NCBI RefSeq assembly: GCF_964340395.1
Contig: NC_135557.1
Span: 26,505,114-26,569,113 of the forward strand
Direction: 5' to 3'
DNA: 64,000 bases
Source: Glandiceps talaboti
Lineage: Eukaryota > Hemichordata > Enteropneusta > Spengelidae
Part shown: positions 1 through 64,000 of the stretch, piece by piece
Layout of the letters: every line of letters begins with the position of its first letter
How positions within the stretch are numbered: position 1 is the stretch's first letter
Program-made: the position numbers and the translations under genes
Notes under the pieces: model-generated
Databases searched by the model: none
What the model was told of the DNA's origin: nothing
What the model saw: the letters and a program-made list of their open reading frames with translations, nothing else

Positions 1-124
1 GTGTCTGTCTGTCTGTCTGCCTGTCTGTCTGTGTCTCTGTGTGTGCACGCGCGCGCGTTTGCGTGCGTGCGTGCGTGCGTGCGTGTTTATGTGTGTGTGT
101 GTGTGTGTGTGTGTGCGCGTGTGT
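1..124. repeat. Simple repeats (TGTC)n, (GCGT)n, (GT)n
   Basis: Alternating pyrimidine-purine tract made of three successive short-period runs. Open frames here are low-complexity Cys/Val strings and are not coding. Confidence 0.95.
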
Positions 125-954
125 TTGTCTATGTCAGAGTATGTAATTGTAATGTCCATGTTTGTGAATACCGATCGAATGTTGATTTTTAGTACGGGCG
201 TACGAACAGTCAGAGGAAAATGACGACACATGAACCGAGACTAATTATTAGAAATTTCATGGATTTTTTTTTACTTATCTACATTGAAAGATATACTAGT
301 ACATCTCTGGTCACATCTATACATTGAAAGATATACATATCTGGTCACGTCTGTACATATATATTTTATTGGTGGTCTTTGTTCAAACTCAAAAGGGTAC
401 GGTACGTGCGGGGGTGCGAACAATGTCAACAAGTTTTCAGACTTTAATCAACATCTTCGTTTCCTGCTTGTCATTTGTATAATTGAAAACCATACACACA
501 TAAGCAATTCAACAGGGGTGTGGAAAGTACTAGTAGATAAACGAAATTAATTTAATATTTTCCGGTGTAATTTGGAGATATCAATTATCATATCAAATAA
601 GCAAGTACAATGAGTGCGAGAGCTACGCCACTTCCTCTAAAATACAGTGTAGTTAATAATTCAACACCATATATTTGGATATAAATATCGAGTCCGGGCA
701 ACTGAGTTGAGTCGATTTCGAAACACGATCAACTCTGTCAGCGGATTTTTGTTTCAGATAAAATTACACGAATCGTTGACGTCTCGGGCGGATGTGTGAC
801 GTCACACAACCCTCCTCAATAGCTCAAAGAAGATCAAGAAAACAAAAACTTTTTACCGTGTTCTGTAACTTTATTGCACTGACTTGTGGGAAACGTGTCC
901 CACCACGCCCATCCCTGCCCGTGGTAAGAAAACAAGGAAGCACGTAAATCCAAG
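125..954. other. CBL upstream region
   Basis: No gene seen. A duplicated segment (ACATTGAAAGATATAC ... CTGGTCAC) spans 281-358. The last 200 bp are richer in CpG and include the CRE at 797 and GC boxes near 903-925; this is the likely CBL promoter and 5'UTR. No TATA box is convincing. Confidence 0.5.
797..804. promoter_or_regulatory. CRE palindrome upstream of CBL
   Basis: A perfect TGACGTCA lies about 150 bp before the CBL start codon in a locally CpG-richer stretch. This is the consensus for CREB/ATF factors and is common in TATA-less housekeeping promoters. Its use here is inferred from position only. Confidence 0.5.
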
Positions 955-963
955 ATGGCGGCC
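951..963 (+). promoter_or_regulatory. CBL start-codon context with YY1-like motif
   Basis: The start codon sits in CAAGATGGCGGCC, which matches both a good Kozak context (A at -3, G at +4) and the YY1 consensus AANATGGCGGC. YY1 sites overlapping the start codon are a known promoter type. The ATG is the first one giving the conserved CBL N-terminus. Confidence 0.5.
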
Positions 964-1475
964 AGCAGAAAACCTGGCGGAGCTGGCAGCTTCTTCTCTC
1001 GTATTGCCGACGCTGTCGCTCCACCGAGACCGTCAGTAGACAGAAAGACGTTGGAGAAAGCATGGAAGTTAATGGACAAAGTTGTCAAGTCTTGTCAAAA
1101 TCCCAGGATGCACTTGAAGAATAGTCCGCCATATATTTTAGACATTTTACCCGATACGTATCAATATTTGAAACTGATTTGGTCGAAGAACGAAGACAAA
1201 CCACAGTTTTTGAATGACTGCGAGTATTTCCGTATATTTCTTGACAATCTGATCCGCAAGACGAAACAGACGACAAAACTTTTTAAAGATGGCAAGGAGA
1301 AAATGTTTGAGGAGGGCTCCCAGTATCGCCGGAGCTTGACAAAGTTATCACTGATTTTTAGCCACATGTTATCCGAACTGAAAGCCATATTCCCGAATGG
1401 TTTGTACGCAGGGGAGAACTTCAGAATAACGAAAAACGAAGCTTCTGATTTCTGGAAAAAATCTTTTGGTTCAAG
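955..1475 (+). CDS. CBL: CBL exon 1: N-terminus, four-helix bundle, start of EF-hand
   Basis: Encodes residues 1-173 plus two bases of codon 174. It starts [11 protein letters not shown], carries the conserved [15 protein letters not shown] segment and the [20 protein letters not shown] helix, and ends in the EF-hand start at ...FWKKSFGS. The donor is AAG/GTACGT at 1476. The frame stays open for 48 bases past the donor, but the CBL match stops exactly at the splice site. Confidence 0.96.
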
Positions 1476-4400
1476 GTACGTAGTTGTAAGGGCTAGTTCA
1501 GTGCATGTCAACAGTATTTGGTGATTTTATAACTCATACCCCTGCTCTGTCCTTGGAAGTACACGACAGGAAACACCTCCTTACAAAAGTCATACCCGGA
1601 AATGATATAGTAAAGGATAGTTGAAGTGATATAAATATCAAAATTGTTACTCTTTCAGTTTCGGACTTAGTTAGGCTCTGTAAACATGAATAGGTAAGTA
1701 GTTACAGTAAAGAAAAACACCAGATTTAGTAGATGACAACGTACAATTATTGAGAAATTATTTGATGAATAACATAGGATGTCAAGTTCTATTCTAATCT
1801 AATGTTTAAACATAAAATTGTATCTCATCAGCATAGAGTACAAGACATTATTCCCTGTAGTTAGCAAGTTTTTCAGCCAGGTACTAGAGAGTGGCTTTGT
1901 TAAAATGTGTGCATGTCCATGTTAATAAACACTAATATTATGAAGACGTAATGAATTCTGACAAATTTACTACACAATTTTGCCTTTTTAACTGTTAAAA
2001 CAAGTCCTATGTTTTAATAGACTCTTAAACCCACATGTACATGTATTAGTATTACCAGCTTGGAACTATTGGAGGTACAATGTATCACTTCATTGCAACA
2101 TAGACACTATGATTGCAAGAATGGAGAAAACTGGACCGACTGTTCAATGGATACATTTGTCTTCATGTTAGGGAGTTATTTAGGGTTAGGCTCAGGATAG
2201 AAAGAGTTAGACTCCCTAGCATAAGTGATTTGTATCTTTTGCAATGAGTGGACACTTGGAAGTATCGTGGGTATCATTTAATGTATACTCCTTATCAGAA
2301 TGGATATCAATGTCATTTTGCCTCTTTGCAACCAAGGACTTTTGAAATTGAAGATATAATGTAAGATTACCTGACACTCAGAAATAACATAAATCCAAAC
2401 AAACCTAAGACCTGTACATAGATTATTTAATACCACAGTCTTTTTTGCGTAACTTTCAAAAAAAAAGATAAGAGTGAGCAAAAATACAAAAAATGTATTA
2501 TTGCATTAGAAATTTTGTTCACTTTACAGCATAGTTAACAATGTACTACCTTCATTTGTTTTTTACACTTTAACAGTTCAGTACATGTTGGCAGCTTTTC
2601 TACATGTATTATTACTTTAACAGTTCAGTACATGTTGGCAACTTTTCTACATCATACATGTATGACTTTAACAGTGCAGTACATGTACATGTAGTTCATT
2701 TGATGGCTACATATCGCATGGTGGTCGGTTAGTTCATTTCATGACTACATGGTGGTTGTTCAGTTCAGTTTATGTCTACATGGTGGTCGGTTAGTTCATT
2801 TCATGTCTACATGGTGGTGGTTAGTTCATTTCATGTCTACATGGTGGTCGGTTAGTTCATTTCATGTCTACATGGTGGTTGGTTAAAAACTAGTTCATTT
2901 GATGTCTACATGGCTACATGGTGGTTGTTCAGTTCATTTGATGTCTACATGGTGGTCGGTTAGTTCAGTTGATGTCTACATGGTGGTCGGTTAGTTCATT
3001 TGGTGTCTATATGGTGGTCAGTTAGTTCATTTCATGTCTACATGGTGGTACTGGTAGTCGGTTAGTTCATTTGATGTCTACATGATGGTGGTGGCTGGTT
3101 AGTTCATTTTATGTCTACAAGGTGGTCAGTTAATTTCATTTTCTATAATATTGAGACAAAAACTATTCATTCAATCGTCTTAAGTGTAATTTCTGATTGG
3201 TTTCTGTTTTTTTGTATCAAACAGAGCTTGTTAACACTAATTTGAAATGGGCTGTGTATCAATGTAAATTGTATTGTAACAATAGTTTCAGTTTATGTGT
3301 GTGTTAGCTTATCAAGGGTTGATCTGCTATTGTTGTAGTTTATGTGTACATGTATGTCTGTGTTAGCTTATCAAGGGTTGATCTGCTATTGTTGTAGTTT
3401 ATGTGTACATGTATGTCTGTGTTAGCTTATCAAGGGTTGATCTGCTATTGTTGTAGTTTATGTGTACATGTATGTCTGTGTTAGCTTATCAAGGGTTGAT
3501 CTGCTATTGTTGTAGTTTATGAGTACATGTATGTCTGTGTTAGCTTATCAAGGGTTGATCTGCTATTGTTGTAGTTTATGAGTACATGTATGTCTGTGTT
3601 AGCTTATCAAGGGTTGATCTGCTATCGTTGTAGTTTATGTGTACATGTATGTCTGTGTTAGCTTATCAAGGGTTGATCTGCTATTGTTGTAGTTTATGTG
3701 TACATGTATGTCTGTGTTAGCTTATCAAGGGTTGATCTGCTATCGTTGTAGTTTATGTGTACATGTATGTCTGTGTTAGCTTATCAAGGGTTGATCTGCT
3801 ATTGTTGTAGTTTATGTGTACATGTATGTCTGTGTTAGCTTATCAAGGGTTGATCTGCTATTGTTGTAGTTTATGTGTACATGTATGTCTGTGTTAGCTT
3901 ATCAAGGGTTGATCTGCTATTGTTGTAGTTTATGTGTACATGTAAGTCTGTGTTAGTTTATCAAGGGTTGATCTGCTATTGTTGTAGTTTATGTGTACAT
4001 GTATGTGTGTGTTAGCTTATCAAGGGTTGATCTGCTATTGTTGTAGTTTATGTGTACATGTATGTCTGTGTTAGCTTATCAAGGGTTGATCTGCTATTGT
4101 TGTACTTTATCATGTGTACATGTATGTCTGTGTTAGCTTATCAAGGGTTGATCTGCTATTGTTGTAGTTTATGTGTACATGTATGTCTGTGTTAGCTTAT
4201 CAAGTGTTGATTGCTATCATCTAAGTGCAAGTTGGTCCTCTTTCTCCCTAGGGGTGTTTGTTTGTATACAACTTAGTGCAAGTTGGTCCTCTTTCTCCCT
4301 AGGAAGTATTTGTTCATGTTAGTCCCCTTTCTCCATAGGGGTATTTGTTTGTACACAACTAAATACAGGCTGGTCCTCTTTCAATAGGGGGGTCACACAA

Positions 4401-7400
4401 AAAATTTAACTTAGAAATACACTAAAGTTTTCTCTTTCATCTGATAGAAGTTACTTTTAAAACCAAAATACTTTTTAAATTTTCATGATCGGTTCATCCG
4501 TTCAGAAAATATAGCACTTTTGAGTGCGGAAAATTTCACAATTTTTCACCCTAAAATGATCAAAAATGCACAAGGGTATTTGTTTGTAGGTACAAGTTGG
4601 TCCCTTTTCTCCATAGGGTATTTGTTTGTATACAACTAAATACAGGTTGGTCCTCTTTCTCCCTAGGGGGTATTTGTTTGTACATACATGTAACTAAGTA
4701 CAAGTTGGGAGATGGTCGATCAGACAACAATTGAAAAAAAAACAGAATCTAGGGGTAAGACAGTCCCTCGATCTACATGTATAGAGGGATTATGATACTA
4801 GTAGTGTCTGGATGAGCAATAAAGCCAAGAGAAATCTGCACATAAATGAAGCATCAAATTTCATGAAGTTTGGTATAGGATAAAATTTTGTTGTGAAAAA
4901 CAGTTGTCTGGTGCAGCTACAGAATAAGTTGGTCCTGCACAAATCATGATCATGGATTGGTACTATACTTACGTGAGAACCTGGGATTGAAACCCTGGCC
5001 TTTAAGTCTCCACTGATAAGATAACACAAATGTGAGAACCTGGGATTGAAACCCTGGCCTTTAAGTCCCCACTGATATTCCAAGTAATTACTTGTTGAGC
5101 CAAACACGATTTGTTACTGCTTGCTGATTGGTCACTTACAGTGTCAATCAACTTGGGAGAATGCTCACACTTAAAAGCAAATTTAAACAGAAAGTATTAT
5201 TTATAGTATAATTGTAATTTGATAACTTAATCAGGAAGTACAGATTTACATGGGTGTAAACCATAGTTTGGACATAAATCAATACTGACATATATGGTAC
5301 ATACATGTACTCAAATATAATTAGTTGCATACATATTAAGAAGTTAGGCTTAGAGTTAAAGGCCCATGTTTTTATCCTAGGTCATCACATTAGTTTTATC
5401 TTATCAGTGGAGCCACAAGGATTACATAGGATTATTCTGTTGTTCAGACTTCTAGACCAACTTTCATGCATAATTTTAGTCTTAATATGAAGTGGGCCAG
5501 TAAGAACCATCCTTGATAGGGATTCAAGTTTGAGTAAAAACAGTTCTCTAGTAGACCTTCATACATGTAGTTGGTAATGAATGTTGGTGTAGGATGGAAA
5601 TTTAGACAAAAACAAAATCAAAAACAGTTGATTGGCAGTGGTACATATACATGTAGAGATAGAGACAAACTTGGTCTCAGACTACAAATACAAAATGTGA
5701 GCATGCTCGGCTTCACTGATACATGTAACTTGTAAGATGGTGGTAATATGAAAACCTGGGATTTAATTATGGCTCTTTAAGGCTTTAAAGCCATAGATGT
5801 CAAACCATGTTTTCGCCAAGGTTGGGCAACCGTTACCCTGGTAACAGAAATGGGGGAATGTGTAAAAGTTGCATAGTTTCCCATATAATATGCCATAACT
5901 TTGTTTGGGGATTCTGGTACTATGATAGAGGAACCAGGTAGATTTTACTTGCTTAATACCAACCTTAACGAAAACATAATCAGGTAGATTTTACCTGCTT
6001 AATACCAACATTAACGAAAACATAATCAGGTAGATTTTACCTGCTTAATACCAACCTTAACGAAAACATAATCATTGTCAGATTAAGATTGACAAAAAAG
6101 TTATTTGGTATTTCTAGCTATAGAAAATGTTAGTCCTGTTTATAACAATGAAAATATAGATACATGTAGCAGATTGTACATGTATATGTATATGTATATA
6201 CAACTTTGTATCATGGAGTACAAGTGTCCACTACTCTAACAGAAATTACAAGAGGGCTCAGTATCCCTGTTACCTTGTTCATAGAGAACATAGAAATTAC
6301 AAGAGAGCTCAGTGTCCCTATTACCTTGTTCAGAGAAAACACAGAAATTACAAGAGGGCTCAGTGTCCCTAATACCTTGTTCAGAGAGAACACAGAAATT
6401 ACAAGAGAGCTCAGTATCCCTGTTACCTTGTTCATAGAGAACATAGAAATTACAAGAGGGCTCAGTGTCCCTGTTACATACATGTACCTTGTTCAGAGAG
6501 AACACAGAAATTACAAGTGGGCTCAGTACCCCTGTTACCTTGTTCAGAGAGAACACAGAAATTACAAGAGGGCTCAGTACCCCTGTTACCTTGTTCAGAG
6601 AAAACACAGAAATTACAAGAGGGCTCAGTGTCCCTAATACCTTGTTCAGAGAGAACATAGAAATTACAAGAGGGCTCAGTATCCCTGTTACCTTGTTCAT
6701 AGAGAACATAGAAATTACAAGAGAGCTCAGTGTCCCTATTACCTTGTTCAGAGAAAACACAGAAATTACAAGAGGGCTCAGTGTCCCTAATACCTTGTTC
6801 AGAGAGAACACAGAAATTACAAGAGAGCTCAGTATCCCTGTTACCTTGTTCATAGAGAACATAGAAATTACAAGAGGGCTCAGTGTCCCTGTTACATACA
6901 TGTACCTTGTTCAGAGAGAACACAGAAATTACAAGTGGGCTCAGTACCCCTGTTACCTTGTTCAGAGAGAACACAGAAATTACAAGAGGGCTCAGTACCC
7001 CTGTTACCTTGTTCAGAGAAAACACAGAAATTACAAGAGGGCTCAGTGTCCCTAATACCTTGTTCAGAGAGAACACAGAAATTACAAGAGAGCTCAGTAT
7101 CCCTGTTACCTTGTTCATAGAGAACATAGAAATTACAAGAGGGCTCAGTGTCCCTGTTACATACATGTACCTTGTTCAGAGAGAACACAGAAATTACAAG
7201 TGGGCTCAGTACCCCTGTTACCTTGTTCAGAGAGAACACAGAAATTACAAGAGGGCTCAGTATCCCTGTTACCTTGTTCATAGAGAACATAGAAATTACA
7301 AGAGGGCTCAGTGTCCCCATTACCTTGTTCAGAGAGAACACTGAAATTACAAGAGGGCTCAGTGTCCCTGTTACCTTGTTCAGAGAAAACACAGAAATTA

Positions 7401-10400
7401 CAAGAGGGCTCAGTGTCCCTAATACCTTGTTCAGAGAGAACACAGAAATTACAAGAGAGCTCAGTATCCCTGTTACCTTGTTCATAGAGAACACAGAAAT
7501 TACAAGTGGGCTCAGTACCCCTGTTACCTTGTTCAGAGAGAACACAGAAATTACAAGTGGGCTCAGTGTCCCTGTTACCTTGTTCAGAGAGAACATAGAA
7601 ATTACAAGTGGGCTCAGTGTCCCTGTTACCTTGTTCATAGAGAACATAGAAATTACAAGAGGGCTCAGTGTCCCTGTTACATACATGTACCTTGTTCAGA
7701 GAGAACACAGAAATTACAAGTGGGCTCAGTGTCCCTGTTACCTTGTTCATAGAGAACACAGAAATTACAAGTGGGCTCAGTGTCCCTGTTACCTTGTTCA
7801 TAGAGAACACAGAAATTACAAGTGGGCTCAGTACCCCTGTTACCTTGTTCAGAGAGAACACAGAAATTACAAGAGGGCTCAGTGTCCCTAATACCTTGTT
7901 CATAGAGAACATAGAAATTACAAGAGGGCTCAGTGTCGTACAGGGAAAATATCAAGATACCAGATAGTCAGAGGTCCCTACATGTACAAATGTACATGTA
8001 TATTCCAAATATAAATTTACAAACTTTATTAATGTGTTGGCCAACTTTGACATCATAACAAAGATATAACTAATTATGAACACTAAAAGCTGAACTTGGA
8101 CAAAGTGTCATAAATGCTTGAATTGCAGAGCTTTCCAAGTTATGTGCCAGGAATGATTAAGTTACATGTAAATGAATATAATAACGTTTGGCCTGCCAAA
8201 CCATCTATAATATTTTATGTTACATGTCATCACAAATAATGAATATTGACATTAATGCATGATAAATAGTTACAAACTGGTACATGTTGTAAGAAATGAT
8301 GTCGACTGAGTATGTCTTTTAAATTAATCCTCATTCTACTAGGGATGACTTGTTTGCACATAAAAAAAACCCTACAAGTCTAGGGAAAAAATGACTAACA
8401 GTAACACCACTGTAGGAGTTTGTACCTACGGTACATGTACACACTGTGGATTATCAACTCTCAGACATAAAGAAAATACAAGTGACCAAAGGGGTCTTGT
8501 TGTTACGAGTCACTAAATGAGTAATGACAAAAACAAACACGAGACAAGTATTTTCCAGCTGATTCAAGCCAAATATTGGGGAATAATATAATTATACCTC
8601 CTCAAGCATAATTTTTGGACAGTCAAAAAATAATGGAGATGTGGAATGTTTTGAATTGTATTTTGAGCACCACAGAACCAATGTCATACAATATACATGA
8701 TGTAGATGTAGATGCAAGTTGGTGTGATGTAAACTAACCAGGGTACTTTATAAATACTCATACTTTTTGTTGGAACATTTTCCTTGCCTACATTGTATGT
8801 GAGGTAATAATAATTACTTATTACATGATATAAAAATGTAAATGTTACACTTCTATCAGTGACACTGAATTATGTATATGTACAGATCTGACCTTGTTAA
8901 TGTTTTTGATATATTTTATAATACTTAAAGTTATGATTAATAGCTTGTCTTAAATCAATTCAAGAGCACTCTCAGATTGTTGGCTTTCATTGTCAATTCT
9001 GAGAGATTCTGTAACAGCAAGTAGAGAAATACAGGCCCATGAACATAGTAGAGAAATACTGACCCATGAACATAGTAGAGAAATATTAGCCCATGAACAT
9101 AGTAGAGAAATATTAGCCCATGAACATAGTAGAGAAATATTAGCCCATGAACATAGTACTTAGAGAAATACTGGCCCATGAACACAGTACTTAGAGAAAT
9201 ATTGGCCCATGAACATAGTAGAGAAATACAGGCCCATGAACACAGTACTTAGAGAAATACTGGCCCATGAACACAGTAGAGAAATACTGGCCATGAACAT
9301 AGTAGAGAAATACAGGCCCATGAACATAGTAGAGAAATACAGGCCCATGAACACAGTACTTAGAGAAATATTGGCCCATGAACACAGTAGAGAAATACTG
9401 GCCATGAACATAGTAGAGAAATACAGGCCCATGAACATAGTAGAGAAATACAGGCCCATGAACATAGTAGAGAAATACTGACCCATGAACATAGTAAAGA
9501 AATACTGACCCATGAACATAGTAGAGAAATATTGGCCCATGAACATAGTAGAGAAATATTAGCCCATGAACATAGTACTTAGAGAAATACTGGCCCATGA
9601 ACACAGTACTTAGAGAAATACTGGCCCATGAACATAGTAGAGAAATACTGACCCATGAACACAGTAGAGAAATACTGGCCATGAACATAGTAGAGAAATA
9701 CTGACCCATGAACATAGTAGAGAAATACTGGCCCATGAACATAGTACTTAGAGAAATACTGGCCCATGAACATAGTAGAGAAATACTGACCCATGAACAT
9801 AGTAGAGAAATACTGGCCCATGAACATAGTAAAGAAATACTGACCCATGAACATAGTAGAGAAATATTAGCCCATGAACATAGTAGAGAAATATTAGCCC
9901 ATGAACATAGTACTTAGAGAAATACTGGCCCATGAACATAGTAGAGAAATATTAGCCCATGAACATAGTAGAGAAATATTAGCCCATGAACATAGTACTT
10001 AGAGAAATACTGGCCCATGAACACAGTACTTAGAGAAATACTGGCCCATGAACATAGTAGAGAAATACTAGCCCTTGAACATAGTAGAGAAATACTGGCC
10101 CATGAACATAGTAGAGAAAGACTAGCCCATGAACACAGTAGAGAAAATTCAAATACTGGCCCATGAACATAGAGAAATATTGGCCCATAAACGCAGTACT
10201 TAGAGAAATACTGGCCCATGAACACAGTATTTAGAGAAATACTGCCCATGAACACAGTAGAGAAATACTGGCCCATGAACACAGTAGAGAAATACTGGCC
10301 CATGAACGCAGTAGAGAAATACTGGCCTATGAACATAGTAGAGAAATACTGGCCCATGAACGCAGTACTTAATAGAAATACTGGCCCATGAACACAGTAC

Positions 10401-13400
10401 TTAGAGAAATACTGGCCCATGAACACAGTACTTAGAGAAATACTGGCCCATGAACACAGTACTTAGAGAAATACTGGCCCATGAACACAGTAGAGAAATA
10501 CTGGCCCATGAACGCAGTAGAAAAATATTGGCCCATGAACACAGTTCCCATGATATCAAATCCAAATTGTTGGAACTGGAATAAATGTTTTCTGTAAATT
10601 TGTTTCAAACATTGAAGGGGCACAAACTGAGTTTACACATGTTTGGGCATCAAATTTCAGAGTGACCTGCCCAGTAATTGTTGAGTTTAAGTTTTTTGAC
10701 CCAAAGTCACATTTTTTGACCCAAATCATACACCAGTGGTAAGATATTTTGATTGAACAATTTACCAACTAGACATCCAAGGGTATTAAATACACAATAT
10801 CATGGCAATCGGTCCAGGGTTTTTTGACTGTTTACACACACACACACACACACATACACATCCACACAGACAGACACACTTTGCCATGCCTATAGCACTA
10901 CTGAAAGTAAGACGTTCAGTTGTGCTAAATATGACATACTGGTTCCAGGAATTCACAAATGTTTTAGCAGAAGTTGCTGGTTTATTTATCATGACAGAAG
11001 TAGGGCAATGTTTTAGACACTTGTGCAAATACTAGTACCCCGAGTATACCACACTTGCACTCGCATGTCAGACTCATAGGGTACTGTCATATATAGTAAG
11101 ATGTATTTCCATTTCTGTATATGTAGCACATGTGTATCTTAAAATCTTTTTATAATTTCACATTCAAAGTTTTTTTGCCCAGTTGCATACTTGTACATGT
11201 ACATGTACATATACAATGTACAAATATTGTACATCCATAATTTATCATTTCACTGTGTATACATGAAGACCTTGGTAACAAGTGGTATTTGCACAAGTGT
11301 GGCGTATGAGGGGTATTTGCACAAGTGTGGCATACTAGGGGTATTTGCATAAGTGTGGTGTACTAGGGGTATTTGCACAAGTGTGAGGTACTAGGGGTAT
11401 TTGCACAAGTGTGACATACTAGGGGTATTTGCACAAGTGTGACATACTAGGGTATTTGCATAAGTGTGGTGTACTAGGGGTATTTGCACAAGTGTGAGGT
11501 ACTAGGGATATTTGCACAAGTGTGACATACTAGGGGTATTTGCACAAGTGTGACATACTAGGGTATTTGCACAATTGTGGTGTACTAGGGGTATTTGCAT
11601 AAGTGTGGTGTACTAGGGGTATTTGCACAAGTGTGACATACTAGGCTATTTGCACAAGTGTGACGTACTAGGGGTATTTGCACAAGTGTGAGGTACTAGG
11701 GATATTTGCACGAGTGTGGTATACGAGGGCTATTTGCACAAGTGTGACGTACGAGGGGCATTTGTATAAGTGTGACATACTAGGGGTATTTGCACAAGTG
11801 TGGCGTACTAGGGGTATTTGCACAAGTGTGAGGTACTAGGGATATTTGCACAAGTGTGACATACTAGGGGTATTTGCACAAGTGTGACATACTAGTGTAT
11901 TTGCACAAGTGTGTCATACTTGTACTAGGGGTATTTGTATAAGTGTGGCGTACACCTAGGGGTATTTGGTACAAGTGTGTCGTACTACTACTAGGGGTAC
12001 ATTTGTATTTGCACAAGTGTGGCATACTAGGGCTATTTGTAAAGTGTGGTGTACTACAACTAGGGGTATTTGTACAAGTGCTTGTGTTCTCTGTGACCAT
12101 GGAAGTTACTCAGTAGAACCCCAGGAAGGACAACTGGCTTAATCCGATTTGAAATCTTTTGTTTTAGTCCAAGTTAATCCCTTTGTCTCTATTGTGTTGA
12201 GTCCCTTTTGTACAGTCATCGCCTCCGCGGTTCAAGAACGCCCTTCTTCTGTTGTTAAGGCATTCCAAAAGCCAGGGTCGTTGCTATGCAAGCGCAGTTG
12301 AATAGGGGGGCCAATGCGACTGCGCAGAGTGTTTCAGTAGTTAGATAGCGTCACTACGAGCTTGGTCGTACCAAACATTTGAAAATCGGGCGACAACTAG
12401 ATAAGTTATGAAAATTTTTAACTTCCATGCCATTTTTTGTGAGTTAATTCCACCTCCCGACCGTTTTTTTCGCGACAATCTCTGAAAGAAGTGTCTCAGT
12501 AAAATTTGAAGCGCTGATTATAAGCTTTCCGATGACACCAAAATATCTTTGCTGCAGATTGTTGCAAAGCTTAAGTGGCTGTCAAAAGTCGCCGATTTTC
12601 AAGGTTATTACGCCTTATGTTGTGATCACACCCGATTGTTTATGTTCATTTCGTTATTTACAACAGGACAACCTTTGCCGTCACACGCTATCATTGAGCC
12701 CGACTCCGGGCCCATACATACACAAAAACACTCCTCTTCCACAATAGCACTTTCAATAGTATCAGCATCGTTCGTGTTGAAAGAATTTTCCTCATAGTCA
12801 AAGTCAGAAGTCACGCATGCCATGCCATAGAATTGCTTGTCGATGGCCATGTTTTGATCAATGATGCGTCATGACGCTACCGATAATAGTCGAGAACACC
12901 CGAACAAAACCTGGACCATCAATATGCTAAGCTTGTTACGATCTTTAAAACTTGCTGTTCACACCTCAGTACTACGAAAAGAAACTTGTTTTCTTAGCAA
13001 ACAGCGGAGGCGATGACTGTACCTTTGATCTATGACCAGTTGTCCTTCCTGGGGTTCTACTTCCATGCTGTGACAGTACATGTACTTTTATGAGTGTAGC
13101 TAGTGAGTGAAAGTGCAGCAGAAAACACTGCAAGCATGGGTGCAAATATCCAGAGTACCCACACTACTTGTATTCTATTGTGCTGTGCTGTGATGTGATG
13201 TGATATGATGTATTGTGCTGTGATGTGATGTATTGTGCTGTGCTGTGCTGTATTGTATTGTGCTGTGATGTATTGTGCTGTGATGTGATGTATTGTGCTG
13301 TGATGTGCTGTGATGTATAGTGCTGTGATATGATGTGATGTATTGTGCTGTGATGTGAAGTATTGTGCTGTGATGTATTGTTTTGTGCTGTGATGTATTG

Positions 13401-16400
13401 TGCTGTGATGTGATGTATTGTGCTGTGATGTGATGTATTGTGTTGTGCTGTGATGTATTGTGCTGTGATGTGATTTAATGTGCTGTGATGTGCTGTATTG
13501 TGCTGTGCTGTATTGTGCTGTGCTGTATTGTGGTATTGTTCTTTACACTGCTGTGCTGTACATGTGCTGTGCTATTCTGTACCATATCCTTCTGTAAAAA
13601 AATTATTAAATATCCCAAGTCAGTACAATAATGTTATGAGAATTTTGCGTGTGCATTTTATGAATGTGACTAATGATTGCTGTGATATTTGATAAATAGA
13701 ATGCCATTACCCTATATCATTACTTTTAAAGATTACCTAAGGAAATTAAGAATTAATGATATAATCTGTCAGATTCAGAAGAGGATACATCAATTATGGT
13801 ATAAGGTAGAAAATGTAGACAGTAGGTCTTGTTTAGAGTTTACATGTATATCAATCAATTAATCTGTTGTACACCGCTTCATCATCAAATAATAACACTT
13901 TTCTACATTTGTCACTTTCTGTCTGAATTCTAGTGAACATGTAGTAGTATGGAAATTGCTATTTTTCATCATTTTTGTCAAAAGTTTGACAATGATTAAT
14001 ATGTTATAGCATTTTCTCCTTCAAAATTACTTTAGACAAAATTTCTAGTTGATCTGTCACTTTTTGTAAACTTCAAACTTTTTGATAAATTTGTGTTAAG
14101 TTGGGACATTATAAGTAAAACTTAACGAGAACTCTCGCGAGTAGTATTATCTGTGATAAATTCCCTCAGTTCTCTCAAAAACAGCTCAGCTCATCAACAT
14201 ATTGTTTTTAACTTTACAGGTTAGCACTCATTTTGTCAAAATTACAGAAAATTTTGCAATAAATAAATGTATTTCTCTATGTGTTATTTGAACCTTTTTA
14301 CAATAATAATGCTGTTTTGCACATTCAGTACATGTACATTGTTAACTTGCTGAAACATGTTTTATTTGCTAAACACTACAATAACCACTTAACTACAACT
14401 GTACATGTATGCTATGTAAGTACCTGTACCTAAATTACTTGCACTTTTGTATGTAGGCCACTCAAATAATAAATAATAAAAATTACTTATAATACACCTG
14501 TTCTCCAGATAGCTCCAGGCATTAACAATGGATTTTTAGTGGCACAATGGCCCTTCATACTTCCTCAACTCCCTAGGGAGCATTCAATCCATTGTAGCCT
14601 TAGTAAGCACATACATGTACATGTACATGTAGGATTAAAACATTCACATTGCAACCTCTATCCTACCAGGTCCCAAATTATACAGCTGGGTTGACTGAGG
14701 CACAATTGTGGTTCAAATCTTGTTAGATCTGCCCAAGGATGTTACATGTAGTGGAAATGTTAGATCTGTTATTTTGTAGGAATTCCTCCTTTTACTTTGT
14801 AATAATAGTAAAAAACAGTCTTGTATTAATCAAGCCATAATAGGGTATGCTTATACTTATAGTAAACTTATGTTCAGTCTCAAATGCTGTCACTTAAAAA
14901 ACATTGTTTTGTAAGAAGATACTTGCCCAGACATTTGGCTATCTGACTTGACACAGGCTTGACAGTGTAGCCCAAAGACTTGGCTATCTGACTTGACACA
15001 GGCTTGACATTATAGCCCAAAGACTTGGCTATCTGACTTGACACAGGCTTGACATTATAGCCCAAAGACTTGGCTATCTGACTTGACACAGGCTTGACAT
15101 TATAGCCCAAAGACTTGGCTATCTGACTTGACACAGGCTTGACAGTATAGCCCAGAGACTTGGCTATCTGACTTGACATACTGACTTGACAGTATAGCCC
15201 AGAGATTTGGCTATCTGACTTGACACAGGCTTGACAGTATAGCCCATAGACTTGGCTATCTGACTTGACACAGGCTTGACATTATAGCCCATAGACTTGG
15301 CTATCTAACTTGACATACTGGCTTGACATTATAGCCCAGAGACTTGGCTATCTGACTTGACATACTGGCTTGACATTATAGCCCAGAGACTTGGCTATCT
15401 GACTTGACACAGGCTTGACAGTATAGTCCAGAGACTTGGCTATCTGACTTGACATACTGGCTTGACAGTATAGCCCAGAGACTTGGCTATCTGACTTGAC
15501 ACAGGCTTGACATTATAGCCCAAAGACTTGGCTATCTGACTTGACACAGGCTTGACATTATAGCCCAAAGACTTGGCTATCTGACTTGACACAGGCTTGA
15601 CAGTATAGCCCAAAGACTTGGCTATCTGACTTGACACAGGCTTGACAGTGTAGCCCAAAGACTTGGCTATCTGACTTGACATACTGGCTTGACAGTATAG
15701 CCCAGAGACTTGGCTATCTGACTTGACATACTGGCTTGACAGTATAGCCCAGACATTTGGCTATCTGACTTGACACAGGCTTGACAGTATAGCCCAGAGA
15801 CTTGGCTATCTGACTTGACACAGGCTTGACAGTATAGCCCAGAGACTTGGCTATCTGACTTGACACAGGCTTGACATTATAGCCCAGACATTTGGCTATC
15901 TGACTTGACACAGGCTTGACAGTGTAGCCCAAAGACTTGGCTATCTGACTTGAAACAGGCTTGACATTATAGCCCAGACATTTGGCTATCTGACTTGACA
16001 CAGGCTTGACAGTGTAGCCCAAAGACTTGGCTATCTGACTTGACACAGGCTTGACAGTATAGCCCAAAGACTTGGCTATCTGACTTGACACAGGCTTGAC
16101 AGTATAGCCCAAAGACTTGGCTATCTGACTTGACACAGGCTTGACAGTATAGCCCAAAGACTTGGCTATCTGACTTGACATATTGGCTTGACAGTGTAGC
16201 CCACAGACTTGGCTATCTGACTTGACACAGGCTTGACAGTATAGCCCAGAGACTTGGCTATCTGACTTGACACAGGCTTGACAGTGTAGCCCAAAGACTT
16301 GGCTATCTGACTTGACACAGGCTTGACAGTATAACCCAAAGACTTGGCTATCTGACTTGACACAGGCTTGACAGTATAGCCCAGAGACTTGGCTATCTGA

Positions 16401-19400
16401 CTTGATATACTGGCTTGACATTATAGCCCAGACATTTGGCTATCTGACTTGACACAGGCTTGACAGTGTAACCCAAAGACTTGGCTATCTGACTTGACAC
16501 AGGCTTGACAGTATAGCCCAGAGACTTGGCTATCTGACTTGATATACTGGCTTGACATTATAGCCCAGAGACTTGGCTATCTGACTTGACACAGGCTTGA
16601 CAGTATAGCCCAAAGACTTGGCTATCTAACTTGACACAGGCTTGACAGTGTAGCCCAAAGACTTGGCTATCTAACTTGACATACTGGCTTGACATTATAG
16701 CCCAGAGACTTGGCTATCTGACTTGACATACTGGCTTGACATTATAGCCCAGAGACTTGGCTATCTGACTTGACACAGGCTTGACAGTGTAGCCCAAAGA
16801 CTTGGCTATCTGACTTGACATACTGGCTTGACAGTATAGCCCACAGACTTGGCTATCTGACTTGACATACTGACTTGACATTATAGCCCACAGACTTGGC
16901 TATCTGACTTGACATACTGGCTTGACAGTATAGTCCAGAGACTTGGCTATCTAACTTGACAATGACATACATGTACTGCCTTGACAGTATAGCCCAGAGA
17001 CTATTTCTTAAATCCTATTGCATTGAAATAATAAAAAAGATTAGATAGGTCAGGAATAAAATCACAGTAACTTTTAGTAAGATTGTCAAAAATTACACTT
17101 TATTCTTCAATTTTGGACATTTGTAAATACAAATTGTTCATATATATCCTTTTGAGATTAACTGTCATTTCTGTGGCAAGTATTGCCAACATATATAAAT
17201 ATATATCCGCATTTGCTTTTTATTACATTTTTTATTTATTTAAACTAACAACCAACTCATGCTTAATTTGTTATGGTGTAAGAAATGTAGAATTATTTTT
17301 TTTTACTTGAATGATTAACAAATTCATCATTTGTTTTGATGAGAGTTATTATGATAAAACACAGAGATACAATTTGTACATTTATAAGTTGGTTCACGTA
17401 ATCATAAATGAAAAAAATGAAGATTGAAGTGGTCACTCATTGATCTAACTGGCAATTCCTGTTCTCAATGTCAAAAAAATGTCTAAGGTTTCCACACCCC
17501 TGATATCCAGTTTAACGATCTAATTAGTAGGCTCTATGTCCTAATTATGTTTCCATGGTAATAGGAAATAATACTACAATAAATGACAGTGTTTTTGCTA
17601 AGGTTTGGGAACCCCGGTAACAGAAAGGGGGAAAGAGGTAAAACTGGTAGTGCTTCCCATGCAATGTATCATAGTTTAGGTGGGGAACCCCGGTAAAATG
17701 ATGTGGGAACCCCGGTAGATTTTACCTACTTACCGCCCTTAAATAAAACACTGAATGACAATTATGTTGTCATAGTAATGGGCACCTTGAATTCTCTAGT
17801 AGGAGGTCAAATGGGACTGTCGGTATATGTACTAAAAATAGAAAGAGAAGGTTGACTATGCATATATATGTTATTGTCACTTTTACCTATATGTATGTTT
17901 ATACAGTATGATAATGCATATATGTTATTGTCACTTTTACCTATATGTATGTTTATACAGTATAATAATGTATATATGTTTAGCACAGAGAGCAGAAGTG
18001 ATACTATCAACAATGAAATTGAATGGTAGTTACATATGTATGTTTCTGACATGCCTTGGGCATAACATAAACCCTGTCCCCACACAAAGTCTGACATGCC
18101 TTGGGCATAACATAAACCCTGTCCCCACACAAATTCTGATCCTGTTTTGATTCGGATCGAATTAAGTTCTCCTGTCCCCATATGCCCTTAAATCGGTTGT
18201 AAACCAGTTCGAAAGTATCTCAGGGGGGTGGTTTCGATTCAGTTCAAAGTATTAAAATCGGTTCAACACATGTTTAACTTGTCGTAGTTAGGACAGGAAA
18301 AAACGACTTAGAACCTATTTACATGTGTAACTTGAATTGGTTCAATGTCCATTACCACGACTATTCAAAATCGATTCATATTGGGACAGGGCTATACTCT
18401 GACAAATTTGGTTATGTTTAAAAAGTGTTTGTGTCCATAGTCTACAGGATATGTGTGTCCATAGCCTACAGGATATCTGTGTCCATAGCCTACAGGCTAT
18501 ATGTGTCCATAGTCTACAGGTTATCTGTGTCCATAGTCTACAGGCTATCTGTGTCCATAGCCTACAGGCTATCTGTGTCCATAGTCTACAGGCTATCTGT
18601 GTCCATAGTCTACAGGATATCTGTGTCCATAGTCTACAGGCTATCTGTGTCCATAGCCTACAGGCTATCTGTGCACATGTCCATAGTCGACAGGCTATCT
18701 GTGCACATGTCCATAGTCTACAGGATTTCTGTGTCCATAGTCTACAGGATATCTGTGTCCATAGTCTACAGGATATCTGTCCATAGTGTACAGGCTATCT
18801 GTGTCCATAGTCTACAGGCTATCTGTGTCCATAGTCTACAGGCTATCTGTGTCCATAGCCTACAGGATATCTGTGTCCATAGTCTACAGGATATCTGTGT
18901 CCATAGTCTACAGGCTATCTGTGTCCATAGTCTACAGGCTATCTGTGTCCATAGCCTACAGGATTTCTGTGTCCATAGTCTACAGGATATCTGTGTCCAT
19001 AGTCTACAGGATATCTGTGTCCATAGTCTACAGGATATCTGTGTCCATAGTCTACAGGCTATCTGTGTCCATAGTCTACAGGCTATCTGTGTCCATAGTC
19101 TACAGGCTATCTTTGTCCATAGTCTACAGGTTATCTGTGTCCATAGTCTACAGGCTATCTGTGTCCATAGTCTACAGGCTATCTGTGTCCATAGCCTACT
19201 GGATATCTGTGTCCATAGTCTACAGGCTATCTGTGTCCATAGTCTACAGGTTATCTGTGTCCATAGTCTACAGGCTATCTGTGTCCATAGTCTACAGGTT
19301 ATCTGTGTCCATAGTCTACAGGCTATCTGTGTCCATAGTCTACAGGCTATCTGTGTCCATAGTCTACAGGCTATCTGTGTCCATAGCCTACAGGATATCT

Positions 19401-22400
19401 GTGCACATGTCCATAGTCTACAGGCTATCTGTGTCCATAGTCTACAGGTTATCTGTGTCCATAGTCTACAGGTTATCTGTGTCCATAGTCTACAGGCTAT
19501 CTGTGTCCATAGTCTACAGGCTATCTGTGTCCATAGCCTACAGGATATCTGTGCACATGTCCATAGTCTACAGGCTATCTGTGTCCATAGTCTACAGGTT
19601 ATCTGTGTCCATAGTCTACAGGTTATCTGTGTCCATAGTCTACAGGCTATCTGTGTCCATAGTCTACAGGCTATCTGTGTCCATAGTCTACAGGTTATCT
19701 GTGTCCATGCATAGTCTACAGGTTATCTGTGTCCATAGTCTACAGGCTATCTGTGTCCATAGTCTACAGGCTATCTGTGGCTTTGAATCTCTTTGCACGT
19801 CAAGCTCAATGAGTACCATCATGACTTTGAGTCTATTGTATGGGAAGTAAAGAGTACATGCTAATTTTGTTAAAAGTGAAAAGTTATTTGAAATATCTAC
19901 CATCCTTTTTGATCACTAATTTTTGTCTTCTTGCAGGATTATTGTACCATGGAAACTTTTCCGACAAATGTTACATCAAGATCATCCCATCCAGTCAAAC
20001 CTGGAGGCAATGGCATTGAAATCAACCATAGATTTAACCTGTAATGATTTCATTTCAAATTTTGAATTTGACGTATTTACTCGGCTGTTCCAGCCCTGGA
20101 ATACACTACTGCGTAACTGGAATGCTCTTGCTGTAACACATTCAGGATACATGGCTTTTTTGACGTATGATGAGGTGAAACAACGATTAATGAAGTATAT
20201 CCAGAGACCGGGAAGGTAGGTTTACAAGCCTCATTATGTATTTGGGGTCAAAGGTTATTGTCATGGTATTCATTTTATACATTTATATTTTCGTGATTAA
20301 AGATTGAACATTAAAAAATGTTCGATTTTGGTTACATTGTAAGATTTTAAACAGAGATAGCAGTACTATGGTTAGCTCTGGATATATATATATGTACCCT
20401 GCAGGGTTCCGACTCGTCATCTCCCCTCCACTATGGTTTCTTCCCTATTAGCAAGACTGCAAACAGATTTCATTCGCACGGATTCGCGTGGATTTTAGGG
20501 AATAAAAAGCACCCATACCCTTGCTAATGACTATATAAAATACAGAAAACAACTTTAGATCATTAAATTCAACCTATGTCTTTGTATTCAGTCATTTCTT
20601 GTCTAATGTTCACTCGGGTCGTAACATGGTGGGGCGAACGTTAGGCAAGAAATGACAGAATACACAAGACGTAGGTTGCATTTCATGATCTAAAGTTGTT
20701 TTCTGTACTTTATATAGTCATTAGCAATGGTATGGGTGCTTTTTATATATATATATATCCAGAGCTAAACTATGGTGAACTATGTGATAAAACATTCCTG
20801 TAATGGGACAATGTGTATGATTTGTTGTCGGATATTATTCTAAGAATTCAGGGAAAAACATGGAGGTATCAAATCTGTCCTACATTTGTAGTAACTGTTT
20901 AGGAGAGAAGACAGAATTTATAAGAGAGCTAAGTGCTCCTCTTACCTTGTTCAAGAGTAACACAAAAATTACTGAGGGCTTTGTACCTTTATAACAGTGT
21001 CTTGTTCCGGTTCAACACAAGAATTACTGAGATTGTCGCACCTGCTACATTGTTTTGAGTGAACATAGAAATTACAAGAGGGTTCAGTTTCCATGTTACC
21101 TTGTTCAGAGAGAACACAGAAAGTACAAGAGGACTCAGTACCCCTGTTACCTTGTTCAGAGAGAACACAGAAATTACAAGAGGGCTCAGTGTCCCTGTTA
21201 CCTTGTTCAGAGAGAACACAGAAAGTACAAGAGGACTCAATACCCCTGTTACCTTGTTCAGAGAGAACACAGAAATTACAAGAGGGCTCAGTGTCCCTGT
21301 TACCTTGTACAGAGAGAAAACAGAAATTACAAGAGGGCACAGTGTCCCTGTTAGTGTTGCCTTGTACAGAGAGAAAACAGAAATTACAAGAGGGCACAGT
21401 GTCCCTGTTAGTGTTGCCTTGTACAGAGAGAAAACAGAAATTACAAGAGGGCACAGTGTCCCTGTTAGTGTTGCCTTGTACAGAGAGAAAACAGAAATTA
21501 CAAGAGGGCACAGTGTCCCTGTTAGTGTTGCCTTGTACAGAGAGAAAACAGAAATTACAAGAGGGCACAGTGTCCCTTTTACCAGATTTAAAGAGAAAAC
21601 ATTTACATGACGACTCAATACATTTAGTTACTATGTATATAATATCATGTATTTAGGGAAACTTCATAAATTACAAGAGGGCCTAGTGTGTTGTTTACCA
21701 ATATAAAGGGAGAGTAGAATTTGAAGTGATACAGTAGTAGTTGTTGTATACATTGGTAATACATTAATTGTCAAGGGGCAAATGATAAAAATTTATGCCA
21801 ACAGCTTGAGATGTCTGTGACCTTTGACCTTCAATGACATCAAAATACAATGACATGTCAAAGTTCAGATTGTGATTTATACCTGCAGGTTTATGATACT
21901 CTGCCATTAACAGATAGAAATGTAGTTTATAGACATTTACTTCCCTATTCACTTTACTGGTAGAATAGTGTTCCAATATTTGACCTACGTGATGTTATGT
22001 CATGAATTAGAAGACAGGGTAATATACCAAGTATTAAAGTGCAATGAATTTGATCCACCCTAACTGCTAATATAGATGACATTACATGTTTACAATTTAT
22101 GTCAAGGATTAACAGGGGTAGGATATCAGCCGTAAAACATACCATATCTTAAAAGCAGGAACTGCATGTACAAGTACATTTGTAGATGGTATTTATGCTG
22201 GGGATTAGATGGGCATGAGGGTGGAAGGGGTGGGGTGTGTGGGATGTTTCTTAAATCACTAGTGACTATGATATTATTTCTACGTTAGAACAATTTTTAC
22301 AATTAGTAGTCTTGTGGATGGTCAATACTGATAAACACTGATTCTATTTTATTATGTTGCACCCTACATGTATGTATGTTGTCTTCATTCCCGTGTCTAA

Positions 22401-25400
22401 TTAAATGTATAGGGTATTCAGCAATAGATTTGATTTACAAGTACATGTGTACATTGGAGAAGTTATAGGCCAGGTCAAAGGTTTGATGTGAGATGAGGTG
22501 GGTTTGATGTATGGTCTGTCAACAGGGTCATCACTTAGGTTGTAACCATAGTAACAGAGGAAATGATGTAAAATCTCTTGGTCTTCCTTGATATTACAAT
22601 AACAATAGAAGGAAACATTTGCAGAGGGCATACTTTGTAACAATACAGTGTTTTTTGACAGAAACAGAGATGGGGAAATCTGTGAAAACTTTCATAGTTT
22701 ACATTGTATAGTATTTGTTAGCTACTAGGATGTTTTATGTTTAATAAGAATATTTTTACAAATAGATGACAGCCAGCGTTTTGAGTGGCTTTAATAAGAT
22801 TTTCATGGCTGGAATTTGAAGGAAAAGGTCTTTAGAAATGGAAATGTTTTGATATTTGTTTCCAGTTAATGAGAAAATGAGGTAAAATTTCAAAACAACT
22901 TTGGACACATTTCTTTTCAAAGATTGCACTAAATGGCATCAGAAGTTGTTCAAAATGTTCAAAATCACCTTACCAGAGGGAGTTCATCCCCTCTTGTATT
23001 TTACCCCCACCTAGTGTAGGGTTATGCCCTGCTGTCTTCTCCATCTGATATAGTTAAAGTTCTCCTGCTAAAAAAAAAGAGTTAGTGAAAACCCTGCTGA
23101 CAGTGATAGTACATACAATACTTGTCCCTGTCTATGTTATTTAGGCCAAGGTCATAGGTCACAAAGGGTCACAGATTGTCCTTATTTGACCTTAGTTCAC
23201 CTTTATGACTGATTTTGTTATGGTTTAGATTTATATTACTCTGGTTATCAAGGCTTCAGTTAGACATAAACTACAAGTATTGTTGCAACATGTTGATAAG
23301 TTATTGATAAGTTATTGATAAGTTATTGATAAGTTAACTTTGTAATAAGGTTATACAAAAATGTACATAATGACAAATCTTTCTATTGCTGGTAGTGAGT
23401 GTTGTAATGATATTAAAATGACCAGTGTGGGTTGTGGATTGTTCTTAGCATAGAAGCAGAAGTCATGGTCTGAATGTAAACATGTAGACTTGTGGTTGTC
23501 AGATTTGGTCGATATTCTGACAAACTACATGTAGCTCTCTCAGCTAAAGTCTAACTGCATCGTATTGACTTCTATATTTCTAACAAACTACCACAGTAAA
23601 AATTGGTTGTCTTACGATGTTTAGTAGTCTATGTGTCCTGGACTACTGCTAATTTGGTAGTCTAGATATGATGTTTAGTAGTCTGTGTCCCTAATTTGAT
23701 AGTCTAGATACAATGTTTAGTAGTCTATGTGACCTAGACTACTGCTAATTTGATAGTCTAGATACAATGTTTAGTAGTCTATGTGTCCTGGACTACTGCT
23801 AATTTGATAGTCTAGATACAATGTTTAGTAGTCTATGTGTCCTGGACTACTGCTAATTTGATAGTCTAGATACAATGTTTAGTAGTCTATGTGTCCTGGA
23901 CTACTGCTAATTTGATAGTCTAGATACAATGTTTAGTAGTCTATGTGTCCTGGACTACTGCTAATTTGATAGTCTAGATACAATGTTTAGTAGTCTATGT
24001 GTCCTGGACTACTGCTAATTTGGTAGTCTAGATACAATGTTTAATAGTCTATGTGACCTAGACTACTGCTAATTTGATAGTCTAGATACAATGTTTAGTA
24101 GTCTATGTGACCTAGACTACTGCTAATTTGGTAGTCTACATACAATGTTTAGTAGTCTGTGTCCTGGACTACTGCTAATGTGGTAGTCTAGATACAATGT
24201 TTAGTAGTCTATGTGTCCTGGACTACTGCTAATTTGGTAGTCTAGTTACAATGTTTAGTAGTCTACGTTCCCTGGACTACTGATAATTGGTAGTCTAGAT
24301 ACGATGTTTAGTAGTCTATGTGCTCTGGACTAGTGATTTTGTTTTTTCCTGGTTTCTTACATTAAAAGTGAAGAAAGGAAAATAAGAAACAAAAGAATTC
24401 ATAGGTATGGCTACAGAAAGGTCAGTTTCATAACTTCCTCATGGCTATGTTTCCTACTTTGGTAATGAAGAAGTATTTTGAGTTTGATATACAAACTGTA
24501 CTGACAGAGGGAATTAATTTATTGTTTGCTAGGTACTGATCCTGTATGGTAGATAAAATGTTTTAAATGATTATTGTACAAGAAAGGATTCTGTAAATTT
24601 TATCACAAACATTTAATAACAATGATATGGCAAATAAAACTATCTGTTTGGTTCTATACCCTTCCACTGATGTACAAAAATATACATGTTTGCATCAAAT
24701 ACATATTTACCCATCACTTACTACCTACATGTAAGCTAACCTAAACTACTGGTAGGTACTTATAATATAGAACATTGTACACCCACCACATACTACCTAA
24801 GCTAACCTAAACTACTGGTAGGTACTTCTAGTATAGAACATTGTACACCCACCACATACTACCTAAGCTAACCTAAACTAGGTACTTATAGTATAGAACA
24901 TTGTACACCCACCACATACTACCTAAGCTAACCTAAACTAGGTACTTCTAGTATAGAACATTGTACACCCATCACTTACTACCTAAGCTAACCTAAACTA
25001 GGTACTTCTAGTATAGAACATTGTACACCCATCACTTACTACCTAAGCTAACCTAAACTAAACTAGGTACTTCTAGTATAGAACATTGTACACCCACCAC
25101 TTACTACCTAAGCTAACCTAAACTAGGCACTTATAGTATAGAACATTGTACACCCACCACATACTACCTAAGCTAACCTAAACTAGGTACTTCTAGTATA
25201 GAACATTGTACACCCACCACTTACTACCTTAGCTAATCTAAACTAGGTACTTCTAGTATAGAACATTGTACACCCATCACTTACTACCTAAGCTAATCTA
25301 AAATAGGTACTTCTAGTATAGAACATTGTACACCAACCACTTACTACCTAAGCTAATCTAAACTAGGTACTTCTAGTATAGAACATTGTACACCCACCAC

Positions 25401-28400
25401 TTACTACCTAAGCTAACCTAAACTAGGTACTTATAGTATAGAACATTGTACACCCACCACTTACTACCTAAGCTAATCTAAACTAGGTACTTCTAGTATA
25501 GAACATTGTACACCAACCACTTACTACCTAAGCTAACCTAAACTAGGTACTTATAGTATAGAACATTGTACACCAACCACTTACTACCTAAGCTAACCTA
25601 AACTAGGTACATCTAGTATAGAACATTGTACACCAACCACTTACTACCTAAGCTAACCTAAACTAGGTACATCTAGTATAGAACATTGTACACCAACCAC
25701 TTACTACCTAAGCTAACCTAAAGTACCGGTAGGTACTTCTAGTATAGAACATTGTACACTAACCACTTACTACCTAAGCTAACCTAAACTAGGTACATCT
25801 AGTATAGAACATTGTACACCCATCACTTACTACCTAACCTAACCTAAACTACTGGTAGGTACTTCTAGTATAGAACATTGTACACCCACCACTTACTACC
25901 TAAGCTAACCTAAACTAGGTACTTATAGTATAGAACATTGTACACCAACCACTTACTACCTAAGCTAATCTAAACTAGGTACTTCTAGTATAGAACATTG
26001 TACACCCACCACTTACTACCTAAGCTAACCTAAACTAAGTACTTATAGTATAGAACATTGTACACCCACCACTTACTACCTTAGCTAATCTAAACTAGGT
26101 ACTTCTAGTATAGAACATTGTACACCCATCACATACTACCTAAGCTAACCTAAACTAGGTACATTTAGTATAGAACATTGTACACCCATCACATACTACC
26201 TAAGCTAACCTAAACTAGGTACTTCTAGTATAGAACATTGTACACCCATCACTTACTACCTAAGCTAACCTAAACTAGGTACTTCTAGTATAGAACATTG
26301 TACACCCACCACTTACTACCTAAGCTAACCTAAACTAAACTAGGTACTTCTAGTATAGAACATTGTACACCCACCACTTACTACCTAAGCTAACCTAAAC
26401 TAGGCACTTATAGTATAGAACATTGTACACCCACCACATACTACCTAAGCTAACCTAAACTAGGTACTTCTAGTATAGAACATTGTACACCCACCACTTA
26501 CTACCTTAGCTAATCTAAACTAGGTACTTCTAGTATAGAACATTGTACACCCATCACTTACTACCTAAGCTAATCTAAAATAGGTACTTCTAGTATAGAA
26601 CATTGTACACCAACCACTTACTACCTAAGCTAACCTAAACTAGGTACTTATAGTATAGAACATTGTACACCAACCACTTACTACCTAAGCTAACCTAAAC
26701 TAGGTACATCTAGTATAGAACATTGTACACCAACCACTTACTACCTAAGCTAACCTAAAGTACCGGTAGGTACTTCTAGTATAGAACATTGTACACTAAC
26801 CACTTACTACCTAAGCTAACCTAAACTAGGTACATCTAGTATAGAACATTGTACACCCATCACTTACTACCTAAGCTAACCTAAACTAAACTAGGTACTT
26901 CTAGTATAGAACATTGTACACTAACCACTTACTACCTAAGCTAACCTAAACTAGGTACTTCTAGTATAGAACATTGTACACCCATCACTTACTACCTAAG
27001 CTAACCTAAACTAGGTACTTATAGTATAGAACATTGTACACCAACCACTTACTACCTAAGCTAATCTAAACTAGGTACTTCTAGTATAGAACATTGTACA
27101 CCCACCACTTACTACCTAAGCTAACCTAAACTAAGTACTTATAGTATAGAACATTGTACACCCACCACTTACTACCTAAGCTAACCTAAACTAAGTACTT
27201 CTAGTATAGAACATTGTACACCCACCACTTACTACCTTAGCTAATCTAAACTAGGTACTTCTAGTATAGAACATTGTACACCCATCACATACTACCTAAG
27301 CTAACCTAAACTAGGTACATTTAGTATAGAACATTGTACACCCATCACATACTACCTAAGCTAATCTAAACTAGGTACTTCTAGTATAGAACATTGTACA
27401 CCCATCACTTACTACCTAAGCTAATCTAAACTAGGTACTTCTAGTATAGAACATTGTACACCCACCACTTACTACCTAAGCTAATCTAAACTAGGTACTT
27501 CTAGTATAGAACATTGTACACCAACCACTTACTACCTAAGCTAACCTAAAGTACCGGTAGGTACTTCTAGTATAGAACATTGTACACTAACCACTTACTA
27601 CCTAAGCTAACCTAAACTAGGTACATCTAGTATAGAACATTGTACACCCACCACTTACTACCTAAGCTAACCTAAACTAGGTACATCTAGTATAGAACAT
27701 TGTACACCCACCACTTTACTACCTAAGCTAACCTAAACTAGGTACTTCTAGTATAGAACATTGTACACCCATCACATACTACCTAAGCTAACCTAAACTA
27801 GGTACTTATAGTATAGAACATTGTACATGTACAGTTATGTCTTCTGTTAAAATTACAGGGCTGTGCCAGGTAGTATATGTGTCCTGGACTGCTGTTAGTC
27901 AGATTTAGTCAAGTGAACTGTTTCAGTTACAATTTCCTGTTGATTTCCAATGGTCTAACAGACTACTACCTTAAGTTATAAACTACATGCACTTGGATGT
28001 ACATTACATTGTTGATAGTGGTAACAAGTGAAAAGTACATTGGAGTTCATTGACTCCTGTTTGTTTTGTTTGTAGTTACATTTTCCGACTGAGTTGCACT
28101 AGACTTGGACAGTGGGCTATTGGTTATGTGACAACTGATGGCAATATATTACAAACCATACCACAAAACAAGTCACTCTGTCAAGCTCTAATTGATGGCA
28201 ACAGAGAACAGTTGTAAGTATGACAAGAAATTATGAGAGAATGCAGTGATGCATGATTGTTGGTGTGGTATGTTTGGAGTGTGATGGCAACAGAGAACAG
28301 TTGTAAGTATGACAAGAAATTATGAGAGAATGCAGCGATGTATGATTGTTGGTGTGGTATGTTTGGAGTGTTGGCGTAAATGCTTGCAGTGTTCTATTTT

Positions 28401-31400
28401 TGTATTTTTGGACAATGGGCCTATTTATAAGTACTAATTCTAGCCCCACTGTGCACATCCACACACCCACAGAATTGTAATAACATTTTATTATTGGATC
28501 TGGATCATAAATACATAATTTTATTGACTGTAATACTTAAATAATTAATGACTTAGATTTCCAAGAAATGACACTTTAAACAAATAGTTCCTTTCAGCAT
28601 TATATTATTTAATGACTGTAATACTTTAATAATTAATGACTTAGATTTCCAAGAAATGACACTTTAAACAAATAGTTCCTTTCAGCATTATATTATTTAA
28701 TGACTAATAATTTAATAATTAATGACTTAGATTTCCATGAAATGACACTTTAAACAAATAGTTCCTTTCAGCATTATATTATTTATTGACTGTAATACTT
28801 AAATAATTAATGACTTAGATTTCCAAGAAATGACACTTTAAACAAATAGTTCCTTTCAGCATTATATTATTTAATGACTAATAATTTAATAATTAATGAC
28901 TTAGATTTCCAGGAAAGGACACCCAGTAATCAACTGTAAAATTTGTAATGACTGATAATATAATTTTGTTTTATGGGTTGTAATGATGTAAGTATTTTCA
29001 CTACTTTGAAGGATTCCAAATTAATTATCGTATAGAGCAGGTCAGTGAGTGCAGAGTGACATGCCGTATCCGAGTCTAGATTTAGGTCATTTGAAAAAAA
29101 GAATTATATTGTCAAGTCAAAATTGATTGATTTGTTTATTAAGAATAAAGAGGGAAGGAGGAACGGCCAGTCGGTATGAATGAATGAATGAATGAGTGCA
29201 GTGGTGTCATAATCATGAAATGAGACTGTGTCTCATGTTTGCACTCTCACACTTACAAGTGAACAGAGCCCCCATTTCAGAGAATGGTATGCATGCTTTC
29301 TTTTGTTTTTTATTGTGTAGTTATCTCTATCCTGATGGGCATGATCTCAATCCAGACCTGACCAGTATCCTTCAGAAGCCCTCAGAAGAACATATTCTGG
29401 TATCTCATGAACAGTATGAGTTATATTGTGAAATGGGCACCACATTTCAGCTCTGCAAAATTTGTGCTGAAAATGACAAAGATGTTCGTCTAGAACCATG
29501 TGGTCACTTGTTGTGTACACCATGTCTGACTGCATGGCAGGTAAGTTAGGCAATAAAGGCTGGCTAAGGAGGTTGCTCAAATATTGGATTTACCCCTTTG
29601 GATGGGTAGGGGATGTAGTAGGGTGGGGATGGCAGTGGGGGAGGTGAGGGGTGGTATGCCCATTGAAAAGCTATAATGGTATGTGCCAGCCAAGGGGTTC
29701 CACTCTTACAATTGTTGATGTGGAACTGGGTTTACTGTTTGTATTTGTTTTTGTCTAAAGAGTGATTCTGCAAATGTTGTACATGTACATACCAAAGATT
29801 TGAATCATCAAATGGTAACAAAGGTCTGAAAAGGGATGGGAATTTACTGTTGTTCATGTCTAAAAAGTGGTAGGGATTTTTTCATGCTAGCCACACACCC
29901 TATTGCTTTCCAAGGTGTGTACCCTCCACCTTCCATCCCACAAGGGGATTAGTATCTCCAAGTGTTGTATACATGTATGTGTTTGTTTCCTTTTTGCAAG
30001 ATCCTGTATTTTTTATACATGTCTTGTTTTGTAGCTGGTTGGAAATGAAACTTTCAAAGTTTTGACTTCTTTAGATGCTTTGGTTCTGTAATTTACAAAT
30101 CTTGTGTTTGAATAGCCTCCTTAGAGTAACGTAGGGATTGTTCCTTATATGAGAATAGCCCCTTACTATGACATTGGTTGTTTTGTTTGTTCGGACAGCA
30201 TCTTTAGTTTGATATTGGTGTTTTGTTTGTAATGTCATGTGGGTGAATTGCATGTAAAATTTACAAGGAAATGTGAAAGAAAAGAGTTATGGTTAAATAT
30301 ATAATGATAGGTTGTGTTGTTTGCCATAACAATAGGTTGTGTTGTTTGCCATAACAATAGGTTGTGTTGTTTGCCATAACAATAGGTTGTGTTGTTTGCC
30401 ATAACAATAGGTTGTGTTGTTTGCCATAACAATAGGTTGTGTTGTTTGCCATAACAATAGGTTGTGTTGTTTGCCATAACAATAGGTTGTGTTGTTTGCC
30501 ATGCAAGAACTAGATTTGGGTTGCTTGTGTGTTTTTACCTACCTGAAATGATAGAAAAGTGTACATTCCTGATTGCTGTGCAATTTATATATGGATGCAT
30601 GGCAAGTAAACTAACTCACAGCCTTGGTTAGCTTATTGCAGTGTAAAATGATGTCTTTCACATAAATGCTTAAAACACAGCGGAGGAATTCCCTCTATCT
30701 TTATGAAGTGACCCTGATTATAAAAAGGATATGTTTTTAATAAATACAATAATCCTGACATGTCCAATATAGTCTTTCCTGTCTCTGCAGTGTGACCTTG
30801 ATAGAAGTCAGAGGTCTCCAAACTTTAATCCCTATTGCCAAAACACTCTTGAATAATATACTGTTGTATGGTTTGAGTTGACCACAAGTTGAAGCTCGCC
30901 CTCTATAGGCCACTGCTTGATGATTTGCATTCTATACACAGACTGCTACATATTTTGTGTTTCCTTTTCACTTGCACATTTCATTCCTGCCACTATGTCC
31001 ACTAATTCCATTGCTTTCATTGCTATTCTGTTTTCAGACCCGTATGAACCAAAATAAGGTTGGTAAAAAAATCTTCTTTTGGGAATTTGTTCTTTGTTTT
31101 ACGTCAGGAATTTTAATATGATTTCACTTCCTTGTTTTGATTCACAACATGTTGCTTTGTTAATTTTTAAAAAAGTGCCAAAACAATAATGCTAACAAGT
31201 GGGGAATATGTTGTTTATTGCCTTGCCTATTCTGCAGCTGCATTTCTTGACTGCATAAATTTGCATCTTATTAGCTTCAAGACAAGCAGGGTGATCAAAG
31301 TAATTATTGCCCTCAATGTCAGCTTTAAGTTCTGCCAATGATGTATAAATCCATTGTTTCAAAGAGTCACCTGACTTGTGTGAGGTTGATATAATGCCCT

Positions 31401-32616
31401 AAAAGATGATTGGTGAAATATTTTTTGTAACTTATTGGAATGTGTTTCTCCATTTTTCCTTGTGCCATGCTGTCATTATGTTAATGCAAAATGTAGAATA
31501 ACATTAACTATTAATGTCTCATGGTTTAGAGATTGAATGAGATATACGACATATACAGTGTGTGTTGTATGTAGTATGTTCCAGTTTAAAGAGGTCCCAA
31601 GGTCATTATTTATTAGCATTGACCCAGGTCATTAAATATTGATACTGACCTTGTTATTAGTTTATGTAATTCATGGTAATAAGATGTTGATATTGACCTA
31701 GGTCAGTAATTGACCCAGGTCAATAATGGTAATATTGACCTGAAGATACAATGTATTATGATTTCGATATCATGCTATAGCTAATTTTTTCACCAATTTC
31801 AGGATGCTGATGGCCAAGGATGTCCATTTTGTCGAGCTGAAATCAAAGGCACAGAACCAATTGTTGTAGATCCTTTCAACCCCCACAAAGTGTTAAAATC
31901 ACCCAGTCCTGACAGTAAGAATGGTGAAAATAGGAATAGCACATTTTTTGATGCTGATGATGATGACCATTTTGAGGTGAGTTTTCAGAATGAAAAGTCC
32001 TGAAAAGCCACATTTCCTGTGCTATAGTTAGAATTAACCCATATCAGTTATACCATACATACCTCAAAGGTACAATTCCTGTACTATAGTTAGAAGTCAC
32101 ATTGAGTCAACGATGAGTAGGAAAATACAAGTGACCTAAGGGGCCAGTCACATTGAGTCAAGTATGAGTAGAAAAATACAAGTGACCTAAGGGGCCAGTC
32201 ACATTGAGTCAAATATGAGTAGAAAAATAAAAGTGACCTAAGGGGCCAGTCACACTGAGTCAAATATGAGTAGAAAAATAAAAGTGACCTAATTTGAGCA
32301 GCATAAAACACATGATGTAGATGCACATTGTCATGACAGAGAAATAACCGAGTATAAATTTCATTTTTTTTTTGAACAAGAGCAACCAGGCTTGTGTGTG
32401 ACATCAATAATATGCATTGAACTACTATTCAAGTATTTTTCCTGCACACACAAACAAATAATCGTTCAATTGCTTTATTGAATTCTTCCAGGATACCTTT
32501 GTATGTCAAACATTGTCAGAGAGAGAGGGAGGGAGGGAGGGAGGGAGGGAGGGAGGGAGGGAGGGAGGGAGGGAGGGAGGGAGGGAGGGAGGGAGGGAGG
32601 GAGGGAGGGAGGGAGG

Positions 32617-32689
<73 letters not shown>

Positions 32690-35600
32690 AGAGTGTGAGA
32701 GTGTGAGAGTGTGAGTGAGAGAGAGTATTACATAAATGAGTGTATGCGTGTGTCTTCAAATTTGTTGCTACTTGTGTTCACGACCTATACCTGTCTACTT
32801 CATATGACCCCCTCCATTCACACAATATACATAATTATGTACCTTGCACTATACACTATGGTACATGTTGTAAAGGCCATTCTGAATTATAGGTGACACT
32901 GTATTAACCTTAAAACTGTTGAACTATGGCAGCATGTAGTCCTGTTTAATCTCTGTTAGCCAAACGATAACATATAGCCATAATACATGTACTACCAAGT
33001 GGAATCATAACATAAATGTACAGCCCTATAGGCAGAATTGTAAGATGTTGCCCTATAGTCAGAACCATAACATACAGCCCTATAGGCAGAACTTCAGCCT
33101 TATAGGTTGAACTGTATCATGTAGCCCTAGGCCCTATAGGCTACACCATAACAAACCATATAATACATATTATATACCATATCCTATCTCATTGCGTGAA
33201 AACATTGTAGTCTTATCCCTTTTGGCCCATTATACACTAGTATCAGTCATATCTCTGTAGTCCAACTGACCAAACCCTAACTAGTCCTACAGACCAAACC
33301 CTAACTAGTCCTACAGACCAAACCCTAACTAGTCCTACAGACCAAACCCTAACTAGTCCTACAGACCAAACCCTAACTAGTCCTACAGACCAAACCCTAA
33401 CTAGTAGTCCAACTGACCAAACCCTAACTAGTAGTCCAACTGACCAAACCCTAACTAGTAGTCCAACTGACCAAACCCTAACTAGTCCTACAGACCAAAC
33501 CCTAACTAGTCCTACAGACCAAACCCTAACTAGTCCTACAGACCAAACCCTAACTAGTAGTCCAACTGACCAAACCCTAACTAGTAGTCCAACTGACCAA
33601 ACCCTAACTAGTAGTCCAACTGACCAAACCCTAACTAGTAGTCCAACTGACCAAACCCTAACTAGTAGTCCAACTGACCAAACCCTAACTAGTCCTACAG
33701 ACCAAACCCTAACTAGTCCAACAGACCAAACCCTAACTAGTCCAACTGACCAAACCCTAACTAGTAGTCCAACTGACCAAACCCTAACTAGTAGTCCAAC
33801 TGACCAAACCCTAATGAGTAGTCCAACTGTCCAAACCCTAACTAGTAGTCCAACTGACCAAACCCTAATGAGTAGTCCAACTGACCAAACCCTAACTAGT
33901 AGTCCAACTGACCAAACCCTAACTAGTAATCCAACTGACCAAACCCTAACTAGTAATCCAACTGACCAAACCCTAACTAGTAATCCAACTGACCAAACCC
34001 TATCTAGTAATCCAACTGACCAAACCCTAACTAGTAGTCCAACTGTCCAAACCCTAACTAGTAGTCCAACTGACCAAACCCTATCTAGTAATCCAACTGA
34101 CCAAACCCTAACTAGTAGTCCAACTGACCAAACCCTGAAATAATAAATTAATGTATTTATTGTATGTATTAACACTAGGACCCTTCACAGTGGGCTCCTT
34201 CTCCTACTAGTCCTTCAACACAGCCATCACAACTAAAGGTTAGTTGTCCAACTAACTTACAATATTGTGTTCTGTCATGTATGTACATGTGTTCATTTAT
34301 TGTCAGGTACATTCACGTTCATATACTCAATATCATGTCTGTCCACTACATATTTGTTGGTATACAATTCATGTACATCACACTTAAGACTCACAAACTT
34401 GCTTAAGTGTCACATTACACCATAAGATATCTTGCTGTTATTAAGCAGATCATTCCTTGCGATCACAAAGTTGTTTAGGGAGAGGCAGGAATAGTGCTTG
34501 GGGTAATTGTCATTTTAGGAAGGCCTGTATTTGTATAGCTATATTAATGATGCTATATTAACATTCACATAACTGCTAACATGCAATGTAGTAATACTAA
34601 TAATTCCTATCATCCATTTCCTCATATTACAGTGTAAATCATATATAATGTCATATTGCAATCAGTGTGCCATCATGTATGCAAGTTGTGATCTTAGAGC
34701 TGCACTGTCATAATTGTCATTAATGTTTTACATATGTGTAACTTAAATTAATGCTAAAATCTAAGTGTTGAAAATGGTGTTTTTACCACTGCTTGAAAAC
34801 TGTCATACCAGTGATCATGTGACTACATTTACCAGTGATCATGTGACTACATTTACCAGTGATCATGTGACTTACATTTCATTTTAACACTGCATCAGAT
34901 TTCAAAATAAAGACATTAATAGTATGGTAACTTGAGTTGTATATGGTGTTTTAAATTTGTCATGCTGTATACACACAGCAGGTATCTGCAATCCCTCTCA
35001 CAGCATAAACGTGACTACAACTGATTACTCAGTTCAAAGCAAACACGAGAATCTTTCTAGTAGTCACATTTACACTGTGAGAGGGGTGGGTGGTACATAC
35101 CAACACATTATGGCACTGCTGTAGTCACATTTACACTTTGAGAGGGGTGGTACATACCAACACATTATGGCACTGTTGTAGTCACATTTATACTCTGAGA
35201 GGGGTGGTACATACCAACACATTATGGCACTGCTGTAGTCACATTTACACTGTAAGAGGGGTGGTACATACCAACACATTATGGCACTGCTGTAGTCACA
35301 TTAACACTGTGAGAGGGGTGGTACATACCAACACATTATGGCACTGCTGTAGTCACATTTATACTTTGAGAGGGGTGGTACATACCAACACATTATGGCA
35401 CTGCTGTAGTCACATTTACACTGTGAGAGGGGTGGTACATACCAACACATTATGGCACTGTTGTAGTCACATTTATACTTTGAGAGGGGTGGTACATACC
35501 AACACATTATGGCACTGCTGTAGTCACATTTACACTGTGAGAGGGGTGGTACATACCAACACTTTATGGCACTGCTGTAGTCACATTTACACTGTGAGAG

Positions 35601-38600
35601 GGGTGGTACATACCAACACATTATGGCACTGTTGTAGTCACATTTATACTTTGAGAGGGGTGGTACATACCAACACATTATGGCACTGCTGTAGTCACAT
35701 TTATACTTTGAGAGGGGTGGTACATACACATTATGGCACTGCTGTAGTCACATTTACACTTTGAGAGGGGTGGTACATACCAACACATTATGGCACTGCT
35801 GTAGTCACATTTATACTATGAGAGGGGTGGTACATACACATTATGGCACTGTTGTAGTCACATTTATACTATGAGAGGGGTGGTACATACACATTATTGT
35901 ACTGCTGTTAAAACCTAAGTGTGAACATTGCTTAATGTAGCTCTATGTTATGGTGTGGATAGAAATATATAATTATAAAATTATATGTAGTAAGAGACTA
36001 AGCCTTTGAAGTTAAATTTACAGTTACCAGGTGCAGCAGGAGGGGTATCAAAAAGTAAAGGTGCTAGTAACAGCAAAGATAGGGGGCCTTTACCACCATT
36101 GCCACCACCGAGAAGGCCAACGCCAACATCATCACCTCAGCCTTCCCCTCACAGCTCACCCCAGTTGTTACGGAGAAAACTGCCAGATGTCAATGTCCCC
36201 AGTCCTAAGCTTCCACCAAGAAATCTTGTGAGTCGAGACAGTCAGGAAAACACAGACACAACTCCAGATACAGGTAACAAACTATTGTACTTCTCTATGT
36301 ATCATCACCATGTCTCTTATAAGTGTTAATAAGAAACATTGAACCTAATTCATTCCAGTTAACAGAGACTGTTTTTAAGACACTAGTTTTCTTAGACTGT
36401 ATAACCTTGAATCAAAGTATAGACAAATCAGTTTTGCATCACAAATAAATGAAATAAACCACTTCAATGGTAAATGTAATACCATGCTGTAGAATTCTCA
36501 GTTTATAATAGTACATCTCCAGGACAGTTAATTTGATTTTACAGGACATTTTGGGGGCAAACGTAAGTTAAATATGATAAATCATCAAACCATCTCTGAG
36601 CCATACTGTTACCATCAGTAATTTCAGATACTTTAAACATTGACATTTCTGTTATTGCAAAATCCTATAAATTTTGGGTTTGTAAATGGGTCTGAAGGCC
36701 TACTTGTTTACCTTATTGAGTAAATTTGGTTACAATGGACATGTGTAGTACCACCTATTACAGTGGACATGTATAGTACCACCTATTACAGTGGACATGT
36801 ATAGTACCACCTATTACAGTGGACATGTATAGTACCACCTATTACAGTGGACATGTATAGTACCACCTATTACAGTGGACATGTATAGTACCACCTATTA
36901 CAGTGGACATGTGTAGTACCACCTATTACAGTGGACATGTATAGTACCACCTATTACAGTGGACATGTATAGTACCACCTATTACAGTGGACATGTATAG
37001 TACCACCTATTACAGTGGACATGTATAGTACCACCTATTACAGTGGACATGTGTAGTACCACCTATTACAGTGGACATGTATAGTACCACCTATTACAGT
37101 GGACATGTGTAGTACCACCTATTACAGTGGACATGTGTAGTACCACCTATTACAGTGGACATGTGTAGTACCACCTATTACGTGGACATGTATAGTACCA
37201 CTTATTACAGTGGACATGTATAGTACCACTTATTACAGTGGACATGTATAGTACCACCTATTACAGTGGACATGTATAGTACCACCTATTACAGTGGACA
37301 TGTATAGTACCACCTATTACAGTGGACATGTGTAGTACCACCTATTACAGTGGACATGTGTAGTACCACCTATTACAGTGGACATGTATTGTACCACCTA
37401 TTACAGTGGACATGTACAGTACCACATATTACAGTTGACATGTATAGTACCACCTATTACAGTGGACATGTATAGTACCACCTATTACAGTGGACATGTA
37501 CAGTACCACATATTACAGTGGACATGTACAGTACCACTTACTACAATGGACATGTATAGTACCACCTATTACAGTGGACATGTATAGTACCACCTATTAC
37601 AGTGGACATGTATAGTACCACCTATTACAGTGGACATGTGTAGTACCACCTATTACAATGGACATGTATAGCACCACTTACTGCAGTGGACATGCATAGT
37701 ACCACCTATTACAGTGGACATGTATAGTACCACCTATTACAGTGGACATGTATAGTACCACCTATTACAGTGGACATGTACAGTACCACTTACTACAATG
37801 GACATGTATGTAGTACCACTTAATTTAATGTTTTTCCTTTGTCATGACATTACAATTTGTTAAAGACAAACATTTTCAGGTTTGTTTTGACTTATAAAGC
37901 TCAGAAAGCTTTTCAGTTGTGTTGACTCTTACTCTTAAGAAAGGAATACACAAAACTATTTGTAGACTGAAGAAGTTAGTTGCAATCAGCATCGACAGGT
38001 GAAAGTGAGATTATTAAAGTCTGTAAGCATTCCTGATAGTAGCTAGTTGCACACAATACACTTTATGTTACCAATAAATGATAGTAGCTAGTTGCACATA
38101 ATGCACTTTATGTTACCAGTCAATGCAACTGTTAAACCTTCCATCACAATAATAATGCATGCTTCAACAATAACTACACCAACATACATAAATAAACTCA
38201 TGAAAAAGTAGTTCCAGGTATAGACTTACTCTCTGTCCTGTGGCTATTGCAATGCTATTATTTTACTTAAGCATATCCAAAGTGACTGTTGTTCTGAGTT
38301 TAACAATATTCTGTAATTCAGTTTCTATATGTGTATGTGTATAAATACATGAAATGGTCAGATAATTAGTAAATGATGATGCATTCTCTGTGAACACATA
38401 GGTTAAATTGAATTGTAGACAGTAACAACAAAAGAAGGCTGAGTTAGTCACTATAACAACAGAAGGCTGGGTTAGTTACTATAACAACAGGAGAAGACTG
38501 AGTTAGTCACTATAACAACAGAAGGCTGGGTTAGTTACTATAACAACAGAAGGCTGGGTTAGTTACTATAACAACAGGAGAAGGCTGAGTTAGTCACTAT

Positions 38601-41600
38601 AACAACAGAATGCTGGGTTAGTTACTATAACAACAGAAGGCTGAGTTACTATAACAACAGAAGGCTGGGTTAGTTGCTATAACAGAAGAAAGCTGAGTTA
38701 GTTACTATAACAACAGAAGAAGGCTGAGTTAGTTACTATAACAACAGAAGGCTGGATTAGTCACTATAAGAACAGAAGAAGGCTGAGATAGTTACTATAG
38801 CTGAACTTCACTAGGTAAATTATTTATACCCTGAATTGGGAACTCATACAGTGAGTTATAAATACAGGTACTTGTCCAAACTGATGTAATAGAATGACAA
38901 TTCAGCAAAGCCATGGGACTGAAAGTGCATCTATATCTAGTCTAGTGCGATCTGTGTCATTGAATCTCAACATCTCTCTCTACCATGGGTAGATCTAGAC
39001 TATAGTATATACCAGGTACAGCCCATGGGATTGAAAGTGAGTCTATTCCAGTTTATGAAGCTTTTAATATTTCATAGTCTATACCTGGTACAGCTTCTGG
39101 CACTTTAAATATTTCATTGTACATTTCCTACACCTCATCATTGTAGGTTCAAGACACACGCATTTAATGCCAGAAGATGCCGAATGGAGCACAACAAGTG
39201 GTTGCCAAGTAACGCATGACCTTGTGACATTAGACACTGTCTACGATAAACTGTCGGATGCGACGACGGCAAATCCCAACGGTAGCAGTCAGGGTACGAT
39301 TTCTATTGATCCATTGGAAGGAGAGACTATCAATCCAATTTATGAAGGAAATAAAGTTAATCCAATATATGAAGGGGATAGAATTAATCCGCTGTTTGAA
39401 GGGGATAAGATTAACCCTATCTATGAAGGAGCACCTGCTAGTCCTCTTTACGAACATGTCTCTGATGCATATAGTAATCCACCGCCACCTCGTAGTCAGC
39501 GCTCTACTAACACATCACTAGGTAATGCACGCTTTATTCCTGGGCCAGTATCTTTTACTTTTGTGTTTCTCCTTATTTGAGTGAACTAAATTGCATGCTT
39601 GATTAATGATAATCTTCAATGTAAGTAAGTTTAACCCTTAAAATGCCATGTCTATTGCGATAGTGAAAATACTTGTGTGGTCCTAGCGCCTTCTATGGCC
39701 AGGTAATGTATATACTAGCATAACATTTTCAGGGTTGACCATGAATAATATGTAAATCATATTTATGTGTACTTTAATTATTTGCATTTGTGTGGGTAAC
39801 ATAGATATGACTGTGCATGTCCTGTATGTATACTGTTGATCAATATTAAGTGATGTATTTTTCTAATTTATGGAAGTAGAAATGATTTTCAAATAGTTCT
39901 TTACTTGTGTTACTCTCATGAATTGGTTTCAAAAATGGTTAAGTAATGAGATAAGTTATGCAGATTTGTTTGATTTGTAACATATGATATTGGTATCTTT
40001 ACTAATCTTCCCCTTGGCCAGTAACATATGATATGGGTATCTTTACTAATCTTCCCCTTGGCCAGTAACATATGATATGGGTATCTTTACTAATCTTCCC
40101 CTTGGCCAGTAACATATGACATGGGTATCTTTACTAATCTTCCCCTTGGCCAGTAACATATGATATTGGTATCTTTACTAATCTTCCCCTTGGCCAGTAA
40201 CATATGATATGGGTATCTTTACTAATCTTCCCCTTGGCCAGTAACATATGATATGGGTATCTTTACTAATCTTCCCCTTGGCCAGTAACATATGATATTG
40301 GTATCTTTACTAATCTTCCCCTTGGCCAGTAACATATGATATGGGTATCTTTACTAATCTTCCCCTTGGCCAGTAACATATGATATGGGTATCTTTACTA
40401 ATCTTCCCCTTGGCCAGTAACATATGACATGGGTATCTTTACTAATCTTCCCCTTGGCCAGTAACATATGATATTGGTATCTTTACTAATCTTCCCCTTG
40501 GCCAGTAACATATGATATGGGTATCTTTACTAATCTTCCCCTTGGCCAGTAACATATGATATGGGTATCTTTACTAATCTTCCCCTTGGCCAGTAACATA
40601 TGATATGGGTATCTTTACTAATCTTCCCCTTGGCCAGTAACATATGATATTGGTATCTTTACTAATCTTCCCCTTGGCCAGTAACATATGATATGGGTAT
40701 CTTTACTAGTCTTCCCCTTGGCCAGTAACATATGATATGGGTATCTTTACTAATCTTCCCCTTGGCCAGTAACATATGATATGGGTATCTTTACTAATCT
40801 TCCCCTTGGCCAGTAACATATGATATGGGTATCTTTACTAATCTTCCCCTTGGCCAGTAACATATGATATGGGTATCTTTACTAATCTTCCCCTTGGCCA
40901 GTAACATATGATATGGATATCTTTACTAATCTTCCCCTTGGCCAGTAACATATGATATGGGTATCTTTACTAATCTCCCCCTTGGCCAGTAACATATGAT
41001 ATGGGTATCTTTACTAATCTTCCCCTTGGCCAGTAACATATGATATGGGTATCTTTACTAATCTTCCCCTTGGCCAGTAACATATGATATGGGTATCTTT
41101 ACTAATCTTCCCCTTGGCCAGTAATATATGATATGGGTATCTTTACTAATCTCCCCCTTGGCCAGTAACGTATGATATCTGGCTCAATTATAATGAAATT
41201 TGGAATATATAATCTTTAGGGTAATGGCTAGACCTGATTAGGTTTTGAGCCAGATCTGTTAATGTTTAATTAGAGAAATTTGCATATTAATGAAATCAAC
41301 TAATTAAGTAATATTTTAAGACTGCATACTTCAATTTCAATATAAGTTAGTACATTCGTTAAACATAACAACATACATTTGTCATATAAAATTTGGTGAT
41401 GTGCCTTACAGCGTTAACAAATAATTTGCATAATTAATTATTTTTGGTAATTAAGCTATATCTTAAGAATGCATCCTTCATATTCAACATAATTTAGTAC
41501 ATACGCTAATCATGAGAAAACACATATGTCCTATCAAGTTTGTTGATGTACCTTTCAGTGTTAATGAATAATTTGACAATGCATAATTAATGATTCTTGG

Positions 41601-44010
41601 TAATTAGGCTATATCTTACGACTGCATACTTCAATTTTAATACAATTCAGTACATACATTAACCATAACAAATTGTGTATGTCCTATAAAGTTAGTTGAG
41701 GTACCTTACAGTGTTAATGAATAATTTGCATAATTAATGATTTTTGGTAATTAGGCTATATCTTAAGACTGCATACTTCAATTTCAATACAATTTAGTAC
41801 ATAACGTTAAACATAACAGAGTGCATATCTCCTATAAAAGTTGTTGATTTTGTTTGAAGATTTAGTGAATAATTTGCATAATTAATTATGTTCGGTAATT
41901 AGGCTATATCTTAAGACTGCATACTTGAATTTCAATATAATTTAGTACATACGTTAACCATAACAAAGCAGATATGTCCTACAAAATATTTGATAAAGCT
42001 TAGTCAGTTTTAATGAAACATTTGCATAAATATTTATTTTAGGTAACTAGGTTGTATCTTAAAAATGCAAGCTTCAAATTTCATATAATATGATACATAT
42101 ATCAACCATAATAATACGCACCTGTCCTATGAAGTTTGTTCCTACAACTTTTACCTTTAATGAGTATTTTGAATAATGAGCGATATTCAGTAATTAAGCA
42201 GTATCATGCAATCTTCAAATTCCGTATAATTTGGCACATATATTAACCTAAGAAAGCACGCTTGTCCAAAACCAAAACCTGTTACCATAGTTTTTTTTTA
42301 GTTTAATGAGTTATTTGCATAATTAGTGATTCCCTTATGGGAGGCATTCAGTTTAAATCTGGTAAGATAACCTTGGAGAATCCACATTATATGGCAATAG
42401 AATATTAACTGTAAATGACAATTGATCAAACAAAATCACCAAAGCACAAGAAAGAACTTTATTTCTTGCTCAATTTCCATATGTTGTAAGAAAGTGTCGA
42501 ACTTTTTACATCAATGCTTTGAGTGCTAATCAGTACCAAGGTGAGGATACCCAATGATGTGTGAGGGTGGACAATAAGTGTACTTAAACCACAATTTATC
42601 ACGACTTCCCTCTATCTCAGTCTCTCCTAATATGTGATATTTCTCAAGTAAATCTATAGTTTAATCTTGACCACAACAAAACAATAAATGTCTGTTACTA
42701 GAGGGTACATTGCTTTAATGGTGTAGATGGTTATGGAATAGCTACCATATTCTGAAGGTGAAATTTTAACAGACTGAGTATGTTTTTGCACTACAATAAT
42801 AGTATAGACAAACTTGTTACAACTGGTTGTTTCAGAGGACCAAAGCAGCAATGGTTATGTAAATGAAAATACCAACAACAGCCACAGTATATTGCTATAG
42901 TAAAGTTTGGATTTAGTATATATGTCTGTTACATTTTCCTCAGCCCATCTGTTTTGTGACTTTCTGTCACAATTTTTTCAGGTGTGTGTATTTTGTTGGG
43001 TTGTCAGTGCCTATCAGTATCATTTTAATTTAAGTCATGTCTGTATCATTTTAGGTGGTCACTAAGTCATGTCTGTATTATTTTAGGTCACCAAGTCATG
43101 TCTGTATCATTTTAGGTCACCAAGTCCCTGATGACTATGATGTACCTCCAGCATTAAGAACGATTGACAATAATCCACTTCTTCCCAGGCCACAAGTGCC
43201 GTCATCTCTACCAACCATTGTACTCCAAGAAGATTATGATTTCCCACCTCCACCACGGAAAGCACCGCCACATGAAAATCATAACACTGTGAGTTGAGTT
43301 TGCTATGTTGCATGAATTTCATTTCACTTTCAGACACCCAGGCAGACATGATGGATTGCATATTTCAAGTTTGCAGACCAAGATACTTTATAAACTGAAA
43401 CTTTAGTACCAGTCAATATAAAGACATGATTCTAAAGTTGTCAAAGCCCCCTAGGTATGGCATGATTCTAAAGCTGTCAAAGCCCCCTAGGTATGGCATG
43501 ATTCTAAAGTTGACAAAGCCCCTAGCTAAGGCATGATTCTAAAGTTGTCAAAACCCCCGAGGTATGATATGATTCTAAAGTTCTTAAAGTCCCTAGGTAA
43601 AGCATGATTCTAAAGTTGTCAAAGCCTCCTAGGTATGACATTCTTAATACCCTCTAGGTATGACATGATTCTAAAGTTGTCAAAGCCTCATAGGTATGAC
43701 ATGATTGTAAAGTTCTTAAAACCCCTAGGTATGGCATGATTTGTACATCACAAAGTTTTCAATTATTTCCATCTATTAGAGATCAGAAAATGTAGAGCAT
43801 AAAGATGATGTGATGTATGCAACACCAATGAGGAGAACAATTCCATCGGACAACAGTGGTGGCAGTGCAGCTGAAGCATTAACAGCAATTGAACAGTTAC
43901 TTCAGGAAGGGTACACACAAGATGCTGTAGTACGAGCATTGGGTATCGCACACAACAACATAGATATGGCAAGGAACATATTAAGAGAGTTTGCACCTAG
44001 CAAACACTAA
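955..44010 (+). CDS. CBL: CBL-family E3 ubiquitin-protein ligase, complete, 10 coding exons
   Basis: A RING E3 ligase that binds phosphotyrosine on activated receptor tyrosine kinases and ubiquitinates them at the membrane and on endosomes. The joined exons (955-1475, 19937-20215, 28076-28213, 29321-29540, 31803-31976, 34179-34238, 36024-36273, 39147-39521, 43116-43288, 43780-44010) total 2421 nt and give 806 residues with no internal stop; every junction is GT-AG. Domains: four-helix bundle about 27-150, EF-hand about 152-225, SH2-like about 225-328 with the phosphotyrosine-binding Arg271 and Gly283 (counterparts of human c-CBL R294 and G306), linker Tyr345 and Tyr348 (Y368, Y371), RING C358-C361-C373-H375-C378-C381-C393-C396 with Ile360 and Trp385 at the E2 contact sites, proline-rich 465-547, tyrosine-rich 580-690, UBA about 763-801. 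Human c-CBL has 906 residues, so the tail is somewhat short. Identity is certain at family level. A single copy of this type fits an invertebrate pro-orthologue of CBL and CBLB, but that is inference. Confidence 0.97.
1476..2569. other. Start of CBL intron 1, apparently unique sequence
   Basis: AT-rich, no coding signal on either strand and no clear repeat. It begins with the exon 1 donor. Confidence 0.6.
2570..3140. repeat. Degenerate tandem array, about 31-bp unit
   Basis: Two or three copies of a longer TTAACAGTTCAGTACATGTT unit are followed by about 13 copies of a unit with core TCATTTCATGTCTACATGGT. Several units carry insertions. Confidence 0.85.
3289..4219. repeat. Minisatellite, 59-bp unit, about 15 copies
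   Basis: Very homogeneous copies with core TTAGCTTATCAAGGGTTGAT. Variants differ by single bases, so the array expanded or homogenised recently. Confidence 0.95.
4220..4720. repeat. Broken tandem repeat with CTCTTTCTCCCTAGGGG core
   Basis: Five or six diverged copies of a roughly 50-bp unit (TTGGTCCTCTTTCTCC...TATTTGTTTGTA), interrupted near 4390-4560 by unrelated sequence. Confidence 0.75.
4974..5091 (-). repeat. Two 59-bp copies of a dispersed SINE-like core
   Basis: On the minus strand each copy reads GGGTTTCAATCCCAGGTTCT, resembling the internal B box of tRNA-type pol III promoters. Related copies lie at about 5340-5430 (+), 5732-5782 (-), 47895-47960 (-) and 60775-60850 (+). No A box or SINE end is defined. 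Confidence 0.5.
5805..6072. repeat. Dispersed repeat copy A with 46-bp triplication
   Basis: Shares order and wording with 17582-17755: GGTAACAGAAA, a TTCCCAT segment, then GGTAGATTTTACCT and ACCAACCTTAA. In this copy the end segment is repeated three times at exactly 46 bp (5935-6072). Confidence 0.65.
6236..7955. repeat. Minisatellite, 51-bp unit, about 33 copies (copy 1)
   Basis: Core GAAATTACAAGAGGGCTCAG. The period is 17 codons, so several frames stay open on both strands and give periodic 17-residue peptides ([15 protein letters not shown]). They have no start context, homology or non-periodic part, so I do not call a gene. Units with a 10-bp ATACATGTAC insertion at about 6474, 6892, 7157 and 7677 mark larger block duplications. 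Confidence 0.95.
7956..9015. other. Intron 1 spacer without gene
   Basis: AT-rich sequence with no exon-like segment. One short motif (AATACAAGTGACCAAAGGGG, 8475-8494) recurs, slightly changed, in the array at 32095-32292. Confidence 0.6.
9016..10555. repeat. Minisatellite, 27/31-bp units, about 54 copies
   Basis: Core AGAGAAATACTGGCCCATGA. Units come in a 27-bp form and a 31-bp form with an added CTTA, so the frame drifts. The open frames on both strands (MFMGQYFST-type) are periodic artefacts. Confidence 0.95.
10556..11274. other. Intron 1 spacer with short (CA)n tract
   Basis: A (CA)n run at 10837-10866 and TACATGTA clusters near 11190-11215. No coding signal. Confidence 0.6.
11275..12085. 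repeat. Minisatellite, about 28-bp unit, about 28 copies
   Basis: Core GGGGTATTTGCACAAGTGTG with variable joins (GACATACTA, AGGTACTA, GGTGTACTA). It degrades toward the right end, next to the transposon at 12098. Confidence 0.92.
12098..13067 (-). mobile_element. Nonautonomous DNA transposon, 970 bp, with TIRs and 7-bp TSD
   Basis: Ends are inverted repeats: left 12098-12137 and right 13036-13067, identical over 32 bp apart from an 8-bp insertion (TTACTCAG) in the left one; both begin CATGGAAG. Outside them lies a perfect 7-bp direct repeat CTGTGAC (12091-12097 and 13068-13074). A second inverted pair of 19 bp (12210-12228 and 13004-13022, GTACAGTCATCGCCTCCGC) is subterminal. Inside, on the minus strand, is an exon for a PHD-like zinc finger. 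No transposase is present, so this is a deletion derivative. CATG ends, 7-8 bp TSD and subterminal repeats recall P-type elements, but the superfamily is not settled. Confidence 0.85.
12662..12850 (-). CDS. Transposon-borne first exon with PHD-like zinc finger (partial)
   Basis: Begins at an ATG (12850), encodes 63 residues starting [20 protein letters not shown], and ends [20 protein letters not shown] plus CPV at a possible donor (GTAAAT from 12661 downward). The C-x-C ... C-x4-C pattern with [11 protein letters not shown] matches the first half of a PHD finger, in which WFH normally follows; the continuation is missing inside the element. A 12-bp palindrome GCGTCATGACGC (12866-12877) lies just upstream of the ATG. 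The reading is by motif only. The 71-codon frame to the stop at 12626 is the alternative. Confidence 0.5.
13150..13570. repeat. Short-period array of TGTGATG, TGCTG and TATTG
   Basis: Five-base steps such as TGTGCTGTGATGTGATGTAT repeat irregularly for 400 bp. The open frame [12 protein letters not shown] here is an artefact. Confidence 0.92.
13571..14924. other. Intron 1 spacer without gene
   Basis: AT-rich unique sequence with TACATGTA motifs near 14610-14630. No exon-like segment seen. Confidence 0.55.
14925..17002. repeat. Minisatellite, 45-bp unit, about 46 copies
   Basis: Core GACTTGGCTATCTGACTTGA. Two unit types alternate irregularly (ACACAGGCTTGACAG and ATACTGGCTTGACA). The 15-codon period produces minus-strand open frames of [15 protein letters not shown] repeats. 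I treat them as non-coding. Confidence 0.95.
17003..17581. other. Intron 1 spacer without gene
   Basis: Very AT-rich; nothing recognisable. Confidence 0.55.
17582..17755. repeat. Dispersed repeat copy B
   Basis: Diverged copy of the 5805-6072 repeat (TTTGCTAAGGTTTGGGAACC ... GGTAGATTTTACCTACTTAC). The end segment is single here. Confidence 0.6.
17855..17970. repeat. Two copies of a 57-bp unit
   Basis: TATATGTTATTGTCACTTTT and the following ACCTATATGTATGTTTATAC recur twice. Confidence 0.85.
18045..18134. repeat. Two copies of a 45-bp unit ending CCCTGTCCCCACACAAA
   Basis: Direct duplication with one mismatch region at the end. The second copy runs into a possible miniature element (18110-18396). 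Confidence 0.85.
18110..18396. mobile_element. Possible miniature element with CCCTGTCCC ends
   Basis: Left ACCCTGTCCC and right GGGACAGGGCT form short inverted termini, and several inward GATTCGG/AATCGATT and GGTTCAA segments recur in inverted order. The target duplication is unclear (perhaps TA), so the call is tentative. Confidence 0.35.
18425..19786. repeat. Minisatellite, 24-bp unit, about 56 copies
   Basis: Core CTGTGTCCATAGTCTACAGG. The 8-codon period gives plus-strand frames of 429 and 354 codons (VSIVYRLS or VHSLQAIC repeats), the longest frames in the window. Start context, homology and a unique segment are all lacking, and the array lies wholly inside CBL intron 1. Confidence 0.95.
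19937..20215 (+). CDS. CBL: CBL exon 2: EF-hand and start of SH2-like domain
   Basis: Acceptor TTCTTGCAG ends at 19936 and donor AAG/GTAGGT starts at 20216. It completes codon 174 and encodes 175-266, including [20 protein letters not shown] of the calcium-binding EF-hand region and [17 protein letters not shown] leading into the SH2 fold. Phase 2 in, phase 2 out. Confidence 0.96.
20365..20775. mobile_element. Foldback element with 7-bp TSD
   Basis: A perfect ACTATGG direct repeat (20365-20371, 20769-20775) flanks TTAGCTCTGG ... CCAGAGCTAA termini. Inside, arms of about 110 bp (20502-20611 and 20636-20745) are inverted copies around a 24-nt centre. About 109 bp (20393-20501) is present in the left arm only. 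No coding capacity. Confidence 0.8.
20905..21690. repeat. Minisatellite, 51-bp unit, copy 2 in intron 2
   Basis: Same unit as at 6236-7955 (GAAATTACAAGAGGGCTCAG core) with about 14 copies. The right half uses a 60-bp variant with an extra TTAGTGTTG-type insertion and AGAGAAAACAG. Outer copies are strongly decayed. Confidence 0.92.
21691..23290. other. Intron 2 spacer without gene
   Basis: No exon-like segment. Ends in four copies of ATAAGTTATTG (about 23290-23335). Confidence 0.55.
23605..24335. repeat. Minisatellite, 54-bp unit, about 13 copies
   Basis: Core GTCCTGGACTACTGCTAATT joined to AGTCTAGATACAATGTTTAG. CTAGAC/GTCTAG segments make each unit partly self-complementary. Confidence 0.92.
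24336..24679. other. Intron 2 spacer without gene
   Basis: AT-rich, nothing recognisable. Confidence 0.5.
24680..27830. repeat. Largest array: 60-bp minisatellite, about 52 copies
   Basis: Core TATAGAACATTGTACACCCA joined to CTACCTAAGCTAACCTAAAC. Diagnostic variants (AAAGTACCGGTAGG at about 25720, 26757 and 27548; AGGCACTTATAG at about 25130 and 26401) recur in the same order, showing block duplication of about 1 kb. No long open frame. Confidence 0.96.
28076..28213 (+). CDS. CBL: CBL exon 3: SH2-like domain core
   Basis: Acceptor TTTGTTTGTAG ends at 28075 and donor TT/GTAAGT starts at 28214. It encodes residues 267-312 with [19 protein letters not shown], including phosphotyrosine-binding Arg271 and the loop Gly283. 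The last 20 bases and the donor are duplicated in the intron 89 bp downstream. Confidence 0.96.
28194..28371. repeat. 89-bp tandem duplication covering the exon 3 end and its donor
   Basis: 28194-28282 is repeated at 28283-28371 with few changes. The copy includes the last 20 coding bases of CBL exon 3 and a full TTGTAAGTATGAC donor at 28303. Confidence 0.93.
28490..28915. repeat. Tandem repeat, about 86-bp unit, 4-5 copies
   Basis: Core TTAATGACTTAGATTTCCAA followed by GAAATGACACTTTAAACAAA. It fills most of CBL intron 3. Confidence 0.9.
28916..29320. other. End of CBL intron 3
   Basis: A short (GAAT)n run near 29176-29195, then the exon 4 acceptor. The open frame starting at 29196 runs from intron into exon 4 and is only real from 29321. 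Confidence 0.6.
29321..29540 (+). CDS. CBL: CBL exon 4: end of SH2, linker helix, first part of RING
   Basis: Acceptor TATTGTGTAG ends at 29320 and donor CAG/GTAAGT starts at 29541. It encodes residues 313-386: end of the SH2-like domain, the linker with Tyr345 and Tyr348, and RING ligands C358, C361, C373, H375, C378 and C381, ending at Trp385-Gln386. It ends in phase 0 in the variable loop before the last zinc pair. Confidence 0.97.
29541..30300. other. Intron 4, left part
   Basis: No second gene. Contains a G-rich stretch (29600-29660) and TACATGTA motifs. Confidence 0.5.
30305..30502. repeat. Minisatellite, 25-bp unit, 8 copies
   Basis: Nearly perfect copies of ATAACAATAGGTTGTGTTGT plus TTGCC. 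The period is not a multiple of three and every minus frame is open, which shows that such frames mean nothing. Confidence 0.95.
31038..31058 (+). CDS. CBL: Candidate 21-nt CBL microexon (RING loop)
   Basis: A strong pyrimidine tract and TTTTCAG end at 31037, and a weaker donor AAG/GTTGGT starts at 31059. The 21 nt encode TRMNQNK in phase 0, matching the phase-0 intron between exons 4 and 5. Inclusion would put seven residues between Trp385-Gln386 and the last RING cysteine pair. Supported only by splice signals and phase. Confidence 0.3.
31803..31976 (+). CDS. CBL: CBL exon 5: last RING cysteines and acidic segment
   Basis: Acceptor CAATTTCAG ends at 31802 and donor GAG/GTGAGT starts at 31977. 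It encodes residues 387-444. [16 protein letters not shown] supplies C393 and C396, then TEPIVVDPF, then an acidic run [10 protein letters not shown] like the Asp-rich segment that follows the RING in vertebrate CBL. Confidence 0.96.
32095..32292. repeat. Minisatellite, 51-bp unit, 4 copies
   Basis: Core AATACAAGTGACCTAAGGGG with AGTCACATTGAGTCAA. The core also occurs singly at 8475-8494. Confidence 0.9.
32517..32720. repeat. Purine tract (GGGA)n then (GA)n
   Basis: About 100 bp of GGGA repeats followed by about 60 bp of GA: an uninterrupted purine strand of roughly 180 nt in CBL intron 5. Open frames here are GREGGREG or SLSLSL artefacts. Confidence 0.97.
32721..33250. other. Intron 5 spacer without gene
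   Basis: Short CCCTATAGGC-type repeats around 33020-33150, otherwise nothing recognisable. Confidence 0.5.
33255..34140. repeat. Minisatellite, 24/27-bp units, about 34 copies
   Basis: Core GACCAAACCCTAACTAGTAG with two variants (TCCTACA and TAGTCCAACT). Periods of 8 and 9 codons keep a 310-codon minus frame open (VRVWSVGLL). It is not coding. The array ends 38 bp before CBL exon 6. Confidence 0.95.
34179..34238 (+). CDS. CBL: CBL exon 6: short Ser/Pro-rich exon
   Basis: A 60-nt phase-0 exon encoding residues 445-464 ([20 protein letters not shown]). Acceptor AACACTAG ends at 34178, only 40 bp after a 24/27-bp minisatellite; donor AAG/GTTAGT. It aligns by position with the vertebrate stretch containing PPSPF. 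It could be skipped without changing frame. Confidence 0.85.
34239..35049. other. Intron 6, left part
   Basis: Three 24-bp copies of ACCAGTGATCATGTGACTAC (about 34807-34875); otherwise no signal. Confidence 0.6.
35050..35905. repeat. Minisatellite, 57-bp unit, about 15 copies
   Basis: Core GAGAGGGGTGGTACATACCA joined to ATTATGGCACTGCTGTAGTC. The 19-codon period opens frames on both strands. Confidence 0.95.
36024..36273 (+). CDS. CBL: CBL exon 7: proline-rich SH3-binding region
   Basis: Acceptor AATTTACAG ends at 36023 and donor G/GTAACA starts at 36274. It encodes residues 465-547 plus one base. [11 protein letters not shown] is a typical SH3 ligand, and two PxxxPR motifs (in PLPPPR and PKLPPR) match the form bound by CIN85/CD2AP SH3 domains in vertebrate CBL proteins. 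The binding itself is inferred. Confidence 0.92.
36700..37830. repeat. Minisatellite, 28-bp unit, about 39 copies
   Basis: Core ACAGTGGACATGTATAGTAC plus CACCTATT, highly homogeneous, in CBL intron 7. Confidence 0.96.
37990..38120. repeat. Two copies of a 45-bp unit
   Basis: TGATAGTAGCTAGTTGCACA followed by a CACTTTATGTTACC segment, twice. Confidence 0.8.
38410..38805. repeat. Minisatellite, about 28-bp unit, about 13 copies
   Basis: Core GAGTTAGTTACTATAACAAC with AGAAGGCTG; units vary in length. Confidence 0.9.
38806..39146. other. End of CBL intron 7
   Basis: Contains a short diverged duplication (TACCAGGTACAGCCCATGGG at about 39010 and ATACCTGGTACAGC near 39080). No exon seen. Confidence 0.5.
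39147..39521 (+). CDS. CBL: CBL exon 8: tyrosine-motif exon with internal 9-residue repeats
   Basis: Acceptor CATCATTGTAG ends at 39146 and donor G/GTAATG starts at 39522. It encodes residues 548-672 plus one base. It holds VYDKL (Tyr580), then six 9-residue repeats over about 600-652 with core NPIYEG: tyrosines at 613, 622, 640 and 649, and Phe at 631. PPPPRSQR follows. The repeat block has no counterpart that I recognise in human CBL. Confidence 0.93.
39302..39460 (+). repeat. In-frame 27-bp repeat inside CBL exon 8
   Basis: Six diverged 27-bp units encode nine residues each, ending in PLEG, PIYEG, PIYEG, PLFEG, PIYEG and PLYEH. Because 27 is a multiple of three, copy-number change keeps the reading frame. 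Synonymous differences between copies suggest the repeat is old and held by selection. Confidence 0.9.
39970..41178. repeat. Minisatellite, 44-bp unit, about 27 copies
   Basis: Core ATCTTCCCCTTGGCCAGTAA joined to CATATGATATGGGTATCTTT. It is the most homogeneous array in the window, which suggests recent expansion. Confidence 0.97.
41179..42330. repeat. Old diverged tandem repeat, about 145-bp unit, about 7 copies
   Basis: Recurring order: TTGCATAATTAAT, GGTAATTAGGCTATATCTTA, AGACTGCATACTTCAATTTC, TTTAGTACATA, AACCATAACA, TGTCCTATAAA. Copies decay rightward. Confidence 0.8.
42331..43030. other. Intron 8, right part
   Basis: No exon-like or repeat signal recognised before the acceptor duplications. 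Confidence 0.5.
43031..43117 (+). repeat. Three tandem copies of the exon 9 acceptor region
   Basis: AAGTCATGTCTGTATCATTTTAG/GT-type units end at 43054, 43086 and 43115. The first two lead into in-frame stops (CAC TAA; TTT TAG). Only the third gives the conserved exon 9 frame. Confidence 0.9.
43116..43288 (+). CDS. CBL: CBL exon 9: YDVPP and YDFPP tyrosine motifs
   Basis: Acceptor ATCATTTTAG ends at 43115 and donor ACT/GTGAGT starts at 43289. It encodes residues 673-730 with DDYDVPPAL and [15 protein letters not shown]-type sites are CRK SH2 ligands in vertebrate CBL (YDVPKPPVP). Two near-copies of the acceptor lie just upstream. Confidence 0.94.
43410..43745. repeat. Tandem repeat, about 38-bp unit, about 8 copies
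   Basis: Core CATGATTCTAAAGTTGTCAA with AGCCCCCTAGGTATGG; diverged. It fills intron 9 up to exon 10. Confidence 0.88.
43780..44010 (+). CDS. CBL: CBL exon 10: UBA domain and stop
   Basis: Acceptor CTATTAG ends at 43779 and the stop TAA is at 44008-44010. It encodes residues 731-806. [20 protein letters not shown] (from 763) and [14 protein letters not shown] form a UBA fold closely matching the C-terminus of vertebrate CBL, used for dimerisation and, in CBLB, ubiquitin binding. Confidence 0.97.
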   Translation, partial: RSENVEHKDDVMYATPMRRTIPSDNSGGSAAEALTAIEQLLQEGYTQDAVVRALGIAHNNIDMARNILREFAPSKH

Positions 44011-45029
44011 GTTTCAGCAGGAGGTGACTTTGTGCAATTTTAAAAAAAGGAATACTTTTTTAACTGCTTTTTGTAATTCACATGTACAATTTATGTAAAA
44101 AGGGAAATGTATTATTACTAGTGGTCTTTGGTGGCTGTATGAATTGTATAAAGGTTTGTACAGCTAAAACAGGTCTTGGTGGCTGTATGAATTGTATAAA
44201 GGATTCTTATGTTTGTACAGCTAAAATAGAGCATTCACCAGAAGACTGCATAACAGATACATTATTTATGATCAAGGTGAGTCATTTGACAAGTTATAAG
44301 GTTGCTGGTTAACTTATTAGACAAGAACACTTTATGCTGAACACAGCAGGATTCTGACTGAAGAGAGAGATTTGTTTACTTACTTTGCCTTTTTAAATTT
44401 CCACAATAACAATCAAGCTGTGTTGAGCTGTAGAAGTGTTGGTATCTATCAAGTAAAACAACAATGCAAATTTGGAAATGATTGACTTGGATGATAAATG
44501 TATATCTTCTGGCAAAACTATTAGTAATGCTGACTTTTACAAAACTAATCCTTTATTCTACACTTTACTGCAGGATATTTTCAGGTTGAAATAGCAATGT
44601 AAAGTCTTGTGCAATTATGTACTTCTTTTTTTTTGCTACTATTGTGTCAAAATTAGAGTTTGATAGATATTTCTACGACTATGTTCCAAAGTTGTTAAAT
44701 GATTGAAGATATTTGTTTGCATAAAAATGTCTTGACAATATGTTAACTTTCTTTCATCATGGGGACATCACAGAAGGTTCACAAGGATTTTTTTCTTTTT
44801 CTTTGTAGAAATCGTGTAATTTCAAATTTCAGCCTGTTAAAATCTGGCTTTTGGTGGAATAGTTATTTAGCATAATTTAATGGGATACATTTCAAAATTG
44901 AGCCAGTGTATTCTATTTAAAAATCAATTACTATCAACACCTCAAAAGTTGTGTGTGTCACAATATCCACTTCAAAAAGGTGGCAAATGTATCTGGGATA
45001 AGGTAGTAATGATGCGAAGGACCATGCAC
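44011..45029 (+). other. Probable CBL 3'UTR
   Basis: AT-rich, no frame. A 26-bp duplication (GGTGGCTGTATGAATTGTAT at about 44130 and 44180). No AATAAA until 46255-46260, so the true 3' end is uncertain; the UTR may span the element at 45030. Confidence 0.45.
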
Positions 45030-45450
45030 CAGGGGCACATTCGATTTGCCCAAACATGATTGTGATTAATCTGACGTCATTTCTCGAAACGAGGTTGTAA
45101 ACAAAACGCTCAATCACGATCATGATTACTTACATGTAAAAGTTTTGCATATTTCCGATAAATTAAATGATTTTACATCGTCAAAATGATTACAATGATA
45201 ACAAATTACCAATCTGACCAAACACAATTTATTTACATAATGTTTTCCGTCATTTCTAACTCGCCGTCAGCCAAGGGCGCACAACCCTCTATGATTACGT
45301 TGTCCGCCATCTTGTAATCACGTAAATCATGGTTCGGGGCATGATTACTATGATTACCAATCATGATTGAGATTGGTTTTTATCAAACGCAAAATCATGA
45401 TTGTGATTGATAAATCATGATCATGATTGTGCAAGTCGAACACGCCCCTG
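45030..45450. mobile_element. hAT-like miniature inverted-repeat element, 421 bp
   Basis: Starts CAGGGGCACATTCGATTTGC and ends in the inverted counterpart GTCGAACACGCCCCTG; about 40 bp of each end pair imperfectly, with repeated CATGATTGTGATT inside. CAGGGGC-type ends with subterminal ATCATGAT repeats are typical of hAT derivatives. No clear 8-bp target duplication remains. It carries a CRE (TGACGTCA, 45072-45079) and a reverse YY1-like motif CCGCCATCTTG near 45305. Confidence 0.65.
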
Positions 45451-45986
45451 AGGGTGCGCCGTTTTGTTAAATGTCACCACTAGAGGGTGCACTTTTGTAG
45501 CAAGTTGTCATAAAAGTTTGAAATTGGAATTGTCATTTATTAGAAGACGCACTTTAAAGATGTTATCTGGTATGAAGATTAAACATTTATTTAGTGTTTA
45601 TTATTATGATCCTGTAATTATTAATCATTTATTGCTAATGATTAACTTGTAGAATTTTCCTTACTTAATAGAATATATAGAAATTTGTAAAATTGAGAAG
45701 ATACCTGCAGTGAAAGTGTAGTAAGGTGATTTCCATGGAGTGGATAGTCAAATGTCAGCTGTCATATCATACTAAAGATCACTGGGTTATTATTGATTGT
45801 GGTAGTTTATTTACAGAAATTGTATTATTTCATTATTTTTGTAAACAGAGACTTTGATATTCTAGAATTAAGGCATGTGGAGAACAACACCTTGAATGAC
45901 ACTTTATGGTTTTATAGTCAAACCTAAAGTTAGATTACAAATTCAAACAGCAATCGGTTAGAGCAATCGGTTAGTCCATCCCCCAT

Positions 45987-46084
<98 letters not shown>

Positions 46085-47894
46085 AGATACATCTAAAGTC
46101 CATCATGAAATCTCTGCTCTTGTGATTGGCTGTGTGACTGCCATTCAGTATGGTAATTATCATCACTTTGCACATGTCCACTCTCATTGATTCCAATCAC
46201 AGTGAGTCTAATGACATCATTTGACACAGCTGCCAAAATTTGAAACCCACTAAGAATAAACCGCATTGAAGTGAAATTTTGAAAGCATTATTACAAGCAT
46301 AGTAGTAGGGCTATAACCAAGATCCCCACATGCCTTGACTCTAGGCTAAGACTTAATAGTGTGCTTGTGGTCATGTTTTTTGGTTGTTTTGTGAGTTAAC
46401 AAGCATTGTAACACATCGCTATGGTGATAGCTCTGGTTGTCTGATAGTTGAAGCCAAGACTACCTATCTTGAAGGACATTATCACACACCAACCTACATT
46501 GTATAGTAAGAATAGGTATGAAAACATTTACGTTTCAAAAGATGATAAAGATATGATGTTTGGAAATGGGCAATTTTTTGTCATTTTGCACAGAAAGTAT
46601 TGTCTAGAGGGTGCCTTATTATATTGTATCGGTTAGCTAGTGGAAGATTATGGAAGGGAAATCAGAAAAATTTCTCTCTATTTCAAATTTAAGAAGTGAA
46701 ATCAAATTAATACAGCATAGAAATATTATACAAGGAAGAAATGTAATTCTCTGAGTATCCTAGGGGGTCTGCATAGTTGATAGGCAGAACGATGCTGCAC
46801 TGAAAAAGTTACCCTTCTTAGTTGTCAGTAAATAGCCCCCTCTAGTGGTCATACGAAAAGTTACTTTTAGTCGCCACATGAGATCATGAAAAAATCTGCT
46901 GTTCAAGCTGTTATTGTGATGCTTGCCTGTCATGATGACGCCATTTTATTGTCACTTTCATATGTATTTGATGAATAGTGATGTCACTATTTGTGTCAGT
47001 CTCTCATGAGGGCATTGTTTGATATCAAGATGTGTGACACCACACACCTTGAGGTCGTTGTTGACTTGAAAGGTATACTGAAGAATATGAAAAGAGACGT
47101 GTTTTTTTATGTTGTAAGTTCATCTAACCAAGAAGTTTGAAAATTAAACTGTGTACTGTCTTTTTGCAGAGCATTCTTCACATTTTGTAAATTTGGTCAC
47201 GAAAGTGATCATGTCATCTGTGCGCCGATTTTGAAACTATTTAGCTGCAGATATTTCCATAGCAACTCAACAATATGTAAAATGTAAGAATTATTGACTG
47301 TGCTTATAACATTGTATTGTGAGTACGCAGACATTCCAGTGTTTTTTTTTATACATTATGTATCACATTTGAACTCTATATCATTAGCATAAGTGTCAAA
47401 CTGTGTACTCATTTTAGTATATAATTATCATGACCTTTGACCTTTACATAGTCCACATTCACCTTTAGTGATTTGACAGATGAAAACATGTATGTTTGCA
47501 AGTAGCAAAAAATATTAGAATTTATCCTAATGTCAGACGCTATCACACATGTGAATTCATATGAATTGGTAAATTTATGATGTTGATAGGTCAAGGAAGT
47601 TCACAGTTATTTAAGAATTGTCAATAGAAAACTATTCATGAAAAAATTGTGTTACCAAAAATGGAAAAATTGGTATTTTGTTTTTGTAAGTAACCAGAAT
47701 CGATTTAAAACATTTCCTTAAATAATTTGTTCAAATTTTAAAACATTTGATAAACCATGAAATTATGATCCAGTGAGTCCATCGTTAATCTAAGTTTTCT
47801 TAGTTAAAAACACACGAGGGATTAGGAGTAACATTTTTTTGAAGTTATAGAAAAATTAGTCCAGAACAAAAAAATGATCCTATATAATTGTATG
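45451..47894. other. Intergenic region
   Basis: No gene found. Holds a (CA)n tract of about 47 units (45988-46082) and an AATAAA at 46255. Small open frames here show no family resemblance. Confidence 0.55.
45988..46082. repeat. (CA)n microsatellite
   Basis: Uninterrupted dinucleotide run of about 47 units. Confidence 0.98.
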
Positions 47895-47960
47895 GCTCCA
47901 TTGATAAGATAATACTAATACAAAAACCTGGGATTGAATCCTTGGTCTTTAAGTGCAGGC
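47895..47960 (-). repeat. SINE-like core copy
   Basis: Matches 4974-5091 in order: TTGATAAGATAA, then ACCTGGGATTGAATCC, then TCTTTAAG. Confidence 0.5.
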
Positions 47961-48745
47961 ACTTGATTATATTCCCTTCAATATTGTTAGGATAATATAA
48001 AGGAAAGAAATAAAATACTATCTACTCATGGATTAGGATCAAACCACATAGGCAAGAATCCTTTCTTTCACATGTATGGTCAATTCTGTATTTCAATGCA
48101 ACTAAAACTCCCCTATTTATAGAATAAGATTTCTCCTTCTCAATAGGTAACCAAGATTAGATAACTTAAGATTTTTCCAAACTCATTCAAAATTATTGAG
48201 TTTTAAAGTAAAGCGCTTTCACCAAATAATCTTGAATATTATGTATTCAGTATTTTGTGCTTTTCATTACCAATTGTCAGAAACTACTATAGTATGACTC
48301 AGAAAGTATTTTTTTCTATTTGATATTTATCAAGTTGAAGTTCATTCTGACTGGTAGGACATACCATAGTTTCACTTTAACATCACTGGAAATAACAGCT
48401 ACAGCGCCGTCAATGACAGAAAAATGAATAGTTTCTGGACAGGTGTAGTTACAACAACATTGTTTGACCATATCTGTGCTTAATTAGGTCTTTATCTAGT
48501 GACCAAAATCATGAAATATTCACTGTCAAATGTCAACAGGTAGTAGACATAATACAAAGTTTTAGAATACTTTGCTTTCGCTGAGTAAAAAATGTGTGTA
48601 CAAAATGTAGTTGATGTGGATATGTGACATGTATATGAACAACTCTAGAAGTTTTATCAGAATGGAAGAGTTTGATTAAGACGAGATCAGTATGAATTCA
48701 GCATGTATAGATGACATTATTATGCATCTATTTCATAAATTTAAC

Positions 48746-49020
48746 TTCATTTACACCAAGAAATACTAGTAGTTCACCAAATCTCTCACCTGGTATCCAC
48801 CATGTCATTGTCAGTGTTTTCTGAAGTCATGAGATATGGATACCTGGCGAAAGCTTTGGTGAGCTATTAGTATTTCTTGGTGCAAAATGAAGTCATGAGA
48901 TATGGATACCTGGCAAAAGCTTTGGTGAGCTATTAGTATTTCTTGGTGTAAAATGAAGTCATGAGATATGGATGCCTGGCGAAAGCTTTGGTGAGCTATT
49001 AGTATTTCTTGGTGCAAACT
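48746..49020. repeat. Three 66-bp direct copies with one inverted partner
   Basis: Direct units contain GAGCTATTAGTATTTCTTGG and GATATGGATACCTGGCGAAA (48833-49018). An inverted, diverged unit (CCAAGAAATACTAGTAGTTC) lies at 48746-48800, giving a palindromic layout. Confidence 0.88.
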
Positions 49021-50439
49021 GAATTTAAATTTATGAATATAGACTGAACATTGCACAGATGTGTTTTCAATCATTGTGTTGAAAAGACTACAATTTCAGT
49101 GTTGATATATTTTGGTGCTATGTGCAAGTATTATTAGGCATACTCTTTTCTTATTGTGAGAGTCTCATGTACACTGAAACAGCTATCATTATCTCTCAGA
49201 TCATTGTCAAGCAGAGAGTCTTCCCTCGTCTAATAAAAACATTATAACACTGGATGCTGTTCAGAATGTTAATGATATGCCACTAATTTTAGCTGAAAAA
49301 TATGCCTCTTGGTACAGACGAGTTGTCATAAACTTGGCAGTTGACAACTTTCATGATCCAAGAACCATGAATTTATGAAATACTGTTTTGATACGACATA
49401 CATTGCCAATTTTTTGGAACTGAGGTATTTCATTTCTTGTTTATTTGAATTGAACCTTGTATGAAATACAAGCTGCTAATGGGCTCTTGGCCAGATGTTT
49501 CTTTTTATGAGAAAACCAACCACATTGTGAACAGATATTTGTGTGACATAATGAACCAGATTGCAACTCTGTCAAAATGAATATTACAAGAATGCCGATA
49601 GTTGCCAAGTCATTTTTTTTTAAATTTTACAAAATATTTAGGCATTGCATTACTATGGAGTTATGATTTTTTTACTGGTTTGTACCTTTGTATAAAACAA
49701 GAATGGAAAGCAGAGCCACTCTTTTGTAATTGCTCAAATGCAGGCAATTATTGTCTACTGTGAATTAGTGAAGCAATTCCTTGTCTAAAAAGTTATTTGT
49801 GCGATGGGAATTTTGTATGAAGCATAATACATGTACATCATTTATTTCTTCTTTTTTTGTAAACAAGTATTTCATTATCTTATTGTATGTATTTGTAGAA
49901 GTGTACTATCGTGAGCTTCCAAATTTTGTTGCAAAAAGTCCATTTGTAAATACATCGTTACTGTTATATATACATTACCATAGTAACCCTTCAGCTTTGT
50001 TGTTAGTTACAACACAATTCCAATACATCATCTGAAATCGCCATGGTGATTTAATTTTCTTTATACTGTGGGTGTACGCAGAGAGAATCGACAAGGAAAA
50101 AGAAAGGAATGTATTTTGATACCAAATTTTATTACTAATCCAAGGTATTTAATTCTGCATGTATGACAAACAAATCAACAAATTGTACATAGTTGTAGTG
50201 TCAGCCATATTGAATAGGGCATCATGGGAAATATATTTTGTCAGGCTTTATTTGCATACCAATGACCATTGCATAATGTATAGTGGTTGAATGAACTGAC
50301 CTTACTGTGATAAATGCCAGCAATTCAGGTTTCACATTGTGATCAAAAAATTATTTGTCATGCAAATAGACCAGGCTACAACATAAATGATGTTAAATTA
50401 ATATTATCGTGGATAGGGTTGTCAATAGTAGATACAAAG
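49021..50439. other. Intergenic region
   Basis: No gene, RNA gene or repeat recognised. Confidence 0.5.
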
Positions 50440-50935
50440 TTATAGAAATCTAGGGGTACATGCTGTCCTTATAGAAACCTTGGGGGTACATACTGCTCAT
50501 ATAGAAACCTAGGGGTACATACTGTGCATATAGAAATCTAGGGGTACACACGGCTCATATAGAAACCTAGGGGTATATGCTGTTCATATAGAAATCTATG
50601 GGGTACATACTGCGTATATAGAAACCTAGGAGGTGCATACTGTGCATATAGAAATCTAGGGGGTACATACTGTGCATATAGAAACCTAGGAGGTGCATAC
50701 TGCTCATATAGAAACCTAGGGGTACATGCTGTTCATATAAAAACCTAGTGGTACATTATCCTTATAGAAACCTTGGGGTCCATACTGCTCATATAGAAAT
50801 CTAGGGGTACATGCTACTCATATAGTAATCTAGGGGGCACATACTGTTCACCTAGAAACCTAGTGGGTACTTGCTGCCCACTTAGAAACTTAAGGGTACA
50901 CGCTACTCATATTGATAGCTAGGAGTACATTGCTC
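50440..50935. repeat. Tandem repeat, about 29-bp unit, about 16 copies
   Basis: Core ATATAGAAACCTAGGGGTAC with CATACTGCTC; diverged. Confidence 0.9.
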
Positions 50936-50998
50936 GTATGGAGCTATAGAAGGGCGGTGTGTAGTGGTCATATAAACTGTTTTGGTGTCGATCAGACC

Positions 50999-51033
50999 TT
51001 GGAGTAATTATACTGACAATATAATTACTCCAA
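50999..51033. other. Perfect 14-bp hairpin
   Basis: TTGGAGTAATTATA and its exact inverse flank a 7-nt loop (CTGACAA). No gene context is evident. Confidence 0.8.
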
Positions 51034-51660
51034 GATCAGACTTAAAGACACATATTTGATTGGCCTATCAGATGCAAAGGTAGATATTAATTGTCCACCA
51101 GAATTAAAGGTAAATTTTGATTGGTTATTTTGATTCATTGTGAAAGTTAATTGGTTGGTTGCAATGATATCACCAAGTACAAAATATATATCCTATTCAG
51201 CCCATAAGAAAACAATATGGCATGGTAGTGAGTGTAAAATAACAAGTGAAATCTATCTTCTTGCAGATTAAACTTGCAATATTGATTTTAATACTAATTA
51301 TGTAATTTCATTTATTATGGATACTATACAACTGTTAAACCAAATCCATGCTGCAGCATAACATCAAAAACTTTTACAAAAAATTAAACGATAGTGAGTA
51401 AACTGAAAACAAAATGAAATGACTGGCTTGTGTTAGCCATTGCTAACTAACTAGTATTTACTGGTTATTATTAACCAAGATATCAGTGTATACTCTCTGG
51501 TAGTTAAGACTTGTTTAGAGTAGTTATAGCTGGTATTACTAGGATAGCAGCACCAAATATTAGTAGGAGAAACATACACACACAAATTATTTTTGGAATT
51601 TCTTTAACTCTTGACACTAATAAAAAACATCTATGATATTCATACAAAAAAATTGTCTGT
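51034..51660. other. Intergenic region beyond the AAR2 3' end
   Basis: No gene or array seen. Confidence 0.5.
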
Positions 51661-51667
51661 GCTCATT

Positions 51668-51673
51668 TTTATT
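51668..51673 (-). terminator. Candidate AAR2 polyadenylation signal
   Basis: AATAAA on the minus strand about 430 nt after the AAR2 stop. It is the first canonical signal that I see downstream. Confidence 0.45.
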
Positions 51674-52099
51674 CATTTATGGTTGTTGTGGAAACCAGAT
51701 ACGATAATGTACAAGGTCTGAAATACAATACTTTGTGCTATACCTCTTGCCACTGAGGGCACTGTCATGCAAGGGAGCATTGTAATGAATTAATAGGTTT
51801 TCACTGCAAACACCAGTGATTATGGATGTGGTGTAGTTGTGAACTGTGTCCCTCTTTGTATGATCGCTGGTTGGCAGTAAATATTTCTATCATAGAACTA
51901 CACAATCACAATTTGTATGTCTTTTAGGAGTGGTATGTGATGTCTTTACCCAGTAATGAATTGATGTACATTGTCAGACTATCCTAGCTCTATTCATAGA
52001 TCTTGGAGTGCACATTACTTCAGGGTGTATTGTTCAAGGGAGAGTTTCCATGACTACTTCCTCAAATCCATCAAAATCTCATTTGCTCTCACTACAAGT

Positions 52100-53260
52100 C
52101 TAAGGAAGTTCTACAACTGTTGGTGCATACTCCCCTTCTTCAAATCCATCAAAATCCCACTTAAACTTTTTGGTCAAACTCTCTTTAAATTTACGTCCTC
52201 TTGTTTTCAACTGATTGCCAGCCTTTGACTCGGCTAAATTATTGAAAAATTCTGCCAAACATGTGGTAAGGAAATTATCTCTTGACACGATATCAACAAA
52301 GAAATCCTTAGGAATCTCTACAAGTTGAAAATGAATAGTTGTCATGAAAGTGTTATACAAGTTACTGTGTTTATTGATGGCTTCCTGACAACTACATAGT
52401 AGATGGAAAAGTTTCTTCCACTGCTCAAATGAATCGTAGACCTGGCCGAGGAGAAAACAGATAAATGCAAACTGTAGTTCCCCTAAGATGCCAAGTTCAT
52501 TGTCCTTATATTTTAAGTTTAACAGTGTATCAAGAGCATAACTGGAATCCATGCTGTATTTTGTGACCTCTGCTGGGCTTGCACCTTTTGGGTACTTCTG
52601 TGGAATTTCCGAAAAATGGATTATTGCTTCTGGCTTGATATGCATCTTAGGGAGCTTCTCTTCCATTGATGCATCATCGGGTACACTTGCACGAATTTCT
52701 GCTCGTTGTTTAGTGGTACGTGATTCCTTGTCTCCAACTAGTTCAGTCACTGATGAAATCTTGCAGTTATCTGGTACTAATGTATTCATGAGTGATTCTG
52801 TAATTTGATTGGTTAAAGAAACCCATTGTTTAAGACTTCCATATGGGTATGGTCCAAGGAATGAGTCCATCTGTTCTCGATTACATTCAAATCTATCCAT
52901 TTCTTCCTCTGTTGCTTTGAAGTCGCTGATATCTTCCAATCTTGCATTCCACTTCTTTACAAGGATTTCTCGCTGCTTGAAATGATAAAAGAATCCAGAA
53001 CGTGGTGCCACATCATTGGTTTTACTTACAGCACTGTAATAGATGAAATGAACTCCAGGTGGTATCATCTTGACCCCTCTGAACTTTGACCCAACAGTCC
53101 AGGAATTATAATCAATTCCAAACTCTGTACCCTCAGGGACATCAAGGAAGAGCAGTATAGCGCCCTCTTGAAACAGCTTATTGGCAGTGTCTGGGTCCAT
53201 TTCTAGTTCGGCTTCCTCAGCGGAATCTGACTTGCTACGTTTGGATGATGACGCCATCAT
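52100..53260 (-). CDS. AAR2: AAR2 splicing factor homologue (U5 snRNP assembly), complete
   Basis: AAR2 holds the spliceosomal protein PRP8 in a cytoplasmic U5 snRNP precursor and is replaced by BRR2 in the nucleus. The 386 residues match the family's usual length (human about 384). The N-terminal beta domain shows LFQEGAILLFLDVPEGTEFG and then YNSWTVGSKFRGVKMIPPGV, the most conserved stretch of the family, followed by GFFYHFKQREILVKKW. The helical C-terminal domain includes ELGILGELQFAFICFLLGQV and FEQWKKLFHLLCSCQEA. An in-frame TGA directly precedes the first ATG (53261-53263), fixing the start at MMASSSKRSKS. The stop is TAG at 52100-52102. The coding part is a single exon. A 5'UTR intron is inferred from 53270 up to 56019. 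It is tail-to-tail with CBL across about 8 kb, with no functional link suggested. Confidence 0.96.
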   Translation of the reverse strand: MMASSSKRSKSDSAEEAELEMDPDTANKLFQEGAILLFLDVPEGTEFGIDYNSWTVGSKFRGVKMIPPGVHFIYYSAVSKTNDVAPRSGFFYHFKQREILVKKWNARLEDISDFKATEEEMDRFECNREQMDSFLGPYPYGSLKQWVSLTNQITESLMNTLVPDNCKISSVTELVGDKESRTTKQRAEIRASVPDDASMEEKLPKMHIKPEAIIHFSEIPQKYPKGASPAEVTKYSMDSSYALDTLLNLKYKDNELGILGELQFAFICFLLGQVYDSFEQWKKLFHLLCSCQEAINKHSNLYNTFMTTIHFQLVEIPKDFFVDIVSRDNFLTTCLAEFFNNLAESKAGNQLKTRGRKFKESLTKKFKWDFDGFEEGEYAPTVVELP

Positions 53261-53433
53261 TCACAGGATCTATGTATAAAAACATAATTGAAATATGATT
53301 AAGATGTGTTATTACTGGAAAATAAAAGATATGTTATTACTAGAAAATAATAAGTGCTTCACACAGGGTATATATACAATATTTGTTAGGTAAAAACTTG
53401 TGTTCGTTATCGCTCGTGAAAATATGCGGCAGA

Positions 53434-54070
53434 ATATAGTATAGTATAGTATAGTATAGTATAGTATAGTAGTATAGTATAGTATAGTATAATACACTAT
53501 ACTATAGTATAGTATAGTATAGTATAGTATAGTATAGTATACTATACTATACTATACTATACTATACTATACTATACTATACTATACTATACTATACTAT
53601 ACTATACTATGCTATACTATACTATACTATACTATTCTATACTGTATACTATACTATACTATACTATACTATACTGTATACTATACTAACAGTCTATACT
53701 ATACTGTATACTGTACTAATAACTATACTATACTATAGTATACTATACTATACTATACTATACTATACTATACTGTATACTATGCTATACTATACTATAC
53801 TATACTATACTAATAGTCTATACTGTATACTGTACTAATAACTATACTATACTATACTATACTATACTGTATACTATACTATGCTATACTATACTATACT
53901 ATACTAATAGTCTATACTATACTGTATACTGTACTAATAACTATACTATACTATACTATACTGTATACTATACTATACTATACTATACTATACTATACTA
54001 TACTATACTGTATACTATACTAATAGTCTATACTATACTGTATACTATACTAATAACTATACTATACTAT
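53434..54070. repeat. Pentanucleotide array that reverses orientation
   Basis: (ATAGT)n from 53434 to about 53538 switches to (ATACT)n until 54070, so the first 100 bp are the inverse complement of what follows. Later parts contain TGTATACTGTACTAATA higher-order variants. Confidence 0.96.
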
Positions 54071-54108
54071 GACAGAACCCCATGGCCTCGCAATGGACGG
54101 TAGGGCAT

Positions 54109-54180
<72 letters not shown>
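54071..54180 (+). repeat. (AATC)n run behind a CATGGCCTCGCAATGGACGG segment
   Basis: About 18 AATC units follow roughly 35 bp of non-AT-rich sequence. This looks like the 3' end and microsatellite tail of a truncated retroposon, but the family is not recognised. Confidence 0.5.
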
Positions 54181-54429
54181 GGACTAGCAAAAATGTCAGT
54201 TAGGATAGCAGAATAGCAATAGTCCTTCAGGTCTATAGGTAAGCTACCAGAGATTCAAAGTTAATCAAAATAATAGTATTTTGATTAATTATACAATGTT
54301 GGAGATTTACAGTTTTCATACATACAATGAGTAAACATATCCAAGAGTGAATTGTTAGTTTTGTGTTGACCATCTACCAGCAAAGTGACACAACATATCT
54401 TAGTCTAGTATTTTATATTGTTCAGTGAA

Positions 54430-54705
54430 AATAGAAGTTAGTCAAATGTTACACTAAATTATGACATGAAACCTATCAAATAGAAGTTAGTCAAACGTTA
54501 CACTAAATGATGACATGAAACCTATCAAATAGAAGTTAGTCAAATGTTACACTAAATGATGACATGAAACCTATCAAATAGAAGTTAGTCAAATGTTACA
54601 CTAAATTATGACATGAAACCTATCAAATAGAAGTTAGTCAAATGTTACACTTAATGATGACATGAAACCTATCAAATAGAAGTTAGTCAAACGTTACAAA
54701 GTTAA
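54430..54705. repeat. Tandem repeat, 49-bp unit, about 6 copies
   Basis: Core AGAAGTTAGTCAAATGTTAC with GACATGAAACCTATCAAAT. Confidence 0.93.
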
Positions 54706-54826
54706 AAGTGTACACCATATCTTTACTCCTTATCTCTAAGAATACAGTACCCATTTTAGATCAATGGATGAATAAACCCAGCCCAAAGGGCTGCACATAT
54801 ATGTATACCCAGTACGTGGGAGTACC

Positions 54827-54841
54827 CCCCCCCCCCCCCCA
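54827..54841. repeat. Poly-C run of about 15
   Basis: Homopolymer within GTACCCCC...AACC. Its length may be an assembly approximation. Confidence 0.9.
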
Positions 54842-54939
54842 ACCACTGTGTGTGTATGTATGGGGGAGGGGTTGCCCCAATCGAAGTACAAATTCCTCTA
54901 CTACTACAAAATTAAACTATAGTTCAATATACCAGTTTA

Positions 54940-55150
54940 TATCATAGTATAGTATAGCCTATTAGTATAGTATATAGTATAGTATAGTATGTAGTATTAC
55001 AGTACAGTATAGTATAGTATAGTATAGTATAGTATAGTATAGTATAGTATAGTATAGTATAGTATAGTATAGTATAGTATAGTATAGTATAGTAGTATAG
55101 TATAGTATAGTATATAGTATAGTATATTATAGTACAGTAGTATAGTATAT
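54940..55150. repeat. (ATAGT)n pentanucleotide array
   Basis: Same unit as the array at 53434. Its right end abuts the 3' end of the LINE remnant. Confidence 0.95.
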
Positions 55151-55259
55151 TTTATTTGACATGAAATAATATAAAAATATATTATCTAGAGTCAAAAACA
55201 ATGTACAAAAACAAAAACAAAATAATAGATAATTATAAATATATATAAAACACTAAACT

Positions 55260-55712
55260 ACAGTATTGAATACAAAGATAATAATGAATTAGAGAATTTT
55301 CCAAAGCTACTATCGGTAGTGATAAAATCATCATTTGAACTCATTATTCTTTTGAAATATTCTTTTTGGGATAGCATGGATTTCATCATCAATATCTTTA
55401 GTATTACATAAATGACATAGTCTTTCATCCGGGGGAATTTCTTGGTATTGTATCGTAGTCTTTCAATTGGTAAATTATGACAATTATGTGCTGAGATCCT
55501 GAGCTTAGTGATGCTGATTCTGTGTCAAACAATATGCTTGTTCTAGATATAATTCAAATTCATCATCTGTTATAATTTTGTTATAGGTACGTAATTTGAT
55601 GTCAGTTTTGTGAATCGTTGGTATCCAATTACTATCGATATAATAAAAGTTTTTCAACTGACTACTAAGATTTGTTACATCAGCATCACCATTATATTTC
55701 GTGAAAAGACAA
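55260..55712 (-). pseudogene. Decayed LINE reverse-transcriptase ORF, C-terminal part
   Basis: On the minus strand one frame reads SQLKNFYYIDSNWIPTIHKT to a stop. A shifted frame reads TKLRISAHNCHNLPIERLRY. A third reads PPDERLCHLCNTKDIDDEIH. This order (LRISAHN, IERxRY, then a CxLC zinc motif and DEIH) is the usual C-terminal region of invertebrate LINE ORF2 proteins. At least two frameshifts and stops show that it is dead. It lies in the inferred AAR2 5'UTR intron, same strand as AAR2. The clade is not assigned. Confidence 0.7.
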
Positions 55713-56019
55713 TGGAGATTGGAGGAATGTACCGTACGGTATATTTTGGAAAATAAAGGTTAACTAACAAGCGAAACATGTTTTATCTCACAGTGTAGAC
55801 ATTATGACCATTTTAGGGCTTCATTGTTAAATGGATGTTTTGAAAACGTTCAAATGACGTTCCCATTCGTCATACTCACAGTAGTCAGTACAAAACAACA
55901 CACACATGCACGTACACGTACGTAAGTCTTTACCTTTTACGTACATATTATCACGCATGTGATGTGCACTCGTGTACATGAAAAGCTTCACTGTGGTTTA
56001 TATTTGTTTTACAACTCAC

Positions 56020-56150
56020 CACGTCTGATGTTTTTCCGGAACTTTGGATTGATTTCAGTTGGACGGTGCTGGCAATCTCAAGCACGCTGATCTACGCTGA
56101 TGATGCTCGATGCTGTTCAAAAACGCGGAAGTGATGTCAAAAGGTCGGGC
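56020..56150 (-). other. AAR2: Inferred non-coding first exon of AAR2
   Basis: A minus-strand donor ACGTG/GTGAGT lies at 56019 just inside a CpG-richer block, and an acceptor (CATAG/ATCC) at 53270 lies 10 nt before the AAR2 start codon. The exon's 5' end is a guess. Confidence 0.45.
56126..56139. promoter_or_regulatory. ETS-CRE composite motif
   Basis: CGGAAGTGATGTCA differs by one base from the well-known CGGAAGTGACGTCA composite. A further CRE variant CGACGTCA follows at 56166-56173. Both lie at the inferred AAR2 start. Confidence 0.55.
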
Positions 56151-56370
56151 AAGTGCGCCGCCCCACGACGTCACAAAATACGAAATTAAAATTTACAATA
56201 AAAAGCATGGAAAGAAATTATTTATAATTAAATGATTCAATGAGATTATTGGATGCAAGAAGTATAATTCTGGTCAAAAGAACTGTGGATTTCTTTTTTC
56301 AAAAAGGTGTTTTTACAAAACAAATCAAAACAAAATATTTTATTTTCCAGTCTGTGAGGGCGTTCTAAAG

Positions 56371-56378
56371 TGACGTCA
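56371..56378. promoter_or_regulatory. CRE palindrome in the divergent promoter
   Basis: Perfect TGACGTCA between AAR2 and the + strand exon ending at 56509. Confidence 0.55.
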
Positions 56379-56384
56379 CGGGGT

Positions 56385-56509
56385 AAGGCAAAGGAAGCCA
56401 AAAGTAGTCGAGAGTCATTGAGAGTAGTGCAGTGTCCGTATTCTCTCGTAGGATTTGAGTTTGTGTGCCGTCAGTGCCGGATAGTTACTTGACTTTGAAG
56501 TGGATCGAG
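56385..56509 (+). other. Probable non-coding first exon of a divergent gene
   Basis: A CpG-richer stretch without ATG ends in a consensus donor CGAG/GTAAGT at 56510, just downstream of the CRE. It looks like a 5'UTR exon of an unidentified gene reading right. The 5' boundary is approximate. Confidence 0.45.
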
Positions 56510-56545
56510 GTAAGTGTCCCAGTCTATTGCTTAATATTAAGAACT

Positions 56546-57145
56546 CTACATTTGATTGTGTAGGAATCTCGCGATCGCAAGTAACGTTTTGATTTTGGCG
56601 ATAACGTACGTACACTTCATAACTTTTTTACGAGATGTCGATTCGCTCAGATTTAACCCGACAGCTACCTCACCCTGGCATTCGTTCGAGTCACCTGATA
56701 TCACCAAGAAACTGCCGACAGTAGCAGTTTTATGACCGTACCATTCATTCAGCTCGAAAATTCCATGTGTTTCGGGAGTTTCGTCTTTGGTTAGTTTTGA
56801 AATTGAATGTAACCAAACGTTAATCAGTAACGTAACGTTCACGCTGTGTTGATCAACACTGCCATAAAAACGTGAACCTATATAAAAAGCATAGGGAAGA
56901 AACGCTTTGTTTTCGATACTTGCATGTATTTTCTGCTCAGGGAAAGTATAGCAGACTTGAACGTCTAAGTTGAGATATTTCAACACCGTTGCTGACAAAT
57001 TCAGATTCCAACTCGGTTTTCTCGACACCGTCAGCTCCCACAGGCAGACTCGACTATGAATCATCCAAGCCTCTTTGTATGCATCTCGCCCCCGCGTATA
57101 TCCCAGTTTATTTTTCCCTACTCGTAAAAGTACACGCAGGAACAC
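56546..57145 (-). other. Unexplained 199-codon open frame
   Basis: A non-repetitive frame of about 600 bp in CpG-richer DNA. It opens with GTG; the first in-frame ATG is at residue 28 (MIHSRVCLW). The composition is protein-like (YAFYIGSRFYGSVDQHSVNV) but matches no family that I know. It lies in intron 1 of the divergent gene, on the opposite strand. It may be an orphan exon, a decayed element or chance. Confidence 0.25.
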
Positions 57146-59290
57146 CCATGTATTGGTCTGCCTTTTAAGACAAGGAAGTCACACAGACCACGACGAGGCC
57201 ATACTTTTTTGGTAAGTTATTTGTGTAACCCAGGTAGTGGAGACTAGACACTAGTCGTGTATCGTTTCATATCATATATGTAGGTAGCTATAAATAAATA
57301 AATACATACATTTACAACTGAACGCACATCTATGGTACTCAGACTCTACAAGGGCATGCTCTGGCCTTCACATTTTTTCTGTGACATTGACAAAAAATGT
57401 TAATGTTACACAAAATATTGCTTGTATTTGAATTGAGGAAACAAATACTGATAAAGCACTCATATATCTTCATACTGAACATTAGAACAAAAAACAAATC
57501 AATAAAGTGTAAAGGAGGAATGAGAAGGATGAAGTGGGATTTGCTTGCCATGCAAGATTTACCATTAGTACATTAGTAGTGCATGAACTCCAGGTAAAAA
57601 AATAGGTACATAGGCAGTGTTTGTTACCTCAGTAGATATGGGTAGACCATAGGTACAGTGTTTATTTATTTGGAATGCATGCTAGAAGTGTAAGGGCACT
57701 GAGGTCACAGTCCCAAATGACTGCCACTGAGTATTAAATTCCAAATTGATCAGACCTGCTGTCTCCATTAGAAAGTTAATTACTACAGTACTAATATGAG
57801 GGGTGTGTTTGCTAGGATGTAGAGAGTGAACACAATACATGGTGTGAAAAATTCCCTGAAAGTTGGAAGTTACGGTCCAAAATACATCAGTTGCAAGAGG
57901 AAGTGTATTGAGATGAAAACAATGATTAACTTTAGTGAGGATGATGATGTGATATGTCAAAAATTAGAGGAATTACGGTTAAATGACAAGAAGGGATAGC
58001 AGGTTACATCTCATAGCTTTATGAAAAGGATCTTGTTTGAAAACAATGGGTATTTTGAATTTGAAGTCTTTCATGATATAAAGAGGTGTGAGGAGGAGTG
58101 GGGAAGGGGAAGGGTGTAGAAACAAACAAAATAAATGATTTGATTAGTCATAAGTATTTTTAAGTAAATTATACTTTTAAGAAAGAATTTATTATTCTGA
58201 AAATGGAAGATTTGACTAAATTTGAAAATGATAATATTTTGGAAAATTAGGTATACATTGGTATAATTGTATTGACTTTAACAGTAGCACTGTTGATTGA
58301 AAATATATCTAAACAGGAAGCCACAGTACAAGGACACGTTCACATATTTTTCAATTGAAGCTATTGTGTTCATCTTTATTATTTTGAAATGTTATTAAAT
58401 TTGTCTGTATTCATCAGGACTACAGATGTGAAATTATATGCTATTAAAATGATATGAGACCTTGAATGCCAGTGAAAACTACTGACAATATAGTAATCAG
58501 TTGGTGCAAGGACAGGTCTTTATTCATCCATCCATGTCTTAGTAAGACTTAAAAAGCAAGGAAAACAGTAATCCTGACTCAAGGTGAATACTATGTGTCT
58601 AGTTCTATCTACACATGTTGATGACTTATTTCCCACATCAAATTAACCCTTCAATGTTACCTAATACACAATGTGAGGCCAATTTGTATCAATCATTGTA
58701 TCATATAAGGACAATTTGTAGTGATTTATGCCAATTGCATACATGTTTTCCTGAATATTTTTTCAATATTTAGTTAAAATGATAAATATATTCATTGAGT
58801 ATATTCTAAATGTCTTGTCTAAATTAATTAGGGTATGTAAATACTGAGAGGCATTGATTAGTTTATTTATTAACTTGAGTATGTATGGGCAATTAATTAT
58901 GGTGTTAATGAATTATTGTTAGTTTTATTGTGATCTGTATAGTTCATTTTTGAAACATTTTGAAATCAACTTTGCTCAAGTCACTCAAGCAAAATTTGAC
59001 GTCTTTTTTGTTGGTGGATTTGAAGAAGGTTTGGGTTGGAAGGGATGGGGATGGGGTCAGGTTACAGGGGATAGGTGTGATATTACTTGTACCCAGTATA
59101 CCATAAGTGTCTTCCCAACTGTGGTACATGTATCTATTAGACAGATCTTGAGTCATTCACTCCAGACTCAAAGCCAGACTCACTCAGGACAACTCGTTGG
59201 GTTTGGGAAAAAACAGACACATGTAAATAATTAAAGTATAAATATTTAGCTCTTTAACATGGTGACCCTATTATCAATAGTCTACGAATT
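57146..59290. other. Intron-like region without gene
   Basis: AT-rich with no convincing exon. Small frames (57339, 57682, 58950) lack family resemblance or splice support. Confidence 0.5.
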
Positions 59291-59299
59291 ACAAGAAGA

Positions 59300-60447
59300 A
59301 TTGAACAAGTTACTGTGTGTGACAATGTGTGTCTGTATTTGTACTGGTAAACTACCCAGACAGTCAGTGTGAAAGTGTGTGCTGTATGTGACAATGTGTG
59401 TCTGTATTTGTACTAGTAAACTACCCAGACAGTCAGTGTGAATGAAAGTGTGTGCTGTGTGTGACAATGTGTGTCTGTATTTGTAGTAAACTACCCAGTC
59501 AGTGTGAAAGTGTGTGCTGTGTGTGACAATGTGTGTCTGTATGTGTACTAGTACTACCCAGACAGTCAGTGTGAAAGTGTGTGCTGTGTGTGACAATGTG
59601 TGTCTGTATGTGTACTAGTACTACCCAGACAGTCAGTGTGACAATGTGTGTCTGTATTTGTAGTAAACTACCCAGACAGTCAGTGTGAAAGTGTGTGCTG
59701 TGTGTGACAATGTGTGTCTGTATTTGTACTAGTACTACCCAGACAGTCAGTGTGAAAGTGTGTGCTGTGTGTGACAATGTGTGTCTGTATTTGTACTAGT
59801 ACTACCCAGAGTCAGTGTGAAAGTGTGTGCTGTGTGTGACAATGTGTGTCTGTATTTGTACTAGTAAACTACCCAGACAGTCAGTGTGAAAGTGTGTGCT
59901 GTGTGTGACAATGTGTGTCTGTATTTGTACTAGTACTACCCAGACAGTCAGTGTGAAAGTGTGTGCTGTGTGTGACAATGTGTGTCTGTATTTGTACTAG
60001 TACTACCCAGACAGTCAGTGTGAATGAAAGTGTGTGCTGTGTGTGACAATGTGTGTCTGTATTTGTACTAGTACTACCCAGACAGTCAGTGTGAAAGTGT
60101 GTGCTGTGTGTGACAATGTGTGTCTGTATTTGTACTAGTAAACTACCCAGACAGTCAGTGTGAAAGTGTGTGCTGTGTGTGACAATGTGTGTCTGTATTT
60201 GTACTAGTACTACCCAGGCAGTCAGTGTGAAAGTGTGTGCTGTGTGTGACAATGTGTGTCTGTATTTGTACTAGTAAACTACCCAGACAGTCAGTGTGAA
60301 TGAAAGTGTGTGCTGTGTGTGACAATGTGTGTCTGTATTTGTACTAGTACTACCCAGGCAGTCAGTGTGAAAGTGTGTGCTGTGTGTGACAATGTGTGTC
60401 TGTATTTGTACTAGTACTACCCAGGCAGTCAGTGTGAAAGTGTGTGG
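59300..60447. repeat. Minisatellite, about 67-bp unit, about 17 copies
   Basis: Core GTGTGTGACAATGTGTGTCT joined to CTACCCAGACAGTCAGTGTG; length variants in the ACTAGTA segment and a GAATGAAAG form. Confidence 0.95.
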
Positions 60448-60774
60448 CTGACTTTACTTGTCATGGCAACAACATCCTAACTGAAAGTATGGGTTGGAAA
60501 ATTTTAAATATAAATGACTAATTACATTAACACTTGCATGTTGAGTCAGTACAAGGCCATATGTCTGTTTGCTGTGTTCCTAGTTTGTAGTTGTTGTATA
60601 ACTAGCCATATATTCAATGACAACCAGAAAGGAAATCAATAGGTTTTTAAAGAAATAATGAACAAAGTATGGCCATGGTAAATTTATTTCCTAAAGAAAG
60701 CACCAAATTTGTAGTACAGCCTTGGGTACTACTATAGGAAGGCCACCTACCTCAGTATAGAATGTAGTATATAG

Positions 60775-60850
60775 CTTGAAGGATAGCCAAGGCCCATGTA
60801 TGATCCCAGGCTCTCACATAGCAAAAGCTTATCACTGGTGCCATAATGAT
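60775..60850 (+). repeat. SINE-like core copy
   Basis: AAGGCCCATGTATGATCCCA, then GGCTCTCACAT and TTATCACTGGTG: the same order as the reverse complement of 4974-5091. Confidence 0.45.
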
Positions 60851-60948
60851 TAGATAGGGTCATTATTTTGTTTTCACACCTTAATTGTAATCCAACATGG
60901 GCCTTTAAATATTTGGGTAATTTGAAACTAGGTTATGAATTTTCATAG

Positions 60949-61044
60949 AGTTGAGTTCTAAAAGTAATTATATGAAAAAATGTGGTCTTTTCACAGGATT
61001 AACAGTGTCAATTTCATTATTGCAGTTTGTGTATAGATCTGACA
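60949..61044 (+). CDS. Candidate coding exon of the divergent gene
   Basis: Acceptor TTTTCATAG ends at 60948 and donor ACA/GTAAGT starts at 61045. An ATG at 60972 opens MKKCGLFTGLTVSISLLQF, a hydrophobic N-terminus that could be a signal anchor, and the frame leaves in phase 1. An internal acceptor (TTTTCACAG) could start the exon at 60999 instead. No family recognised; support is splice signals only. Confidence 0.22.
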
Positions 61045-61289
61045 GTAAGTATTGTAGAATGTTTATTGTACATTTAGATATGTATATCTGTATATTATAT
61101 TTGTGTGGATGTTACTGTACAGTAGGAAACATATGACACCATTGGAATGTTATACCAGCACACTTTAATAGATGTTGTATAGTAGAGCCTACTACTTCAA
61201 ATTCCTCAGCTGTGCCTGTCCAACAACTCACTTTTGTCAAAAGTTCAACAAATTTGTAGTAAAAAATATTGCTGTAAATGTCATCATAT

Positions 61290-61830
61290 GTAGTTAATGT
61301 GTGTCAAAAGGTCTGTAGGGCAACTACCAAAACAGCTTACTAACTTTAACATGTACATGTACATGGTAAGTTTGTGAAGATTCAGTCGGGTGTGTTAGTT
61401 GGTATGGTAGGACAACTACCAAAACAGCTTACTAAACTTTAGTTGTAACAATAACACATACATTCAAGTTTGTGAAGATTCAATGTGTTAGTAGGTATGG
61501 TAAATGTGTTTTTAGGACAACTACCAAAACAGCTTACTAACTTTAGTTTAATAACAATAACACATGTATACATTAAAGTTTGTGAAGATTCAGTGTGTTA
61601 GTAGGTATGGTAAATGTGTTTTTAGGACAACTACCAAAACAGCTTACTAACTTTAGTTTAACAATAACACATACATTAAAGTTTGTGAAGATTCAGTGTG
61701 TTAGTAGGTATGGTGATAAATGTGTTTATATGGCAACTAGAAACTACATGTAGCTCACTTTTACATGTAAACACAAGTTTGTGAAGATGCAGTGTGTAGT
61801 AGGTACATGTATGATGGTAAATATGTTCAC
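61290..61830. repeat. Tandem repeat, about 105-bp unit, 5 copies
   Basis: Core GACAACTACCAAAACAGCTT, AGTTTGTGAAGATTCAGTGT, GTTAGTAGGTATGGTAAATG; diverged at both ends. Confidence 0.9.
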
Positions 61831-61884
61831 TATTTTTACATGTATGTGTTTGTGACGAATGTGTTAGCTGTAAATAAATTTATT

Positions 61885-62652
61885 TAACAGTTCACTCATA
61901 TATTCAGTGATAATTTGAACAGTTCACTCATATATTCAGTGATAATTTGAACAGTTCACTCATATATTCAGTGATAATTTGAACAGTCACTCATATATCC
62001 AGTGATAATTTGAACAGTTCACTCATATATTCAGTGATAATTTGAACAGTTCACTCATATATTCAGTGATAATTTGAACAGTTCAATCATATATTCAGTG
62101 ATAATTTGAACAGTTCAATCATATATCCAGTGATAATTTGAACAGTTCACTCATATATTCAGTGATAATTTGAACAGTTCACTCATATATTCAGTGATAA
62201 TTTGAACAGTTCACTCATATATTCAGTGACAATTTGAACAGTTCACTCATATATCCAGTGATAATTTGAACAGTTCACTCATATATCCAGTGATAATTTG
62301 AACAGTTCACTCATATATTCAGTGATAATTTGAACAGTTCACTCATATATCCAGTGATAATTTGAACAGTTCACTCATATATTCAGTGATAATTTGAACA
62401 GTTCACTCATATATTCAGTGATAATTTGAACAGTTCACTCATATATCCAGTGATAATTTGAACAGTTCACTCATATATTCAGTGATAATTTAAACAGTCA
62501 CTCATATATATTGAGATAATTTTAACAGTTCACTCATATATTCAGTGATAATTTGAACAGTTCACTCATATATTCAGTGATAATTTGAACAGTTCACTCA
62601 TATATTCAGCGATAATTTAAACAGTTCACTCATATATTCAGTGATAATTTGA
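61885..62652. repeat. Minisatellite, 32-bp unit, about 24 copies
   Basis: Core GAACAGTTCACTCATATATT with CAGTGATAATTT; only single-base variants. Confidence 0.96.
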
Positions 62653-63955
62653 CAAAGAGAAATGGCTACTCTCTAGTATACATGTACAATATTATATCAT
62701 ATGTACATGTACAAATGTACATTGTATAGGACAAGTTAGGTACATTTGGTCGTATACATGTAATTGAACAGACCACATATTCTATTTTTTTAAATAAAAA
62801 AGTTGATAATGTATTCATAGTCATACATTGACTAGCATTTGTAACAAAGTGTGTATTTTATAATAATTATAGGCAAAGTCTTCATATTATTTTTTTGAAT
62901 ACACTCAACATAGAAATAGACTAAAACTTTATCATATTGAAATACATGTACATGTACAATATTGATTGTTACATGTACTTGTCATATTTATCGTGATTTA
63001 GCTTCAAAATTTCAAGTTCAATGGCCTTTCTACAAAATGCAATACATTTGTTAACACTCAATCAGACTGAAGAATGGCAAGTTGGTATAAAATAATGCAA
63101 TGTATGTACATGTAGACTAGAGATTGGTAGTATCTTTACACAAAAGTATGTGTCTACAGAATAATTTATTTCATGGCATTTCTAAAGACAGATAAACTTG
63201 CACAGAATACCCATTTGTTACAGTAGTACATGGCAGCACTGATAACAGTATATTAAATAATTTGGTAAATAATTGTGTTTTTCTGAATTTGAGTATGATT
63301 TATAGTTGATGAAAGGGTAGATACATGTAATAGTATTTTTTACAGATATTTACATGTCTACAGATTAATTTATCTTATGAGTTATCATAGTATTGATGTA
63401 CTATATGTACATGTAGATATTTCCCACTGCTAGAAAATTTTGTGATTTTACAGTCTTCAGCTAGTTCTCAAAGACTAATTTTTATTAATTACCAGACTGG
63501 TACATTGTGTTCATGTACAAGGAGGCATTACATATTTTTGCATATTTTTGTTTGCCAGGAAAATAAGCGAAAATAAGTCTTCAGCGAAAATTTCCAGGTT
63601 TGCAGTATTTCGTAAACAACTTTGTTTTCCTGAACCAGGTACGTTTTATAGTTATTGATATGTAAAGATTAATGTCAGATAAGTACATGTAGTATTTAAA
63701 AAAAAATCTTTACACAAATTAACATATCTCACAGAGTATCTAAGAACAGAAAAAACATGCGCAAAATACAATTTGCTAGTCCATGGTACAATATAGCATT
63801 GATGTATTCGGTAAACAACTTTACAAGTATTTCTGAATGTCATATACCTTCTGTTTTATAGTTGATAGTATTTAGTTGATGGCAAATAGGTAGTATCTTT
63901 ACAGAAATTTATTTGTCCACAGAATAATTTATGTATGGATGTATCTTATTTATAG
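62653..63955. repeat. AT-rich region with old repeats of about 270 bp
   Basis: Segments such as GGTAGTATCTTTACA ... CAGAATAATTTAT ... ATTGATGTA recur at about 63125, 63325, 63680 and 63890 in diverged form. TACATGTA motifs are frequent. Confidence 0.55.
63598..63638 (+). CDS. Very tentative 41-nt exon
   Basis: Between TTTCCAG (63597) and ACCAG/GTACGT (63639). Its phase would join the exon ending at 61044 to the one starting at 63956, giving SLQYFVNNFVFLNQ. It lies in a repeat-like segment, so chance is likely. Confidence 0.12.
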
Positions 63956-64000
63956 TCCAGATCTAGTAGAAGAATATCTAAAACGGAAACTCACAAAGTA
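63956..64000 (+). CDS. Candidate exon running off the window
   Basis: Acceptor CTTATTTATAG ends at 63955. Two frames are open to the edge: PDLVEEYLKRKLTK (one leading base) and SRSSRRISKTETHKV (phase 0). The first looks like a charged helix. It cannot be resolved without the next sequence. Confidence 0.3.

Follow-up and report, generated by a model that had tools for sequence, protein, structure and literature searches.

The tails of CBL proteins are docking platforms for SH2 and SH3 proteins, and phosphotyrosine docking in the tail of human CBL involves Y700, Y731 and Y774. Many SH2 domains read position +3 relative to the tyrosine, CRK binds YxxP sites, and a substrate strip of the p130Cas type offers CRK many YxxP motifs. 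Human integrin beta1 ends in VVNPKYEGK; ligands of talin carry a Trp at position -8, and those of Shc/Dab-type PTB domains a hydrophobic residue at -5. To our knowledge, the tail of human CBL, which lies outside the aligned chains, has no NPxY.

PMC3507883 describes the specificity of PTB domains as lying on the N-terminal side of the tyrosine, with NPXY as the commonest motif, and states that most PTB domains prefer the unphosphorylated tyrosine. In integrins, a natural NPxF is found at the equivalent site of integrin beta2 as NPLF (PMC4479986), the integrin beta2 tail recruits talin via its NPXY/F motif (PMC6450878), and NP(L/I)Y is accepted by talin (PMC11187247).

We analyzed a window of 64,000 nucleotides from the genome of the hemichordate Glandiceps talaboti (590,416,875 bases in 47 contigs), the plus strand of which carries a complete CBL gene of 10 exons with GT/AG borders and a single open frame of 803 amino acids (Table 1). 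With the probable exon 6 included, the ten joined exons reproduced the residue numbers given in a first-pass annotation of this DNA, among them Tyr613, 622, 640 and 649. Pfam domain scores were taken on a 783-residue version of the protein from which the 20 residues of exon 6 were left out. Cbl_N, Cbl_N2 and Cbl_N3 of the TKB domain (185.5, 135.6 and 155.1 bits) and a RING after the TKB linker (zf-C3HC4_3, 45.9 bits, residues 356-402) all scored above their cut-offs, and a UBA domain (PF00627) was placed at the expected C-terminal position just below its cut-off (21.6 against 22.4 bits). Residues 24-411, from TKB to RING, aligned end to end with the solved human CBL 4a4c (E 2.2e-207). The protein shares with human CBL and CBL-B this region, a probable UBA-like C terminus and YxxP sites in the tail (two in exon 9 and one in exon 10), and it appears to differ from them in having a repeat exon with NPx(Y/F). 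When the genome was searched with Cbl_N2, no paralogue came up, the one match among 12 candidates scored being the window's own gene, and no CBL relative was confirmed in prokaryote (43 pattern stretches) and virus (2 stretches) collections, as expected there.

Table 1. Positions in the window of the CBL exons, the units of the repeat, the adjoining tail motif and a neighboring gene
Feature	Position	Strand	Description
CBL exon 1	955..1475	+	start codon, N-terminal part of TKB; phmmer against human CBL 5hkw, E 2.6e-66
CBL exon 2	19937..20215	+	
CBL exon 3	28076..28213	+	SH2-like part of TKB
CBL exon 4	29321..29540	+	linker and RING
CBL exon 5	31803..31976	+	end of RING, start of tail
CBL exon 6, probable	34179..34238	+	20 aa, phase 0/0; placed by splice signals and frame, not by homology
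CBL exon 7	36024..36273	+	proline-rich tail
CBL exon 8 (repeat exon)	39147..39521	+	375 nt, phase 1/1
Unit 1, degenerate	39302..39325	+	24 bp, SIDPLEGE, no Tyr codon
Unit 2	39326..39352	+	27 bp, TINPIYEGN, Tyr613
Unit 3	39353..39379	+	27 bp, KVNPIYEGD, Tyr622
Unit 4	39380..39406	+	27 bp, RINPLFEGD, Phe631
Unit 5	39407..39433	+	27 bp, KINPIYEGA, Tyr640
Unit 6	39434..39460	+	27 bp, PASPLYEHV, Tyr649; SPLY replaces NPxY
DAYSNPP	39464..39484	+	Tyr656, directly after the repeats; fits the CBL TKB ligand pattern
CBL exon 9	43125..43288	+	YDVP Tyr677, YDFP Tyr710
CBL exon 10	43780..44010	+	YATP Tyr740, probable UBA, stop
AAR2 splicing-factor gene	52103..53260	-	PF05282, PF20981; long open frame, neighbor of CBL

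The introns of this gene contain tandem arrays of their own. Two of them, far apart at 6239-7937 and 21067-21601, share much of one unit (AGAAATTACAAGAGGGC...AGTGTCCCTGTTACCTTGT...AGAGAGAA) and hence form one repeat family in CBL introns 1 and 2. Another, with a period of 27 bp and 33.8 copies (33257-34136), stops some 40 bases short of the probable exon 6. Its open frames span 300 codons on the plus strand and 313 on the minus strand, a warning that nothing can be concluded from a 27-bp array being open throughout. Intron 1 also holds an open frame on the minus strand (12629-12868) with a Cys-rich stretch that gave no Pfam match, and that we take to resemble the start of a PHD finger.

Exon 8 is bordered by an acceptor (...cattgtag/GTTC at 39147) and a donor (CTAG/gtaatg at 39522), and since its phase is 1 on both sides, in-frame skipping is possible. 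The first-pass annotation had read six in-frame units of 27 bp in this exon, which is correct for five of them (39326-39460), whereas the first is shorter and has no Tyr codon; its count of four Tyr units and one Phe unit in (N/S)P(I/L)YE(G/H) matched the units as we read them, one of the six thus having neither residue. Tandem Repeats Finder detected the array independently (39317-39431, period 27, 4.3 copies, 73% matches, 0% indels, score 104). Units 2-5 read NPIY, NPIY, NPLF and NPIY, and these consecutive copies are the only NPx[YF] motifs of the protein. What the first-pass annotation overlooked is that NPx(Y/F), the core motif of PTB/FERM-F3 ligands, which in contrast to an SH2 site is read on the N-terminal side of the tyrosine, is present in four of the six units, one after another. 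Shuffling the residues of the 333-residue tail produced four NPx[YF] in 3 of 100,000 trials, a figure that overstates the surprise because the copies arise by duplication.

Pfam on the repeat exon alone returned a sole match far below cut-off (E 0.59), and the PDB search with the repeat peptide returned one, a ribosomal protein matched by chance (E 1.6). Scoring of the best 136 candidates in the genome brought up no second copy of the peptide: 104 matched with E <=10, one of which was the query, the best of the others reached E 0.0025, and the nine inspected among these 103 were all simple tandem repeats, none with an NPx[YF]. AlphaFold, run on exon 8 without an alignment, gave a mean pLDDT of 46 and no fold, and this segment of the tail is probably flexible.

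We consider that the tandem NPx(Y/F) strip is most likely a docking site for readers of the PTB/FERM type, with a probability of about 0.5. Exon 8 supplies a row of four NPx(Y/F) motifs, NPIYEG three times and NPLFEG once, with a decayed copy at either end, and the strip would act as a multivalent docking site for PTB/FERM-F3 domains of integrin-tail or endocytic-adaptor readers, candidates being those of the talin, kindlin, tensin, Dok, Numb or Dab types. Phosphorylation would be dispensable for binding, in part or altogether, and phosphorylation of the tyrosines could tune it. Through such docking the ligase would reach adhesion or endocytic complexes independently of its TKB domain and its YxxP sites. 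That PTB/FERM domains bind here, which of them does so and what follows from it are points that we infer from sequence. Several observations count against a simple PTB reading. The upstream determinants of talin and Shc/Dab ligands are missing from the repeats, in which position -5 of units 2-5 is T, K, R and K and no unit has a Trp, a residue that is present in the integrin tail of the host. Kindlin-2 is described as facing a Lys at the X position (PMC11187247), where the repeats have Ile or Leu, and the Dok1 PTB domain binds the unphosphorylated integrin beta2 NPLF peptide very weakly, with a Kd of 16 mM (PMC4479986).

The integrin-beta tail found in the same genome (contig C5), encoded by a pair of exons (46.9 and 31.2 bits), reads ...HDRREFAKFEKERQNAKWDA / GENPIYKQATSTFKNPTYKGAAL followed by a stop, its first part ending in NAKWDA. 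The NPIY of CBL is identical to that of this tail, its NPLF is as in integrin beta2, and its VNPxYEG is as in integrin beta1; the integrin beta1 end, VVNPKYEGK, used as a query, matched PDB chains including the kindlin-2 fusion 5xq0, and is close to unit 3. CBL differs from integrin beta in that it is not a membrane receptor, in that it has four copies at a spacing of nine residues against two, and in the absence of the upstream Trp. A more specific version of the PTB/FERM reading, which we put forward as tentative and rather doubtful, is that CBL imitates integrin-beta tails, and that the tandem array would occupy talin/kindlin- or Dab/Numb-type adaptors multivalently and so join adhesion or receptor endocytosis with receptor ubiquitination. 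We know of no description of such an adaptor-occupying route for CBL. An NPxY array in CBL did not come up in our literature searches, which does not mean that none has been published. Like a strip of the p130Cas type, the CBL strip has tyrosine motifs in tandem within a stretch that is probably disordered, but its motifs are NPxY/F and not YxxP, which would imply another reader domain, and the copies are far fewer.

Docking of SH2 proteins at phosphotyrosines, the number of which would have been raised by unit duplication in this lineage, had been the first choice of the first-pass annotation. It is the foremost of the alternatives, although we hold it to be rather unlikely. The four tyrosines have an acidic residue at +1 and lie in a known phosphotyrosine docking region, the CBL tail, and YxxP sites follow in the next exons, from which the context of the repeats differs, as had been pointed out. 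Constant in units 2-5 are E at +1 and G at +2, but also N at -3, P at -2 and I/L at -1, whereas +3 varies (N, D, D and A in units 2-5, V in unit 6). Moreover, unit 4 has a Phe in place of the Tyr and unit 1 has no Tyr; the Phe of unit 4 is easier to reconcile with an NPxF site than with an SH2 site.

A second alternative, which we regard as unlikely, is that the array is what slippage left behind in a disordered tail, where it is tolerated and has no role in binding. Tandem arrays abound in the window, units 1 and 6 have decayed, and the low pLDDT suits a disordered tail, which is a weak argument. On the other side, units 2-6 are all of 27 bp, no second copy turned up when the genome was searched for the peptide, and units 2-5 keep their core despite high synonymous divergence. 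In the NPIYEG core of these four units pS was 0.72 and pN 0.09, against a pN of 0.40 in the linker codons, and 8 of the 10 core changes relative to the consensus were at third positions. Star-like neutral simulations gave equally few residue changes in 36 of 100,000 runs for units 2-5 and in 21 of 100,000 for units 2-6, a result which, in view of the intronic control, overstates the case. For the comparison between arrays, codon pairs with a local identity below 0.6 or with a stop codon were dropped, also in the exon, leaving 23 of 36 adjacent pairs for units 2-6 and 27 of 27 for units 2-5. The exon array had a pN/pS of 0.33-0.35 in its true frame and of 0.84 and 3.79 in the two wrong frames, but 2 of the 18 frames in which six intronic arrays were read fell below the true-frame value (0.22 and 0.14), so that a low pN/pS is no proof of selection. 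In the two intronic arrays concerned, at 18430-19779 (0.22) and 35060-35890 (0.14), one frame has most of its changes at a single codon position, probably through duplications that copied the same change.

The same comparison bears on the age of the array. Synonymous divergence between neighboring units was 0.58-0.59 in the exon array compared to 0.013-0.149 in the six intronic arrays, and the exon array therefore looks old and without ongoing homogenization. Identity one period on was 65% in this array, while nine others in the window had 72-100%, measured without gaps, which makes arrays with slipped units appear less alike than they are. These two values speak against an active coding minisatellite with recent, homogenized units, and the earlier term 'coding minisatellite' is apt for the form of the array but not for its divergence; an array that looks old and is not being homogenized is better described as a repeat of docking motifs.

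Binding of phosphorylated Tyr656 in DAYSNPP by the TKB domain of CBL itself, in cis or in trans, with the array as a spacer or oligomer scaffold, is very unlikely: the motif fits the TKB ligand pattern (D/N)XpY(S/T)XXP and the TKB-RING region is aligned over its full length with human CBL, but the pattern occurred in 3,795 of 100,000 shuffles, which makes DAYSNPP a weak lead only, it accounts for one tyrosine and not for the repeats, and the Sprouty and Syk complexes described in the paper that gives the pattern have Asn at pY-2, where Asp is found here (PMC2943896).

If the PTB/FERM reading is true, an integrin-type NPxY/F strip would add a PTB/FERM route to a CBL tail and link the ubiquitination of receptors with adhesion or clathrin adaptors. 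The repeat also offers a natural titration of the number of motifs, with Tyr, Phe and Tyr-less versions within one protein. Judged from its motifs, the CBL of this hemichordate, with its short and apparently old array of an integrin-like motif, may be able to hold adhesion-type adaptor proteins.
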